From positions 30,462,140 through 30,526,139 of the forward strand of contig NC_058342.1 of assembly GCF_905475395.1 (NCBI RefSeq): 64,000 nt of DNA. Direction: 5' to 3'. The notes under the pieces are model-generated. The model saw only the letters and a list, made by a program, of their open reading frames with translations, had not been told where the DNA came from and made no database searches. A program made the translations under genes and the position numbers. Position 1 is the first letter of the stretch, and the number at the start of each line of letters is the position of its first letter. The DNA is from Chrysoperla carnea. Its lineage: Eukaryota > Arthropoda > Insecta > Neuroptera > Chrysopidae. Shown here one piece after another: positions 1 to 64,000 of the stretch.

Positions 1-233
1 TAAAATAATATTTTCATTTTTCTTGAATGTTCCGATGTTTCTATTTCAAAGCTTAGAAAATTCTTAAAAAGTCAAGTAATAAAATAAAAATTATTTATTA
101 GTCCAGACTTTTCAGAGGGGGCAAAAACATTAAAAAAGTTCTTGTTAGCCTTCATAGATTATTCTTCGAACATGTATTGCAGCTTATGCTGGAACGATCA
201 TCATCTCCATAGATAAATGATGTGTTTTATCCA

Positions 234-512
234 CTATTCAGATTCTGTATATTCAGTTTTTTTATTACCATTAAAAAACGGCTCAACTAATTCTGCTGAA
301 ATTACGTTCTTAAATACGCAATTACGCGTCGAATAAACCCAGTCACGTGTTAATATCATAACTGCTTCGCGAGATAATCGAGGCGAAAGAATCCGAAAAA
401 ACATATTGAAAAGGTTTGATTCGGATATTGCGGCCAGGAAACCGCGGAAATATATAACACTGGAAGTTTTCAAAATCGGCCCCATTACATTAACTTCCTC
501 TGGGAAGTTCAT
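234..512 (-). other. Unassigned 92-codon open frame (repeated at 4149-4427)
   Basis: An ATG-started frame of 92 codons on the minus strand. The translation is of mixed composition, with no signal peptide, membrane segment or family motif that I recognise. The same frame occurs at 4149-4427, but only because the whole block is duplicated, so this is no evidence of selection. A SINE lies just upstream in the minus direction. It could be a decayed transposon segment, an exon or chance. I would not call it a gene. Confidence 0.12.
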
Positions 513-554
513 TATATTTTAAAGCAAAAATTTGCCTTGATTCAAGTAATATTA

Positions 555-819
555 GTCACCCTATTAGCTCAGTTGGTTAAGGCGTAACCAATTCCGTCCG
601 CGGTATGCTTAGAGTAGCGGATTCGATTCCCGCCGGCGCAACAAAATTAATTTAATTAATAGTTTTGATGGGCTGGTATAGTGCATGGTTTATGCATTAA
701 GGGAGGTGATAAATGAAATTATCAGCGGAAAAGGTGGTAAAACACATATATGGTATCACAATGGGATCTATACCCTAAGTGTGTCCTTCGTGGACAGCCA
801 ATATAATCTAACCTAACCT
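555..819 (+). mobile_element. tRNA-derived SINE (family S1), full length, with 9-bp TSD
   Basis: The head has a Pol III A box (TAGCTCAGTTGGTTAAGGCG) and a B box (GATTCGATTCCCGCC). A tRNA-unrelated body follows and contains GATGGGCTGGTATAGTGCA and a CCTTCGTGGACAGCC motif. The 3' end is CTAACCTAACCTA. AAGTAATAT occurs at 544-552 and again at 820-828, a direct target-site duplication, so the ends are well placed. No coding capacity. It would depend on a partner LINE for movement. Confidence 0.9.
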
Positions 820-913
820 AAGTAATATCAATAGGTATCGTTGACATTTCCACAGGTTTTTCTTTTTCATATTCACATAAAAATAATAATAATATATTCA
901 ATAAGATGAATTT

Positions 914-1288
914 TCACCGATATAGATATATGAACATTCGTTCGATCATATGAAAAATGGTTCCACTGACTGCGTGTGTATGTATATTGTATGGGACAAT
1001 AAATACAATGGTGGCAATACTGCATGTACGGTAGTTAGTCAAATGCATTGCTACCAACTGTATATATTGGATGGTTATGAATGATGTGGGTGACGTTTTT
1101 TTTATGCACCTATATATATTATAAATAGAAGAATGATTTTTATATATAAAAATAAATAATATTGTTAACAATGATTTTGTTACGTATTCGAAACAGTCGG
1201 CGTATTCTAACGATCGACGAAATTCCTTGAATTTATTTGTTAGTGATGCCGCGTGCCACCCACTGGTTCTATTTTTGTTTTTACCCAC
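914..1288 (-). other. Unassigned 124-codon open frame (repeated at 4829-5203)
   Basis: A minus-strand frame of 124 codons, the longest in the window. The first ~45 residues look coding-like (charged and mixed, with a KFKEFRRSLEYADCFEYV stretch). The rest becomes Ile/Tyr/Phe-rich, as expected of translated AT-rich DNA. No family is recognised. The copy at 4829-5203 is identical through block duplication only. It could be a degraded exon or transposon remnant, or it could be chance. Confidence 0.15.
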
Positions 1289-2115
1289 TGATTTTATGTT
1301 CTAGTAGACTTATACACGGTATCGAAAGACAACCAGAGAAGGTTAAGGTTGAGAACACTATTTAATGGGAATAAAAAATTTCTCATGCTTTTTTCGACGG
1401 TTTTAAAGTTTTGCTTATCTCTAAAGTCTTTTCAAATTCAAATTCCAAAAATCGGTATGCAATTGGTGTTTAAGACAGTGCCTATTGGAGATGTTTACTT
1501 TCTAGAACTGTCAGAAATTCCTGTCAGAAGTTTTTTAGGTCTTGCGCTTCTCCAAAGCTTCCTCTTTTTTTCTGTTCTACCCTTAAGTTCCTTATTCCTT
1601 CAACAAATTCCTCCTTATGATCCTCCTTATGATGATCCACTCCTTACTTTGAAGAATATTATGTCTAGGTTTGACGAAAAATATACTCATTAAAAATGTA
1701 CCGCTTAGGAAAAATCACGCTAGACAAATAATTAAAAGGAAAAAATACCATAAATTTATATAAATTTAAATAATAAGTTAATTAGACAAATGTGTCCTAA
1801 GTGATTGAGCTCTGGTTGTCACGAGTTTTTTCTGTTTTATAATTATAAGAATTTTATATTTAATAACTCTGAATTGTTATTAAATGTAATTAGCTGGGTT
1901 CCAAATTGATATTTATAGACCAATCGATTTTTCTAGGAATCCGGGAAAAATTTTGACTGATTTGTGGTTATTATATAATAATATACAAAATATCAAACAA
2001 ATAAATGAAATACCGATGAAAAAGGTCCATAAAAAATATTATATTTTCAAGAGTATATAATTTCTCACTAGGAAAATTAACATGAATGAAAATTCTGGAC
2101 AAAAATTATCTCATT

Positions 2116-2593
2116 AACAAGTGAAAACAAAGAATTGACTGAGTTAATTGTTGAAATACCATGCATAGTCAGTGTTGATTGCTTTATCACATAAAACATA
2201 TAAACATATGACACATACATAACTGATAATCAAGTATAGTACATATTAAAAAATTTCCGCCTAATTGGCGCCCTCACGGGTAAACAGTGATGTATACGAA
2301 AAAATGTTTCAAACAAAAAGAACCCGGGCCGCCGGCGTGGCAGGTGAGCATTCTACCACTGAACCAACGATGCTCTTAAATGTTTATATGCAAATGTAGC
2401 TTGATATTTTTTTTCGTTTTTGAGTTATCGTGTTGGCAGACAGACGGACAGACAACCGAAAATGGACTAATTAGGTGATTTTATAAACACCTATACCAAA
2501 ATTTTGTTCCTAAAATTAATATTTTTAAGCGTTACAAACTTGGGACTAAACTTAATATACCTTGCATATTACATATATGCATGGTATAAAAAC
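2116..2593 (+). mobile_element. Element A copy, rearranged by a tRNA-Gly fragment
   Basis: Starts with AACAAGTGAAAACAA and runs through the conserved AATTGACTGAGTTAATTG block and the GCGCCCTCACGGGTAAACAG block. At 2319 it is interrupted by a tRNA-Gly-like fragment. It resumes near 2390 in the GAGTTATCGTG...GACAGACGGACAG section and ends in the terminal hairpin closing with GGTATAAAA. The section normally lying between these parts (ACGGTTTACAAGATGGGTCC onward) is missing, so the fragment replaced sequence and was not simply added. No coding capacity. Confidence 0.85.
2320..2373 (-). pseudogene. tRNA-Gly(GCC)-like 5' fragment
   Basis: Read on the minus strand, 2373 to 2320 gives GCATCGTTGGTTCAGTGGTA, then a D-arm/anticodon region with the loop CTGCCAC (anticodon GCC), and stops at GGCCCGGGTTC in the T arm. 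This matches the first ~54 nt of eukaryotic tRNA-Gly(GCC). The rest of the T arm and the 3' acceptor strand are missing. The anticodon stem has mismatches, so it is not a working tRNA. It lies exactly where the two duplication copies diverge and its GC content is far above its surroundings. Confidence 0.85.
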
Positions 2594-2597
2594 AGAT

Positions 2598-3229
2598 AAT
2601 TTACAAGAGGATACTTAATAAGTACCTACTTTTTAATATCGATGAAAAACAATATCGTTATCATCCAAATTTTAGTATAATTTTTAATTTTTGTAAATAA
2701 ATAAATTGTATCATAGAAATAGTTATTTTTGTTATTACATAAAATATATTTATCCTAGAAAGGTCAAGAATGCATTATTGCATAATAATGATATTTTTAA
2801 TAATGATTCGCCTAGCAACCAACGGAAACTTGAAATTTGTATTTCTTAAGAAGTGAACTGTGTCATTTAAATGATTTTTGTTATGTTGACTTATATTTTC
2901 TCAATATGTCAAATATGAATTGGTTTTCAAGTTCAAGAAGCATGCATTGTTTTCATTATTAATAATAATGATGTCTTCAAAAAGATAAAACTTTTGTTAA
3001 TATATAGTTCAAACTAATATGTTATCGTAAAATATCGCTAATTAAAGTAAGAATCAGAATTATTTCACTAAGAAAATTTATGAAATTATAACAACTCCGC
3101 GTGGAGTTCATAAATTTGAAGTCAATAGAATTATGAATGAAATAAAGAACTCAGAGATGTTCAAATCGAATCGAATTTACAGTCAAATGCTTTCACTTCT
3201 AAATCAAAGCTACCAACGGTTGCATAAAC
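2598..3229. other. AT-rich stretch, nothing recognised
   Basis: No tRNA signal, repeat match, inverted termini or long open frame found. The composition is typical of the AT-rich background. Confidence 0.5.
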
Positions 3230-3562
3230 AATTTTTTTATAATGTTCCAAAAGTAAGCACTTTTGATTCAACATATTTTGTTCTGTCTCTAACGGTTTAC
3301 AAGACCTAATGAACCTACGTTGCTTATTTACGAGCTAAAACTCACCTTTTTACGTTCTGAGCACGCGATAAAACTTTGAGCTTGATTCAGCTGTTTTAGT
3401 TTTTGAGTTATCGCGTTATCGATATCGGAAATGGACTCTTTCGATGGTTTTATGGATTCCAATAACAAAATTTTGTTCGTGGCATCAATATTTTGAAGAG
3501 TTACAAACTTGGGATTAAAATTAGAATACCTTGATATATTTTACATATAAACAGGGTAAAAA
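3230..3562 (+). mobile_element. Element A copy, 5' truncated and diverged
   Basis: Begins near the TTTTGTTCTGTCTCTAACGG block and contains TTTTTACGTTCTGAGCACGC and GAGTTATCGCG. It ends with TTACAAACTTGGGATTAAA and a decayed terminal hairpin (GAATACCTTGATATATTTTA). Confidence 0.8.
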
Positions 3563-3915
3563 AACGTAAGTGCATAATTTAACTGTTAAGAAAATTATAC
3601 ACTTTAAAGAGTTTTAGTTCAAAAAGGTTGGCGTTTAAAACGTAGGAAAATTTGATAATCATGAAAATTGATGAGAAAAATATACAAATCAAGTTTATTA
3701 CATGCATAAAAATAATGTATGTAGTTGTTCGCCTGCGCTCTGTCAACTTTTTTTTGTTTAAAATGCAATCAGATAAGAGTAATGATATAAAAATGGGACA
3801 ATTTAGGGTAAGGTGCAATTTTTATGTAAATACATGACTGCGCGAGTATAAAAATAAATCGAATAATTTCAAGTTCCTTAGTTCAATATCCATGACCAAT
3901 TTAACAATGCATACA

Positions 3916-6233
3916 TAAAATAATATTTTCATTTTTCTTGAATGTTCCGATGTTTCTATTTCAAAGCTTAGAAAATTCTTAAAAAGTCAAGTAATAAAAT
4001 AAAAATTATTTATTAGTCCAGACTTTTCAGAGGGGGCAAAAACATTAAAAAAGTTCTTGTTAGCCTTCATAGATTATTCTTCGAACATGTATTGCAGCTT
4101 ATGCTGGAACGATCATCATCTCCATAGATAAATGATGTGTTTTATCCACTATTCAGATTCTGTATATTCAGTTTTTTTATTACCATTAAAAAACGGCTCA
4201 ACTAATTCTGCTGAAATTACGTTCTTAAATACGCAATTACGCGTCGAATAAACCCAGTCACGTGTTAATATCATAACTGCTTCGCGAGATAATCGAGGCG
4301 AAAGAATCCGAAAAAACATATTGAAAAGGTTTGATTCGGATATTGCGGCCAGGAAACCGCGGAAATATATAACACTGGAAGTTTTCAAAATCGGCCCCAT
4401 TACATTAACTTCCTCTGGGAAGTTCATTATATTTTAAAGCAAAAATTTGCCTTGATTCAAGTAATATTAGTCACCCTATTAGCTCAGTTGGTTAAGGCGT
4501 AACCAATTCCGTCCGCGGTATGCTTAGAGTAGCGGATTCGATTCCCGCCGGCGCAACAAAATTAATTTAATTAATAGTTTTGATGGGCTGGTATAGTGCA
4601 TGGTTTATGCATTAAGGGAGGTGATAAATGAAATTATCAGCGGAAAAGGTGGTAAAACACATATATGGTATCACAATGGGATCTATACCCTAAGTGTGTC
4701 CTTCGTGGACAGCCAATATAATCTAACCTAACCTAAGTAATATCAATAGGTATCGTTGACATTTCCACAGGTTTTTCTTTTTCATATTCACATAAAAATA
4801 ATAATAATATATTCAATAAGATGAATTTTCACCGATATAGATATATGAACATTCGTTCGATCATATGAAAAATGGTTCCACTGACTGCGTGTGTATGTAT
4901 ATTGTATGGGACAATAAATACAATGGTGGCAATACTGCATGTACGGTAGTTAGTCAAATGCATTGCTACCAACTGTATATATTGGATGGTTATGAATGAT
5001 GTGGGTGACGTTTTTTTTATGCACCTATATATATTATAAATAGAAGAATGATTTTTATATATAAAAATAAATAATATTGTTAACAATGATTTTGTTACGT
5101 ATTCGAAACAGTCGGCGTATTCTAACGATCGACGAAATTCCTTGAATTTATTTGTTAGTGATGCCGCGTGCCACCCACTGGTTCTATTTTTGTTTTTACC
5201 CACTGATTTTATGTTCTAGTAGACTTATACACGGTATCGAAAGACAACCAGAGAAGGTTAAGGTTGAGAACACTATTTAATGGGAATAAAAAATTTCTCA
5301 TGCTTTTTTCGACGGTTTTAAAGTTTTGCTTATCTCTAAAGTCTTTTCAAATTCAAATTCCAAAAATCGGTATGCAATTGGTGTTTAAGACAGTGCCTAT
5401 TGGAGATGTTTACTTTCTAGAACTGTCAGAAATTCCTGTCAGAAGTTTTTTAGGTCTTGCGCTTCTCCAAAGCTTCCTCTTTTTTTCTGTTCTACCCTTA
5501 AGTTCCTTATTCCTTCAACAAATTCCTCCTTATGATCCTCCTTATGATGATCCACTCCTTACTTTGAAGAATATTATGTCTAGGTTTGACGAAAAATATA
5601 CTCATTAAAAATGTACCGCTTAGGAAAAATCACGCTAGACAAATAATTAAAAGGAAAAAATACCATAAATTTATATAAATTTAAATAATAAGTTAATTAG
5701 ACAAATGTGTCCTAAGTGATTGAGCTCTGGTTGTCACGAGTTTTTTCTGTTTTATAATTATAAGAATTTTATATTTAATAACTCTGAATTGTTATTAAAT
5801 GTAATTAGCTGGGTTCCAAATTGATATTTATAGACCAATCGATTTTTCTAGGAATCCGGGAAAAATTTTGACTGATTTGTGGTTATTATATAATAATATA
5901 CAAAATATCAAACAAATAAATGAAATACCGATGAAAAAGGTCCATAAAAAATATTATATTTTCAAGAGTATATAATTTCTCACTAGGAAAATTAACATGA
6001 ATGAAAATTCTGGACAAAAATTATCTCATTAACAAGTGAAAACAAAGAATTGACTGAGTTAATTGTTGAAATACCATGCATAGTCAGTGTTGATTGCTTT
6101 ATCACATAAAACATATAAACATATGACACATACATAACTGATAATCAAGTATAGTACATATTAAAAAATTTCCGCCTAATTGGCGCCCTCACGGGTAAAC
6201 AGTGATGTATACGAAAAAATGTTTCAAACAAAA
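3916..6233. repeat. Direct duplication, copy 2
   Basis: Second copy of the 2318-bp block that starts the window, separated from it by 1597 bp of non-duplicated sequence. It contains the same SINE (about 4470-4734) and the same 5' part of element A (from 6031). At its right end element A runs on without interruption to about 6305. This copy therefore shows the undisturbed arrangement, and copy 1 shows the rearranged one. Confidence 0.95.
4470..4734 (+). mobile_element. SINE family S1, copy inside duplication copy 2
   Basis: The same SINE as at 555-819, carried here by the 3915-bp duplication and not by a separate insertion. The flanking AAGTAATAT target-site duplications are present at 4459-4467 and 4735-4743. 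Confidence 0.9.
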
Positions 6234-6305
6234 GTTGTTTAATTTTTGATAAGGAACATTTTTTCCATTTAAACTTTTGTTCTATCTCTAACGGTTTACA
6301 AGATG
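6031..6305 (+). mobile_element. Element A copy, 3' truncated
   Basis: The first half lies in duplication copy 2. It continues past the duplication end through GTTGTTTAATTTTTGATAAG and TCTATCTCTAACGGTTTACA, then stops near 6305. The half with the terminal hairpin is missing. Confidence 0.8.
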
Positions 6306-7034
6306 GAAGTCTACAATTATGTGATTAATCACAATCATGTATTTAAATTTTTGTATTTTTAAAAACAAATGATTGTCGCGTGTCAAAATACATTTTAAAT
6401 TTAACCTTTAATAGTGGCTATGTATAACAATAGTTTTGATGAAAAATTGTTTTTTGATGTCTATGATTCGATTTCTTTTATTTATTTAATTTGTATTTAA
6501 AAAATAAATATCTAACAGTAATTATGACGTAAGAATTTAATTCTAAATAAAGAAAAATTAGATAAATAACCCTTTAATATAACATGGAAATATAATCCCC
6601 GACTCTTTGAACTAATAAACCATTAACAAAGCCACAATAAACATCAAAAACAAGAAGCAAATACAGAAGACAAATCTAGATCTAAAAAATATTATAAATT
6701 TGGTTAAAAATAAAGCAGCAGAGAAGAATAATGTGTGGTATGATGAATAAGAATCTGTCATATCTGTGGAAAATCAACTTAAATATGAAACACACAAATA
6801 AAAAAAAAAAAAAAAAATATTCAAAAATAATTGATAACAAAACTCTAAATCGTTAGTCTTCGTCATAAAATAGACTTGCTTCAAAAAACTTATGTTTGTC
6901 TATTGTTACTAAAAAAAATAAAACAAGCATTTTATCTTTGTTGTGGCATCACTAATTCAAATCATAATATTTCATAATAAAAATTCTATAGTAGTTTTTT
7001 TATTTGAAAAATTTATGTCAATATATACTAAGTA
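6306..7034. other. AT-rich stretch with a poly(A) run
   Basis: No gene signal. There is a run of about 17 A near 6800. The rest is low-complexity AT-rich DNA. Confidence 0.4.
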
Positions 7035-8542
7035 CAGGGTGGTCCAGAAAGTGTATCAAAAATTTTGACACTGTGGGTAGAAAATACTATTATTTTTTTG
7101 TCGAGCAGTAGACAGAACGGCAGATTTAATGAACATTTATAACAAAATTATTCTAAGCAGGGCAAACTTTCGACGAAACTTATTCCCTTCAATTTTTTCA
7201 TACATGGTTTGGGTTTCTGCATATACAACTTTTTACAAGGAAGTAAACGAAGGAGTTTTCTACGACAAATCGAAATAAGTTTTCGAAACGAATCTGAAAT
7301 ATCTGAAAAGCTTTGAGAAGGTGAAATTTCATCAATCAAAGAAGTTGTGAAACATAAAAAAATTCAGCACATCTGTGAACTGGGAAAGTATAAAGCTTTC
7401 ATAACTGGCAATTGTTCATTTTGGTTTTACGAACTGATGTTCGAAACAGGCAAAGAAAAATTTGGAACCTTTCACGTGCTGACTGTATGTAAGTCAAAAA
7501 CAAGTAATAAAATTTAAGACAATGAAAGAAGGATTTTCCGTAGACCGTTCGACTTACGTTACTCATTTTCGCATACTTTTCATGGAACAAATACTTCGCT
7601 TTCGAATCAGATTTGATTAAAATTCTATATAATTGGTAATATTTGTCACACGTAATCGAAAAAATATCTTAAATAACCAGTAACCTTAGTTCTACAGTCA
7701 CAAGTAATATGTCACCTTTGCCACTCTCTGTACTAGGTTCACTTACGCAAGTTATAAAAAATGTAAAACTGAAAATCCACACATTCCGTAGTTTTAAAAG
7801 TATAATTTCGAAGCTTTAAGAGTGAAGTAAGATATTCACAAAAGTCAAAGCTATCAGTCTCTTTACAAAAAGCTAATGGGGTATTTCTAACAATTGTTCA
7901 CAATCTAGCATTTAAATTTTATTCTATCAAAAACAAAAGAATGTCATATGTCAAAATACAAAATTTTCAATTTAACATTTAAACCGTGGCAATGTATAAG
8001 GACGATAAATTTAATTATTTCGGATAAATGACTAATTGATATTGTCTAGAAATTGTTATTAAGCCCCGAACCAAAGAAAGAGGTGTTATATAAGTTTGAC
8101 CACTATGTGTGTGTGTCTGTCGATCTGTGGCATCGTAGCGCCTAAACGGATGAACCGATTTTGATTTTTTTGGGTTTGTTTGAAAGGTAATTTAATGACA
8201 AGTGTTTTTAGCTATGTTTCAAGTGCGAATTTAGGGTTCCGTACCCGAAAAAGTAAAAATTAGCGATGATTTTCCAAATCGGCTCAGTTTGGAAAATGGT
8301 TTAAGGAGAAAGGTCAATTAAATGGAGAGTGTTCTTAGATATGTTTCAAACGTCTGTTCAGGGTTCCGTAACCGAAAAATTTTTCGGGTTTTTTTAAAAT
8401 TTTGTAATTTTCATATTTTTCAACGTTATAATTAATTCAACACGAGTTCAAACGTTCAAACGTGCAAAACACTTTGCACGAGATTTGATGAGAGTTTTTG
8501 TGAAAATAGATAGTTTATAAGAGCACATTTTGAGCCATCCTG
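7035..8542. mobile_element. Possible Tc1/mariner-type element with short TIRs
   Basis: TA-flanked ends: CAGGGTGGTCCAGAAAGTGT at 7035 and, read inward from 8542, CAGGATGGCTCAAAATGTGC. They match imperfectly as terminal inverted repeats, and TA target duplications are usual for this superfamily. The interior has no intact transposase. Short decayed frames at 7148-7590 show no motif I can assign. The right part holds a family B repeat at 8061-8400. The pairing of ends could be accidental at this distance. Confidence 0.3.
8061..8400 (+). repeat. Dispersed repeat family B
   Basis: Starts at the CCCCGAAC end, then AGAGGTGTTATATAAGTTTG, GGCATCGTAGCGCCTAAACG, GAACCGATTTTGATTTTTTT and GGGTTCCGTACCCGAAAAA. 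Related copies lie at 9430-9560, 19590-19770, 23590-23845 (minus), 46985-47070 (minus) and 48195-48410 (minus). The same kind of GGGTTCCGTACC repeat is widespread in insect genomes. No coding potential. Confidence 0.75.
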
Positions 8543-9005
8543 TACAAATATGTATATAACAAAAGCAAAAAAAAAAAAAAAAAAAATCGTTGAATTCTAG
8601 TTAAATGAAAGTAATGTTTTAGAAATCGTTACAACGAACAATAAAGCATACACACTCAATGCACCAATGCTAGAATGCTCGTATAATACGTGGACTTAAT
8701 AGCATAGCACTAGCTAGTAACTTATAGCCATTATCTTTTATCATAACATGAAGATCTTGTACAATTTCCAGTTTTCAATTTATGCTTTCCCGTCACCTTT
8801 GCGTTTTTCAATTGAATTTTTCCTTGACTTGTATATATGTATTGTGCTTACACGTTTATTTTATATCCGTTTTTCCTTTTTACTTTTTTTAATTTATTTA
8901 ATTATCATATTCGTAATACGATTTTTCCTATATATATCGCGATGTTTAACTGTTTTGATGAAAAGTTGTTGTATTCATCTGAAAATCAAAAAATATGTAC
9001 ATCTC

Positions 9006-9065
9006 TGTATATTATAAATGCGAAAGTAAGCATGTTTGTTTGTTTGTTACGCTTTCACAACTAGC
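9006..9065 (+). mobile_element. Helitron 5'-end fragment
   Basis: The stretch TATTATAAATGCGAAAGTAA followed by GTTTGTTTGTTTGTTACGCTTTCAC matches the left end of the Helitron at 28116. Only about 60 bp remain. Confidence 0.6.
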
Positions 9066-9429
9066 GAATGTTTTTTAATGAAACTGTACAGCAATATAGC
9101 TGATATATCAGAATAACACATGAGATATAATTTATAAAGATATGTTAATAAAAAATATTTAAAAAAATTAAACATTAATTTAATTTGACATTACCATAAA
9201 TTACAGATTTCTATAAAAATAGTCAATATAAAGTATTTCATGGCCATCTTTTCTAATATACTCTATGAATAATTACGATTATTATATGTACATTTAAAAA
9301 AATAGAAAACTATACATATATTTTACCTGTGTAAAACAATCCTTACCATTATTTCCAGTTTTATAGAAAGGGGATTAAATTTTGATTTTCAGGCGAATAC
9401 AATCACTGCCACATAATTTTTGATGCGAT

Positions 9430-9560
9430 AATTTTATAAATTTGTTCAGTTTAAAAAAAGCTTTGATGAAAATGGTAATTTAATGAAGAGCCTTCTAAGA
9501 TTTGTTTCAAGTGCGATTTTAGGATTCCGTACCCGAAAAATTAATGGTGGGGGGGCGGGG
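9430..9560 (+). repeat. Family B repeat fragment
   Basis: Contains GTTTCAAGTGCGATTTTAGG followed by ATTCCGTACCCGAAAAATTA, as in the copy at 8061-8400. A G-run (GGGGGGGCGGGGG) follows at once. Confidence 0.7.
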
Positions 9561-9764
9561 GAATTACGATCAGATGGCTCTTTCAGCTTTCGAATAATAC
9601 CTAATAGATTTCTGTGCGATCATTATTCTAGTAATTTAAAGTCAAAAGTGCCAATTACGCTTTGACAGTTTATAATTTGTTCGAAAAAGCTCGTACAATA
9701 ATCCTGAAGTGCTTTTTTAGAGAAAAAAATAACATTTCAATTTTAATTTCAGCCAAAATTAGTG

Positions 9765-9945
9765 TTTTCCCGAGGCTACGAACTAGCCTCATCTCGACTT
9801 GTTCGTCGGCTGTCGAATTGTCACCATTTCGGCAATTCACCTCGGCAAGTCACCATTCTACCTCGTCCGAGATCGAGGCGAGGCAAGGGTAGTAAAGAAT
9901 GTACCCCGACCGAGGCCGAGACGAGACCAAAAGCAAACACTAGCC
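9765..9945. other. GC-rich island in AT-rich DNA, origin unknown
   Basis: About 180 bp with many GAGGC, CGAG and CTCG words (for example GATCGAGGCGAGGC and CCGAGGCCGAGACGAGACC). Base composition differs sharply from the surroundings. Several frames are open across it, but that is expected of GC-rich DNA lacking TAA/TAG. No tRNA box pair or protein family is visible. It could be a transposon fragment from a different source. Confidence 0.4.
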
Positions 9946-10605
9946 AAAATCGTATTCCTAACAACTTTAAGTAATTTGGTAGAAGAGAAAGATATTGATG
10001 GTCCTTCTAAGAGTTATATATTCATATCTTGTTTCTTTCTTGTTTGACGTGCTGTATGCAAATAAAATTTTTCCATGTCGACATCATCATTTGTTTTCCA
10101 TCGATAACTCTGTGACTGTATGTATGTATGTTAGTATGTACGTATGTATATGTATGTGAGAGTGAGATATTCGATTTTGTATGATAATATTTGTTTTTCA
10201 TATTGTTTTTTCTTTTTAAAGAACGTTGTTACACGTTAATTTAATAAAAACGCTTTTTATTATTCTAATAAATAGTACAATTCTTTTGTTTTTATTTATT
10301 TTATTTTTTTTTTTCTAAAATATATTATTCTCGAATTGAAAAATTGTAGGTTTTATAGAAAGCTATTTAAGTAATTGAGAAATTTTTTCCCTGACTTCAT
10401 AAAAACTTGTTTTTAATACTTATTGAATTAAATTGATTATAGATTTTAATTTGCGAAATTTTTTCATATTAGCTAATTTCCGATAGAAATGGAGCAATTG
10501 CTTTTGTACTGATTGATGAAATTTTGAAACATATCTTCAAATGTTTGTCGATTCTACCTGATAGATGTCAAAAACGATCATCGCACCGTGTCATATTCGC
10601 ACCGT

Positions 10606-10925
10606 GCGTGAGTTTTATTGGAGGCGTTTCCATAGTAACGATACACTACTTTAATTCTAGAATTGTATGGATGCATATATAATTGTATGGATGGCATTTA
10701 TGACTTACATTGAAAATTTAATATTATTGTCTCACAAATTTAAATAAATAATTATGATAATTTACATTTGAAAAATAATATTTGTGCAATTTAATTTCTT
10801 ATTTTTACAGTTTTTAATGCATTAAGCTTAATTAATTAGTGTTTTTCAATAATTTTAATTTGATATTTTCTATAACGTTAACATGCAAAGAATTGCCAAT
10901 TAGTCGCCTATATAGCGGGACAAGA
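10606..10925 (-). mobile_element. Dispersed element C copy
   Basis: Minus-strand copy of a ~390-bp repeat also at 34587-34975, 54085-54425 and 59190-59580. Here it begins ATTCGCACCGTGCGTGAGTT and carries GGAGGCGTTTCCATAGTAAC, GTCTCACAAATTTAAATAAA and TTTTTAATGCATTAAGCTTA. It breaks off before the GATGCCAGCGCTTCCAG end. Confidence 0.8.
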
Positions 10926-12039
10926 ACCTTAATTGGTCTTACACCATATTGTAAGATATATAAAAAATATATATATACCATTTTTATGATGTATTCCAAT
11001 ATTTTATGAAAACAGAAAAAGAACCTCAAATAACATCATCGAACATGACGTCATAGTTTGAACAAACGTAAGCACTCAATATGTTATTTACATAGCTATT
11101 TAAACACAAATACTATGTATGTACAACGTATATATATTAGTGGTGTTACGGATATATGTAAAGCTTTTATCAACGATCAATTTCCAAAAAAGATGTCATG
11201 GAACCAAAAGTGTTATCGAAAATATGAAATTTTGTATGGAAGTTAAAGAATATTTAATTTAACATGCCTTATAATTATTTATAAACGCAAAACTTAAACC
11301 ATTCTAAGTGTTATTACTTCAACATTACATATGATACACATCATATAATATTATAGTTAGAGCACTTAGAATGATAAGACACGTTAATTTTTCGAGTTCA
11401 TTACGATTGTCTGTACCGTTTATAAGAAATGTGCTGTAATTTTGGTAAAAACACAGAGTTTTTTTCTGAAACAGAGTATCCATCGAAAGCAACGACTCAA
11501 CATTTTAAAAATGTAGCTCAAATGTAATTGTCATCCTCCTAACGCTTTGGGTCGAGAAATGAAATAGTAATATCAAATTTCCCATTGTTTTATGAACTAA
11601 AAAATGTCAAAGGAAAACCGATATAACTTTTGGCAAGCTTCTTTTTTTCTTTAGAAAAAAAACTCTGAATTGTAGTCCGTTTTTCAGAAAGTTTTTAACC
11701 GTCAAACTAAAATTAACTCTTTGGGCATTAAACTGCTATATCCCGTTCTTTTTATCCCAGAGAATTTTTCCCAAATCCGGATAGTTAAAGAATGATTAAT
11801 TGATAAATAAAATTAAATATTGCAGTATTTTCATTTTTACGGTATCGAAATACCTTAATCACTTTTCTGGTATTTATAGAAATTAAAACACGCATAAGAC
11901 TTAATAACTACGACCACTTTTTTTTTTTAAATTAAAATTACCTGACACATAACTACATACCATGATGTATACGCTTTAACTTCGACTCCAATAGGTACTC
12001 AGTACTCACATGCATATACATACATCGGAGACCTAAAAT
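10926..12039. other. AT-rich stretch, nothing recognised
   Basis: Short frames only. No repeat shared with the rest of the window was noticed, and no RNA gene signal. Confidence 0.4.
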
Positions 12040-12584
12040 CAGGGTTGCCAGATCATTTTGTTCATGAAAGTAGTAGGCGACACCTTTAAAAATCAGTATA
12101 TCCGGTTAAACTGGCGATTTTTTTTATTAAAAATTAAAAAAAACAAAATTTTTCTGTTTCTATTTACGGAATTTCAATTGTAATTAGAACCATAAAACAA
12201 TAAAGATCAAATATTTTCTAAGAAATTTCCGAAAATAATCAGTCAATCTTCTAAAAAAGTAAATTACGACTTAAATTCGGATTCATCATGCACTACACCA
12301 GCCTATCACAACTATTAATTTTGTTGCGACGGCGGGAATCGAACCCACTATCCTAAGCATACCGCGGACGGAATTGGTTACGCCTTAACCAACGGTGCTA
12401 ATAGAGCGACTCAGTGTAAATAAAAAGCATGAAAATTATTGCAATTGTCAAAGATTAGGGAAGCAAATATGGCACATTAAAATGTATAATGAGTAGGTAT
12501 CTTTTGTCTTTTCATTCATTGAAAAATGTGGAGCTGATATCATCGAGTTAAAAGACAATTAAAACATGAAATCTGGCAACCATG
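12040..12584. mobile_element. hAT-like MITE
   Basis: Ends are CAGGGTTGCCAGAT (12040-12053) and ATCTGGCAACCATG (12571-12584), which pair at 13 of 14 positions as terminal inverted repeats. CAGGGTTGCCAGAT ends are typical of insect hAT MITEs. The 8 bp outside each end agree only partly (CCTAAAAT and CCTATGTA). It is non-coding, and a truncated SINE S1 lies inside on the minus strand. Confidence 0.65.
12287..12412 (-). mobile_element. SINE S1, 3'-truncated, inside the hAT-like MITE
   Basis: On the minus strand it starts GTCGCTCTATTAGCACCGTT and has the tRNA-like head with an intact B box (GGGTTCGATTCCCGCC). It then runs into the start of the body (GGCTGGTGTAGTGCATGATG) and stops there. Confidence 0.85.
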
Positions 12585-14480
12585 CCTATGTAAAACTGAT
12601 GTCTAGTTTGTGTACTTATTAACAAGTGATCATAATTTCGGTGTTTATATACCATCCATAAATGAACAAACATGAAATTATTGTAAATAAGCGTCTATAA
12701 ACATAAATTAACTGACTACTTGACAAATCAATTATCGAAAAATATTATAATTATAATTATTATTTGAAAAATACAAAAAAAAATATATGTTTGAGGTAAT
12801 AAGATAATGTTAATTATTGTTATTATTATTAAATGTTAACTATAAAAGTCATTGACTAAATAAAATTAATAAATAAAATATAGTCATTTATATTTTTCGC
12901 TGAATAAATTATTGAATTGTCTTGTTTTTTCAGGTTTTTAACACATGAAATAAAAACAATAAAAAATTCTCGACAATTTCGCGAAGTAGCAAAAAGTCAG
13001 TCGAGCAAGGAGATTGTGGAGGTGAATCAGTGTTGCCAAATCTGTCTTGATGGTAGAAATGATTTAAAAAGTTGATAGTTTTCGGCAAATATTGCTAAAA
13101 AGTTGGTAGATCTAATCTTTCTTTTTTTTGCGTAATCCACCGTGGTGTCCTTTTGTCGGTTTCAGTCGCTTTGAACCAAAATCATACTTAAGTTGTTTTA
13201 TCGAGGCCAACTTTTTGAACTTTTAAGTGTGTTTTGAAGCCTAATAGTACAATTTGATTTGAATTTATATTTTTGCTAAATATCAGTTATTTTAACTGAC
13301 TTATAGACCTTTTACCGAATATTTGGTTTAGACAATTTAGAATTATTCTTCGGTAAGTGTTTAGTAAATGAAAAGCCAGTAAAAAAGTCGATAAAAATAA
13401 AGCAATTGTCTTTAAATTTTGAAAGAGAGTGCGTTATTATTTTTAAACTCGTCAGCACTCGCGCTACGAGTGGAATGATGGATAAAAATGAAAAAATATG
13501 ACTCGTTTTAGTTTAGAAAGTCGTTTTAGTTTAAATCGTTTTAGACTTCTTTAATTTGAAGTCAGTATCTAATAAATTTAAACAGCTTACGATGTCATAC
13601 TAGATCAACTCGCATTTTGCGGCCATTTTTGCACCAAAAAATTTTTAATTAATTAAACACCAAACAATTTTTTTATAAATATTTTGCTAAGAATGAAAAA
13701 AAAATGTACTTACCAATTTTACCATTTAAAAAATTTAAAATTTTTCTACCGGGGTAATTGGATGTAACTTAGGCAAAAGTAATTGAGTCAAAATTTTGCT
13801 TACCTGTAACAAAAAAATACAAAAAATATTAGAAAAGTACTATAACAAAATATATTCTTATTCGCTATGTACATGAGCATTTTCTCCAGGGAGTTACCAT
13901 AGATACGACACAATACTTATATTAATATAATTATATGGATGGACACATGGATTGTATATGCGTGTCTATGTCAAAAGAGTGTCTTTAAAATTGATAACTC
14001 AAAGGCACTAGATTTTCATTTTTTTGAGGGATATAAAATTAAAATAGACCTTAATCTAAGAAGAAGCGGAAATTAAATTATTAAACAGGCCAATATTTCA
14101 ATATTTTCTCTTAATTATTTCACAAATTCTTTAGAAACAAAAACTTTTGATTATATAACACCGAATTAATTTAAGATTTCCTTTTAAACAAGAACATTTT
14201 AAAACAAAATTATGAAAACCTAATTAAAAAAATAAATAATATAATCTGTTAATAATGATCAGTTGTCTCAATCGGTAAGGTATCATCGATTTATCTATTT
14301 TAATGATTACAATTCATCTATATGCATGAGAATGCTTTGAACCTAATTCGAGCAACGTATGGATACTTGAATTGTCTATTTGGTTTTATATAATGACGCT
14401 CCTAGAAGATTTTGTCTGGCCACCATGCGGTCGGGGTCCAAAATCTTTTTGCTGGATTTAATCTCAGCAACTGTAGTAGT
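12585..14480. other. AT-rich stretch, no gene seen
   Basis: About 1.9 kb without a supported feature. CAGTGTTGCCAAATC at 13028 resembles the outer end of the nearby hAT-like MITE but has no visible partner. Sequence at 13885-13975 (GGAGTTACCATAGATACG, TATGGATGGACACATGG) may be a heavily decayed piece of element C. Confidence 0.4.
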
Positions 14481-15765
14481 AAGAAATTTGTAAAAAAATT
14501 TTTTTGGTTCGGAATTTGACAAAACAGTCAGTTGATTTTGAATTTGATTTTTGAACTTTTTGGATCAAAATAACTTTATAACATAAGTTTTATCGAAGTT
14601 GAAAACGAAAAATTTTTCTCGATTTTATGCATTTTTTTTAAGGGGTACCCCTTGGAAAAAATCGAAAAATTTGAAAAACTTTTTTTGTTTCGGAATTTGA
14701 TAAAACTTAGTTTATAAAGTAATTTTGACCCAAAAAATTCAAAAATCGGGTTTATTTGGCCATTGAGATAATAGTTTCGGAAAAAAACCATATCTTGGAT
14801 CAATTTTGGACGTTATCTCGAAAACTATTGGTCCAAAGTTTGAATGAACCCGATTTTTGAATTTTTCGGGTCAAAATTACCTTATAACATGAGTTTTATC
14901 AAAATTGAAAACGAAAAATTTTTCTCGATTTTAAGCATTTTTTTTAAGGGGTACCCCTTGGAAAAAATCGAAAAATTTAAAAAAATTTTTTTGTTTCGGA
15001 ATTTGATAAAACTTAGTTTATAAAGTAATTTTGACCCAAAAAATTCAAAAATCGGGTTTATTTGGCCATTGAGATAATAGTTTCGGAAAAAAACCATATC
15101 TTGGATCAATTTTGGACGTTATCTCGAAAACTATTGGTCCAAAGTTTGAATGAACCCGATTTTTGAATTTTTCGGGTCAAAATTACCTTATAATAACATG
15201 AGTTTTATCAAAATTGAAAACGAAAAATTTTTCTCGATTTTAAGCATTTTTTTTAAGGGGTACCCCTTGGAAAAAATCGAAAGTTTTGAAAAAAATATTT
15301 TGTTTCGGAATTTGATAAAACTTAGTTTATAAAGTAATTTTGACCCAAAAAATTCAAAAATCGTGTTTATTTGGCCGTTGAGATAGCAGTTTCGGAAAAA
15401 AACCATATCTTGGATCAATTTTTGACGTTACCTCGAAAACTATTGATCCAAAGTTTGAATGAACCCGATTTTTGAATTTTTTGGGTCAAAATTACCTTAT
15501 AACATAAGTTTTATCGAAATTGAAAACGGAAAATTTTTCTCGATTTTAAGCATTTTTTTAAGGGGTACCCCTTAGAAAAAATCGAAAAATTTGAAATAAA
15601 TTTTTTGTTTCGGAATTTGATAAAACTTAGTTTATAAAGTAATTTTGACCTAAAAAATTCAAAAATCGGTTTTATTTAGCGATTGAGATAGTAGTTTTGG
15701 AAAAAAACATTATCTTGGATCGATTTTTGACGGTTATCTCGAAAATTACTTAGAGTTTAGCACGC
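14480..15765. repeat. Satellite array 306A: ~306-bp palindromic monomers, about 4 copies
   Basis: The palindrome AAGGGGTACCCCTT recurs at 14640, 14946, 15255 and 15560, spaced 306, 309 and 305 bp. Around each core the two arms pair imperfectly for roughly 80-90 bp: GGGTCAAAATTACCTTATAA on the left, TTATAAAGTAATTTTGACCC on the right. Each monomer is thus a large imperfect hairpin around a KpnI site. Short frames here (for example 14576-14803 and 14882-15109 on the minus strand) are by-products of the repeat and not genes. Confidence 0.95.
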
Positions 15766-16199
15766 TACATTTGAAAGAGATTTTTTGTGATAGAATTTGG
15801 AGACTGACTGGAAATTCCTTGGTTTTTTCTGCAACATAGTATTTATTACCGAAACAAATCGCTAAAAAAATTATTTAAAAAAATTAATAACAACAGCTGT
15901 GAAATAACCGAAGCTTCAAAGAAACTTTATTTAGTTTTTTCAATAATACCGTTGCTAAATAGCAATAATCATGAAAGTATCATTATTTGTATCATATATC
16001 TTGCATATTCTGTTTTCATATTAATAAAATAATGCTTATACAAGAACATAATTCTTGCTAATGCAATAGGAAGCAATTTAAGAATTGTTTTATGCAACGT
16101 TAATTGTTTTTACAGTCATAATAAATATATTTTATTTAATAATCGTGTAATAGATCTTATTAATGTATTTATCTATTGTATAATGGTTTGCAAAAATGT

Positions 16200-17612
16200 C
16201 CAACAAGATTTAATTTTGTTCTTTTACATGCAAATTTTATCCAATTTTGGTAAGCTAAGTACGTAATTCTAAAAAATTTGGGTAATACTTTTCAAATTTG
16301 TGATCAAAATTAACCTATTTCTATCAGGTTTCAAGACTGTGGAGCCCTGATCCCGGAATTAAGCACATGAGTGTGACGGATCAGAATCCAAAAAATTTAA
16401 TTTTGCTCTATCACATCTAAATTTTATCCAATTTTGATAAACCAAGTATGTAATTCTACTAAATTTGGGTCATATTTTTCAAATTTATGATCAAAATTAA
16501 CCTAGCTCTATTAGGTTTTAAGATTGTGGAGGTCTGGTCCTAGAATTAGGCACATATGTGATAGCTAGCGAAAAACTGACATCACAGCTGAAAAGAATGA
16601 CCCAAAATTAGTGGGTTTCAAAAAAAATTCCAATAAGATCGGATAAAAATTGCCTGTGTTATCAAAAAAATCGAATTTTTGAACTTTATGACGTCATCAG
16701 AATCCAAAAAATTTAATTTTGCTCTATCACATCTAAATTTTATCCAATTTTGATAAACCAAGTATGTAATTCTACTAAATTTGGGTCATATTTTTCAAAT
16801 TTATGATCAAAATTAACCTAGCTCTATTAGTTTTCAAGATTGTGGAGGTCTGGTCCTAGAATTAGGCACATGTGTGATAGCTAGCGAAAAACTGGCATAA
16901 CAGCTGAAAAGAATGACCCAAAATTAGTGGGTTTCAAAAAAAATTCCAATAAGATCGGATCAAATTTGCCCGTGTTATCAAAAAAATCAAATTTTTAACT
17001 TTATGACGTCATTAGAATCCAAAAAATTTAATTTTGCTCCATCACATCCAAATTTAATCCAATTTTGATAAACCAAGTATGTAATTCTACTAAATTTGGG
17101 TCATACTTTTCAAATTTGTGATCAAAATTAACCTAGCTCTAATAAGTTTCAAGAATGTACAGTCCTGGTCTCGGAATTAAGCACATAAGTGATAGCCAGC
17201 GAAAAACTACCATCACAGCTGAAAAGAATGACTCAAAATTAGTGGGTTTCAAAAAAACTTCCAATAAGAACGGATCAAATTTACCTGTGTTATCAAAAAA
17301 ATTGAATTTTTTAACTTGATGACGTCATTAAAATCCAAAAAACTTAATTTTCTCTATCACATGTAAATTTCATCCAATTTCGATAAACCAAGAATGTAAT
17401 CCTACTAAATTCATACTTTTCAAATTTTACTATCAAAATTAACCTAGCTCTAATACGTTTCAAGAATGTGCAGTCCTGGTCTCGGAATTAAGCACATAAG
17501 TGATAGCCAGCGAAAAACTGCCATCACAGCTTAAAAGAATGACCCCAAAATTAGTGGGTTTCAATAAAAATTCCAATAAGATCCGATCAAATTTGCCTGT
17601 GTTATCAAAATT
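16200..17612 (+). repeat. Satellite array 315: ~315-bp monomers, about 4.4 copies
   Basis: The anchor AATCCAAAAAATTTAATTTT recurs near 16385, 16701, 17016 and (as AATCCAAAAAACTTAATTTT) 17332, spaced 315-316 bp. A shortened first unit lies at 16200-16383. Each full monomer carries TGACGTCA (16689, 17004, 17320). It also carries an inverted pair, ACTAAATTTGGGTCAT against ATGACCCAAAATTAGT. The same unit makes up the interior of the hAT-type MITE at 31436-31959. Non-coding. Confidence 0.95.
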
Positions 17613-17614
17613 GT

Positions 17615-19590
17615 AAATGAAACATTTTAAAACAAACAAGAACTTGGACCCATTTCAAGACAAATGAGATCCATTTGACTGATAACAGAGTTTTATAAAA
17701 ACAATCACACCAAATAAAAAAACAACATTGTCGTCAATTAAATTTTTATAAATTTATCAAAATCAAAATAAATGATCGAACTATTATTATTAACTGTTTC
17801 AAATCAAACACGTAACGTTTTATATTCTGTTGTTTGGGAAGTTTGTTTTATAACAATCTATTATTTCCTATAAGTGACATCAAACTATTTGTGATATCAC
17901 ACTACCGCAACCCAGTCCAATTAATAAATTGGAAAAAATATTACTAAATGTGTGTTTTACTAAAACCTACATAAAAAATTTATATATGTATTTAACGAAC
18001 ATTCAACGGTCAATTGGTTTTTGTGTAATTTGTACCGCATGTTCCAAAAAGTCTAATCTAATCAGTTCTAATCATTTTTGTAGACTACAGAGATTTTTTT
18101 CTGCATTAAATTACAGGAGTTATTTTTTAGTTAAGTAGGTTTAGTATCACGTACAAAATTCTTACAGAAATAGGCGGGAGAAGTGCCTCCATTTTTAGGA
18201 ACACCGTTTTTAAATATATCTCCATAACCGTGTTAGACCAAAAATGGTAATAACTTTTATTGCAGATAATTAAATTACCTAACTTTTTTGTAAATTTTTT
18301 TTTGACCGATATGTCTTCTAATATTTGTTTAAACAAGAAAATAACTTAACTTGTAAATCTACGAATTTGTTAAAACCTTTACTTTAAACTTTTTTTTCTT
18401 AAAATGAGTTAGCTAATCGTAATTACTCTTAATAATGCGTATGATACTCTTTGCTAATGTTTTGGCGATCTGCACACTGGTATTCTGGTTTAGTCTCTTA
18501 AAAAATTGCAAAAATGAGTAAAATTATATATCTGATTTGGATAAAAATAGGTTTTGAGTCATTTTGATCTAAAAAAGCAAAACTACGACTTAAATCGTAT
18601 ATGTGGGCTGATATCACAGATCAGTTTCATTAATCTATATCTCAGAAACTTACCGTTCACTCTCATAGTCAACAAATTTCCAAAAAATATATAAAAAACC
18701 CAGCTCATTTGACGGTAAGGTCAGTATTTCCTTTATAGCTCCGAAATAAAAACTTTTTGTACAAGATTTTAGCGACATCTTGATAATCATTCGCCTAGCC
18801 AATAAATGACTTCACTTTTTTTATACTGATTAACGTTGTATGGGGACGTTGATATCCAGGACCAATTTCTTCCGTCTATATCTCAGAAATTTGCGCGTTC
18901 AAGGCAAGAAGGTAGTTCATAACGGGGCCCTTTTTATACACTTTGAAATTAGCTAAGTATATGCTAATGCCAAAATACTGTTATATGTTTTTTTAGGCCA
19001 AAAATATCAAAAAAACAAAATTCTGTGTCAAAAGTTGTGTATGTCCATGCCTAAGACAGTTTCTACGATTCAACTTACTTATCTGTCAAAATTGGACTCT
19101 CAACAGTGATTTATCACCGGCATCTCAAGGATTTTGGAATTTTGGATGCTAACTCGCAATTCAAAAATGATTTTGTTAAAAAATTGATTTTGGTCAAGTA
19201 TAAGATATTAACATTAATTGAGATAAAATCATTTGACAATATTATTTTTTGCACATTGATAGATCACAGCGCCATATATAATGAACTATTAATCACGAAC
19301 CTATACCCACATAATACAAATGACGTAATAAATTGTTACGAGACATTCCAATTACATCACAAAACAAATGAACGATATTTAATTTTCGTTTAAAAAAATA
19401 AGCTTATCGTATAACTCTAATTAGCAATCGTACACAATTCGTTGGACGAACGTTGACGGTGTGTGTGTTTCTTCTCTAAAAGTATAATATTTTCACTTTC
19501 AATGTTAATGAAAATGAAAATTCACATTGAAAAAGAGTGACTTAAATATTATTATAGGGAAAGATGACGTGCCAAGGATTTATTTTGAGT
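17615..19590. other. AT-rich stretch with one decayed duplication
   Basis: No gene is supported. TCTATATCTCAGAAA with similar surroundings recurs near 18640 and 18873, a weak old duplication. A 95-codon frame at 19106-19393 on the plus strand has no recognisable domain and is AT-driven in composition. Confidence 0.4.
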
Positions 19591-19770
19591 TTTTAACCCC
19601 CCCCCCCCCCCCCCCCGAAGTAAAAACAAAAAGGAGTGTTCTAAGTTTAAAGTGTTTATCTGTGCGTCTGTGTGTTTCTCAGTGGCATCGTAGCCCCTTA
19701 ACGATCGAACCGACTTGATTGAGAACATTTTATAGCTTCCAAAAGTCGGTTTACAAGGAATAAATGGCAT
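19590..19770 (+). repeat. Family B repeat with a C20 tract at its end
   Basis: The usual CCCCGAA terminus has become an unbroken run of 20 C (19597-19616). Then come GGAGTGTTCTAAGTTTAAAG, a CTGTGCGTCTGTG stretch, and GGCATCGTAGCCCCTTAACG as in other family B copies. Confidence 0.75.
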
Positions 19771-19859
19771 TTGTCGGGGTTTTTTAGCTTTAGTAAATTT
19801 CACTTGATCGACACTTATTGCTGTCTATAGTCAAAATACATTATTAACGAAGGGGATAT

Positions 19860-20070
19860 CTAGGTTTTATTTTCTGTTCAAGAGGTACCTAGAGTCCCAG
19901 GTAAAAGGTACCCCCCTGGTGTTTTCGGGAAATTCGTTATATAATCGATCCAAACTAGTTACTCGAGAGTTTCGGGGTAACTGAAGACGAATATAGCGTC
20001 AGTATCAGGTACCTCATGCCCATGTTTTCCAAGATACTCGAGGTAGCGGGTACCTCGTAGATGAATTCTA
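19860..20070. repeat. Dispersed repeat family D (GGTACC-rich)
   Basis: Rich in GGTACC and GGTACCTCG words, with TCGGGAAATTCGTTATATAA. Related sequence lies at 22585-22750 and in the middle of the fold-back element (about 45310-45560). Higher GC than the surroundings; no coding evidence. Confidence 0.55.
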
Positions 20071-20574
20071 TCGCGATATTTTATATTTCTGATATGATAT
20101 TTTTAACATGGATTTAAAAAAGCACATAAATCCCTGGTACTTAAATCTCCCCTGCTTATTTTTCAATCAATAAGTATTAATAATGTACGTGCGAAACCTT
20201 ATGTATGAATCGAACATCAATTTCTATACCTCCTCATTCCATAATAAATTTATTATTAAAGCTCCACCCCCTATAATCACCCAACCATTTACCCCCACCC
20301 TACCTAAGTGTGTGTGTGTTCTCACTCACTCTTTTAGGTAAGTACAGTTAGTCTAATTATTATTTTATGTAGCAAGCAGGTTCAATAATAAAGTAAATGA
20401 TATTCAATAATACTGAGAACTATTTTCAAAGCTTATCCGAAGATTAAATCATTTGGTATAATATATTTAATGGAAAATCACAAATAATCTGCACATTTTA
20501 TCTTTTTTACTTACCTACTATTAACTTTTTGGTCTGGGATCATTTGTAGAATTTGCAAATTCAGAACGGTTGAA

Positions 20575-20835
20575 AATTTTTTGAAAACTATGAATTAAGG
20601 TAGTTTTGATCATGCTTATCAAGTGTTTCAATGGGCTCAACCCTCATAAAACCTCCCCTTCCGAGCTACGGCCCTTCAAAAGTTATGTCTACATGAGATA
20701 ATGTTTTTTAGTTTCGGCTAACTATTCGGAAAACTATGAATTAAGGTATTTTTGATCATGTTGACCAAAATTTATTATGGACTCAACCCTCAAAAACCCT
20801 TTCCTACCGAGCTACGGTCCCATGTATGCTCGGAA
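20575..20835. repeat. Imperfect tandem duplication, ~146-bp period
   Basis: GAAAACTATGAATTAAGGTA occurs at 20583 and 20729, each followed by TTTTGATCATG, a CTCAACCCTC block and CGAGCTACGG. Two units, diverged. Confidence 0.8.
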
Positions 20836-20839
20836 GGGA

Positions 20840-21325
20840 AGAGTTTTTGAGGCATAATAGTAGGCATAATTTTTTATCAACACCATAGCCTTTAAGGTGC
20901 TTGTAAACCTACAGTATTTTAAAAAAATTGGGTTTGGTTTTTGTAGTCTTTTTTTTGCAACGAAAATAGTACGAAATTTTTTTTAAAGCAATATTTGTAA
21001 AATGATAATTATTACATAATCACAGTAAGTTTTCTATAATTACAAATGTTATATAACGTATTATATAAAATATGAAACAATTGCAGACACGTAAAGAACA
21101 AAAAACACTCATAAAAAATAATTGTTTATTTCATTATTTTTAAGTGTTACAAATATAATATTGAAGAGATGATAGGAGGAGAACCGAGAGACATATAGAG
21201 ACGAACAGATCGGCAGATAGACAGACAAAAAACAAACAACAAATGAGGGGTTTTCCATTTAAAACGATAACATTAATTTAAATTATCAACTTTGTGTATG
21301 ACATATCATGAAAATATTTTATACA
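20840..21325. other. AT-rich stretch with a short repeat F fragment
   Basis: TAAGGTGCTTGTAAACCTAC at about 20893 matches the start of repeat F (33610 and 36583), but only ~50 bp are shared. Nothing else is recognised. Confidence 0.4.
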
Positions 21326-21329
21326 TATA

Positions 21330-21640
21330 CACCGTGTTCTGTTATTGATTGCAGAAACCCAGCTTACCAAAATAAGCTCTTCAAGAGCAAAAAAAAAACT
21401 CCTTATCAAATTTGTATTTGAGGCCTAATTTGGGAGATATGGGTATGACAAAAATTGATAAATTTTTTCATTCACTGACTATCATTCAATATTACCAGTA
21501 GCCAATAATAATCAGTAGATATTAGTAAATTCCACTTAATAATGGATGAGATTTTTTTTAAAGTATAAAAATTTTTAATTGGATTTGGTCAAACTATTCC
21601 ACTTTTTATATTTTTAATATATTTTTGTAAGGAAACATTA
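21330..21640 (+). mobile_element. Dispersed element E copy
   Basis: A ~310-bp repeat starting ACACCGTGTTCTGTTATTGA. It contains CCCAGCTTACCAAAATAAGC, GGCCTAATTTGGGAGATA, ACTGACTATCATTCAAT and AATTGGATTTGGTCAAACTA. Minus-strand copies lie at 26587-26912 and 55053-55372, and all three stop at similar points. Non-coding. Confidence 0.85.
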
Positions 21641-21664
21641 GATTATTAGTAAACAAACAAAATC

Positions 21665-21905
21665 ACGCCACAATGAGCGTGGTTTGTTTGTCGACCACTC
21701 TATTTCACTCAGTTTCACTCACTTCCTCTCTTTGACGACCACTCTGAGCTAAAGGCCATTGACGTCAAAGTACTCCTGCTCCTTCTTAAACAGTTCAAAA
21801 TGGATCATGGAATAGTGGCCGTGGATGGACCAACCGCTTTTTCGGTATCACAACGGACCCCATGGTCCAAGTGTGTCTCAACCCAGGTCAGCCACTCTAA
21901 CCTAA
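21665..21905 (+). mobile_element. SINE-like repeat S2
   Basis: The body contains CGGTATCACAACGGACCCCA and TGGTCCAAGTGTGTCTCAAC. It ends GCCACTCTAACCTAACCT, a 3' end like that of SINE S1. Related sequences make up the tandem pair at 56780-57322. I see no clear A/B box head here, so it is probably 5' truncated. Confidence 0.6.
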
Positions 21906-21909
21906 CCTA

Positions 21910-22580
21910 TCATCTTCAATAGAAAACCCTTTATACATGTAGAAATGAAAAATGTCTAAATCGTGTAAATAGTATTGAAATTATGAAAATACCACATCTT
22001 GCCTTTATACTAATGCTAGATGGAATTTAATCGTTAGAATTAAATTATGATTCAAACAACAAATTAAGCATTATAGTTGCGAATCTATAATTAAAATTGC
22101 TTTATATTCTACGTGTATGTACATACTATTTACACCGTGTAACAAGAAGCAACTTTTCAGCAACATTGAACTCTCAAATAAAAAATAATATTTGTATCAC
22201 GTAAATGTTTTTTAATGCTTTAAAAATATCGTAAAAGATTAAATTTATACGTCAATTTCACTAGTTTTTGAACTCAAAGAACTTTTAACTAAGTATAGAT
22301 TCATAAAATTAGTTTTTAATAATAATAATAGTAAATTAAGCTAAACTAAATATTAAGTCCCACACCACTCTGCATTGTTAATTATATACCACATAGGTAT
22401 CCGTACATACAGTAGGGGAAATGCATGTACCTTTGAACTCTCTCTACTAATTTGAAGACATTAATGGATTAATTAAGTATATCTTTCATCTATTGAGCTA
22501 TAAAAACTGAAATAGTGACTTAAAACAATTGAAAAAAAGTTTAAAATTATGTTTAAGTTATTCTTAAAATTATATGTTAA
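21910..22580. other. AT-rich stretch, nothing recognised
   Basis: Background sequence. No repeat, RNA or protein signal found. Confidence 0.4.
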
Positions 22581-22584
22581 ATAA

Positions 22585-22750
22585 TCAGTCCAAACTCGAT
22601 CAACCAGGGTTTTTGAGGTCGCTGAATACGAGTATCGTGACAGAATTGGTCTTAGAAGTTCCTGTTGTAAAGGTATCCTCGTCGCCTCCTGGAATTTTCG
22701 AGAAATTCGTCATATGATATTCTGATATATTTCATATATCGGGTATAAAA
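22585..22750. repeat. Repeat family D fragment
   Basis: Contains GAGGTCGCTGAATACGAGTA, GACAGAATTGGTCTTAGAAG and TCGAGAAATTCGTCATATGA. These match parts of the family D sequence inside the fold-back element at 45310-45560. Confidence 0.6.
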
Positions 22751-22754
22751 ACTA

Positions 22755-23585
22755 AATAAAATAATTTTTGACAAAAAGTTGTTGGGGAAAGGGCGCCCAT
22801 TTGATGACAAAAGAAAAAAAGGAAATGTAGAAAAAGAAATTTTTAGGTAAAGGTCTCCACACGAAAACACAAAAAGGTTCACGGTTCTCACCAATATAAA
22901 TCCGGATTCTAGTCCCTGTTACCCCCAAAATTTAACTCTAGTTTCACGCCTGTTTTCAGGTAAATTAATGGTAAAATATGTCTAATTTTAAAATTAAAAT
23001 AAATGCTCGCGTTGTTGACTTGTACCTACAATTCAAATTTTTCCCACTCTCGATAAAACAACTTAACCACCCACCCTTCTCCATCGGCTGGAGACGCCGT
23101 TTCAACAGTATTTTGCCAGATGATCAGTTCACTATCTACACAATATGAATAAACAAGTTTATATTGTCTAAAGGTACATGACTTTTCCCATATATACTGC
23201 TATACCATATTACTAGTGATTTTGACAATCGCTTAGATAATGTACTGTGTAATAACATAAATAACAAAATGAGCATTCACTAATTATTTTACAAAATATT
23301 CAACAAATTTAATTATTTGATATTATTTGAAATCATATGTATACACATATCATATACCTATGTATGGTATATCTGTCCGTGTATCTTTTATCTGATCGTG
23401 TACCTAGTAGCTACCATGTGTTCATTTTAAAATGAGGACCATACTGGAAAAAAAAATTCAATGTCTAAGACTCGAGATATTCAAATCAAGATTATCATTC
23501 TTATTGAAAGACCGTATATGAGTTATTCCAACAAAAATTAAGAAAAACAAGTGAAATTTACAAAATTTTAAAAATTCCCAACAAT
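22755..23585. other. AT-rich stretch, nothing recognised
   Basis: No supported feature. A slightly GC-richer patch around 23060-23120 has no identifiable content. Confidence 0.4.
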
Positions 23586-23589
23586 TTTT

Positions 23590-23845
23590 TCATCTACGGA
23601 ACCCTAAAACCCGTACTTGAAACATATCTAAGAAAACTCTCTATTAAATTTCCTTCAAGACTTTTCCAAACTAAGCCGATTTTGAAGATTATCGGAACCC
23701 TAAACTTGCAACTAATATAGCTAAGAACATTCTCCATTCAATTACCTTTCAGACGAAACACAAAAAATCAAAATCGGTCCATTCGTTGAAGCGCTACGAT
23801 ACCACAGACACACAGACAGATAGACAAACATGCCTTTTTTTAGTT
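23590..23845 (-). repeat. Family B repeat
   Basis: Minus-strand copy: GGGTTTTAGGGTTCCGTAG, ATTTTGATTTTTTGTGTTTC, GGTATCGTAGCGC and the CTGTCTGTGTGTCTG tract can be read leftward from the GAACTAAAAAAAGGC end. Confidence 0.7.
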
Positions 23846-24390
23846 CGGGTGATAATAATGGATATGATTTCGGCGCGGTTGTTTTTGTAAATTGTAGTTG
23901 CGAAATTCAGTCAATTGTCAATAATAAAACGTCTTTTAGTCTATGTTAAGTGGAACAGTCAAAATATTTTAAAGTTTTAGATTTATGGCCAAGCGGCAGG
24001 AAACAGAGAGTGTCTGACCGCATGGACTTCAAAATTGTGTTCTGGAAGAAAGAGAGAATTGTGTTCGAGAACCTGGATCCGGATCCTTCACCAGGCTTTG
24101 GTGTTGAGGGGGAGGGGGGTCATATGCAATGATATTTCAGATTTGTTATAAAGTTTACATGACATTTACGAAATTCGGATAGAATTCTCTGACTATTTTT
24201 TGCCATAGATTGTAGCCTATTTTTTGCCATAGTTAAAAAGACAATAATCCAAAAAACGTCGATTTTTTATCTTAAAAAATTCAAGACCCTTTAACACACG
24301 GTAAGTAAAATGTATTTACAATTTTATACAAACAATTATACCTGTATTAAATAACTAACTTCCCGAGAAACTTTATACCAATTTACTATA

Positions 24391-24722
24391 CATGGTGTCA
24401 CAAAACTCTGGAAACTCATGGAGATCTTGCAGAGTCGGCGGGAAAAACAAATAGAAATACCATAACCGACGTATTTTTTTGACGGGAAATGTAAAAAAAA
24501 ATGGAATTTTCAAATGGGAACCACATTTTTCTTGCGATTGCAAAAAAAGAATATTTAACATCCAAGACCTTCAAAGTCATTCCAAGATGTAAGATCTTAT
24601 TTCATAGGAAACTCAAAGGTAAGAAGGGCAATCCTGACAACCCTTTTACAATTATAATTTTCGAATCGAGATTCTTTAAAAGTAAACATATTGATTAATT
24701 AGCATACTTTTGAGACACCCTA
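24391..24722. mobile_element. Short TIR element (MITE), TA-flanked
   Basis: The left end reads TATACATGGTGTCACAAAA. The right end, read inward, is TATATAGGGTGTCTCAAAAG. The match is imperfect but extends over ~18 bp, and both ends are bordered by TA. The 330-bp interior has only short frames with no motif. A Tc1/mariner-related MITE is the likely class. Confidence 0.5.
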
Positions 24723-24979
24723 TATATAAAACAGAATATGCATATTCTATTTAGATATGTAATAATGAAAATACCAGAATTTTGACAAATTTCTCTCAAA
24801 TGAGTCATTTTATGAATAGCAATTTCATTGTAAAATATTTATTGTTAATAAAAACACCTGTTATCATCATTATTATTGTAATGTCAATACAGTGGCGTAA
24901 CTTATGTAATCTATTTAAATTTACCGTGCACCTATTGTGAATAAAAATTCATTTTCAGGGACTACGACTTCATGGAAGC

Positions 24980-25628
24980 TTAAGGATGTATTATGAGCAT
25001 GGTAGTGGGGGCACAAATTTAAAAATAGATATTTTCAATTTTGATGATAAATTTATATTATTACTTGACGATATAAGACGAAAAGTAAGAATAAAATTTT
25101 TCGATACCTGGCTTAATTTTCAAAATATCGAAAATTGAAAATTTTGTTTAATTATTTAGCCTTCGATATTTCGAAAACCAGACACATATCGAAAAATTTT
25201 ATTCTTATTTTTCGTCTACATTCATGAAGTTATAACAAAATTCATCATCAAAGTTGAAAATAAGAAAAATAATTTCAACCCTTAATCTACCCTGCTCTTA
25301 CATCCCTTATATGGACAATGACACTTAGTTTTTTTCTTTTCTATGTCATTGCTAATATGTTAACTTTCTATTAAAAAGTTTTTTTTTTAAATTTGTTTTC
25401 ATTCATTCCAAATGAAAATTATCAAAAACTTCCAAAATATGTCGTTTTTTGAGATTCCTCCATAAGAGCCAATGTATTTTATATCGATTTTTAATGACTT
25501 TTTTCTTAAAAATTTGCACGGATACCTAAGCTGAAATTATAACCACATATTCTTTGAGTAAAAGACTACCTACAAACAAATTTTGAGCCTTTAAATCAAA
25601 CATTGTTGTCATGCTCATACATCCTTAA
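24980..25628. mobile_element. TTAA-flanked TIR element with internal palindrome
   Basis: Ends read TTAAGGATGTATTATGAGCA and, inward from the right, TTAAGGATGTATGAGCATGA, so ~20-bp inverted termini are bordered by TTAA. The centre is a large palindrome: AAAATTTTTCGATA... on the left, ...TATCGAAAAATTTTATTC on the right of about 25130. Truncated relatives are at 51460-51730 and 60490-60640. A TTAA target is typical of piggyBac, but GGATGTA is not a standard piggyBac terminus, so the class is open. Confidence 0.65.
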
Positions 25629-25667
25629 AAATATTGAAGCTAGCAACAACATTTTGATATAAGTATT

Positions 25668-25765
25668 CATAAAATCCATTTCCGGTTGTCCTGTCTTCTG
25701 TCCGTCCGCCTGTTTGTCTGTCTCTCTGTCAACAATTAACTCAGTCAATTCCTTGTCTTCAGTTG
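25668..25765 (-). mobile_element. Element A fragment
   Basis: Holds CATAAAATCCATTTCCGGTT, the CTGTCCGTCCGCCTG tract and AACAATTAACTCAGTCAATT. The middle of the element between these parts is deleted. Confidence 0.7.
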
Positions 25766-25769
25766 TTCA

Positions 25770-26395
25770 TATAAAATAGAGTATACTTAATAATCGATTA
25801 ATAAACATGTTTTGTATGTTTTAAAACAAATTAAAGTTAAGTTATAAAATTTGGATCACCCCTTGCTACCCCTTGAACGTGACACAATAAACAGGAACGT
25901 AATTCGCACACCTTATTTTCTCGAATATTCTTGCATATTAAAAATTCGAGTACGAATCATTACAAATACATACAACTGATAAAAATCTTATTTATCACGA
26001 AAAAAAAACTTCGAATCATAAAGACGAATTCTACCTTGTTAAGGGCTCTCCTGATATTTCAATACATTCATCGACGCACAAAAAAAAAGTGTATATTCTT
26101 GAGCAGAAAAGTAAGCTAATCAACGAATTATAAGTTGATCTTACATACATTCACGAAAGAAAAATGAAAACCAAGAAATAAGTTAACTAAAATCACTTAA
26201 TAATACCAAAAGCACGGAATACAAGAAGCACCTTCAATAATAGAAAATATAAATTTAAAAATTAGAAATGAAAAAAAAGAAATATACATGTACAGTGTCA
26301 ACAAGGAGAAACTATACACGTATTAATTTGTTTGATCTATATTTGGCGTGATCCTGCATCAAAGTTTATTATATAGATTGTATTATATTAAAAAA
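25770..26395. other. AT-rich stretch, nothing recognised
   Basis: Short chance frames only. No repeat relationship noticed. Confidence 0.4.
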
Positions 26396-26562
26396 TTACG
26401 TCATAAAAGGCGTTTCTTTAATTTAACATAAACAAATAAAATTATTAAAACTTAAAATGCAACTAGTAAAAAAACAAATTACGTCAGAATAGGCGTTTTT
26501 TTTGTTTGTTTACGTTAAATTAAAAAAACGCCTATTATGACGTAATTTGTTTTTTACTAATA
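26396..26562. repeat. Hairpin with arms of ~38 bp plus a third partial arm
   Basis: TAGTAAAAAAACAAATTACG (from ~26465) and its counterpart CGTAATTTGTTTTTTACTA (ending ~26560) are near-perfect inverted arms that include GGCGTTTTTTT / AAAAAAACGCC. The loop, ~18 nt, holds TTTGTTTACGTTAAATT. A partial third copy of the arm, AAATTACGTCATAAAAGGCG, lies at 26394. Confidence 0.85.
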
Positions 26563-26586
26563 ATCTAATCTTTTCTTGCAAAAATA

Positions 26587-26912
26587 TAATAAAAATAAAA
26601 AAGTTGGACTTGACCAAACCAATCAAATACTTTTTTTAAATGTTTTCAAAATAATATAATCCAATTGAAATCAGTTCATATCCCATCTTTAGTTTAATAT
26701 TCTTGAATGAAATATACTAATATCTACTGATTATCATTGGCTGCTGGTTATCGAATCATAGTCAGTGAATGAACAAATTTATCAATTTTTGCCATACCTG
26801 TAGCGCCCAAACTAGGGCTCAAATCCAAAATTGGTAAATTACTTTCTCCTTCGCCTTTATGAGCTTATTCTGTAGGCCGACGATCTGCAGTCAATAACAG
26901 TACACCGTGTAT
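26587..26912 (-). mobile_element. Dispersed element E copy
   Basis: Minus-strand copy of the repeat at 21330. It ends at the right with TCAATAACAGTACACCGTGT and holds ACTATGATTCGATAACCAGC and GTCAAGTCCAACTTTTTTAT when read on the minus strand. Confidence 0.85.
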
Positions 26913-26914
26913 AA

Positions 26915-27350
26915 CAAGAGTAGTTACGTTACGTATATCTCAAGAGGGAAAATCTTCCTTAACGATCCTGTAATATATTCTTTTTTTTTTCAAGGAATAC
27001 AACATACACTGGGGAGAAAAAAAATGTGAATATGGAAGGGAATAGAGTGGGAAACACGTATATGTGTAACTGTTGATAAATTTTCCACTCATAAAGCAGG
27101 GGTGCTATTCATTATTTTTACGCACTGAATAATGTAATACTTTGACAGTTCTATGTTTATTAATAATGCCATCTTTTCAATAAATTTTTACCATACATAA
27201 TAAAAGAAAATATTTAAAATAAAAATATATAAAAAAAATGAAAGAAAAATTGTGTATCGGGTGAGATATAAAAATGACTTTTTCTTATCAATTATTTGTA
27301 GTACTTTTTTTACTCCCTTCGTTTTAACTTGTAGTCTCCGCTTGTCTCTC
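26915..27350. other. AT-rich stretch, nothing recognised
   Basis: Background sequence without a supported feature. Confidence 0.4.
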
Positions 27351-27352
27351 TG

Positions 27353-27405
27353 TCACCCTATTAGCTCAGTTGGTTAAGGCGTAGCCAATTCCGTCCGCGG
27401 TATGC
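27353..27405 (+). mobile_element. SINE S1 head fragment
   Basis: Only the first ~53 bp of S1 remain (CACCCTATTAGCTCAGTTGG to CCGCGGTATGC). The B box is gone because the sequence joins directly to an element A fragment. Confidence 0.85.
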
Positions 27406-27414
27406 GGTCAAATT

Positions 27415-27550
27415 GTATAATATGTATTATGTGGGAATATCAGTTATATATGTGTGACATGCATGTATGTGTAATGTGACAGAGTAATCAACACTGTCTA
27501 TACATGGTATTTCAACAATGAACTCAGTTAATTGTTTGTTTTCACTTATT
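27415..27550 (-). mobile_element. Element A 5' fragment
   Basis: Minus-strand 5' terminal part: GGGAATATCAGTTATATATG, CAACACTGTCTATACATGG and ATTGTTTGTTTTCACTTATT. Confidence 0.8.
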
Positions 27551-27906
27551 CTTCTTAGCATTGAAACAAGTCTCGATCATTAGTTGAATTTGTATGATTC
27601 GAATTCAAGAATTAAATTGGCTTTGCTTTATAAAAAAAAGAAAACGTTCATGTTAACATATCCTCGTAAATGAGGACTTGGTTCATTCAACTATTACATA
27701 AAAAAACAAAATTCCATTTATGTAATTGTAATTATATATTATGGGAACTAAAAAATTCAAAAAATGTCTCGTTTACATACTGAAACTAAAAAAAAAAATA
27801 TTAAATAAAAAAAAAACGAACCAGTCATTTGGTTAATACCCAATATTATTCGATCATCCATCGACTTCTAATAAAGGGACGAAGGACTTGTAAAAAATAG
27901 ATTTTT

Positions 27907-29058
27907 AACAAGTGAAAACAAGCAATTGACTGTGTTAATTGTTGAAATACCATGTAGAGACAGTTTAGATTGTTTTTCGTTTCACGTCCGATCGTTTACG
28001 CCTTCGCGTTACGCGTCCGATCTTTTTTTTTGTTACGTCATATTAGAAAATAAGGATAGCCAAACGTATATACATACATGTCACACACACTTAACTGATA
28101 TTCCCATATAATACATCCTTACTAATATTATAAATGCGAAAGTAACTCTGTCTATCTGTCTGTCTGTTACTCTTTCACGCCTAAACGGCTGAACGGATTT
28201 TGATGAAATTTGGTATGGTGATAGATGATAACCTAGAAATGGTTATAGGCTATAAATAATCACGCCATCGTTCTTAGGGGGTAGGCAGTAGGCAGATAAC
28301 TAAATTGAGTTAGTGATTTTTAGTCGTTTTTGTTGGGACTTTTGCTCTTTCACGTCTAAACGGCTGAACAGATTTTGATGAAATTTAGTAAGGTAATAGA
28401 TGGTTACCTAAAAACGGATATAAGATCAAAATGATCACGTCATCGTACTTAGGGTGTAGGAAGTAGGCAGAAAACTGAATTGAGTTAGTGATTTTTTTAT
28501 GGTTTTTGCTGGGAGTTTTGCTCTATCATGCCTAAACGGCTGAACGGATTTTGATGAAATTTAGTTAGGTGATAGACAGTAACCTAGAAAAGGATATGGA
28601 ATATGGGGGGAGGGGTGAAAGTGAGAATGTTGCCCAGCAAAGCGGGTAGTTCACAGCTAGTACTATATAATTTGCGCTCTCACGGGTAAACAGTGATGTT
28701 TACGAAAAAATGTTTCAAAGGAATATTTTTTACATTTAAACTTTTGTTCTATCTCTAACGGATTACATGATGAGACCTAGAAACTAAAACACTAATTAAT
28801 CTATGTGGCTCGTTTATGAACTCGACCTAACTTTTTATGTCGTGAGCCAGCGTTAAAAATTTCAACTAGATATCTTTATTCGCTTTTGAGCTATCGTGTG
28901 ACAGACAGACAGACGGACAGCCAACCGCAAAGGGACTAATCAGGTGATTTTATGAACACTTTTATCAAAATTTCGTCCTGAGCCTCAATATTTTTAAGCC
29001 TTACAAACTTGATACTAAACTTAGTATACCTTGATATATTTCATATACATAGTATAAA
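27907..29058 (+). mobile_element. Element A, full length, split by a Helitron
   Basis: The 5' part is 27907-28115 (AACAAGTGAAAACAAGCAAT onward) and the 3' part is 28661-29058, ending in the terminal hairpin and AGTATAAAAA. Together they make a ~607-bp element, and the split lies between ATAATACA and TACTATATAA. Uninterrupted copies, such as 48928-49446, read ATAATACATACTATACAATT here. The short frame at 27926-28111 is a by-product. Confidence 0.9.
28116..28660 (+). mobile_element. Non-autonomous Helitron (545 bp)
   Basis: Starts with TC (TCCTTACTAATATTATAAAT) and ends with CTAG (GTAGTTCACAGCTAG). It sits between a host A and T with no target duplication, the hallmark of Helitrons. A weak GC hairpin (CCCAGCAAAGCGGG) precedes the 3' end. 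Inside are three tandem units of ~175 bp, marked by CTAAACGGCTGAACGGATTT at 28181, 28356 (one change) and 28532. No Rep/helicase. Similar ACTAATATTATAAATGCG elements are known from Lepidoptera and other insects. Confidence 0.92.
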
Positions 29059-29059
29059 A

Positions 29060-29828
29060 ATTGTATTGGTTGAATAAATCGTTTAAATATAAAATAATAA
29101 CAGAAACACCTTTACAATACATATAGATCTTGCGTATATGTCCATTTTACATGTCCATGGCTATATGCGACTATGATTATTATGATTATTATTATTGAAA
29201 TTTAATGAGAAAGATTTGAATGTATGATAATTTTGTTATTATTTAAAAAGGTTACCATTAATAGTTAATATGAATTGATAAGAGAAATAGTTACTTTTTT
29301 TTTTCTATTGGTTATATTCAATGTGTTTTTTTTTTTGTTGTTTTGATTAAAAAACCATGATAATTAATCAATTTATAAAATTAAAAATGTAATTGTCATA
29401 CATTTGAAATTTTGCTAGTCATACGAATGTAAATATATTTACTAATGGTTCATTGAAATCAGCCGGTTCTAATTGGTTATGCTAATTTTCTACGGTTTAT
29501 TAACACTGTAAATTTTTTATGCACTCAAGATGTAGGCTTCACACTTTGTGGAAGCTATCAAATTGTCTTTCATAACTCGAATAATTTTCAACAACAACAA
29601 CAAATTTTTAATCTAAAATTTTTTAAGGATGTTCTACTTCCTACTAAATAGTAAAAAAAAATTTTGGATTATATGCACAGTAAGAGTGTATAAGCTTGTA
29701 GTGAAATAGTGTATAATTGTTATCTATAGTGTACAAAGATATTGTATATACTCTGTTAAAGTAAATGATAGTTTCCTTGATCACAATAAACACAGATTTG
29801 GGGAATCTTGCGGGCAAATTTGTGAACA
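29060..29828. other. AT-rich stretch, nothing recognised
   Basis: A TTAAGGATGTTC word at 29625 resembles the end of the TTAA-flanked element but has no partner. CAACAACAACAACAA at about 29590 is a short microsatellite. Confidence 0.4.
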
Positions 29829-29830
29829 TA

Positions 29831-30135
29831 GTAATAATAATATAAATAATAATGGGATTTTACCTCCGTTTCTCAGACCATGTCTACAACAGAGACCACC
29901 CACATGATTATTTTTAATCTGTTAATATTTCTTAAACTACATCCGAATATAATATCAATTTTTTCATGTGGGTGGAGTAGGTTACTTCGTTCTTATCCAA
30001 GCGACAACAGTGTGATCAATTTACCACCCCATTAACTTTTTTGTTCACACTTCTGGTGTCTGGATTCGAACCCACAACCTTCTAACCAGGAGTCGCAGCA
30101 AGTTAAGACGCCTTAACAAGCTCGGCTCCTAGCCG
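29831..30135 (-). mobile_element. tRNA-derived SINE S3
   Basis: On the minus strand it begins CTAGGAGCCGAGCTTGTTAA (A-box region) and has GTGGGTTCGAATCCAG (B box). It then runs through a body with CAGAAACGGAGGTAAAATC and ends in a (TTA)n-like tail at 29831-29854. A related 3' module occurs at 56452-56638 and perhaps at 60310-60360. The cloverleaf is not intact, so this is a SINE and not a tRNA gene. Confidence 0.7.
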
Positions 30136-30304
30136 ATTCATTTTTAAAATAATACTTGAAAAACCTCACAATAATGTCAATTGTACAAAAATTAATCGGT
30201 GATTGAGCTTCAAAAAATTTTCCTTCATGAAGAAAATTTATCACAGATTCTTTATATGCAAAAAAACTTTACCTTACAGCGCTTTTCAAAAATAAAACAA
30301 TTTG

Positions 30305-30330
30305 GTTTTTGACGTTTAAACGTCAAAAAC
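30305..30330. repeat. Perfect 26-bp palindrome
   Basis: GTTTTTGACGTTT followed directly by AAACGTCAAAAAC, 13-bp arms with no spacer. AGTCAAATTGACG just downstream forms a second small inverted repeat. No element ends are evident. Confidence 0.85.
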
Positions 30331-30411
30331 TAGTCAAATTGACGCATAAATTTTATCTTTAACGATATTATTTTAAAGCATTAAAAAACATTTACGTGAT
30401 ACAAATATTAT

Positions 30412-30997
30412 TATACCATGTATATATGAAATAAACATAGTATATTAAGTTTAGTCCCAAGTTTGTAACGCTTAAAAATAATGATGCTGGGAAAAAATTT
30501 TGTCGTAGGTGTTGCTTATTAGTCCATTTCCGGTTGTCTGTCTGTCTGTCTGTCGTCTGTCCGTCTGTCATCACGATTACGAAGGAAAAAAGATATCAAG
30601 CTGAAATTTTTACAGGGTGCTCAGGACGTAAAAAGTGACCTCAAGTTCGTAAATGAGCAACATAGGTCAATTAGGTCTTGGGTTTGTAGGACCCATCTTG
30701 TAAACCGTTAGAGATAGAACAAAAGTTTAAATGTAAAAAATGTTTCTTATAAAAAAATTAACAACTTTTGTTTGAAACATTTTCTTGTAAACATCACTGT
30801 TTACCCACGAGGGCGCTAATTAGGTGCAAATTTTGTAGTATATATTAATATGGGAATATCAGTTATGTGTGTTTGGCTATGTAAGAGTGGATATCTTTCT
30901 TTATTTACGTGTCAAAATACAAACGATTGCGCCAACACTGTCTATACATGGTATTTGAACAATTAACTCAGTCAATTGTTTGTTTTCACTTGTTTTT
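30412..30997 (-). mobile_element. Element A, nearly full length
   Basis: On the minus strand it runs from AACAAGTGAAAACAAACAAT (30997) through GCGCCCTCGTGGGTAAACAG, CTCTAACGGTTTACAAGATG and CTTGATATCTTTTTTC. It ends in the terminal hairpin at about 30412-30450. It is one of the most complete copies and useful as a reference. No open frame of note. Confidence 0.9.
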
Positions 30998-31427
30998 TAT
31001 CATAATTTTATTCATAATGTGCAAAGTCTCGCTGAAATACATTTAAGGCCCTTGTTTTTATTGGTTCCTGATAAATTCATTCATCGAGATTCTACTGTAT
31101 GAACTTTTTTAACAAGAAACTTAAACCATATGATGAGTCACCCTATATCTGTAATTCTTTTACAGTGCAACCAACTATACAGTATATAAAAAAAAAGATA
31201 TATATATACTTTTTTTCATTTATATAATTATTACTCAAATAATTTCCTCACTCACTTCAACCAGCATGGAAAATGTATATGTGTATATATATGAAAATGT
31301 GTATATGAAGGTATGTCTACATTTTTTCATTTTTTCTTTCTTTTTTTGTTTCTTTTTGATCATGAAAATTAATAATTGTGTATATCAAACATTTTCTTTA
31401 AAATACCTATACACGTATATAGACACA
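30998..31427. other. AT-rich stretch with TATG/ACAC simple sequence
   Basis: Low-complexity tracts such as TATATATATGAAAATGTG near 31285 and ACACACACAGACACA at 31424. No gene support. Confidence 0.4.
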
Positions 31428-31435
31428 CACAGACA

Positions 31436-31959
31436 CAGGTCCGTAACTAGGACGTGACAAAGGAGGGACCATGACTCCACATTCTTGAAACCAATTAGTG
31501 CCACGTTAATTTTGATCATAAATTTGAAAAGTATGACCCAAATTTAGTAGAATTACACACTGTTTATGAAATCTGGATAAAATTTGAATGTGATAAAGCT
31601 AAATTAATTTTTTTGGATTCTGAATACGTCATTCAAAAAAATTTAATTATTTTGATAACACAAATTTGAACCGATTTAATTGAAATTTTTTTTGAAACCC
31701 ACTAATTTTGGGTCATTCTTTTCAGCTATGATGGTAATTTTTTGCTAGTTATCACTTATGTGCTATTTTCCGGGACCAGGACTCCACATTCTTGAAACCT
31801 ATTAGAGCTAAGTTAATTTTGATCATAATTTGAAAAGAATGACCCAAATTCAGTAGAATTACATACTTGGTCATCAAAATCGTTAGAGTCGATCTTGATA
31901 TATATAAGGCACAACCTAAATACTTGCCACCGGGGCTATGTACCCTCGTTACGGCCCTG
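31436..31959 (-). mobile_element. hAT-type MITE built of the 315-bp satellite unit
   Basis: Outer ends CAGGTCCGTAACTAGGAC (31436) and, read inward from 31959, CAGGGCCGTAACGAGGGT form terminal inverted repeats. An 8-bp CACAGACA flanks both sides (31428-31435 and 31960-31967), the TSD length of hAT. The interior is the 315-bp satellite unit in reverse, about 1.4 copies, with GACTCCACATTCTTGAAACC at 31473 and 31780. It is non-coding and would need a hAT transposase in trans. The left TSD lies in a CACA tract, which slightly weakens it. Confidence 0.85.
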
Positions 31960-32129
31960 CACAGACATACATACATTTTTTTATTTTTTTATTTGTTAAC
32001 ATAATTAAAATAACAAGAAAAATAATTTTATTCTTACGTCATGAATCAATAATTTTTGTACAAAAGAGCATCACAGTTCACATACATATGTGAAATTTGG
32101 TTACTATTTTTACCCGACTACGAAAAGGA

Positions 32130-32330
32130 GTGGTAATTTGTTTGTTTTTTCTTTTTTAGAGACCAAACTCAAAATTTGATGAAACTTCGTCTGTAGGGTA
32201 ATTTTGGCCCGAAAATTACAAAAATCGGGTTTATTTATTGATTGGTTGAATAGTTTTTATTACGGAGTTATTCAGAAAACATCGCGGAAAATAATCATCT
32301 TATAAATGAACTGTATTTTAGGGCCTAGTT
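32130..32330. repeat. Decayed fragment of the 306-bp palindromic family
   Basis: AAAATTTGATGAAACTTCGT, GTAGGGTAATTTTGGCCCGA and AAATTACAAAAATCGGGTTTATTTATTGATTGG line up with one arm of the monomers at 14480-15765. The KpnI core is absent. Confidence 0.7.
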
Positions 32331-32828
32331 ACGTAAATAATCCAACGAAACGAAAATTTGGTTAGTTTGCAATCGAACGGCATTACATGAGTGTGCCCAG
32401 CTTTTAGCCGAAGAGAAGCCAAGGAAAGTTCTTAGTCAACTAAATCTGTGGCCAATCCAGGTCCAAAGAAAGGATGTTTACCCTGATCTGCCTTCCCCTC
32501 GGTACGCTTATACATGTTTCCCAACTTTTGGCTGGTTAGTATTTACATTCAAGTAAAAAACGAAATAATTCTAGTGTAATTAACTTACACCTAATTATCC
32601 GGTCTAATTTTTTTTAAATTAATCTTCAACATTTTTTCGCGTTATAGCGCAAATAATTTTTTTTTTAGAACACTTGTTCTGACTATCTCAAGAATACAAT
32701 TTAATAATTTTTTATTCTTTGAAAATCTTTTTCATTAATAACGCTCTTTTAATTTTTACAACGAATGCATTTTTATTTGATAAAGACGACTCTCTTTACC
32801 TTGAATGTTCATTTTACTGGGTAACTCG

Positions 32829-33321
32829 GGAAAATAAACAATTGACTGAGTTAATTGTTGAAACATCTTATACAGACATTGTTGAACATCAGAGCCTGAA
32901 GTATTTTTATATAAATATGTTAAAAAATTTGAAAGAAATTTTTTTTAATTAAAAAGCTTTTCCCGAAAAATTGACCCGTTTGATTCGTTTGGGTTTATCG
33001 GATGGGTTTACTATTAAATTAAAATCAATAGACTTACTATTTGAAGCTCGATAGAAATTTTCAACTCTCTATCTTTGATATTTTTTGAGAAAATGGAAAC
33101 TTAATTTTAAACTATGTTGTCATTTCATGTTCATTAACTCAAACTGATATCTCATTTTGTTTTTGAGATATCGTGTCCATAGACAGACGACCGAAAATGG
33201 ACTAATTAGATTAACATCTATACCAAAATATTTTTCGTAACATCAATATTTTTAGACGTTACAAACTTGGGACTAAACTTAGTATACCTTGATATATATT
33301 ACATATATACAAGGTATAAAA
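32829..33321 (+). mobile_element. Element A, diverged and internally deleted
   Basis: 5' block GAAAATAAACAATTGACTGA (32829). 3' block GAGATATCGTGTCCATAGAC to GGTATAAAAG with an intact terminal hairpin at 33283-33318 (TATACCTTG paired with CAAGGTATA). The middle is unlike other copies. Confidence 0.75.
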
Positions 33322-33609
33322 GGTTGATATTGTACAAAGATTGTAAGTTTTTTAGCTAACATTTCATTCCTCATTTCCTTAAATTAAATACAATAGTTTA
33401 AATGTGTAAAACACCTGTATCCACCTTTAATAGTTAAATCAAAGTAAGTACAGTCCCTCTAAATAAGTTAAAACGAGATGGCATTCCATTAAATAATAGA
33501 TAAAGCGAAGGCTAATGGATGGATTTTTCGGTAAAATGTCAACTTATGAATACTAATTCACGATCAATAGTACCAAAAAAAAAGTAGGAACACTAATTTT
33601 AGAATTAAT

Positions 33610-34175
33610 TTAAGGTGATTGTAAGCCTACAGAATTATAAAAAAGTTTTGGTTTATTGCACGGTACATACCATATAAACCAAATACATGTTTTGTAGTCT
33701 AGTAATGAGTTATTTTTAGCTTTATAATACAACGCAACTACAAAAATTATATAATATATTGTGTACAAGTGCTGCTTATAAATTTGATAATATAGATATC
33801 GCTCTTCAATCATTAATAAACTAACTATAGTCGCCTCTGTTCATAAAAAAATTGGATCTTCGATGAACTCATAATTAAATTAAAATTTAGTTTTGATATC
33901 ATCGACAACCTTATATTTTTATGGGATTATTATAAACTACAAGATTGTTTAAATATTTTAGATAGTTTTTTTATCACACTCTCTAGAATTTTTTTATATA
34001 GAAATATCCAATTGAAAAGGATAAACTACAGGATTCATCATTTTTTTCAGCAAACTTTGAATGATAAAATAATAAGAAGCCCGATGACCTATGAATTTTT
34101 TGTGATTTTTTGAAACTTTGTTCATCAAAAAATGTATTTATAAAGTTTTATTGATATCCCTAGTATTATCTAATC
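33610..34175. repeat. Dispersed repeat F, copy 1
   Basis: About 560 bp beginning TTAAGGTGATTGTAAGCCTA. It includes TTTATTGCACGGTACATAC, CTTCAATCATTAATAAACTA, TAGTCGCCTCTGTTCATAAA and ATCGACAACCTTATATTTTT. It matches 36583-37147 over its whole length with scattered changes. No TIRs, tRNA boxes or coding potential seen. Confidence 0.9.
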
Positions 34176-34179
34176 CTTC

Positions 34180-34586
34180 CTTATTTTTGACGTTGATATT
34201 GGAGCTAGTTATTTGTGTTTTGATCCATAGTATATTATTTTCACCTCCTGCCGTAGAGTATGAAAAAACAGGTAAAAATTTGTTTTAATTAAATCGTGAT
34301 CACAAATTTTTTTTTTAAACAAATCAATTAATATTATTTTTACAATCAAAATAGAATGAAATATTGATAAAGTGGATTATATGATTTAATATATATTGAT
34401 ACTGTTTAAAACTATTCACAAAATTTATACACATATATCTACATTAATTAATTTTAGTACAGCGTAATAATTGTTAATTAGAGGGATTCTCATTGGGTAA
34501 AAATTACTAACTATGTATGTCTATAAAGCGCTAATATTATCAAATTTATATTATCATTTTATATAAATGAATATCCGATGAATTAT
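34180..34586. other. AT-rich stretch, nothing recognised
   Basis: Background sequence without a supported feature. Confidence 0.4.
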
Positions 34587-34980
34587 ATTATTCGTTGTGT
34601 GCGTAGTCATTGCAGGGACAATAAAATCGATGCCAGCGCTTCCAGTGAAAAATTTGGGCGTTAAAGGAGGCTGTTAGGACTAATTTTCAATTCTTTACAT
34701 GTTAATGTTATAAAAAATGTCAAATTCAAATTATTGAAAAAGACTAATTAATTAAACTTAATGCATTAAAAATTATGAAAATAAGAATTCAAATTGCACA
34801 AATATTATTTTTCAAAAGTAAATTATCATAATTATTTATTTAAATTTGTGAGACAATGACATTATATTTTCAATGTAAGTCATAAATGCAATCCATACAA
34901 TTCTATAATTAAAGTAGTGTATCGTTACCATGGAAACGCCTCCAATAAAATTCACGCATGGTGCGAATTGATATTGACAA
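34587..34980 (+). mobile_element. Dispersed element C, full copy
   Basis: Runs from TATTCGTTGTGTGCGTAGTC through GACAATAAAATCGATGCCAG, CGCTTCCAGTG and GTGAGACAATGACATTATA to TTCACGCATGGTGCGAAT. The outer ends (ATTCGTTGTGTGCGT and, inward from the right, ATTCGCACCATGCGT) look like weak inverted termini. Other copies are at 10606-10925 (minus), 39533-39600, 54085-54425 and 59190-59585. Confidence 0.8.
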
Positions 34981-35425
34981 CAAGGATATATTGTTTAAGT
35001 TTTTTTTTAACAGGATATCATTCTAATTTTAAATCAATGAATTTATTTTATAGTGTAAATAATTAAATATTATTTAATCAATTTACAGATGGAATTTAGT
35101 AATAACTTTGTGATGTATTTTTTCTAGGAAACAACCGACATACATTCCTGTGGATTTAATTTAGTATTTACTCAAAAGTTCATATGGATTGTATATCAAA
35201 GGGGAATAACATCCAATATAATTCCAAACCGAATCTAATAAATCAAATAATTATTAGAAATTTAATTAATTTAAATAATAATATTTTAACTAACGTAATT
35301 TAATTTATTTTAAATAATATTTTAAAACTTTTTTTAACGTTTGAAAAATTTAGTGCAAAAAAGCATGGATTAAGTACTGAGTACCCCTCGTTTATATATT
35401 TCTTTAAAAAAGTTAATTAAGCACA

Positions 35426-35508
35426 GTCAGGTTGGCCGAGCGGTCTAAGGCGCCAGATTTAAGCTCTGGTTCCCAAACGGGAGCGTGGGTTCGAACCCCA
35501 CACCTGAC
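35426..35508 (+). tRNA. tRNA-Leu (anticodon UAA), copy 1
   Basis: 83 nt. Acceptor stem GTCAGGT/ACCTGAC pairs fully. D arm contains TGGCCGAGCGGTCTAAGG (A box). Anticodon stem CCAGA/TCTGG encloses TTTAAGC, anticodon TAA. Long class II variable arm TTCCCAAACGGGAGCG, T arm GTGGGTTCGAACCCCAC (B box). No intron. A T-run 8-16 nt downstream can end Pol III transcription. It would decode UUA. The downstream GAATTGGATAAATAGTCGTAGC spacer is shared with the other Leu copies. Confidence 0.97.
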
Positions 35509-35587
35509 AAAATCATTTTTTTTGCTTATCTCTTGTAGAATTGGATAAATAGTCGTAGCTGTATGAGAAAATCTCGAAATTTATATA

Positions 35588-35600
35588 CTCAGGTCCAAGT
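35588..35600 (+). pseudogene. Possible relic of a second tandem tRNA-Leu unit
   Basis: CTCAGGTCCAAG lies ~162 bp after the start of the tRNA at 35426, where the ~168-bp tandem period would place another GTCAGGTTGG. The conserved spacer leads right up to it. Only about 12 bp resemble a tRNA start, so this is tentative. Confidence 0.3.
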
Positions 35601-36580
35601 TTTTTTTTAAATGTTCAAGAAGATTCATATATCAAATTCTATATCTATAACTTTTTGCCGCTAGAAAGTTTGGCCATTACCATGGGTCAAAAAGGCCAAT
35701 TATTACAATCCATTTCTGAGATAATTTTAGAAAATTTTAAAACCTTGAAAATATTTAACAAAATGAATCAGAAACGTATACTCGGGGGTTTTCGGGTTCG
35801 CTTATCACTATTTCGAAGTCAGAATTTCGATATACTATAACCTCCTTGGGTAATTTGCCCCGTTGGCCATTACTGAAATATTCTAAGGACGTGTTTGAGG
35901 TCACTGATCATAATTCAGAATTTAGACTGAGGATATACTCCCCCTCCTGGGGTTGCAGTCCCCACATATGCCTTTGCGTTGGGATTGCAGTTTTGTAATG
36001 TACACGTCAGGCATTTTCGTCTAAAATAATTTGTCTGTGTCCTGGACAAGGCATCGACGCTATGTATACAGACTAAATCATTATGCAAATACATGAAGTT
36101 TGCAACTTCTTATTTATAATATCACCAAAATAAAGATGCATCTTTTATCACCATAATCAAAAAAAAGATCTTGTTTTAAATTGTTATGTGACTTAAAAAA
36201 AAAAATTAAAAAATTATCTAGAATTAACCTATCTTAATTATTTCTCAGTAAATAAAAAGAAATAATAAAAAAAAAAACTAGAATATTGAATATTTTTCTT
36301 AAATCACGAAATTATAAATCTTTATAATAAACGCACAGATGAAATGTCAAATAATAAACAAAAAATAAAAACCCTGAGACCAAAATGATCTTACACGCGA
36401 CTATTCGTGTAGAATTATTATGAAGTTGATCTGTGGTATTTTAAACGACAAATAACGAACATATTACAAAGTCGTCTTTGAAAAAAAAAAGTCTATGTTG
36501 TTCTTAATCAACAAAAAAAACCCTATATTTGATTCCACGATAGTTTATTATTATGTCTGCAGGATAATCTTTTGTTAGAT
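35601..36580. other. AT-rich stretch, nothing recognised
   Basis: TTGGCCATTAC occurs at about 35670 and 35863. A GC-richer patch at 35935-36060 has no identifiable content. The open frame at 35655-35840 shows no domain. Confidence 0.4.
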
Positions 36581-36582
36581 TT

Positions 36583-37147
36583 AAGGTGATTGTAAAGCTA
36601 CAGCATTGTAAAAAAATTTTGGTTTATTGCACGGTACATACATATGAATCAAATACATGCTTTGTACTCAAGTAATGTGATTTTTTTTAGCTTTCTAATA
36701 CCACGAAACTACAAAAATATATAATATATTGTGTGCAAGTGATGCTTATAAATTTGATTATATAGATATCTCTCTTCAATCATTAATAAACTAACTATAG
36801 TCGCCTCTGTTCATAAAAAAATTGGATCTTCGATGAACTCATAATTAAATTAAAATTTTGTTTTGATTTCATCGACAATCTTATATTTTGATGGTTTTAT
36901 TTTAAACTACAAGATTGTCTAAATATTTTAGATAGTTTTTTATCACACTCTCTAGATTTTTTGGTATAGAAATATCCAATTGAAAAGGATAATCTATATG
37001 ATTCATCATTTTTTTAGCCAACTTTGAACAATAAAAAAATTAATAAAAAGCTCGATGACCTAGGAATTTTATGTGATTTTTGTAAACTTTGTTAATTAAA
37101 AAATGTATTTATAAAGTTTTATTGAAATCTCTAGTATTATTCAATCC
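36583..37147. repeat. Dispersed repeat F, copy 2
   Basis: Direct-orientation match to 33610-34175, starting TTAAGGTGATTGTAAAGCTA and ending near ATTATTCAATCCTTG. Substitutions and small indels are scattered along it, so this is an old duplication or two separate insertions. Confidence 0.9.
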
Positions 37148-37149
37148 TT

Positions 37150-37685
37150 GCAGATCTTCTTAAAGATATGTTTTTTTAAAACAGTTTAAAACTTGTCCCC
37201 TAACTCACTTACAAAAGTTTACATTTAATAAAATAATAAAGAACCTAAAAGAGAGTCTTTAAGCCGTTTGTGTTCTGTAAAATCCATCCACACAGCCTTT
37301 TCAACATGTTTTTTTGAGACAAAAAATGTATAATTTAATATTATATCCAGGTCGATTATAATTAAGTATTAGAGGTCGGATCTTATGATTTTGATTTAGG
37401 ATTGAAGTTATAATTAATGTGCAAATCTGCGATAAATCGCTATTATCTTTTATAAATAATTATTGATTACTCTTGTAAACGTTATTATTTATATTATTAG
37501 TGATGCTTGGGTGTTTGCGGTTTATACATGTTTTTAATTCGGGTAAAAAAGTTTCTTTTCATAGTCAAAAGTTTAATATTTTTATACAAATTAATTTTTT
37601 TTAAAAGCTTATATTTAGTTTCACCTGTCCCGTTGTCTGTCTGTAATCAAATCTTGATAAGTCAAATTTAATCTACTTCCCGGTT
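37150..37685. other. AT-rich stretch, nothing recognised
   Basis: Background sequence leading into an element A copy. Confidence 0.4.
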
Positions 37686-37689
37686 TACC

Positions 37690-38158
37690 TTCTCGATTTT
37701 GTTTTTTGAGTTATCGTGATGACGAACGGACAGACGCAGACAGACGGAAAAATGGAAATGAATTAGTTCAGAAATTTTATGAACGCCTTCATCAAAATTT
37801 TGTTCGTAACATCAATAATGTCGCCCTATTAGCTCAGTTGGTTAAGGCGTAACCAATTCCGTCCGCGATATGCTTAGGGTAGTGGGTTCGATTAATTAAT
37901 AATTGTGATGGGCTGGTGTAGTGCAAGGTATATGCATGAAGGAGGTGCACTCAGCTTCTAAAATTGAGGAGCTGATAAATGAAATTATCAGCGGAAAGGT
38001 GGTAAAACACATTTATGGTATCACAATGGGCTCTATAGCCTAAGTGTGTCCTTCGTGGACAGCTGATATAACCTAACCTAACTATCAATAATATACGAAC
38101 TTTGAACTAAACTTAATATAGCTTGATCTGTATTTCATATAAACAAGGTATAAAAACA
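37690..38158 (+). mobile_element. Element A 3' half, split by a SINE
   Basis: Starts near TCTCGATTTTGTTTTTTGAG and has GAGTTATCGTGATGACG and the GACAGACGCAGACAG tract. It is interrupted at 37820 by SINE S1, then resumes with ACGAACTTTGAACTAAACTT and ends ACAAGGTATAAAAAC. Confidence 0.85.
37820..38083 (+). mobile_element. SINE S1 inserted in element A, 9-bp TSD
   Basis: Full 264-bp SINE: GTCGCCCTATTAGCTCAGTT head, a slightly shortened B-box region (GGGTTCGATT), body with TGCACTCAGCTTCTAAAATT and CCTTCGTGGACAGC, 3' end TAACCTAAC. ATCAATAAT is present at 37811-37819 and again at 38084-38092. Because that 9-mer belongs to element A's CATCAATA block, the target is known and the SINE is younger than this element A copy. 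Confidence 0.93.
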
Positions 38159-38159
38159 T

Positions 38160-38578
38160 AGTATTTAATGTTTGTAAAACTCAAAAATGACCATTTTCAA
38201 GGATGAATAAAATAGTAAAAGTTTGAAACTTATCTGTTTGTCTTTTTCCAATTTGTGAATAATCTTGGAACATTTATGTTCATTAAAAAATAATGTTCAA
38301 CTTATTAATTAATTTATTTATCAGAAATTACGTAATAATAGATAAATCATATTATAGTTTCTTTCTTTTAATTTTTTTTCTTTTATAGATTTGAAACAAA
38401 GAATGAATTGTTTTCAATCTTTTATAGACGATTACTGCACTTTCTGTTTTAGTATTCATTGATCTATTTCTTACGATAATATTAAAGTTTGTGACACACT
38501 AAATTTTGTTTTTCATTCTTATTCACGTTTCTGTTTAGACTCGGCAAAATAATTAATAAAAATTTCTCTTGGAAATCA
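38160..38578. other. AT-rich stretch upstream of tRNA genes
   Basis: No gene or shared repeat recognised. The region ends just before the tRNA-Leu pair. Confidence 0.4.
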
Positions 38579-38580
38579 GT

Positions 38581-38663
38581 GTCAGGTTTGCCGAGCGGTC
38601 TAAGGCGTCAGATTTAAGCTCAGGTTCCCAAACGGGAGCGTGGGTTCGAACCCCACATCTGAC
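38581..38663 (+). tRNA. tRNA-Leu (UAA), copy 2, weakened
   Basis: 83 nt in the same class II layout, anticodon TAA. Changes from the intact copies: D-arm TTTGCCGAG, anticodon stem TCAGA/TCAGG (an A-A mismatch and a T-G pair), and acceptor ATCTGAC (a G-T pair). It may be a decaying gene. The next unit follows 159 bp on. Confidence 0.8.
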
Positions 38664-38739
38664 TTTTATCAAATTTTTTATAGAATTGGATAAGTAGTCG
38701 TAGCTGTATGAGATAAAATTTCAAAATTTACTACATAGA

Positions 38740-38822
38740 GTCAGGTTGGCCGAGCGGTCTAAGGCGCCAGATTTAAGCTCTGGTTCCCAAACGGGAGCGT
38801 GGGTTCGAACCCCACACCTGAC
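38740..38822 (+). tRNA. tRNA-Leu (UAA), copy 3
   Basis: Sequence identical to the copy at 35426, with all stems paired and anticodon TAA. The spacer before it carries the conserved AGAATTGGATAAGTAGTCGT block. A T-rich run follows the 3' end. Confidence 0.97.
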
Positions 38823-38867
38823 AATATTTTCATCATCTATTTTACTTTTTCCTTTGTCCGATGAGAA

Positions 38868-39184
38868 TTTTTATGGGAACATTTTTTACATTTAAACTTT
38901 TGTTCTATCTCTAACGGTTTACAAGATGGGTCCTACGGATCCAAGACCCAATTGACCTATGATGCTCATTAACGAACTTGAAATCACTTTTTACGTTCTG
39001 AGTACGCTGTAAAATTTCAGCTCGATATCTTTTTTCGTTTTTGAGTTATCGAAATGGACTAATTAGGTGATTTTATGAACACTTATGACAAAATTTTTTT
39101 CCTAGCTTCATTATTTTTAAGCGTTACAAACTTTGGACTAAACTTAATATACTATGTATATTTCATATATACATGGTATAAAAA
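38868..39184 (+). mobile_element. Element A, 5' truncated
   Basis: Begins GGGAACATTTTTTACATTTA and contains CTAACGGTTTACAAGATGGG and AAATGGACTAATTAGGTGAT. It ends in the terminal hairpin (ATATACTATGTATAT ... ATATATACATGGTATA) and GGTATAAAAAC. It starts 46 bp after a tRNA-Leu gene. Confidence 0.85.
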
Positions 39185-39532
39185 CAGAGACAAAACATCT
39201 TAATTAAAAGTATTAAAAATTATGAAATAAATTCAATCAACCGATATTTAACATCATTTAGTATTGATAAATATTTCTTCAATACTGAGGAGTACTGACT
39301 GTGTGCTGAGTACTAAACATGAACTCTCATCGACTTTGTTACTATTACTAGTGTATCGTTAACTGAACTGTTAAGTTACAATTACTATTTATGTAACTAA
39401 TAATTTCTAAACTGTTTAATGTTTATAGAGTCTCTTTGATCCATATTTCATAAAGTATTTTATATACTCCACAAATACACAGCGTACAGCGATATAAAAT
39501 ACAGTCAAAATTCTTTGTTGTGACATTGCTAT

Positions 39533-39600
39533 CATTCGTTGTGTGCGTAATCATGGTAGTGACAATAAAATCGATGCCAGCGCTTCCAGTGAGCACAATC
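39533..39600 (+). mobile_element. Element C left-end fragment
   Basis: CATTCGTTGTGTGCGTAATC through GATGCCAGCGCTTCCAGTGA. The rest of element C is missing, replaced by the TCTCGCTTATAGAG-type sequence. Confidence 0.75.
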
Positions 39601-39960
39601 TCATTCTCGCTTATACAGCTTTCTCACTGACCCGAGTTTCTCGCTAATGCAGGTACATGGGTAGCGTTTCTCGCTTATAGAGCTACGCAGCAAGAACAAG
39701 TCACAGCAAGTACGAATGTAGTAAATTGTAGCTATAGTTCCTCCTAAATAATATAAATAAATAAAGCTCCACTGTCGCTTATAGAGGTAAAGATAAGTAG
39801 CAGTCTCACGTACGGAAGTCCATGAGGGAAAACTAACTCTCTCTTACAGAGGTTTCTGTTTCTCACTGATAGAAGTTTTAGGAGCTTAAAAGGACGGGTC
39901 CTGGCTATTATTCCTACTTATAGAGTTTTTTCACTTATCCAGTTCTCTCAGCTTTGGCTG
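39596..39960. repeat. Degenerate short-motif region (CTCGCTTATAGAG-like)
   Basis: Variants of a 13-20-bp word recur irregularly: TCTCGCTTATACAGC, TTTCTCGCTTATAGAGCTAC, TGTCGCTTATAGAGG, TCTCTCTTACAGAGG, TTCTCACTGATAGAAG, CTACTTATAGAG, TTCACTTATCCAG. Spacing is uneven (about 25-70 bp). No element ends or coding frame are visible. Confidence 0.6.
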
Positions 39961-40099
39961 TATTTTGAATTTAATAAAAATTTTGTAATTCAAATGTATC
40001 TGTTAAGCTAACAACTTAACACTATTAAAAATTAATTAGCCAGATCGATCGATTGCAAATCAATACAAAACAAAAAAAGTTAAATGATCAATAAATGAA

Positions 40100-40425
40100 C
40101 AATATACAGTTAATTCAATGTCAATCTTGGGCTCTAACAGACCTGATTAGTAATAAACTGGATATCTGCCAGTTTCGAAGCTCAGCGAAGTTTATTACTA
40201 AAAAGCTAAAGTGGGCCTGGTCAGGATACATTTTACGATCAAAACCGATCGATGGGCAAAGCTTATTATATTCTGGACACCACGAATGAACAGTAGAAAT
40301 TGTAGGAGACAATTTCAGAGATGGTCGAATGAATTTAGAAACTACAGTGGAAATACATGGTCGAGAATTGCTACTAACAAACAAGCGTGGAGAAACGCAT
40401 TAGACATTCTGGCCTTATTGTGATT
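40100..40425 (+). pseudogene. RTE-like non-LTR retrotransposon, C-terminal fragment
   Basis: Frame 1 up to ~40245 reads ...KLKWAWSGYILRSK. Frame 2 from ~40245 reads DRWAKLIIFWTPR, then RRQFQRWSNEFRNY and TWSRIATNKQAWRN, with a stop at 40421. This series (K.W.WAGH, RW...I.W.PR, RR..RW.DE, W...A.+..WR) is the usual C-terminal tail of RTE/BovB-type LINE polymerases. The catalytic reverse transcriptase domain is missing, so it is 5' truncated. The two frames show a frameshift. A (TTA)n run at 40497-40513 may be the element's simple-repeat tail. Confidence 0.75.
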
Positions 40426-40514
40426 ACATTCCCTACAATTATCCTTTTTTGTTTTTGTGAAAGGAAAGGCCGTTCCCCATTTATTGGAATCAAGGCTTAT
40501 TATTATTATTATTA

Positions 40515-41004
40515 CATCCTTCCACTGTCGTTAAAAACGATTTCGACTATACTTCAGAAGTATACAACACAGACGGAGTTTATTATACAATTTTTTTATG
40601 AATTTTTTTTTCATAATCGGTATATCATGCTACAAAAATAAAAACACAACAGTATAAAAAAAATCTTATTAATAAATAATTAAAAATATTTTGTTCAAAA
40701 AATCATAATAATAATAATAATAATCGTTTTTTTTTTATATATAAAAAGATTTTAACCTATTTTACTGTTTGATTAATTATTTATTTCATTAAATTTATTA
40801 TTTTATTGTAAATATTTAACAGTTAGAAATTATATATTAAACTTTGAACTTTTCGAAGTAAAATTATATATCATTCGACTTTATGTCACCTGAAATCATG
40901 CATATTTTAGAGTGGTGGTTGCGGTAAAAAAAAACTGATATCTATGCCATTCTTTGAATCTTTAAACACCAATTATCGAAATATCAGCTATCAAGACAGT
41001 TTTA
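40515..41004. other. AT-rich stretch with (TAA)n microsatellite
   Basis: AATAATAATAATAATAAT near 40706. Otherwise background sequence. Confidence 0.4.
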
Positions 41005-41005
41005 T

Positions 41006-41398
41006 ACCATGTATGTATGAAACAAATCAAGGTATACTAAGTTTAGTCCCAAGTTTGTAACGCTTAAAAATATTGATGCCACAAACAAAATTTTGGTGTA
41101 GGTGTTTATAAAATCACTTAATTAGTTCATTTTCGGTTGTCTGTCCGTCTGTCTGTCAAACACGATAACTCAAAAACGAAAGAAGATATCAAGCTGAAAT
41201 TTTTAAAGAGTGGTCAAGACGTAAAAAATGAGGTCGAGTTCGTAAATGAGCGACACAGATCAGCTGAGTTTTGGATCCATAAGACCCATCTTGTAAACCG
41301 TTAGAGATAGAAGAAAAGTTTAAATATAAAAAATGTTTCTTATAAAAAACTAAACAACTTTTGTTTGAAACATTTTTTTGTTAACATCACTATTTAGC
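41006..41398 (-). mobile_element. Element A 3' two-thirds
   Basis: On the minus strand it runs from TAAATAGTGATGTTAACAAA (41398) through CTCTAACGGTTTACAAGATG and GACAGACAGACGGACAG to the terminal hairpin at about 41006-41040. The 5' third is missing; unrelated sequence rich in CCGCC follows. Confidence 0.85.
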
Positions 41399-41499
41399 CT
41401 TGAGCCGCCGACTTTAGCCGCCGGAAGTTTTAAATTAAAGTATTCGTGTCTCCCACATAAGTAGGGATCCCACCCGACACATTGTGAAGTTGGTTTTGT

Positions 41500-41945
41500 G
41501 AGGGGGGGGGGGGTATTGCAGCGAGAAATTCCAATTTCGTCATATTTAATTTATTTCAACTACATCAAAATTATAAGTATGAAGTTTAATAAATATATTA
41601 GAAATTTACACATTTTGTCAAACATTTTGCAGCAAAACTATCATTCACTTTCTTTTGGCATTGATCTTTAAGTTTCTATCAACACTTAATCAAAAGGTAC
41701 AGATCTAAAAATTTTACACAAGCATGACTCGAACAAAACGAACAAACATGAACATTCTGGAGGAACGTGACTTAAATAGAACGAATATAAAAGTTTTACA
41801 ACTGACTTCTTATCGTGATACCAACAAAATAAGCTGAAAAGACCTATAAACACTAAAATCATGAACAAAATCAATTCTCACTACTCTAGTTGCTGAGGTC
41901 AAATCCATCGTGATGGGGATTCAGCAATCATAATGCAAATTTTTT
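41500..41945. mobile_element. Repeat G, copy 1
   Basis: Preceded by a run of 12 G (41502-41513). It shares long blocks with 43866-44225: ATTTCGTCATATTTAATTT, CGAACAAAACGAACAAACAT, CGTGATACCAACAAAAT, AAATCCATCGTGATGG and GATTCAGCAATCATAATGC. The frame at 41686-41874 lies inside the repeat and shows no domain. Confidence 0.85.
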
Positions 41946-41949
41946 TGCG

Positions 41950-42525
41950 GTGGCCCGGCAAAATTTTCAAAAACCCGACCACACGGCAAAACCTTCTAAG
42001 CTTGAGCAGTTGGCAATCCTATATGGCACAGAATTTGAATAAATAGTTTACAAGAGACTGTCAACATCGTACTATCTTAATAAATCCAAAGAATTTGCTA
42101 GTAGTCGTATAACCTTAACAACGACCAATTTTTATATATAACACTTTAAATGTAGATATGTGTAGGTACTCGATTTCAAAACATGTATAAAATCTTAAGC
42201 TAAAAACGTGTAGGCCGTTAAACTTGAGATATGCATTGATAAGACTGAAAAATAGCATAAACTCAATAAATAACAATCTTAATTGTTCTGCTCCTAAACT
42301 TGATTTTCTTTTAACATAGAAGTCCATTTTTATTTTAATGCTTCATAATATAAAAATAACACAAAATATATCTATTAAATGTTTTAAAATGTTCATAAAA
42401 GAACATAAAAAAGTCATAAAAAATTAATCAAAACTGATAAATTTTATATTGACTTAAATATAAAAAAAAATAACTTATATCTTTTACAATATAGTCTAGG
42501 AAGCAGTGGCACATTCATTGAAATA
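41950..42525. other. AT-rich stretch, nothing recognised
   Basis: No supported feature. The short frame at 42115-42327 has no recognisable domain. Confidence 0.4.
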
Positions 42526-42988
42526 ATAGGGTACTTTCGGTAGTGAAAAATAAATTATGAAATTTGAAAAAAGTTTAAATTTATGTAAAAATATACTTAA
42601 ATATTCTGATTTCGAGTCATAAAAACACATTCTTCTTTTAAAATATTAAAATTAAAAATCGTAATTTTTAAACTGTATATCACGTAACCTAAAACGCGGG
42701 CAAGCCTTGCTATGATGTCATATCGGTATGAGCCATAGACCATCAGTTAGTTTAGTGTAGACAGCTGGGTATAATATATCCATAGATAATAAGTATTTAT
42801 ATTTATTATAATCAGATGTCTATGAATATATCTGTCAAACTTATCTGTGTTATTTCGCATAATGATACCGGTATTACGTCACCAAATTGAATGCCCGTGT
42901 TTTTGACAGTTTAAAAAAGGTTTAAACTTTAATTTTAGTTTTTGGCAAGAAAGCGTGTGTATTTTTCCGAAATAAATTTTTGGTGGCT
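42526..42988. repeat. Dispersed repeat H, copy 1
   Basis: Begins AATAGGGTACTTTCGGTAG and ends GAAATAAATTTTTGGTGGC. It contains ATTCTGATTTCGAGTCATAA, CCATAGACCATCAGTTAGTT, AGTGTAGACAGCTGGG and GATACCGGTATTACGTCACC. The partner is at 62060-62505 in the same orientation. No coding or tRNA signal. Confidence 0.9.
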
Positions 42989-42989
42989 G

Positions 42990-43805
42990 TTTACATGTAT
43001 ACCAACAAATTTAGTAAATCTTATAAAAATGATCAATATATTCATTTCAAACTCTCTGTTAACTGGTAACAACAATCTTCATGAAGTTGCCTCAATCACA
43101 TATGGACTAGACATGATAGATATACGATCATTATAACCAAATACATATTCTATTTAAAGTAAACGCAAAAAACTTTTCTTTTAATTCATCGATTCGCTTT
43201 ATTAACACGATTATATATTCCAAGTAAGTACAATTTGATTTTCCATTAATAAATTGCATGACTTTAAACTAAAATCAATGTCTTTCATAGCAGTAATGAT
43301 TTTGTTTATTTAACTTCAGTGATTTTGTATCAATGAATTCATATTTTAAATTCAATACTTTTCTATTGTAAATACAAATATTTAGCTGTACTTGTTCCAA
43401 TCGTTAGGAAATTGTTTGAAAAATCTTCGTAATGAAGTTGTCATTATTTTAATTTTCTTTTTCAGTGAGGGTAACCCCAAAATTAGCGGATTCCTAAAAG
43501 TGGCGCCATTATGCCCTATACTTATTAAACGGTCTTATTTTACTCTAAAAATGTATTATGTTTTAAAAAATTTTATTCTTATTTTTTTATTAACATATTA
43601 AATAACAGAAAATATAAATCACAATATCTAATTTAGGTGTAACAGGAACTAATATAATAATTTACTCTATAAAAAAAATACGTCCTTATAATCTTGTACA
43701 CAAAAATATGAGGTACTAGCAGTTACTCACTCGCTTCTTTGTACAATTTCCATTTAATAAACAAAGACGATCGGATTACTGCCTTCACTTTGCTTGACCA
43801 CACTT
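42990..43805. other. AT-rich stretch, nothing recognised
   Basis: Background sequence. The frames at 42942-43136 and 43392-43601 show no domain. Confidence 0.4.
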
Positions 43806-43810
43806 ATCGG

Positions 43811-44286
43811 AGAGTTGCCACCTCCGTCAAGTCTCTCGCCTAGTATATTATGAAGGCGGTTGTAGGGGGGGGGGGGGAGGAAAGCCCGATTTCGTCATAT
43901 TTAATTTCAACAATTTGCACGAAAACTATCAGACAGTTTTTTTTTGCATTAATCCTTAGGTATCTATCAACATTTAATTACAAGGTACAGACATAAAAAT
44001 TTCACAAAAGCATGGCTCGAACAAAACGAACAAACATGAAAATTCTGCACGAGCGTGACTCAAATAGAAAGAATATAAAAGTTTTATAACTTCTCGTGAT
44101 ACCAACAAAATCAGCTGAAAAGTCCTATAAACACTTAAATCATGAACAAAATCAATTCTCGCTACTCTAATTGCTAAGGTCAAATCCATCGTGATGGCGA
44201 TTCAGCAATCATAATGCTAATTTTTGATTTTTCGATCCTGACTGCGCCCGTCACTTCCGGATGAGGTCCGAACAGGTGGCAACTCT
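43811..44286. mobile_element. Repeat G, copy 2, with 13-bp TIRs
   Basis: AGAGTTGCCACCT (43811-43823) and AGGTGGCAACTCT (44274-44286) are perfect inverted termini. A run of 13 G at 43865-43877 precedes the part shared with 41500-41945. I see no convincing target-site duplication. The TIR sequence resembles those of insect hAT-like MITEs, but the class is uncertain. Confidence 0.7.
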
Positions 44287-44504
44287 ACCATCTATCTCCC
44301 CGTTTGTTCACAATTTCATGGATCTGAATTTTTTGATATGGAATTCTTTTCTAAAATAAAAGTGCCTAATTTATTCCTTATTATCCCGAAATAATGTTTC
44401 ATAAGACACATCTATACACAATTTCAAGTACTGTATCCTGTAATTCGTTGTTTGTTAATCTCAAAGGAACCTAACATTTTTCCGGAATGAAAACATTTTC
44501 CATT

Positions 44505-44850
44505 AGCATTCACAGGACGTAAAAATTGAGGGTAAGTTCGTAAATAAGCAACATAGGTTAAGGATCCGTACTACCCACCTTGTAAACCGTTAGAGATAGA
44601 AAGTTTAAATGTTCCTCATAAAAAAATAAACAACTTTTGTTTGAAACATTTTTTTGTAAACATCACTGTTTATACACGAAGGCGCTAATTAGGTGCAAAT
44701 TTTCTAGTATATATTAATATGGGAATATCAGTTATGTGTGTGTGTGGATATTTAAAAGAGGAAATCTTTTTGTATTTACGTGACGTCAAAAAAACAAGCG
44801 ATTGTGTCATCAACACTGTCTACATGGTATTTCAACAATTACAGTAAGTT
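44505..44850 (-). mobile_element. Element A 5' two-thirds
   Basis: Minus-strand copy from the TTGTTGAAATACCATGTAGA block (44850) through GCGCCTTCGTGTATAAACAG and CTCTAACGGTTTACAAGGTG to TACCCTCAATTTTTACGTCC. The terminal hairpin half is missing. Confidence 0.8.
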
Positions 44851-45054
44851 AAAGTTATAGTTAGGAAACTCAATTTAGATCACCCTTAGAATTCATTGTC
44901 CATGTTTATATATTTAATCTGTAAAACAAATAAATAAAACAATTATTCTGGGTCATTTTATTAACCTACCTGTTAATTTGGATAATACAAATAAACTTTC
45001 AACCACAATTGACTACATAACAATATCAAATCATATTATTGCATACAATAGTTA

Positions 45055-45820
45055 GTCGCAGAAACGAAACATTAAAAACGATTCGAAGTCCGAAAATTTT
45101 AAGGAGTAAGTCGAATTTGAATGCGATTTTCCGTATTAAATTTGTTCGAGCGTCAGAAAATTTTGTGAACTAAATTTATTTATAAGGAAATTAAAAATAT
45201 GCAATTTGACTAAAAAATATGCATTTTATAATTGCATTTTTAATTAGCCGTAAATATACAAAATTTAAAATTCGTTTAATAGTGATGAAAATGATTTCAA
45301 ACTTGTTACACATGGATTTTTGGGTTCGCTGAACACGAATATCATGTCAGAACTGGTCTCCGAGGTACCTGGTGCCTAGGGTTAACGGTATCCCCGTTGT
45401 CTCTTGGAATCCAAACTCGTCACTTGGAGGTCAAGCTCGTCACTTGGGTTCGCTGAACTTATCGCGACAGAATTGGTCTTCGAGGTACCCGGGTATCCTC
45501 GGGTGTTCAGAGTTCCCCGAACATCAGGTATCCGGTGCCCGATTCAGTCGCGCTATTTGTATTAAGCAACCACAACCCCCCTCCCTCCCCCGAGGAACAA
45601 GTTTGAAATCATTTTCATCACTATTAACCGAATTGTGAATTAAATATTAACGCTCAATTTAAAATGCATATCAATAATGCAAATTGCATATTTTTATTTT
45701 GTATAAATCAATTTTGGTAACAAAATTTCCTGACGCTCTAACGAATCGAATGCAGAAAGCTGCATTAAAATCCGACTTACTGTTAAAATTTTTCGAACTT
45801 CATTGCTTCGTTTCTGCGAC
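45055..45820. mobile_element. Long-TIR fold-back element (766 bp)
   Basis: Starts GTCGCAGAAACGAAAC and ends CTTCGTTTCTGCGAC, bordered by TA on both sides. The inverted arms run ~250 bp with moderate divergence, to AGTGATGAAAATGATTTCAA on the left (45281) and TTGAAATCATTTTCATCACT on the right (45603). The middle (about 45310-45560) is GC-richer family D sequence with GAGGTACC and TCGCTGAAC repeats. The 88-codon frame at 45372-45638 is in that segment and shows no domain. No transposase. Confidence 0.85.
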
Positions 45821-45924
45821 TAAGTACACCATCAATAGACAAGTGTGTTACTGAATACTGAAGAGCGGACACAGCAGTTAGCGGCGGTACATTATATGAT
45901 TATAAATATGTTTTTGCCAATACA

Positions 45925-46480
45925 GTCAAAATCAGTTATATCGACGTCCCTTATAAAGAAATTGGCTATTTAGGCAAATTGTCGTGGTCCTGAATACTTG
46001 CCGTCGAAAACAACAATGGATCAAAGGATTTAGGCCAATAAACCTTTCAGGCAAAAACCGAGTTATACTTTGCAACCATGGGAAATGGGTTCTTAATGTT
46101 ATCGAAAACATAAATCCAAAAAGTTGTATACAAATTTGCCCTGGAACGATCATTTTTGAAAGATTTTTTGAAAAATTTAGAAAAAAAAGTCTTTTTTTTG
46201 GGAAAACTATTGATTTTTTCTGATAACACTAAACGGAAAAGTTGAAGATAATTCAAAAATACATATTTTGAGCTAAATGCGAAAAATGTCTAAGATTTTC
46301 ATTCTGCAATTACTTCCAGGCAAGTTAATAAGAAAGTTTGATTTTTTATATTTTGTAGACATTTAGTCATACTTCGACGTAAGTGGATTCATTTTGGTGT
46401 CTAACCCCTCAATTGTCAGCGGTGGTCCACCAATTTTCAAAAACAAACAGGTATAGACCCGTTAATGTAACACACTGTAC
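45925..46480 (+). mobile_element. Possible Tigger/pogo-like MITE
   Basis: The left part, CAGTCAAAATCAGTTATATC followed by GACGTCCCTTATAAAGAAAT and ATTTAGGCCAATAAACCTTT, resembles pogo/Tigger-type MITE ends in insects. The right end is not clear. The mutually overlapping short frames at 45932-46256 are not genes. Confidence 0.35.
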
Positions 46481-46484
46481 ATTA

Positions 46485-46980
46485 ATTTGAGGAAGTCATA
46501 GATCTCTCATGAATGAATGACTTGCGTTATTTTAAAGACTTGGCGTACACAAAAAAAAGTGTATTACTTTTTTTTTTTGGAGTGTCCGTCAGTCAATTTG
46601 TTTTTTAATTTTTATTTTTATTTTTATTTAGTGGTATTATAGCACCATGTATGAGATTGATAGCTCTTTAAAGAAAGAAGTTTTTAAAGCCTGCGGAGTT
46701 TCGCTTTATATATTACAACTAACACGCCTACACTAGTGGGTAATATTTCAAAATAATATATTATAACGTTTTTTAACCGAAGTCCAAAGTAACACAAAGG
46801 TAACAAATTCACATGGTTATTATTGTGTGCTTGTAACGGGTGATCCAAATTGAATTTCCTTACTTTAATTTAAAAACAAGCGAAAAAAAAACACAATTGA
46901 CTGACTTAATTATTAAAATAGCATATATTCACAGTTTTGATGGCACAATGATTGAAGAGAGATATCTATATTATCAAATT
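46485..46980. other. AT-rich stretch with element A and repeat F scraps
   Basis: ACACAATTGACTGACTTAAT near 46892 recalls the 5' block of element A. TGATTGAAGAGAGATATC near 46949 recalls repeat F in reverse. Each match is only 40-60 bp. Confidence 0.45.
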
Positions 46981-46984
46981 TATA

Positions 46985-47070
46985 AGCCAAAAAACAAAAC
47001 ACAGACAGACAGACACACACACATAGTAATCAAACTTATAACACCCCTTTTTTAAGTTCGGGGGTTAATT
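46985..47070 (-). repeat. Family B terminal fragment
   Basis: On the minus strand: AACCCCCGAACTTAAAAAAG, GGGTGTTATAAGTTTGATTA, then a CTGTCTGTCTGTC tract. Confidence 0.75.
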
Positions 47071-47688
47071 AAATAAGAGCATTAAAGTATATACAAACGT
47101 TAAAAAAATATTGACAATTGCAAAGTCAATCTACCATATTTATTTTGGGAGGGTTTTAATAGATTTGTAGGAAGGAAGGATCTTCTAATTTTAATAAACT
47201 ATATGCATACAAATATAGCAAAGATTACAATCGTAGTAATAAAAACAGGTCACCCATAAAGAAACAATGATTTTTTTGACATTATCATATTATATGTTTC
47301 AATTCATATGTAATGTATGTATATTATATACCATAGAATATAGATGATATATACCATGCACAGACCTATAAAAATGATAAATGGTGCAACCTTTTACGCG
47401 GCCGATTCAAATAAATTACTATCAAAATAAGGGTCACTAAAGAAGTAACCTTAAAAAAAAAACTGACTGACCAAGAATACATAATTTATAATATCACGTT
47501 TGGGAATATAATTAATAGATTATAATATATACATGTAGTGTTATGTTATAGTACATCTTTAGTGAATACTGTGAGTTCCAAAAGTTGAAACTCATAAAAA
47601 AAAAAAAAAAATTGGAAAAGCGAACTCGCAGGAAAAGTCTTCTGGCATGAAGGTTTTTGTATTCGATTTGGCTTAATTGCATGTGTAA
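47071..47688. other. AT-rich stretch, nothing recognised
   Basis: Background sequence with TATATA-rich tracts near 47300. Confidence 0.4.
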
Positions 47689-47691
47689 AAT

Positions 47692-48133
47692 TTTTATACC
47701 ATGTATATATGAAATATACAAAGTATATTAAGTTGAGTCCCAAGTTTGTAACGCTTAAAAATAATGATGCTAGGAAAAAAATTTTGTCATAACTGTTCAT
47801 AAAATCACCCAATTAAGCCTGTGGACACGATAACTCAAAAACGAAAAATGATATCGAGCTGAAATTTTTACAGGGTAATCAGGACGTAAAAAGTAAGGTC
47901 AAGTTCGTAAATGAGCATCATAGGTCAATTGGGTATTGGGTCCGTAGGATCCATCTTGTAAACCGTTAGAGATAGAACAAAAGTTTAAATGTAAAAAATG
48001 TTCCTTATCAAAAAATAAACAACTTTTGCTTGAAACATTTTTTCGTAAACATCACTGTTTACCCGTGAGGGCGCCAATTAGGCGGAAATTTTATAATATG
48101 TACTATACGTGATTATCAGTTATGTATGTGTAA
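47692..48133 (-). mobile_element. Element A, most of the length
   Basis: Minus strand from the ACTGATAATCACGTATAGTA block (48133) through GCGCCCTCACGGGTAAACAG and TCTAACGGTTTACAAGATGG to the terminal hairpin at 47697-47735. Frames at 47512-47812 overlap it but carry no domain. Confidence 0.88.
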
Positions 48134-48194
48134 AAAGCGGCTGAAGGTCAACCAAGCTCCAATAAACACTTCTTGGATGTTACTATCGGAACTT

Positions 48195-48410
48195 TCATTT
48201 AAATTTTACGGTTTAAAATCATACGGTTTTCCCTGGAAATCTCTCCAAACTGAACAGATTTTCTTCAAACATAGCCTACAATACTTTCGATGAAGTCACC
48301 TTTCAAACAAACAAAAAATTACATCAAAATTGATTGATCTATGCCTCAGATAGAAACACAGATACACATTTAACTTACAACTTTTTGTTGCGTCGGGGGT
48401 TAAAAATATG
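48195..48410 (-). repeat. Family B repeat, diverged
   Basis: On the minus strand: TTTTAACCCCCGACGCAACA, TGTGTATCTGTGTTTCTATC and TTGTTTGTTTGAAAGGTGAC. The layout matches other family B copies. Confidence 0.65.
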
Positions 48411-48927
48411 ATACGAGTTATCAAATGACGTTTTAGGCCTGAATTCCAAGAATTCTTATCCCAAATTCCCAATTTCGTTTCAACTAACTTTTGTAACAGA
48501 CAGTACACATATCTTACAGGATGAGTCAGGTAATATGTATAATTATGTATAAATAAATTAAGTTATTAAAACATTAGTGATACATGTTTTTTTATAATCA
48601 GATATAGGTGTTATATCGTATTCAAACTTTTTTTTATAAATTCTCATTCAGATATATTGTTTAAGCTAGGTTATTTTGAAACGTGCTGAGTAGTGGGGTA
48701 ATTTTTCAAATAAATTTTAATTTGAAACTTCATTCTTCTTAAAAGTTTTGGTCAATAACCATTCTTTTCTACCTTTTGCTTATATAATAGTAATTATATA
48801 ATACTAGCGGTGTAACTACCAGTTTTCCTATGTTCGTTGGAACACGGACATCGCAGTTCTAAAGGGTAGGTAAAGAAGAATTTTTCCTGAAGTATTTTCT
48901 TTACGACACTACAAGAAGATACCAATG

Positions 48928-49446
48928 AACATGTGAAAACAAACAATTGACTGAGTTAATTGTTGAAATACCATGTACAAAGTTGATTACTCTGTCATAT
49001 TACACATACATACATGTCACACACATATAACTGATATACCCATATAATACATACTATACAATTTGCGCTCTCACGGGTAATTTTCAAGCAAAAGTTGTTT
49101 ATTTTTTTAAAAGGAACATTTTTACAACTTTAGTTTTATCTCTAAAAGTTTTCAAGATGGGTCCTACGGAGCCAAGACCCAATTAAGACCCTACGTTGCT
49201 CATTTACGAACTTGACCTCACTTTTTACGTCCTCAGCACGCTATAAAAATTTCAGCTTGATATCTCTTTTCGTTTTTGAGTAATCGTGATGACAGACAGA
49301 CGACAGACAACCGGAAATGGACTAATTAGGTGATTTTATGAACACCTATACCAAAATGTTGTTCATAGCATCAATATTTTTAAACGTTACAAACTTGGGA
49401 CTTAACTTAGTATACCTTGGTATATTTCATATACATGGTATAAAAA
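48928..49446 (+). mobile_element. Element A, nearly full length
   Basis: Begins AACATGTGAAAACAAACAAT. It contains ATAATACATACTATACAATT (the uninterrupted Helitron target), GGGTCCTACGGAGCCAAGAC and GACAGACAGACGACAGACAA. It ends in a hairpin (TATACCTTGGTATAT ... ATATACATGGTATA) and GGTATAAAAAT. Confidence 0.9.
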
Positions 49447-49449
49447 TTT

Positions 49450-50610
49450 TCAATATAATATGAAATTCTGAACCAAATAGGGTAAAATTCATGTGAATTG
49501 TCGAATAATTATAATTTTTAATTAGTCACACTTTTGAAAGAATTCATTTTTCCAGCATTGCAACTAATTTTCATAAATAATGAGCATTGTTTAAAACTAA
49601 TCAAAAAAAAAAAATATATAGTCCTCGAAAAAACGTCCTTAAGCAAATGTAGTACACCCCTTGTCATGAGTGACACACATTCACCAATTATAACCAAGTT
49701 TGGCCCCGTTCCGCACACAACACTAATTTATTTTTTTCATCTTTTTCTTTTTTGTTAATAACAATTATTTAGTATGAATATTTAAAAAAAAAAAAAGAAG
49801 TGGGGAGTTGGTTGAACACGAAGCAAACAATGGTTTGGGGGTTGTCTCCATATGGAAATAATTTTCGTATCAGCTTCTTTGCCTGAGTGGCTTCCCCTAT
49901 AAAAAATGTGTGTACCAATTATACCAAGTCATGGCCGCTACAGTTTTATGAGTGACTTTTGAAAATAAAAACCCTTCTTTACAATAAAATCCGAGGTGAT
50001 TTTTTTTTTTAGAAGGGGTTGTCGTCAATGCATCGTGTGTAATACATAGATGACTCCTTGTTACTTACAACGGGGATATATATATTATTTGTATTAATAT
50101 GTATCCCCCTTCTACCACCCGGGTGTGTAAGTTCTTTTGTTACATACAAACATGTAAATTGTACTTGAATCAATTCTCAAAAATTGTTACGGCATCATTA
50201 CAAAAAAAAAAATTATAAGTTGTATTATTTATATAAATTAGTAGAAATTTTAGAATTTTTATGACTAGTCAACACAAATTTTGTCCCAAAAGCATGATTT
50301 TACTTTTTGAAAGGTTTTTGGCGTGGTGAATACGAATCTGAGCGAAAAATTGCTTCAGCACGTCGAGAAATGATTCCTTTAATATGAAAAAAAATTATTT
50401 CACTCCTAAATTCAAAGTCATGTTTCTACAGTGAATAATTCCTTCTCACAAAAAATGTATGCCATCAGAAATACCATTCATTCTCCTTCAAAAGCTTTTC
50501 CAAAATCTTTTTGCAGGATATAGAATAAATAATAATACAACGTGTATTTTAAGTATAATAAAAATAAATGATTTTTCGAAGAGCAAAAGCTATATCGGAA
50601 AGAAAGGAGT
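49450..50610. other. AT-rich stretch, no gene seen
   Basis: About 1.2 kb with overlapping opposed frames at 49518-49758. TACACCCCTTGTCATGAGTG and similar mixed sequence is not assignable. No repeat shared with the rest of the window noticed. Confidence 0.4.
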
Positions 50611-50613
50611 AAC

Positions 50614-50646
50614 GCCAACCTGACTGGTAAGAACAGTCAGGTTGGC
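50614..50646. repeat. Inverted repeat at the 5' end of a tRNA-Leu gene
   Basis: GCCAACCTGAC (50614-50624) is the exact reverse complement of GTCAGGTTGGC (50636-50646), the first 11 nt of the tRNA that starts at 50636. The spacer is 11 nt. Looks like an inverted scrap of another tRNA copy. Confidence 0.85.
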
Positions 50647-50718
50647 CGAGCGGTCTAAGGCGCCAGATTTAAGCTCTGGTTCCCAAACGGGAGCGTGGGT
50701 TCGAACCCCACACCTGAC
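50636..50718 (+). tRNA. tRNA-Leu (UAA), copy 4
   Basis: Identical in sequence to the intact copies at 35426 and 38740. First of three units in tandem with a 168-bp period. An 11-bp inverted repeat of its own 5' end lies just upstream. Confidence 0.97.
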
Positions 50719-50803
50719 AAAAGCATTTTCTTTCTATTTATTTATAGAATTTGATAAGTAGTCGCAGCTGTATGGGATAAAATTTCAAAACTTATTAAAC
50801 ACA

Positions 50804-50886
50804 GTCAGGTTGGCCGAGCGGTCTAAGGCGCCAGATTTAAGCTCTGGTTCCCAAACGGGAGCGTGGGTTCGAACCGCACACCTGAC
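50804..50886 (+). tRNA. tRNA-Leu (UAA), copy 5, one T-stem mismatch
   Basis: As the intact copies, except the T arm reads TTCGAACCGCAC in place of TTCGAACCCCAC, giving one mismatch in the T stem. The B box is otherwise kept. Probably transcribed; function is uncertain. Confidence 0.9.
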
Positions 50887-50971
50887 AAAAATATTTTCTT
50901 TCTAATTTTTTATTGAATTGGATAAGTAGTCGTAGCTGTATGAGATAAAATCTCTAACTTTGTTTTAAAAA

Positions 50972-51054
50972 ATCAGGTTGGCCGAGCGGTCTAAGGCGCC
51001 AGATTTAAGCTTTGGATCCAAAACGGGAGCGTGGGTTCGAACACCACACCTGAC
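50972..51054 (+). pseudogene. tRNA-Leu (UAA), copy 6, decayed
   Basis: Third unit of the tandem. First base A in place of G, anticodon stem CCAGA/TTTGG, variable arm GATCCAAAACGGGAGCG and T arm TTCGAACACCAC with a mismatch. Anticodon TAA remains. Several stem changes suggest a pseudogene. Confidence 0.8.
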
Positions 51055-51459
51055 TAAATCTTTTATATTTCATCACCTTTTTTATTACATTTTACTCTTT
51101 TTCGATTGACTGACAATATTCATCAAAATTTCAGTAAAATGATAGTTTTCTGATTACGTTGCTAAACACTCTTAATTAATCCATTGTTCCTGCCCTATAA
51201 CAAAATTATAAAATCATTAAAATGCTATTAATATGTTCTTTAATTCAATCAGCTGTCAACATTCAAAACCAATTTTTATTATATATTTATATCTTAACAA
51301 TTGTTGATCACAGTGAATTGAATTTAAAACGTTAGTAAGGGTTAAGTAACTTAAGGTAGTTATTTCATAAAAACAGTTAATGTACGAATTTTCAATTTTT
51401 TAACAACTCTCGAAATTCGCATTCAGTAGTTAAAAGAACATGTAATTTCTATCTGAAGG

Positions 51460-51730
51460 TAATTTTGTTATAACTTCATAAATGTAGACGAAAAATCCAA
51501 ATTAGAATCAAATTTTTCGATTTCTGCCTTGTTTCTCGAAAAATCGAAAGCTAAATAATTAAACAAAATTTTCAATTTTCGAAATTTCGAAAATTACTCT
51601 AAATAACGAAAAATTTTACTCTTACTTTTCGTCTCATATTGTCATGTTAAAACATAAGTCATCATCAAAATTGAAAATGTATAGTTTTTTTTAATTTGTG
51701 TCCCCACTACCGTGCTCATACATCCTTAAT
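51460..51730 (-). mobile_element. TTAA-type element, truncated copy
   Basis: On the minus strand it begins TTAAGGATGTATGAGCACGG (51730), then GTAGTGGGGACACAAATT, TTTTCAATTTTGATGATGA and the central palindromic region with AAATTTTCAATTTTCG. The other terminus is missing. Confidence 0.75.
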
Positions 51731-51772
51731 TACTCGGGCACAACGGGTCTTTTTTGTTTTCAATAATTTATT

Positions 51773-51964
51773 AGGTTAGGTTAGGTTATATTAGCTGCCC
51801 ACGAAAGACACACTTAGGTTATAGAGCCCATTGTGATACCATATTTGTGTTTTACCACCTTTCCGCTGATAATTTCATTTATCAGCTCCTCAATTTCAGA
51901 GGCTGAGTGCACCTCCTTCAAAATATACCATGCACTACACCAGCCCATCACAACTATTAATTAA
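51773..51964 (-). mobile_element. SINE S1, 5'-truncated
   Basis: On the minus strand only the body and 3' end are present: GTTGTGATGGGCTGGTGTAG, TGCACTCAGCCTCTGAAATT, CCTATAACCTAAGTGTGTCT and the 3' end TAACCTAACCTAACCTAATA. No tRNA head. The frame starting at 51930 begins in this SINE and is not a gene. Confidence 0.88.
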
Positions 51965-51969
51965 TAAAT

Positions 51970-52660
51970 CTGTTTCGATTAAACTACCTTTTATGTCGTT
52001 TGAACTTATTAAGAATAAGAATAAATGCTTTACTGTGCAATTATGTAAAATTAGCAGACCATGTCAAAAATTACAAAATGAATCGCTCAAATCATTCAAT
52101 AAATTCGTCAAAAATTGTGACGTGTCATGGAAACCTTTTTTCAAATAAAGTTCGTAGGATGTTTAAGTTATTATAATGTCGAATTATTTATTTCAAGCAG
52201 CTAAATGATTGCAATTATTGCGTAAAATTTTTGTTTAATATCACAGGACCCTTTTACAAAATGAATTATTGTCATCAAATTCATTGATTTTTTTATTTAT
52301 TATATTTAGATTAGTTTTTTGGTGACTTTTAAAGAATGTTTCCTTTGAATGAATCTTTAAGAACCAATACTATTTTCGAGAATTTTTAACCGATTTCCTA
52401 ACTTTCAAAAACTTTTGTTAGTAATAAATTTTATAAAAAATTCTTCTAAAAAGCATAACCTAAATAATTGCTTAATTCAACAGCACTCGCGTAAACCGTT
52501 CGATAATCGTTAGCGTGATGACAGTCATTTCACGCGTAAAATATTATTTAACTTTGTAAATCATAACCTCTACGAGTGCGACTTATATCAAACTAACGAA
52601 AGAATTAACGGAAGACTTTTATCACATTCCTAGATATATCTTTAATATTTACGTTAGATA
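51970..52660. other. AT-rich stretch upstream of tRNA genes
   Basis: No repeat or gene recognised. The open frame at 51930-52148 runs out of a SINE and shows no domain. Confidence 0.4.
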
Positions 52661-52665
52661 ATATA

Positions 52666-52748
52666 GTCAGGTTGGCCGAGCGGTCTAAGGCGCCAGATTT
52701 AAGCTCTGGTTCCCAAACGGGAGCGTGGGTTCGAACCCCACACCTGAC
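52666..52748 (+). tRNA. tRNA-Leu (UAA), copy 7
   Basis: Identical to the intact copies. First of three in a second tandem with a 169-bp period. Followed by the shared AGAATTTGATAAGTAGTCGT spacer. Confidence 0.97.
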
Positions 52749-52834
52749 AAACCTCTTTTTCTTTCTAATTTTTTATAGAATTTGATAAGTAGTCGTAGCT
52801 GTATGAGATAAAATCTCAAAGTTTTTTATACATA

Positions 52835-52917
52835 GTCAGGTTGGCCGAGCGGTCTAAGGCGCCAGATTTAAGCTCTGGTTCCCAAACGGGAGCGTGGGTT
52901 CGAACCCCACACCTGAC
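52835..52917 (+). tRNA. tRNA-Leu (UAA), copy 8
   Basis: Identical to the intact copies. The 3' flank has a T-run (AAACTTTTTTTC) suitable as a Pol III terminator. Confidence 0.97.
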
Positions 52918-53003
52918 AAAACTTTTTTTCTTTTTAATTTTTTATAGAATTTGATGATTAGTCGTAGATGTATGAGATAAAATCTCAAAGTTTTTTTTAC
53001 ATA

Positions 53004-53074
53004 GCCAGGTTGGCCGAGCGGTCTAAGGCACCAGATTTAATTACGGGAGCGTGTGTTCGAAACCCACACCTGAG
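53004..53074 (+). pseudogene. tRNA-Leu pseudogene, copy 9, internal deletion
   Basis: Starts GCCAGGTTGGCCGAGCGG and reads normally to CCAGATTTAA. It then jumps to TTACGGGAGCG, losing the 3' half of the anticodon stem and part of the variable arm. The T arm is altered (GTGTGTTCGAAACCCAC) and the acceptor no longer pairs well (GCCAGGT/ACCTGAG). Not functional. Confidence 0.92.
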
Positions 53075-54080
53075 AATCAATTTAATGTTTAAGTAATGTT
53101 TTCTTTTGTAACTTTTTGCTCCCTATCGATTGACTTAGACGTCAAAGACAACCAAAATCGATTGTTATATAAAATTTTGTCGGAAGCGTAATTTCTTTTT
53201 AATGGTTTCTTGGAAATCCATTTCCTTTATAAACTAAAGTTTTTATATCTCAAATAAATTGTATTTTTTTGCAGTTTTGAGAATATTTATTTATCGTAGT
53301 CAGATTAGTCAGATTAAAGTTTTTTCTAATTTTTTTATGAAATTCATTATTAAAAACTTTTTAAATTACTAAATAAATTTGCTTAAACTAGAAAATAATA
53401 TAATTAGAGTCATATACGATAATATTGATTCTGATTTTTGAAATGTGTGTTGTAGTGCCTTGGGCTATACAACTAATAATAATAATAAAATTTATTTTAA
53501 TTGTTTTGATGGTTACTTCTCAATTACAAAACTTGATTGGTAATATTTAAAAGTAATACTTAACCGTAATTAAACTAATGTTCATTTACATATTGCAATT
53601 TGAAGTAGATAAAAGTAAATTCAGTATATCCAGGCTAGTTGATTTTTATCTAAATACAATTAATCAATATTTAAGGAATAGAAAGAACCCCGCACAAATC
53701 AATAATTGAATGTGAATAATTGAAAATATGAAATAAAAATATTTTTCGAATAGTTTTTTTATGAATTTGAGCTTAAAGTTCTGCTTGTAAATGAAATGTC
53801 CATTCATCATTAAATTTTTAAATAAAGTTTTTAAAAAATTCTTTTGTAAAAGACTTGAAAAAATAATAATAATCGTTTAGTCACGCGATTAAAGCCACCG
53901 GACAAAAGTTAATATTAAAATACTTTTCAAAAATCAATCCATTATTCATTCATATGTCATTTGTGCTACCGACAATAAATATCATACTTATATATAACGT
54001 TATCTTGAATGTTCTATCTGCGATGTAAGATGCCCAATAAACAAATCCTCAATACTACAATACTATAAATATGTAGGAAA
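53075..54080. other. AT-rich stretch, nothing recognised
   Basis: About 1 kb of background with an AATAATAATAA microsatellite near 53478. Confidence 0.4.
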
Positions 54081-54084
54081 TTTT

Positions 54085-54425
54085 GGGCTAGTCGTTGTGT
54101 GCGTAGTCAAGGTAGGGATAATAAAATCGATTTGCAATTCTTTACATATCAATCTTATAGAAAATTTCAAATTAAAATTATTGAAAAACACTAATTAATT
54201 AAACTTGATGCATTAAAAATTGTGAAAATAAGAAATCAAATTTCACAAATATTATTTTTCAAATGTAAATTATCATAATTATTTATTTAAATTTGTGAGA
54301 CAATAATATTAAATTATCAATGTAAGTCATAAATGCAATCCATACAATTATATATGCATCCATACAATTCTATAATTCAAGTAATGTATCGTTACCATGA
54401 AAACGCCTCCAAAAAAACTCACGCA
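54085..54425 (+). mobile_element. Element C copy, internally deleted
   Basis: GTCGTTGTGTGCGTAGTCAA and GATAATAAAATCGAT, then a jump to TTGCAATTCTTTACATATCA, omitting the GCCAGCGCTTCCAG section. It ends near GAAAACGCCTCCAAAAAAAC and CTCACGC. Confidence 0.8.
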
Positions 54426-54429
54426 CTAA

Positions 54430-55050
54430 AATCCTTTTCAAAGCTACAGTGATCGTATAACCTTAAACGTATTACTAAGTGTATTGGAATTTGCTTTTAT
54501 TATAAAATTAATTTATTTGGAAATAATGATAAGCAAATATATTCAATATAATAATCTAATTAATTAATTACTTAAAATTTATAATTTTATCAAAATTAAA
54601 TTATTTAAATAATAATTAACCTATTTTTATGCTAATGGATAATATTTTTAATGAATTGGGATAAATTGACTTTTTGAAAAAATGATTTATATTTTTTTAT
54701 TAATCTTTTTTTTATTTTCTCCGAAAATGTAGACTTATGCACTGTGTCTAAGGCCAACGGAGAGAGGTAGGGATGTTTTATAAATCCATTTCATGAAAAC
54801 CAGAACATAATTTATATGCTTTTGGTGATGTTTGATGTATATGTCGTAGACGGATTGCTGAATCAGCTGTTTTATATAACCGTTAATTTTATATAACTGA
54901 AACTCGGTAATTTTTGAGTTGGTTATGAGAGAGAAAGAAGCTATACAAGTGCTTGCTCGTTTCAGCAAAATGGAGGGAATTCCTAGGGAAAAAAATATTT
55001 TTCGACATTTTTATGACTAGATTTCATATGTAATTATTTCTTATATTTTT
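54430..55050. other. AT-rich stretch, nothing recognised
   Basis: The 77-codon minus-strand frame at 54735-54968 (ending PLSVGLRHSA) has no recognised domain and is not called. Confidence 0.4.
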
Positions 55051-55052
55051 GA

Positions 55053-55372
55053 CATTTATAGATAAAAATAGAAAATATAATAAAAATATAAAAAGTGGGA
55101 TAATTTGACCAAATCCAATTAAATAATTTTATACATTTTTTAAAATCTCTTCCATTATTAAGAGAAATTTAAATAATATCTACTGATTATCATTGGCTAC
55201 TGGTAATCGAATGATAGTCAGTGAATGAACAAATTTATCAATTTTTACCATACTCGTATCTCCCAAATTAGGCCTCAAATCCAAATTTGGAAAAGAGTTT
55301 TTTTTGTCGCTTTTGATGAACTTATTTTGGTAAGCTGGGTATCTGCAGTCAATAACAGAACACGGTGTATAT
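55053..55372 (-). mobile_element. Dispersed element E copy
   Basis: Minus-strand copy of 21330-21640: TGTTCTGTTATTGACTGCAG, GGCCTAATTTGGGAGATACG and TAATTGGATTTGGTCAAATT. Confidence 0.85.
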
Positions 55373-55374
55373 AA

Positions 55375-56008
55375 ATTATGTTTGATTTAATTTCAAAACC
55401 AAATCAAATAATGGGGACATGCGCATGAAAAACTTTTGAAAATAATATTAAAAATATAAATAAATAACACATAATTTAAAATTTAAAAAAAAAAAAAAAA
55501 ACACCCTTTCTCTCGTTTACGGGTAAATTTTTTTTTTGTGTTGATTAAATTTCATAGAACGGGAAATCGATGAAATATTTGTGTATAGAAAAGGTTAACA
55601 TATTGTTAATTATAGGTTATGTATATTCGTTTGCATATAATACTATGGCAGTAGTGAGATGGAGGGGGGGCATGGAGGACGACAGAAAGGGTGGTACCGG
55701 GGGTGCATGTATTGGACATCATCCGATTATAATAACATGTAAATAGAAAATAAATGTAAAACTCCCACCTATCTGCATACAAGGTGTTTCAAGTTGTTAT
55801 GCTACATCAAATTGTTTTCGCTGAAGGCTATAAAATTTGATTATTTGTTTTTGTAACTGACATAAACATTCAAATCCACCTGTCTAGTTTCTGCTCATTT
55901 TAATTATTAATAAAAAAATGATGGTATTTATATCGTATAAGGTTCTTCAAAAACAGTGATACTTAATACTTTATTCAGACAGTGTTGAATATCAGATCTT
56001 GCATTGTT
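55375..56008. other. AT-rich stretch with poly(A) and a G-rich patch
   Basis: A run of ~20 A near 55482. A G-rich patch at 55660-55705 (GATGGAGGGGGGGCATGGAGG) stands out from the surroundings. No gene support. Confidence 0.4.
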
Positions 56009-56010
56009 TT

Positions 56011-56430
56011 TATACCATGTATATGAAATATATCATAGTATATCAAGTTTAGTCCCAAGTTTGTAACGCTTAAAAATATTGTCCGTCTATTTACATGATA
56101 ACTCGAAAAAGAAAAAAGATATCAAACTGATATCTTTATAGCGTGTTCAGAACAAAAGTTTAAATGTAAAACATGTTCCTTGTAAAAAATTAAACAACTT
56201 TTGTTTGAAAAATTTTTTGTATACACCACTGTTTATCCACGAGGGCGCAAATTAGATGCAAATTTTATAGTATGTATTATATGGGAATATCTGTTGTGAA
56301 TGTGTGGCTATTTAAGAGTGGATATCTTTCTTCACTTGACGTCAAAAAACAAACGATTGCGTCATCGACACTGTATATACATGGTATTTCAACAATTAAC
56401 TCAGTTTATTGTTTGTTTTCACTTGTTATT
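56011..56430 (-). mobile_element. Element A, internally deleted
   Basis: On the minus strand: AACAAGTGAAAACAAACAAT (56430), GACGCAATCGTTTGTTTTTT, GCGCCCTCGTGGATAAACAG, then a shortened middle, and the terminal hairpin at 56011-56045. Confidence 0.88.
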
Positions 56431-56451
56431 AACAATTTAAAGGAAATAAGA

Positions 56452-56638
56452 TTAATAATAATAATCGGGTTTAACCTTTGTTCCTTAGACTCATACGTCT
56501 ATAACAGAGGCCACCTACATCATTATTTTTAATCTTTACTTGTTATGAATGAAAATTGATCAGACTATTACTGTCTAGATTCGAACTCGAAACGTCCCAG
56601 TCTAAGAAGTTGAACTCGACCACTTAGCCAGTTTAAGA
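56452..56638 (-). mobile_element. tRNA-derived SINE, S3-related
   Basis: On the minus strand: TGGCTAAGTGGTCGAGTTCA (A box), CGAGTTCGAATCTAGAC (B box), a body with GATGTAGGTGGCCTCTGTTA, and a (TTA)n tail at 56452-56466. The 3' module resembles that of the SINE at 29831-30135, but the head differs. Confidence 0.65.
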
Positions 56639-56779
56639 AAAATTGATATAGGATAAAATGGCAGCCACGTAAATGTTCCGAATCAAATTTTGAGCTCTAT
56701 CACCTCGCTATATTTTATAGTTTTGGAGAAAATAGATGCTTTAGTTTTTAATTTGACCCCTCATGGGAAAACAAACACA

Positions 56780-57322
56780 TTTACGACCAAATGTTTCAAA
56801 CAAAAGTTGTTCATTTTAAATAACGGATTTTCATCTTTTCTTTTGTCAAAGCACTACTGTTTCAAAACCGCTTCATGGAGTAGTAGTCGAAGATGAATCA
56901 ACCCACATTTTGCTATCACAAGGAACTCTATGGTGGAAATGTTTCCCATCTCAGGATAGCTACTCTAACCTTACCTACCCTTAGGAAATCTTAAGAGGAA
57001 AATGAAGTTAAAAGTTAAATAATTTGTGGAACTGAAACATCTAATACAAGTTTACGACCAAATGTTTCAAACAAAAGTTGTTCATTTTTAATAACGGATT
57101 TTCATCTTTTCTTTTGTCAAAGCATTTCTGTTTCTAAACCGCTTCATGGAGTAGCAGCCGAAGATGAATCAACCCACATTTTGCTATCACAACGAACTCT
57201 ATGGTGGAAATGTTTCCCATCTCAGGATAGCCACTCTAGCCTTACCTACCCTTAGGAAATCTTAAGAGGAAAATGAAGTTAAAAGTTAAATAATTTGTGA
57301 AACTGAAACATCTAATACAAGT
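56780..57322. repeat. 271-bp tandem duplication of S2-like sequence
   Basis: TTACGACCAAATGTTTCAAA at 56781 and 57052, period 271 bp. The two units differ at few positions. Each holds an element-A-like start (ATGTTTCAAACAAAAGTTGT), then S2-like sequence (TTTTGCTATCACAA..GAAC, CCCATCTCAGGATAGC, CACTCTAGCCTTACCT). Confidence 0.9.
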
Positions 57323-57324
57323 TT

Positions 57325-59185
57325 TTTTTTTTTATGTAGCCGGTTTTCACACCCTTTATGAAATTATTTGCAAGTCATCATTGAATTGAATTTTCCTTGT
57401 ATAATACTGTTTGCAAATTTTCATATACATACATATAAATGTAATTAATATAATATTTTCCACGTTTTAATAATATATAATGGTTTAAAATGGCGGTGGG
57501 GGGTGTCGGTGGTCAAAAGGGGAAGAACTGGTCTCGTCCGGGTGTAGAAAATATGTTCGGTTCTCTCTACACAACATACACCGTATAATACTATGTATAT
57601 ATATATATATATATTTTTTTTCTATTTTTGTTACGCGTCTTGGCAAAAGCAGCAACCAGTTTTTTTTAAACCTTTTAAGAATAATTAATTTTGTTTCTTT
57701 TATTTTTTATAATACTCAACGTCATTGCGGTCATTTCCATTACAAAGGTTTTTGTGGCTTTAGTTATCCTTGTTGCCAAATTCGATCAGCTAAATAAAAT
57801 TTCCAAATCTTTTCTACAAATATATTTTGTTAAAATTCACAGCTTTGAACTCTCCTTCACACTTTTAGGAAGTAGCACAAAATTGGGCTTGGACGAAGAA
57901 TGGGAAGGTAATACTTGTGTAAAACGGGATTTTTTTTAACTCGATTCAAAGACAACACGAGCCACCCAGACGAATACAGGCAATCTTCATCTCCACACTT
58001 TTGTGATTACTTGTGTAGTCCAGTAGCTGGTCTTTAAGTGCTAGAGACTTTGATAGCTAAGACGAAAGATACACTAGAAGCTTTCCCGCGCTTCTCACCT
58101 TCTGCACTATACGGTTTTTTTTGTATTAGGAGACTAAACATCGATTTTTGACATTGAAAACAATACTCATACTATATACTTTGTCAGTCTGCATATTATA
58201 AGGTAATATGTTGTACCTTGAGTCAAATGTACTGTGAATCTTACAAAGTTTCTTGGCGGAATGCAGATAGGCTGAAGATTGTATATGTGGTTTGGTAACT
58301 ATTTACAAGCTAACAATTGCATTTTGTTTTATAAATTATACTCACTGACTATTAAATTAAATTTTGAAGGGGTAAAGTTTCAAATACGCAAAGTGATATA
58401 CCTTGAATGTAACAACATAATGTACCATTGATACATGGTAAATTCGATTACATTAAATTTTACAATTTTATTCTTATTCTTTATGAGTTTCGAAGTATGG
58501 CAGAAAAAGACGCCTCGTTAGACCGATTCATTTGTAAATATCACCTGTTTCTAGACGCTTAAAGTAATGGGGCCTGTAGGGTTTTCACATACATTCTTTG
58601 ATGCGGTCTCTCAGACTGAACTGGATTACATGTTGGGGAGATCGCCTTCAGGTGCAATTGGTGGATTATGGTGTAAGCCATGGTACATCATAATGTTGTT
58701 CCATGGTTCATACATCATGTACCATGGTTCACACGTTCTTATCGACAGTTGTTTGTTATTTAAATTCTCAAAAAAACATAATATTGAAAAATTTCACTGT
58801 CTCACAATTGTGTTGTTAATTTTGACCCTAAGTACTACATTTTCCCCTATTATAAAGATAAAATTGAATAGTAAATAAATGAAACAACTTTACAAATATA
58901 TATCTAAAATATATTAGAAAAAGAATGATATTTTATGAAATACCATTTAACCGAGAAATTATTTGTAATTATTTAAATAAACAAGAATAAAAAATTCAGT
59001 AAATATTTTATAAATATATAACATGGCCGATTGAATAAAATAAATAGCCATTTAAAAACATTTCAAACAAAAGAATATGTTTTTATCAATTATATTTTTA
59101 CAAATATAAGCATTGTATTAAAAATTAAAATTTATAAATAATAAAGGATGACCAAGTTGTGATCATACAAAATAAACTTTGACTC
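57325..59185. other. AT-rich stretch, no gene seen
   Basis: Nearly 1.9 kb. A G-rich patch at 57489-57512 and a (TA)n run at 57597-57613. CATGGTTCATACATCATGTACCATGG near 58700 is a short repeat/inverted word cluster. The 103-codon frame at 58567-58878 and the 82-codon frame at 57691-57939 show no domain. Confidence 0.4.
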
Positions 59186-59189
59186 CCTA

Positions 59190-59585
59190 ACGTATTCGTT
59201 GGGTGCGTAGTCATGGTAGGGACAATAAAATCGATGCCAGCGCTTCCAGTGAACAATTTTAGCGATAAAGGACGCTGTTATGACTAATTTGCAGGTCTTT
59301 ACATGTTAATGTTATAGAAAATGGCAAATTAAAATTATTGAAAAACACTAATTAATTAAACTTAATGCATTAAAAATTGTGAAAATAAGAAATCAAATTG
59401 CACAAATATTATTTTTCAAACGTAAATTATCATAATTATTTATTTAAATTTGTGAGACAATAATATTAAATTTTCAATGTGAGTCATAAATGCAATCCAT
59501 GAAATTATATAAACATCCATACAATTCTATAATTAAAGAAATGTATCGTTACCATGGAAACACCTCTAATAAAACTTGATCGATT
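59190..59585 (+). mobile_element. Dispersed element C, full copy
   Basis: Runs from TATTCGTTGGGTGCGTAGTC through GATGCCAGCGCTTCCAGTGA and GTGAGACAATAATATTAAAT to GTATCGTTACCATGGAAACA. Closest to the copy at 34587. Confidence 0.85.
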
Positions 59586-59589
59586 AATT

Positions 59590-60485
59590 TTCCTTCAATT
59601 AACATTATTGTGAGTTCTTCCACAAGGTACTGTGTTAAAAATCTCAAGTTTAAAATAAATTAGTTCACAATTTTCCCCGCAAGACGCTCCAAAACTGTGT
59701 TTATTGTGATCAAAGGATTTTGAACTATCATTTATCGCAAAAAAACAAAGAAAATTCACCCTACTTGCTCAAACACTCGAACTGCTGTTATCATACTGAC
59801 TTATATTAATCATTTAACTACGGAATCCTAAATTTGATTTATTTTAAAACCCAATGAATAGAAAACAAAATATATTTTTCATCAAACATAAACGATCATA
59901 ATTCTATAAATCAATATTGCAAAAATGTTCAGATATTTTCATCAATATCATCAGAATTTTCATTATTTCATAATTGAACTCATGTTGTGTACGAATAAAT
60001 GAAAAAAAAAAAAATTTAATTTAAAAAAATTTTGAATTTTCATTTTTTTATGTTATTTTTTGTAGGTTGGTATGTGTAATGTGTCAGAATATTGAAAATG
60101 GCATTTACAATGAATTCCATTGAATTTTGTTTGTAACTATATTTTTAAATTGTATCAATACTGGAAAAAAAGTGGATAAAATATGTGAATGAAAAATGAT
60201 TTTCACACGATAACTACATCAAATTTACAACCGTTAAAAATATGATCAGTTAATTATCAAGGTATTAGTTATTTCCCACATGAATTTATAAGGAAATTCA
60301 GGAAAGTCGAGATAATAATAATAATAATGAGTTTAACAACCTCCTTTTCTCTGACATATACAAATTTTGAGCCTCAAGTTTTAGTTTTGTTTTACTATCA
60401 TACGAATGTATATTTGACAATGAAACGAAGGCTCAAATCGTTATCACCGTGAAAAACTGAATGTAATATCTGTTTATGAAAGTGA
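59590..60485. other. AT-rich stretch with a SINE tail-like scrap
   Basis: AATAATAATAATAATGAGTT followed by ACCTCCTTTTCTCTGACAT near 60315 resembles the 3' module of S3 SINEs in reverse. Otherwise background. Confidence 0.4.
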
Positions 60486-60489
60486 GAAT

Positions 60490-60640
60490 TTTGTAGAATT
60501 ACTTAGCTTCCGATATTTCGAAAATCGAGGCAGGAATCGAAAAATTTTATCTTTATTTTTCGTCTACATTCATGAAATTATAACAAAATTCATCCTCAAA
60601 GTTGAAAATAAGGTACAAATAATTTTAACCAAAGTCTAAA
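60490..60640. mobile_element. TTAA-type element fragment
   Basis: TTACTTAGCTTCCGATATTT, GAAAAATTTTATCTTTATTT, TTCGTCTACATTCATGAAAT and CATCCTCAAAGTTGAAAATA match the right half of the element at 24980-25628. Confidence 0.75.
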
Positions 60641-60644
60641 GTTA

Positions 60645-61795
60645 AGTCTAAGCTTGTTACAACAATAAATTGTAAATACTATTTAATTTAAAGGTGTTTT
60701 CTACATGGTACTTTGATTTACATAGAGACCTATATGACTTTTCAATTCGATTGGTCTATAAGTTACTAGTTATCCAATAGAATTTATTCAAACTGCATAT
60801 TTTATTTTCTTACATGATTCCAAAATTTCAACTCATAATCGATCTTGCTTGTACGTACTTAATCAAAAGTGATTTATAAGTACGGTAGTCATAGTTAATA
60901 GACATGCAAAAAAGTATACTAATGATCAAATTTTTTTACTATCCATACATGCAGATAGATGAATGACTTTTACGTACGTATACTGTATGGGGTAGCAGGG
61001 TAGCTACTACACTCATATAACTAGACCATAAGTGAAAACCATGTTTTCAATTCAATCACCATATAATGTCATTTACGGTGATCGTATGACTATGAATGCA
61101 GTCAGCCACCAAGTAACATGGTTATTATTTAAGGAAGTTAGTAATGGTTGTTACCCGACTGTCGTGGTTACCGTAGTAACCTTTCTATCAAATCTGTTCA
61201 TGACAAAAAAAATGTGTTTTTGAAAGGGATCTTTATGTGATTAGGTATTGAGCCAAATCCGTTTATATACTCTTGTAAACTATCCATTTTTTTCAAATGC
61301 TACTCCTTATGATGTTATCTCATTGGGCTACACTTCCGATGGCTACAGAAGTATTACAATAATAAGCGATTTAAGCTTTTAAACTTATTATATAATATTT
61401 AAGGATGTACAAGCGCCAAGGCTATCTTGGATAAAAGATTTCGGATTTCGGATTTGCACACGAAGGTCTCCGTACTTTATCTTATATTCTTTTATATGAA
61501 TAAAGGTTCCGTCAACGTCGTTAAAATCGATTTTGACTGTGGAGCAAAATTTTGTAAAGTAATCATCCTCAAAAATACACCCCCATGAGGGTCGGGGTGT
61601 ATTTAACAAAAGGTTTATTTAATTTAGAGTCGAGTCAATGCCCTTTTTTTATATTCAACATATAAACAATACATATAAAAACAGTTATAATTGAGTCGAC
61701 TTGGTAATTTTATATAAAATTTACAAAAAAAAATGAAATATATTGTACGCATTTAAAACTAGTAGTGATGGACTGTAAAAATTTAATTCACCAAC
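60645..61795. other. AT-rich stretch, nothing recognised
   Basis: TTTAAGGATGTAC at 61399 recalls the TTAA-type element terminus but has no visible partner. The minus-strand frame at 61388-61609 and the plus-strand frame at 61032-61223 show no domain. Confidence 0.4.
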
Positions 61796-61801
61796 ATTTA
61801 G

Positions 61802-61890
61802 TCTTCGATATTATTATGGTCAGTATCCCCGCCTGTTTCGTGGGAGACCTGGTTCGATTTCCCGCTGGAGACCGGAGTTCGATTTCCTCA
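61802..61890 (+). pseudogene. tRNA-Asp-like pseudogene with duplicated T-arm segment
   Basis: TGGTCAGTATCCCCGCCTGT and CGTGGGAGACCTGGTTCGAT follow the tRNA-Asp layout closely. The D-arm start and acceptor stem have drifted and the anticodon loop reads CTGTTTC in place of CTGTCAC. GAGACCNGNGTTCGATTTCC-like sequence then appears a second time at 61868-61886, a short tandem copy of the T-arm region. Not a working tRNA; possibly a SINE head. Confidence 0.7.
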
Positions 61891-62059
61891 TTTTAATATA
61901 ATTTACTCAAAATTTTGCGGTTGTTAAGGAGGGAGTCTCACCAGTAATAGAAAAAATTAGTAGATATGTCATAGTTAACGAAACATAGTTAAATAAAACA
62001 AAAAGTTTGAAAACCCTACCGATCAATTAAGTGAGTAATTTCTAATTAAAAATGCACTT

Positions 62060-62505
62060 AATAGGGTACTTTCGGTAGAGAAAAATAAATTATGAAATTT
62101 GAAAAAAATTTAAATTTATGTAAAAATGTACTTAAATATTCTGATTTCGAGTCATAAAAGCACATTTTTCTTTTATAATATTAAAATTAAAAATCGTAAT
62201 TTTTAAACTATATATCACGTGACCTCAAACGTGGACCCTGATGTGATGTCAAATCGGTATGAACCATAGACCATCAGTTAGTTTAGTGTAGACAGCTGGG
62301 AATAATATATCCATAGAGAGTAAATATTTGTAATTATTATAATTAGTTGTCTATGAATATATCTGTAAAACTTATCTGTGTTATTTCGTATACTGATACC
62401 GATATTACGTCACCAAATTGGATTCCCGCGTTTTTGACAGTTTAAAATTTAAGTTTTTGGCAAGAAAGTTTGTGTATTTTTTCGAAATAAATTTTTGGTG
62501 GTTTT
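62060..62505. repeat. Dispersed repeat H, copy 2
   Basis: Same orientation as 42526-42988. It begins AATAGGGTACTTTCGGTAGA and ends GAAATAAATTTTTGGTGG. Differences include GACCTCAAACGTGGACCCTG in the middle. Confidence 0.9.
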
Positions 62506-62894
62506 TTATTAGCAAAATCAACATTTTGAAGTACTTTTTCAAATACAGTAGAATATCCTATTTATGAATCAGATTTGCTCGGACCATCATTGCCAACATA
62601 ATATAAAAAAAACATAAAAATAATCAAAATAGTTTTTGTTTGTCTATATATTTAATTTTGTATTTGATTTATATATAAAAAAAAGTTTGTTGATGCGCTT
62701 TGATCTTCTTCCCCCAATACAATATGTACTGCGGACATATGTAATAATGGACATTTCATAAAAATTATAGTAATAATGATAAATACAAATGCTTATATTT
62801 ACTATGTTGTGCATACATACAAAGTAAGGCAGATAATTTTGCGATTTTGAAAACTCTTTACAACAAAAACCATTAAATTTTTCTATCTTGAATT

Positions 62895-62912
62895 GGGGGG
62901 CGGGCGGTGGGG
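62895..62912 (+). other. G-quadruplex-capable G-rich motif
   Basis: GGGGGGCGGGCGGTGGGG has enough G-runs of three or more for a G4 fold. It is one of a few isolated G-rich patches in this AT-rich window and sits ~70 bp before the satellite array. Confidence 0.45.
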
Positions 62913-62954
62913 TGGTAGGTAATTTTTTTCATTTTCTCTAAGTGATGTTTGTTA

Positions 62955-64000
62955 ATTTTAGGGTCACAATTACAAAAATGAAGTTCATTTAACGATAGAG
63001 CGAATATTTTTCAAGATATCGATCAAAATCGAGGAAAATTTAGCGATATCTTGAAAAATATTCGCTCTATCGTTAAATGAACTTGATTTTTGTAATTTTT
63101 GGGTCAAAATTACCCTGTAAACTGAGTTTTATCCAAATCGGAAACAAACAAATTTTCTCGAATTTTCGATTTTTTCTAAGGGGTACCCTTTAACAAAATC
63201 GCAAAAATCGAAAAAAATTATTTTGTTTCTGATTTTGACAAAACTCAGTTTATAGGGTAATTTTGACCCAAAAATTGCAAAAATCAAGTTCATTTAACGA
63301 TAGAGCGAATATTTTTCAAGATATCGTTCATTTTTACGCGATTTTGATCGATATCTTGCAAACTAATGAACCAATTAAGAAATAAACAGGATTTTTGTAA
63401 TTTTTGGGTCAAAATTACCTTATATACTGAGTTTTATCGAAATCGAAAACAACAAAATTTTCTCGATTTTTTCGATTTTTTCTAAGGGGTACCCCTTAAG
63501 AAAATTGCAAAAAACCGAAAAAATTATAGAGTTTCCGATTTGGATAAAACTCAGTTTATTGGGTAATTTTGACCCAAAAATTACAAAAATCAAGTTCATT
63601 TAACGATAGAGCGAATATTTTTCAAGATATCGCTCATTTTTCTTCGATTTTGATCGATATCTTGCAAACTAATGAACCAATTATGAAATAAACACGATTT
63701 TTGTAATTTTTGGGTCAAAATTACCTTATAAACTGAGTTTTATCGAAATCGGAACCAAACAAATTTTCTCGAATTTTTCGATTTTTTCTAAGGGGTACCC
63801 CTTAAGAAAATTGCAAAAAACCGAAAAAATTATAGAGTTTCCGATTTGGATAAAACTCAGTTTATTGGGTAATTTTGACCCAAAAATTACAAAAATCATG
63901 TTCATTGAACGATAGAGTGAGTACTTTTCAAGATATCGCTCATTTTTCCTCGATTTTGATCGATATCTTGCAAACTAATGAACCAATTATGAAATAAACA
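62955..64000. repeat. Satellite array 306B: palindromic monomers, at least 3 copies, to window end
   Basis: KpnI-centred cores AAGGGGTACC at 63178, 63484 and 63790, spaced exactly 306 bp. Each core is flanked by arms ending GGGTCAAAATTAC / GTAATTTTGACCC. Between the cores lies a second inverted block, CGATAGAGCGAATATTTTTC with GATCGATATCTTGCAAACTA. The architecture and several words match array 306A at 14480-15765, though the sequences have diverged. The array runs off the window. Confidence 0.95.
62983..63082. repeat. Perfect 39-bp inverted repeat at the start of array 306B
   Basis: The arm 62983-63021 starts GTTCATTTAACGATAGAGCG. The arm 63044-63082 ends CGCTCTATCGTTAAATGAAC. They are exact reverse complements with a 22-nt loop. 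Similarity continues weakly outside both arms. Confidence 0.95.

Follow-up and report, generated by a model that had tools for sequence, protein, structure and literature searches.

Introduction

MITE-borne satellites are already known and four described systems, as they are presented in the accessible text of the reports cited here, come close to the one investigated in this study. In Xenopus tropicalis, the MITE miDNA4 (Scalvenzi and Pollet 2014) contains one or several internal satellite monomers, of which longer arrays later occur free of the element ends (PMC12628747, PMC9659126), and its authors have proposed the capture of a pre-existing repeat and a subsequent loss of the ends (PMC12628747). 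In Drosophila virilis, Tetris/TIR-220 (Dias et al. 2014) harbors internal tandem repeats of about 220 bp in variable number, which also form longer satellite-like arrays, and no autonomous partner of the element was found (PMC4079207). The pearl-family MITEs of bivalves (CvA, DTC84 and BIV160) are modular, with up to six internal repeats that are related to satellite monomers, and a network of satellites and TEs has been proposed by their authors (PMC5139131). Finally, in case of Xstir/Xmix of Xenopus laevis (Hikosaka and Kawahara 2004), a MITE, a tandem array and a composite coexist in one genome (PMC12628747, PMC9659126).

The system described here was encountered in a stretch of 64,000 nucleotides from Chrysoperla carnea, which we refer to as the window. 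With miDNA4 it has in common a MITE with internal monomers, longer arrays without ends and a proposed scheme of capture and loss of the ends, whereas miDNA4 is a Tc1/mariner element and the present family combines hAT-like TIRs with an 8-bp TSD and a unit that is also found in a second TIR element. Tetris is likewise a non-autonomous TIR element with variable internal repeats, arrays outside of the element and no autonomous partner found, but its repeats form part of foldback TIRs, with a stretch of 37 bp being common to them and the terminal domain (PMC4079207), in contrast to the unit investigated here, which resides between short TIRs and has only a 13-bp word in common with the right arm of a long copy of the MITE. 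The pearl elements, as far as described in the accessible text, belong to another family, whereas here a common junction in 29 places points to a single uptake of the unit by the second carrier. Xstir/Xmix concerns a different MITE and a different repeat, and its likeness lies in the coexistence of MITE, array and composite. How satellites disperse through chromosome arms is an open question that is usually argued from single carriers, and it is the two-carrier history that is the informative part of the present case.

Results

The MITE family of the window element

The element that is at the center of this study occupies positions 31436-31959 of the window, which has a G+C content of 30%. It is 524 bp long, with an exact duplication of CACAGACA on either side and TIRs (CAGGTCCGTAAC and CAGGGCCGTAAC) that are identical at 11 of 12 positions (Table 1). 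A preliminary description had recognized it as hAT-type MITE with inverted CAGG ends and an 8-bp TSD, and had named as its potential weakness a coincidental pairing of TIR and TSD in the CACA tract. In such a case, a CACA-rich flank would mimic the duplication and the unit would lie between chance inverted CAGG motifs. The left flank of the element is indeed CA-rich, but CACAGACA occurs only five times in the window, with two of these occurrences being the TSDs. The family as a whole leaves practically no room for coincidence: the exact 16-mer CAGGKCCGTAACNAGG has 241 matches (119 + 122) in the genome of 559,487,470 bp compared to 0 in a backwards control, and of the 32 candidate TIR pairs among the loci retrieved, 11 (one of them the window copy) are flanked by an 8-bp TSD that has no more than one mismatch, whereas 2,000 shuffles of the right flanks yield 0.6 such pairs on average and never more than 4. 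In addition, the arms of the MITE are conserved. The evidence from TIRs, TSDs and arms already refutes a chance arrangement, and the element is a real MITE of the described architecture.

When allowing for up to two mismatches in 24 bases, the genome contains 274 right and 252 left MITE ends, with both controls at 0. These counts are lower bounds and define a family of at least 250-270 copies. The 11 copies with a TSD range from 524 to 1542 bp and CAGGKCCGTAAC is present at both ends of the MITE. The elements are short, numerous and of defined structure, and they appear non-coding as judged from the window copy, in which coding was examined and which contains no ORF of 120 or more amino acids. 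Short TIRs starting with CAGG or CAGGG are a hallmark of hAT elements, whose target consensus nTnnnnAn is not common to all hAT lineages. Upon comparison by eye, the 11 TSDs do not follow this consensus, which, in light of its restricted distribution, was not used to exclude a hAT affiliation. We have thus kept the designation hAT-like as a putative assignment, given the 8-bp TSD and the CAGG-type TIR but no match to nTnnnnAn.

Among the 150 matches to the hAT dimerisation domain that were listed of 1,204 first-look candidates in the genome, none was identified as autonomous partner sharing the TIRs of the MITE, and the matches listed, including these 150, contain no transposase linked to the ends of either the MITE or the second carrier, termed B and described below. 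A comparison by eye of the 150 listed domains with 100 of the 241 TIR places found one domain within a few kb of a MITE TIR, outside of it. A hAT domain located about 0.9 kb outside the TIR at C1:61830877 was considered as autonomous partner, and its proximity was judged to be due to chance. The region of this domain (C1:61829835-61830892) has an open frame of 98 codons and is listed in several copies.

The interior of the window element (31465-31880, 416 bp) had been described as about 1.4 copies of a 315-bp unit. The presence of the unit is confirmed, whereas its extent is corrected to 1.32 copies and its length to 316 bp, the latter in a consensus obtained from 98 full units. This interior is typical of the family. 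We have sampled the first 30 exact-word places in map order and 20 loci retrieved via the right end, which, after omission of four duplicates (L010, L016, L039 and L045), comprise 46 distinct TIR loci. Within 1.5 kb inward, 42 of them contain 0.4-4.4 copies of the unit. The other four (L012, L013, L047 and L052) are free of it, with L013 displaying both TIRs and a perfect TSD. In the long copies L058 (1,128 bp), L019 and L018, a left arm of about 137 bp is followed by units running from phase ~166 to phase 113 and by a right arm of about 418 bp. Of the 42 unit-carrying TIR loci, 19 have the junction between the unit and the right arm at phase 111-113, and a word spanning this junction matches 221 genomic positions at up to two mismatches (control 0); unit and right arm meet at one fixed point in more than 200 places.

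Elements with different numbers of internal units, which the preliminary description had recommended to look for, do exist, with TIR loci containing less than one, about two, three and four, and elements with two TIRs containing about seven and about nine. Of the latter, C1:69234194-69237436 carries about nine units between both TIRs, with flanking octamers that agree at six of eight positions and a middle known from match places only, and L087 carries 6.8 units, with an agreement at five of eight positions. Tandem arrays thus do exist inside MITE elements.

Besides the 13-bp word TTTATCAAAATTG, the arms of L058 bear no resemblance to the unit beyond that of shuffled sequences. The matches of an arm model to units had suggested the right arm to be a decayed unit, which was rejected based on the scores of the right arm of L058 against the unit (26 and 28 on the two strands, where shuffled sequences reach up to 29). 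Unit sequence had probably found its way into the arm model, which is why a weak right-arm match in L079 was not counted as arm. In L058, the portion of the right arm that is missing from the window copy is bordered on either side by a copy of TTTATCAAAATTG, of which one lies at the edge of the array and the other within the arm. It is thus likely that the right arm of the window copy was shortened by a deletion between short direct repeats; an insertion in L058 would look alike. We regard the window element as an old, shortened and diverged copy of a non-autonomous hAT-like MITE family.

Table 1. Features of the window element and of the tandem array of the 316-bp unit in the same window.
Feature	Position	Strand	Basis or remark
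Final unit of the array with internal deletion, running from phase 298 to phase 155	16199-16373	-	~129 bp missing at joint 16373/16374
Main block of 316-bp tandem array	16374-17610	-	no TIR or arm in flanks
Left 8-bp TSD CACAGACA	31428-31435	.	direct reading; identical to 31960-31967
Left TIR CAGGTCCGTAAC	31436-31447	+	direct reading, end check
Left-arm remnant, 29 bp	31436-31464	+	~137 bp in long copies
Interior, 1.32 copies of the 316-bp unit, phase 1 to 111	31465-31880	+	
Right-arm remnant, 79 bp	31881-31959	+	418 bp in L058
Right TIR CAGGGCCGTAAC	31948-31959	-	direct reading, end check
Right 8-bp TSD CACAGACA	31960-31967	.	direct reading

Arrays with and without MITE ends

The best-scoring matches to the window element were grouped by hand into 39 arrays, 37 of which were read either whole or by their flanks (leaving out C2:6903946 and C1:103065752). 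With the window array and the window element, these constitute a sample of 39 items. Both TIRs are found in three of them, namely the window element, C1:69234194-69237436 and L087. Arrays that still carry a TIR had been recommended as targets of a search, and 13 items retain one arm or part of one: the left arm only in L064, L071, L072, L078 and, without its TIR, L074, and the right arm only in L060, L061, L065, L077, C3:35.2, C3:21.26 and C5:13.1 Mb and, without its TIR, L085. The other 23 items, the window array among them, show no recognizable MITE arm or TIR in their flanks, and may have carriers beyond the ~200-1,500 bp examined. The right flank of L083 is outside its locus. In total, the sample contains seven left and nine right matches to MITE ends in the right orientation, compared to one match with up to two mismatches (0 left, 1 right) in a wrong-orientation control.

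Array units share 95.6% identity with units of their own array and 91.0% with those of other arrays, values that are biased towards low divergence since the 37 arrays were selected as those matching the window element best. Between TIR loci and carrier-less arrays, the unit consensus differs at one of 316 positions, a site that is about evenly split in both classes. At position 72, A and G are found with frequencies of 0.55 and 0.43 in TIR loci, and A with a frequency of 0.93 in the arrays of the 39-item sample. We do not claim that array units are younger than MITE units (95% vs 92% identity to the consensus), since similarity to the window element had guided the choice of the arrays, and arrays also supplied the consensus. 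In carrier-less arrays, the phases of the ends are scattered and most lengths correspond to non-integer numbers of units, which do not define a single insertion mechanism and which argue against a simple insertion of circles, where whole unit numbers would be predicted; lengths close to whole units are found in L063, L069 and L079.

Genome-wide, a unit word of 24 bases has 5,836 matches at up to two mismatches (control 0), with a recovery of 84-95% of the sampled units depending on the class. By number, most units are thus probably located outside MITE ends (5,836 compared to 274 and 252), a finding which the preliminary description had considered as evidence against its proposal but which does not by itself exclude an origin in the MITE. 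For a view that is independent of the window element, we have used the first 100 exact unit words listed, which fall into 27 loci at 1.7-13.65 Mb of C1. This sample favors homogeneous arrays and covers one end of a chromosome where exact MITE TIRs are rare. When compared to lists of exact MITE TIRs, MITE right ends with up to one mismatch, exact B TIRs and B junctions, a B end is present in nine of these loci, a MITE end in one and neither of them in 17. The nine loci with a B end account for 66 of the 100 exact units and include the longest arrays of the listed stretch, one of which spans the length of about 25 units, is located 86 bp from a B TIR and lacks the common junction. Classical centromeric or heterochromatic satellites form arrays of kilobases to megabases; among the first 100 of the 5,836 unit matches listed, arrays are dispersed and span up to ~25 units.

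The window array had been placed at 16200-17612 and was suggested to have been seeded by the nearby MITE copy. The array itself stands, with its coordinates refined to 16199-17610 (minus strand, ~4.5 units), whereas the relationship to the window element does not. The unit of the latter is at most 87.9% identical to any other unit, with its nearest relatives in the arrays L063 and L059, and the window array, in its three full units, is most similar to L059 (91.9-94.9%), an array of the same chromosome at a distance of about 100 kb. Sequence identity thus excludes that the window array was seeded by the window element; the flanks of this array contain no MITE TIR or arm, no B end and no pair of inverted repeats above control. 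The presence of a unit-carrying MITE and an array in one 64-kb window is also not as unusual as had been assumed: about 3.7 unit words per locus (100 in 27) would translate into some 1,600 loci genome-wide, or roughly one per ~350 kb.

A second carrier

Element B was found in the flanks of three larger arrays on C1, which were chosen regardless of their likeness to the window element. All three have a common left flank that is 94-95% identical over at least 340 bp and joined to the unit at phase 17-18. Their right sides differ, with one ending at phase 157 and one at phase 188. The left end of B is sharp, as 39 of 39 other scored places start at or beyond query position 112, 30 of them at 118-123, and it adjoins the TIR word TAGTGTAGTAAATAAGCCGG, of which the genome contains 179 copies at up to two mismatches, 22 of them exact (control 0). 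The junction between the arm of B and the unit is found at 29 sites on C1-C4 (control 0). Of these, 23 are located within 700 bp of a B TIR with up to one mismatch and, conversely, 18 of the 22 exact B TIRs are within 700 bp of a B junction.

Native copies of B, as defined by their match places, consist of arms in both orientations separated by about 20 bp (e.g. C6:17002343-17003664); they lack the unit and their gap offers no room for it. The distribution of the junction points to an uptake of the unit by B at a single junction that is now present at 29 sites. In the array at C1:11.56 Mb, an inverted TAGTGTAGTAAATAAGCCGG with two mismatches directly follows the opposite end (L104:433-452, detected with a pattern of two alternative bases), delimiting an element of ~5.4 kb in which B-type TIRs enclose about 15 units; its middle is known from unit words only. 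Such a right B TIR is found in only one of the three B-linked arrays read. The B-linked units read, from the right sides of two partial arrays, show 25 differences from the consensus and a G at position 72, and for this reason the B arrays look like a separate subfamily. B shows no relation to the 316-bp unit above shuffled sequences and, judged from its different TIRs and arms, appears to be unrelated to the hAT-like MITE. The exact MITE TIRs listed for C1 are, with four exceptions, located at 51-127 Mb and the nine B-carried arrays at 7.9-13.7 Mb; as judged from this chromosome, MITE and B may accumulate in different regions.

Symmetry of the unit and candidate further carriers

The unit is dyad-symmetric, with 261 bases of its consensus aligning with their own reverse complement (score 78 compared to a shuffled maximum of 30) and a perfect ATGACGTCAT at one of the dyad centers. 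As single-stranded DNA, one unit is predicted to fold at -37.9 kcal/mol, compared to -25.0 +/- 4.1 in shuffled sequences (z -3.2), two of 100 of which fold as well. Such a predicted fold could facilitate slippage, the stalling of replication forks or repair.

Unrelated inverted repeats flank the arrays of L063 (C2:24.68 Mb, 6.0 units; 33 bp, at distances to the array of 0 and 142 bp) and L069 (C3:5.22 Mb, 2.9 units; ~60 bp, at 63 and 93 bp). In a test of 39 flank pairs, which leaves out the two-TIR array at C1:69.2 Mb and includes the B-linked array at C1:11.56 Mb, one of 1,482 mismatched pairs scored as high as these two. We regard them as leads to a possible third and fourth carrier. Wide inverted repeats around L062 and L075 were not used as evidence for carriers, since the flanks of the window element show such repeats too.

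Discussion

Our study has shown that two TIR elements carry one tandem unit at fixed junctions and in variable number. With 0.4 to ~9 units inside TIR elements or loci and longer arrays outside, the unit is a TE-borne satellite that is common to both elements and that also forms arrays without visible carrier. We consider it quite probable that the window element is an old and short hAT-like MITE, and that the unit is carried by its family and by B and forms arrays that outlive their carriers. Along these lines, cut-and-paste moves of the MITE and of B would spread the unit with the help of a transposase supplied from elsewhere, unequal exchange or replication slippage, possibly aided by the dyad symmetry, would alter the copy number, and either a deletion of the ends or an insertion or breakaway by repair would leave carrier-less arrays such as 16199-17610. 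The arrays with one arm fit a loss of carrier ends. Counting against this account are the 23 of 39 items without MITE end and the 17 of 27 loci on C1 with neither MITE nor B end.

The unit may have been born in the MITE or captured by it as an older satellite; in an outgroup-free comparison of the direction of descent, the consensus sequences of MITE loci and arrays are nearly identical. If born in the MITE, which extends the suggestion of the preliminary description from the window copy to the family, the unit would have been duplicated inside the element, and all arrays, including the B-borne and carrier-less ones, would descend from MITEs stripped of their ends. The prevalence of the unit in 42 of 46 TIR loci and the graded series of two-armed, one-armed and armless arrays speak for such a history, as does position 72, where the A/G mixture of the MITE compared to a prevailing A in arrays and G in the few B units looks as if both had been drawn from the MITE. 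However, apart from TTTATCAAAATTG, the arms of L058 are unlike the unit and thus reveal no ancestor preceding its duplication, the four unit-free TIR loci, in particular L013, are equally compatible with a unit-free ancestor and a later capture, and the window copy itself was not the donor, which makes a birth in the MITE possible but somewhat doubtful. The alternative, where the hAT-like MITE and B each took up a pre-existing satellite (at least two uptakes in total) and where the MITE is a carrier rather than the source, is also possible, although we would rate it as somewhat less likely than not. It finds support in B, with its one junction in 29 places and native copies that have no room for the unit, in the single main right junction of the MITE (221 matches), in the large excess of units over MITE ends and in the other tandem family of the window, which is of like length and dyad symmetry and for which no flanking inverted repeat was found. 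The unit of B could, on the other hand, derive from a copy of the MITE, as viewed in the same outgroup-free comparison.

A further generalization, which we think is rather unlikely, would describe the unit as a transferable module that moves into TIR transposons of unrelated kinds (the MITE and B, possibly also the inverted-repeat elements around L063 and L069), expands inside each, spreads with them and is shed as carrier-less arrays. If true, a satellite would reach genome-wide dispersal by switching its vehicles. Among the titles and abstract openings retrieved, mostly from outside the subscription literature, we found no announcement of one satellite unit in two unrelated TIR elements and, in the accessible text of PMC12368964, nothing of relevance. 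Since a single genome contains the unit in the interior of a MITE, in B and in carrier-less arrays, the order of events is testable by a comparison of species.

Additional repeats in the window

The window contains two further tandem arrays with units of 306 bp (14546-15745 and 62968-64000), which are homologous to each other on both strands and dyad-symmetric (scores of 207 and 385 compared to a shuffled maximum of 33). The first of them is located about 450 bp from the 316-bp array, and no relation between the 306-bp and the 316-bp units was detectable. A 175-bp tandem unit was also tested for a relation, and its score of 28 on one strand compared to a shuffled maximum of 26 was considered too little. 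Eight tRNA matches in one orientation are found at 35426-52918, several of them within tandem units of 168-169 bp. Finally, two identical open frames of 124 codons (914-1288 and 4829-5203) are located 3,915 bp apart, with an identical 12-bp tandem repeat at equal offset from both (1609 and 5524), and the two frames point to a duplicated stretch.
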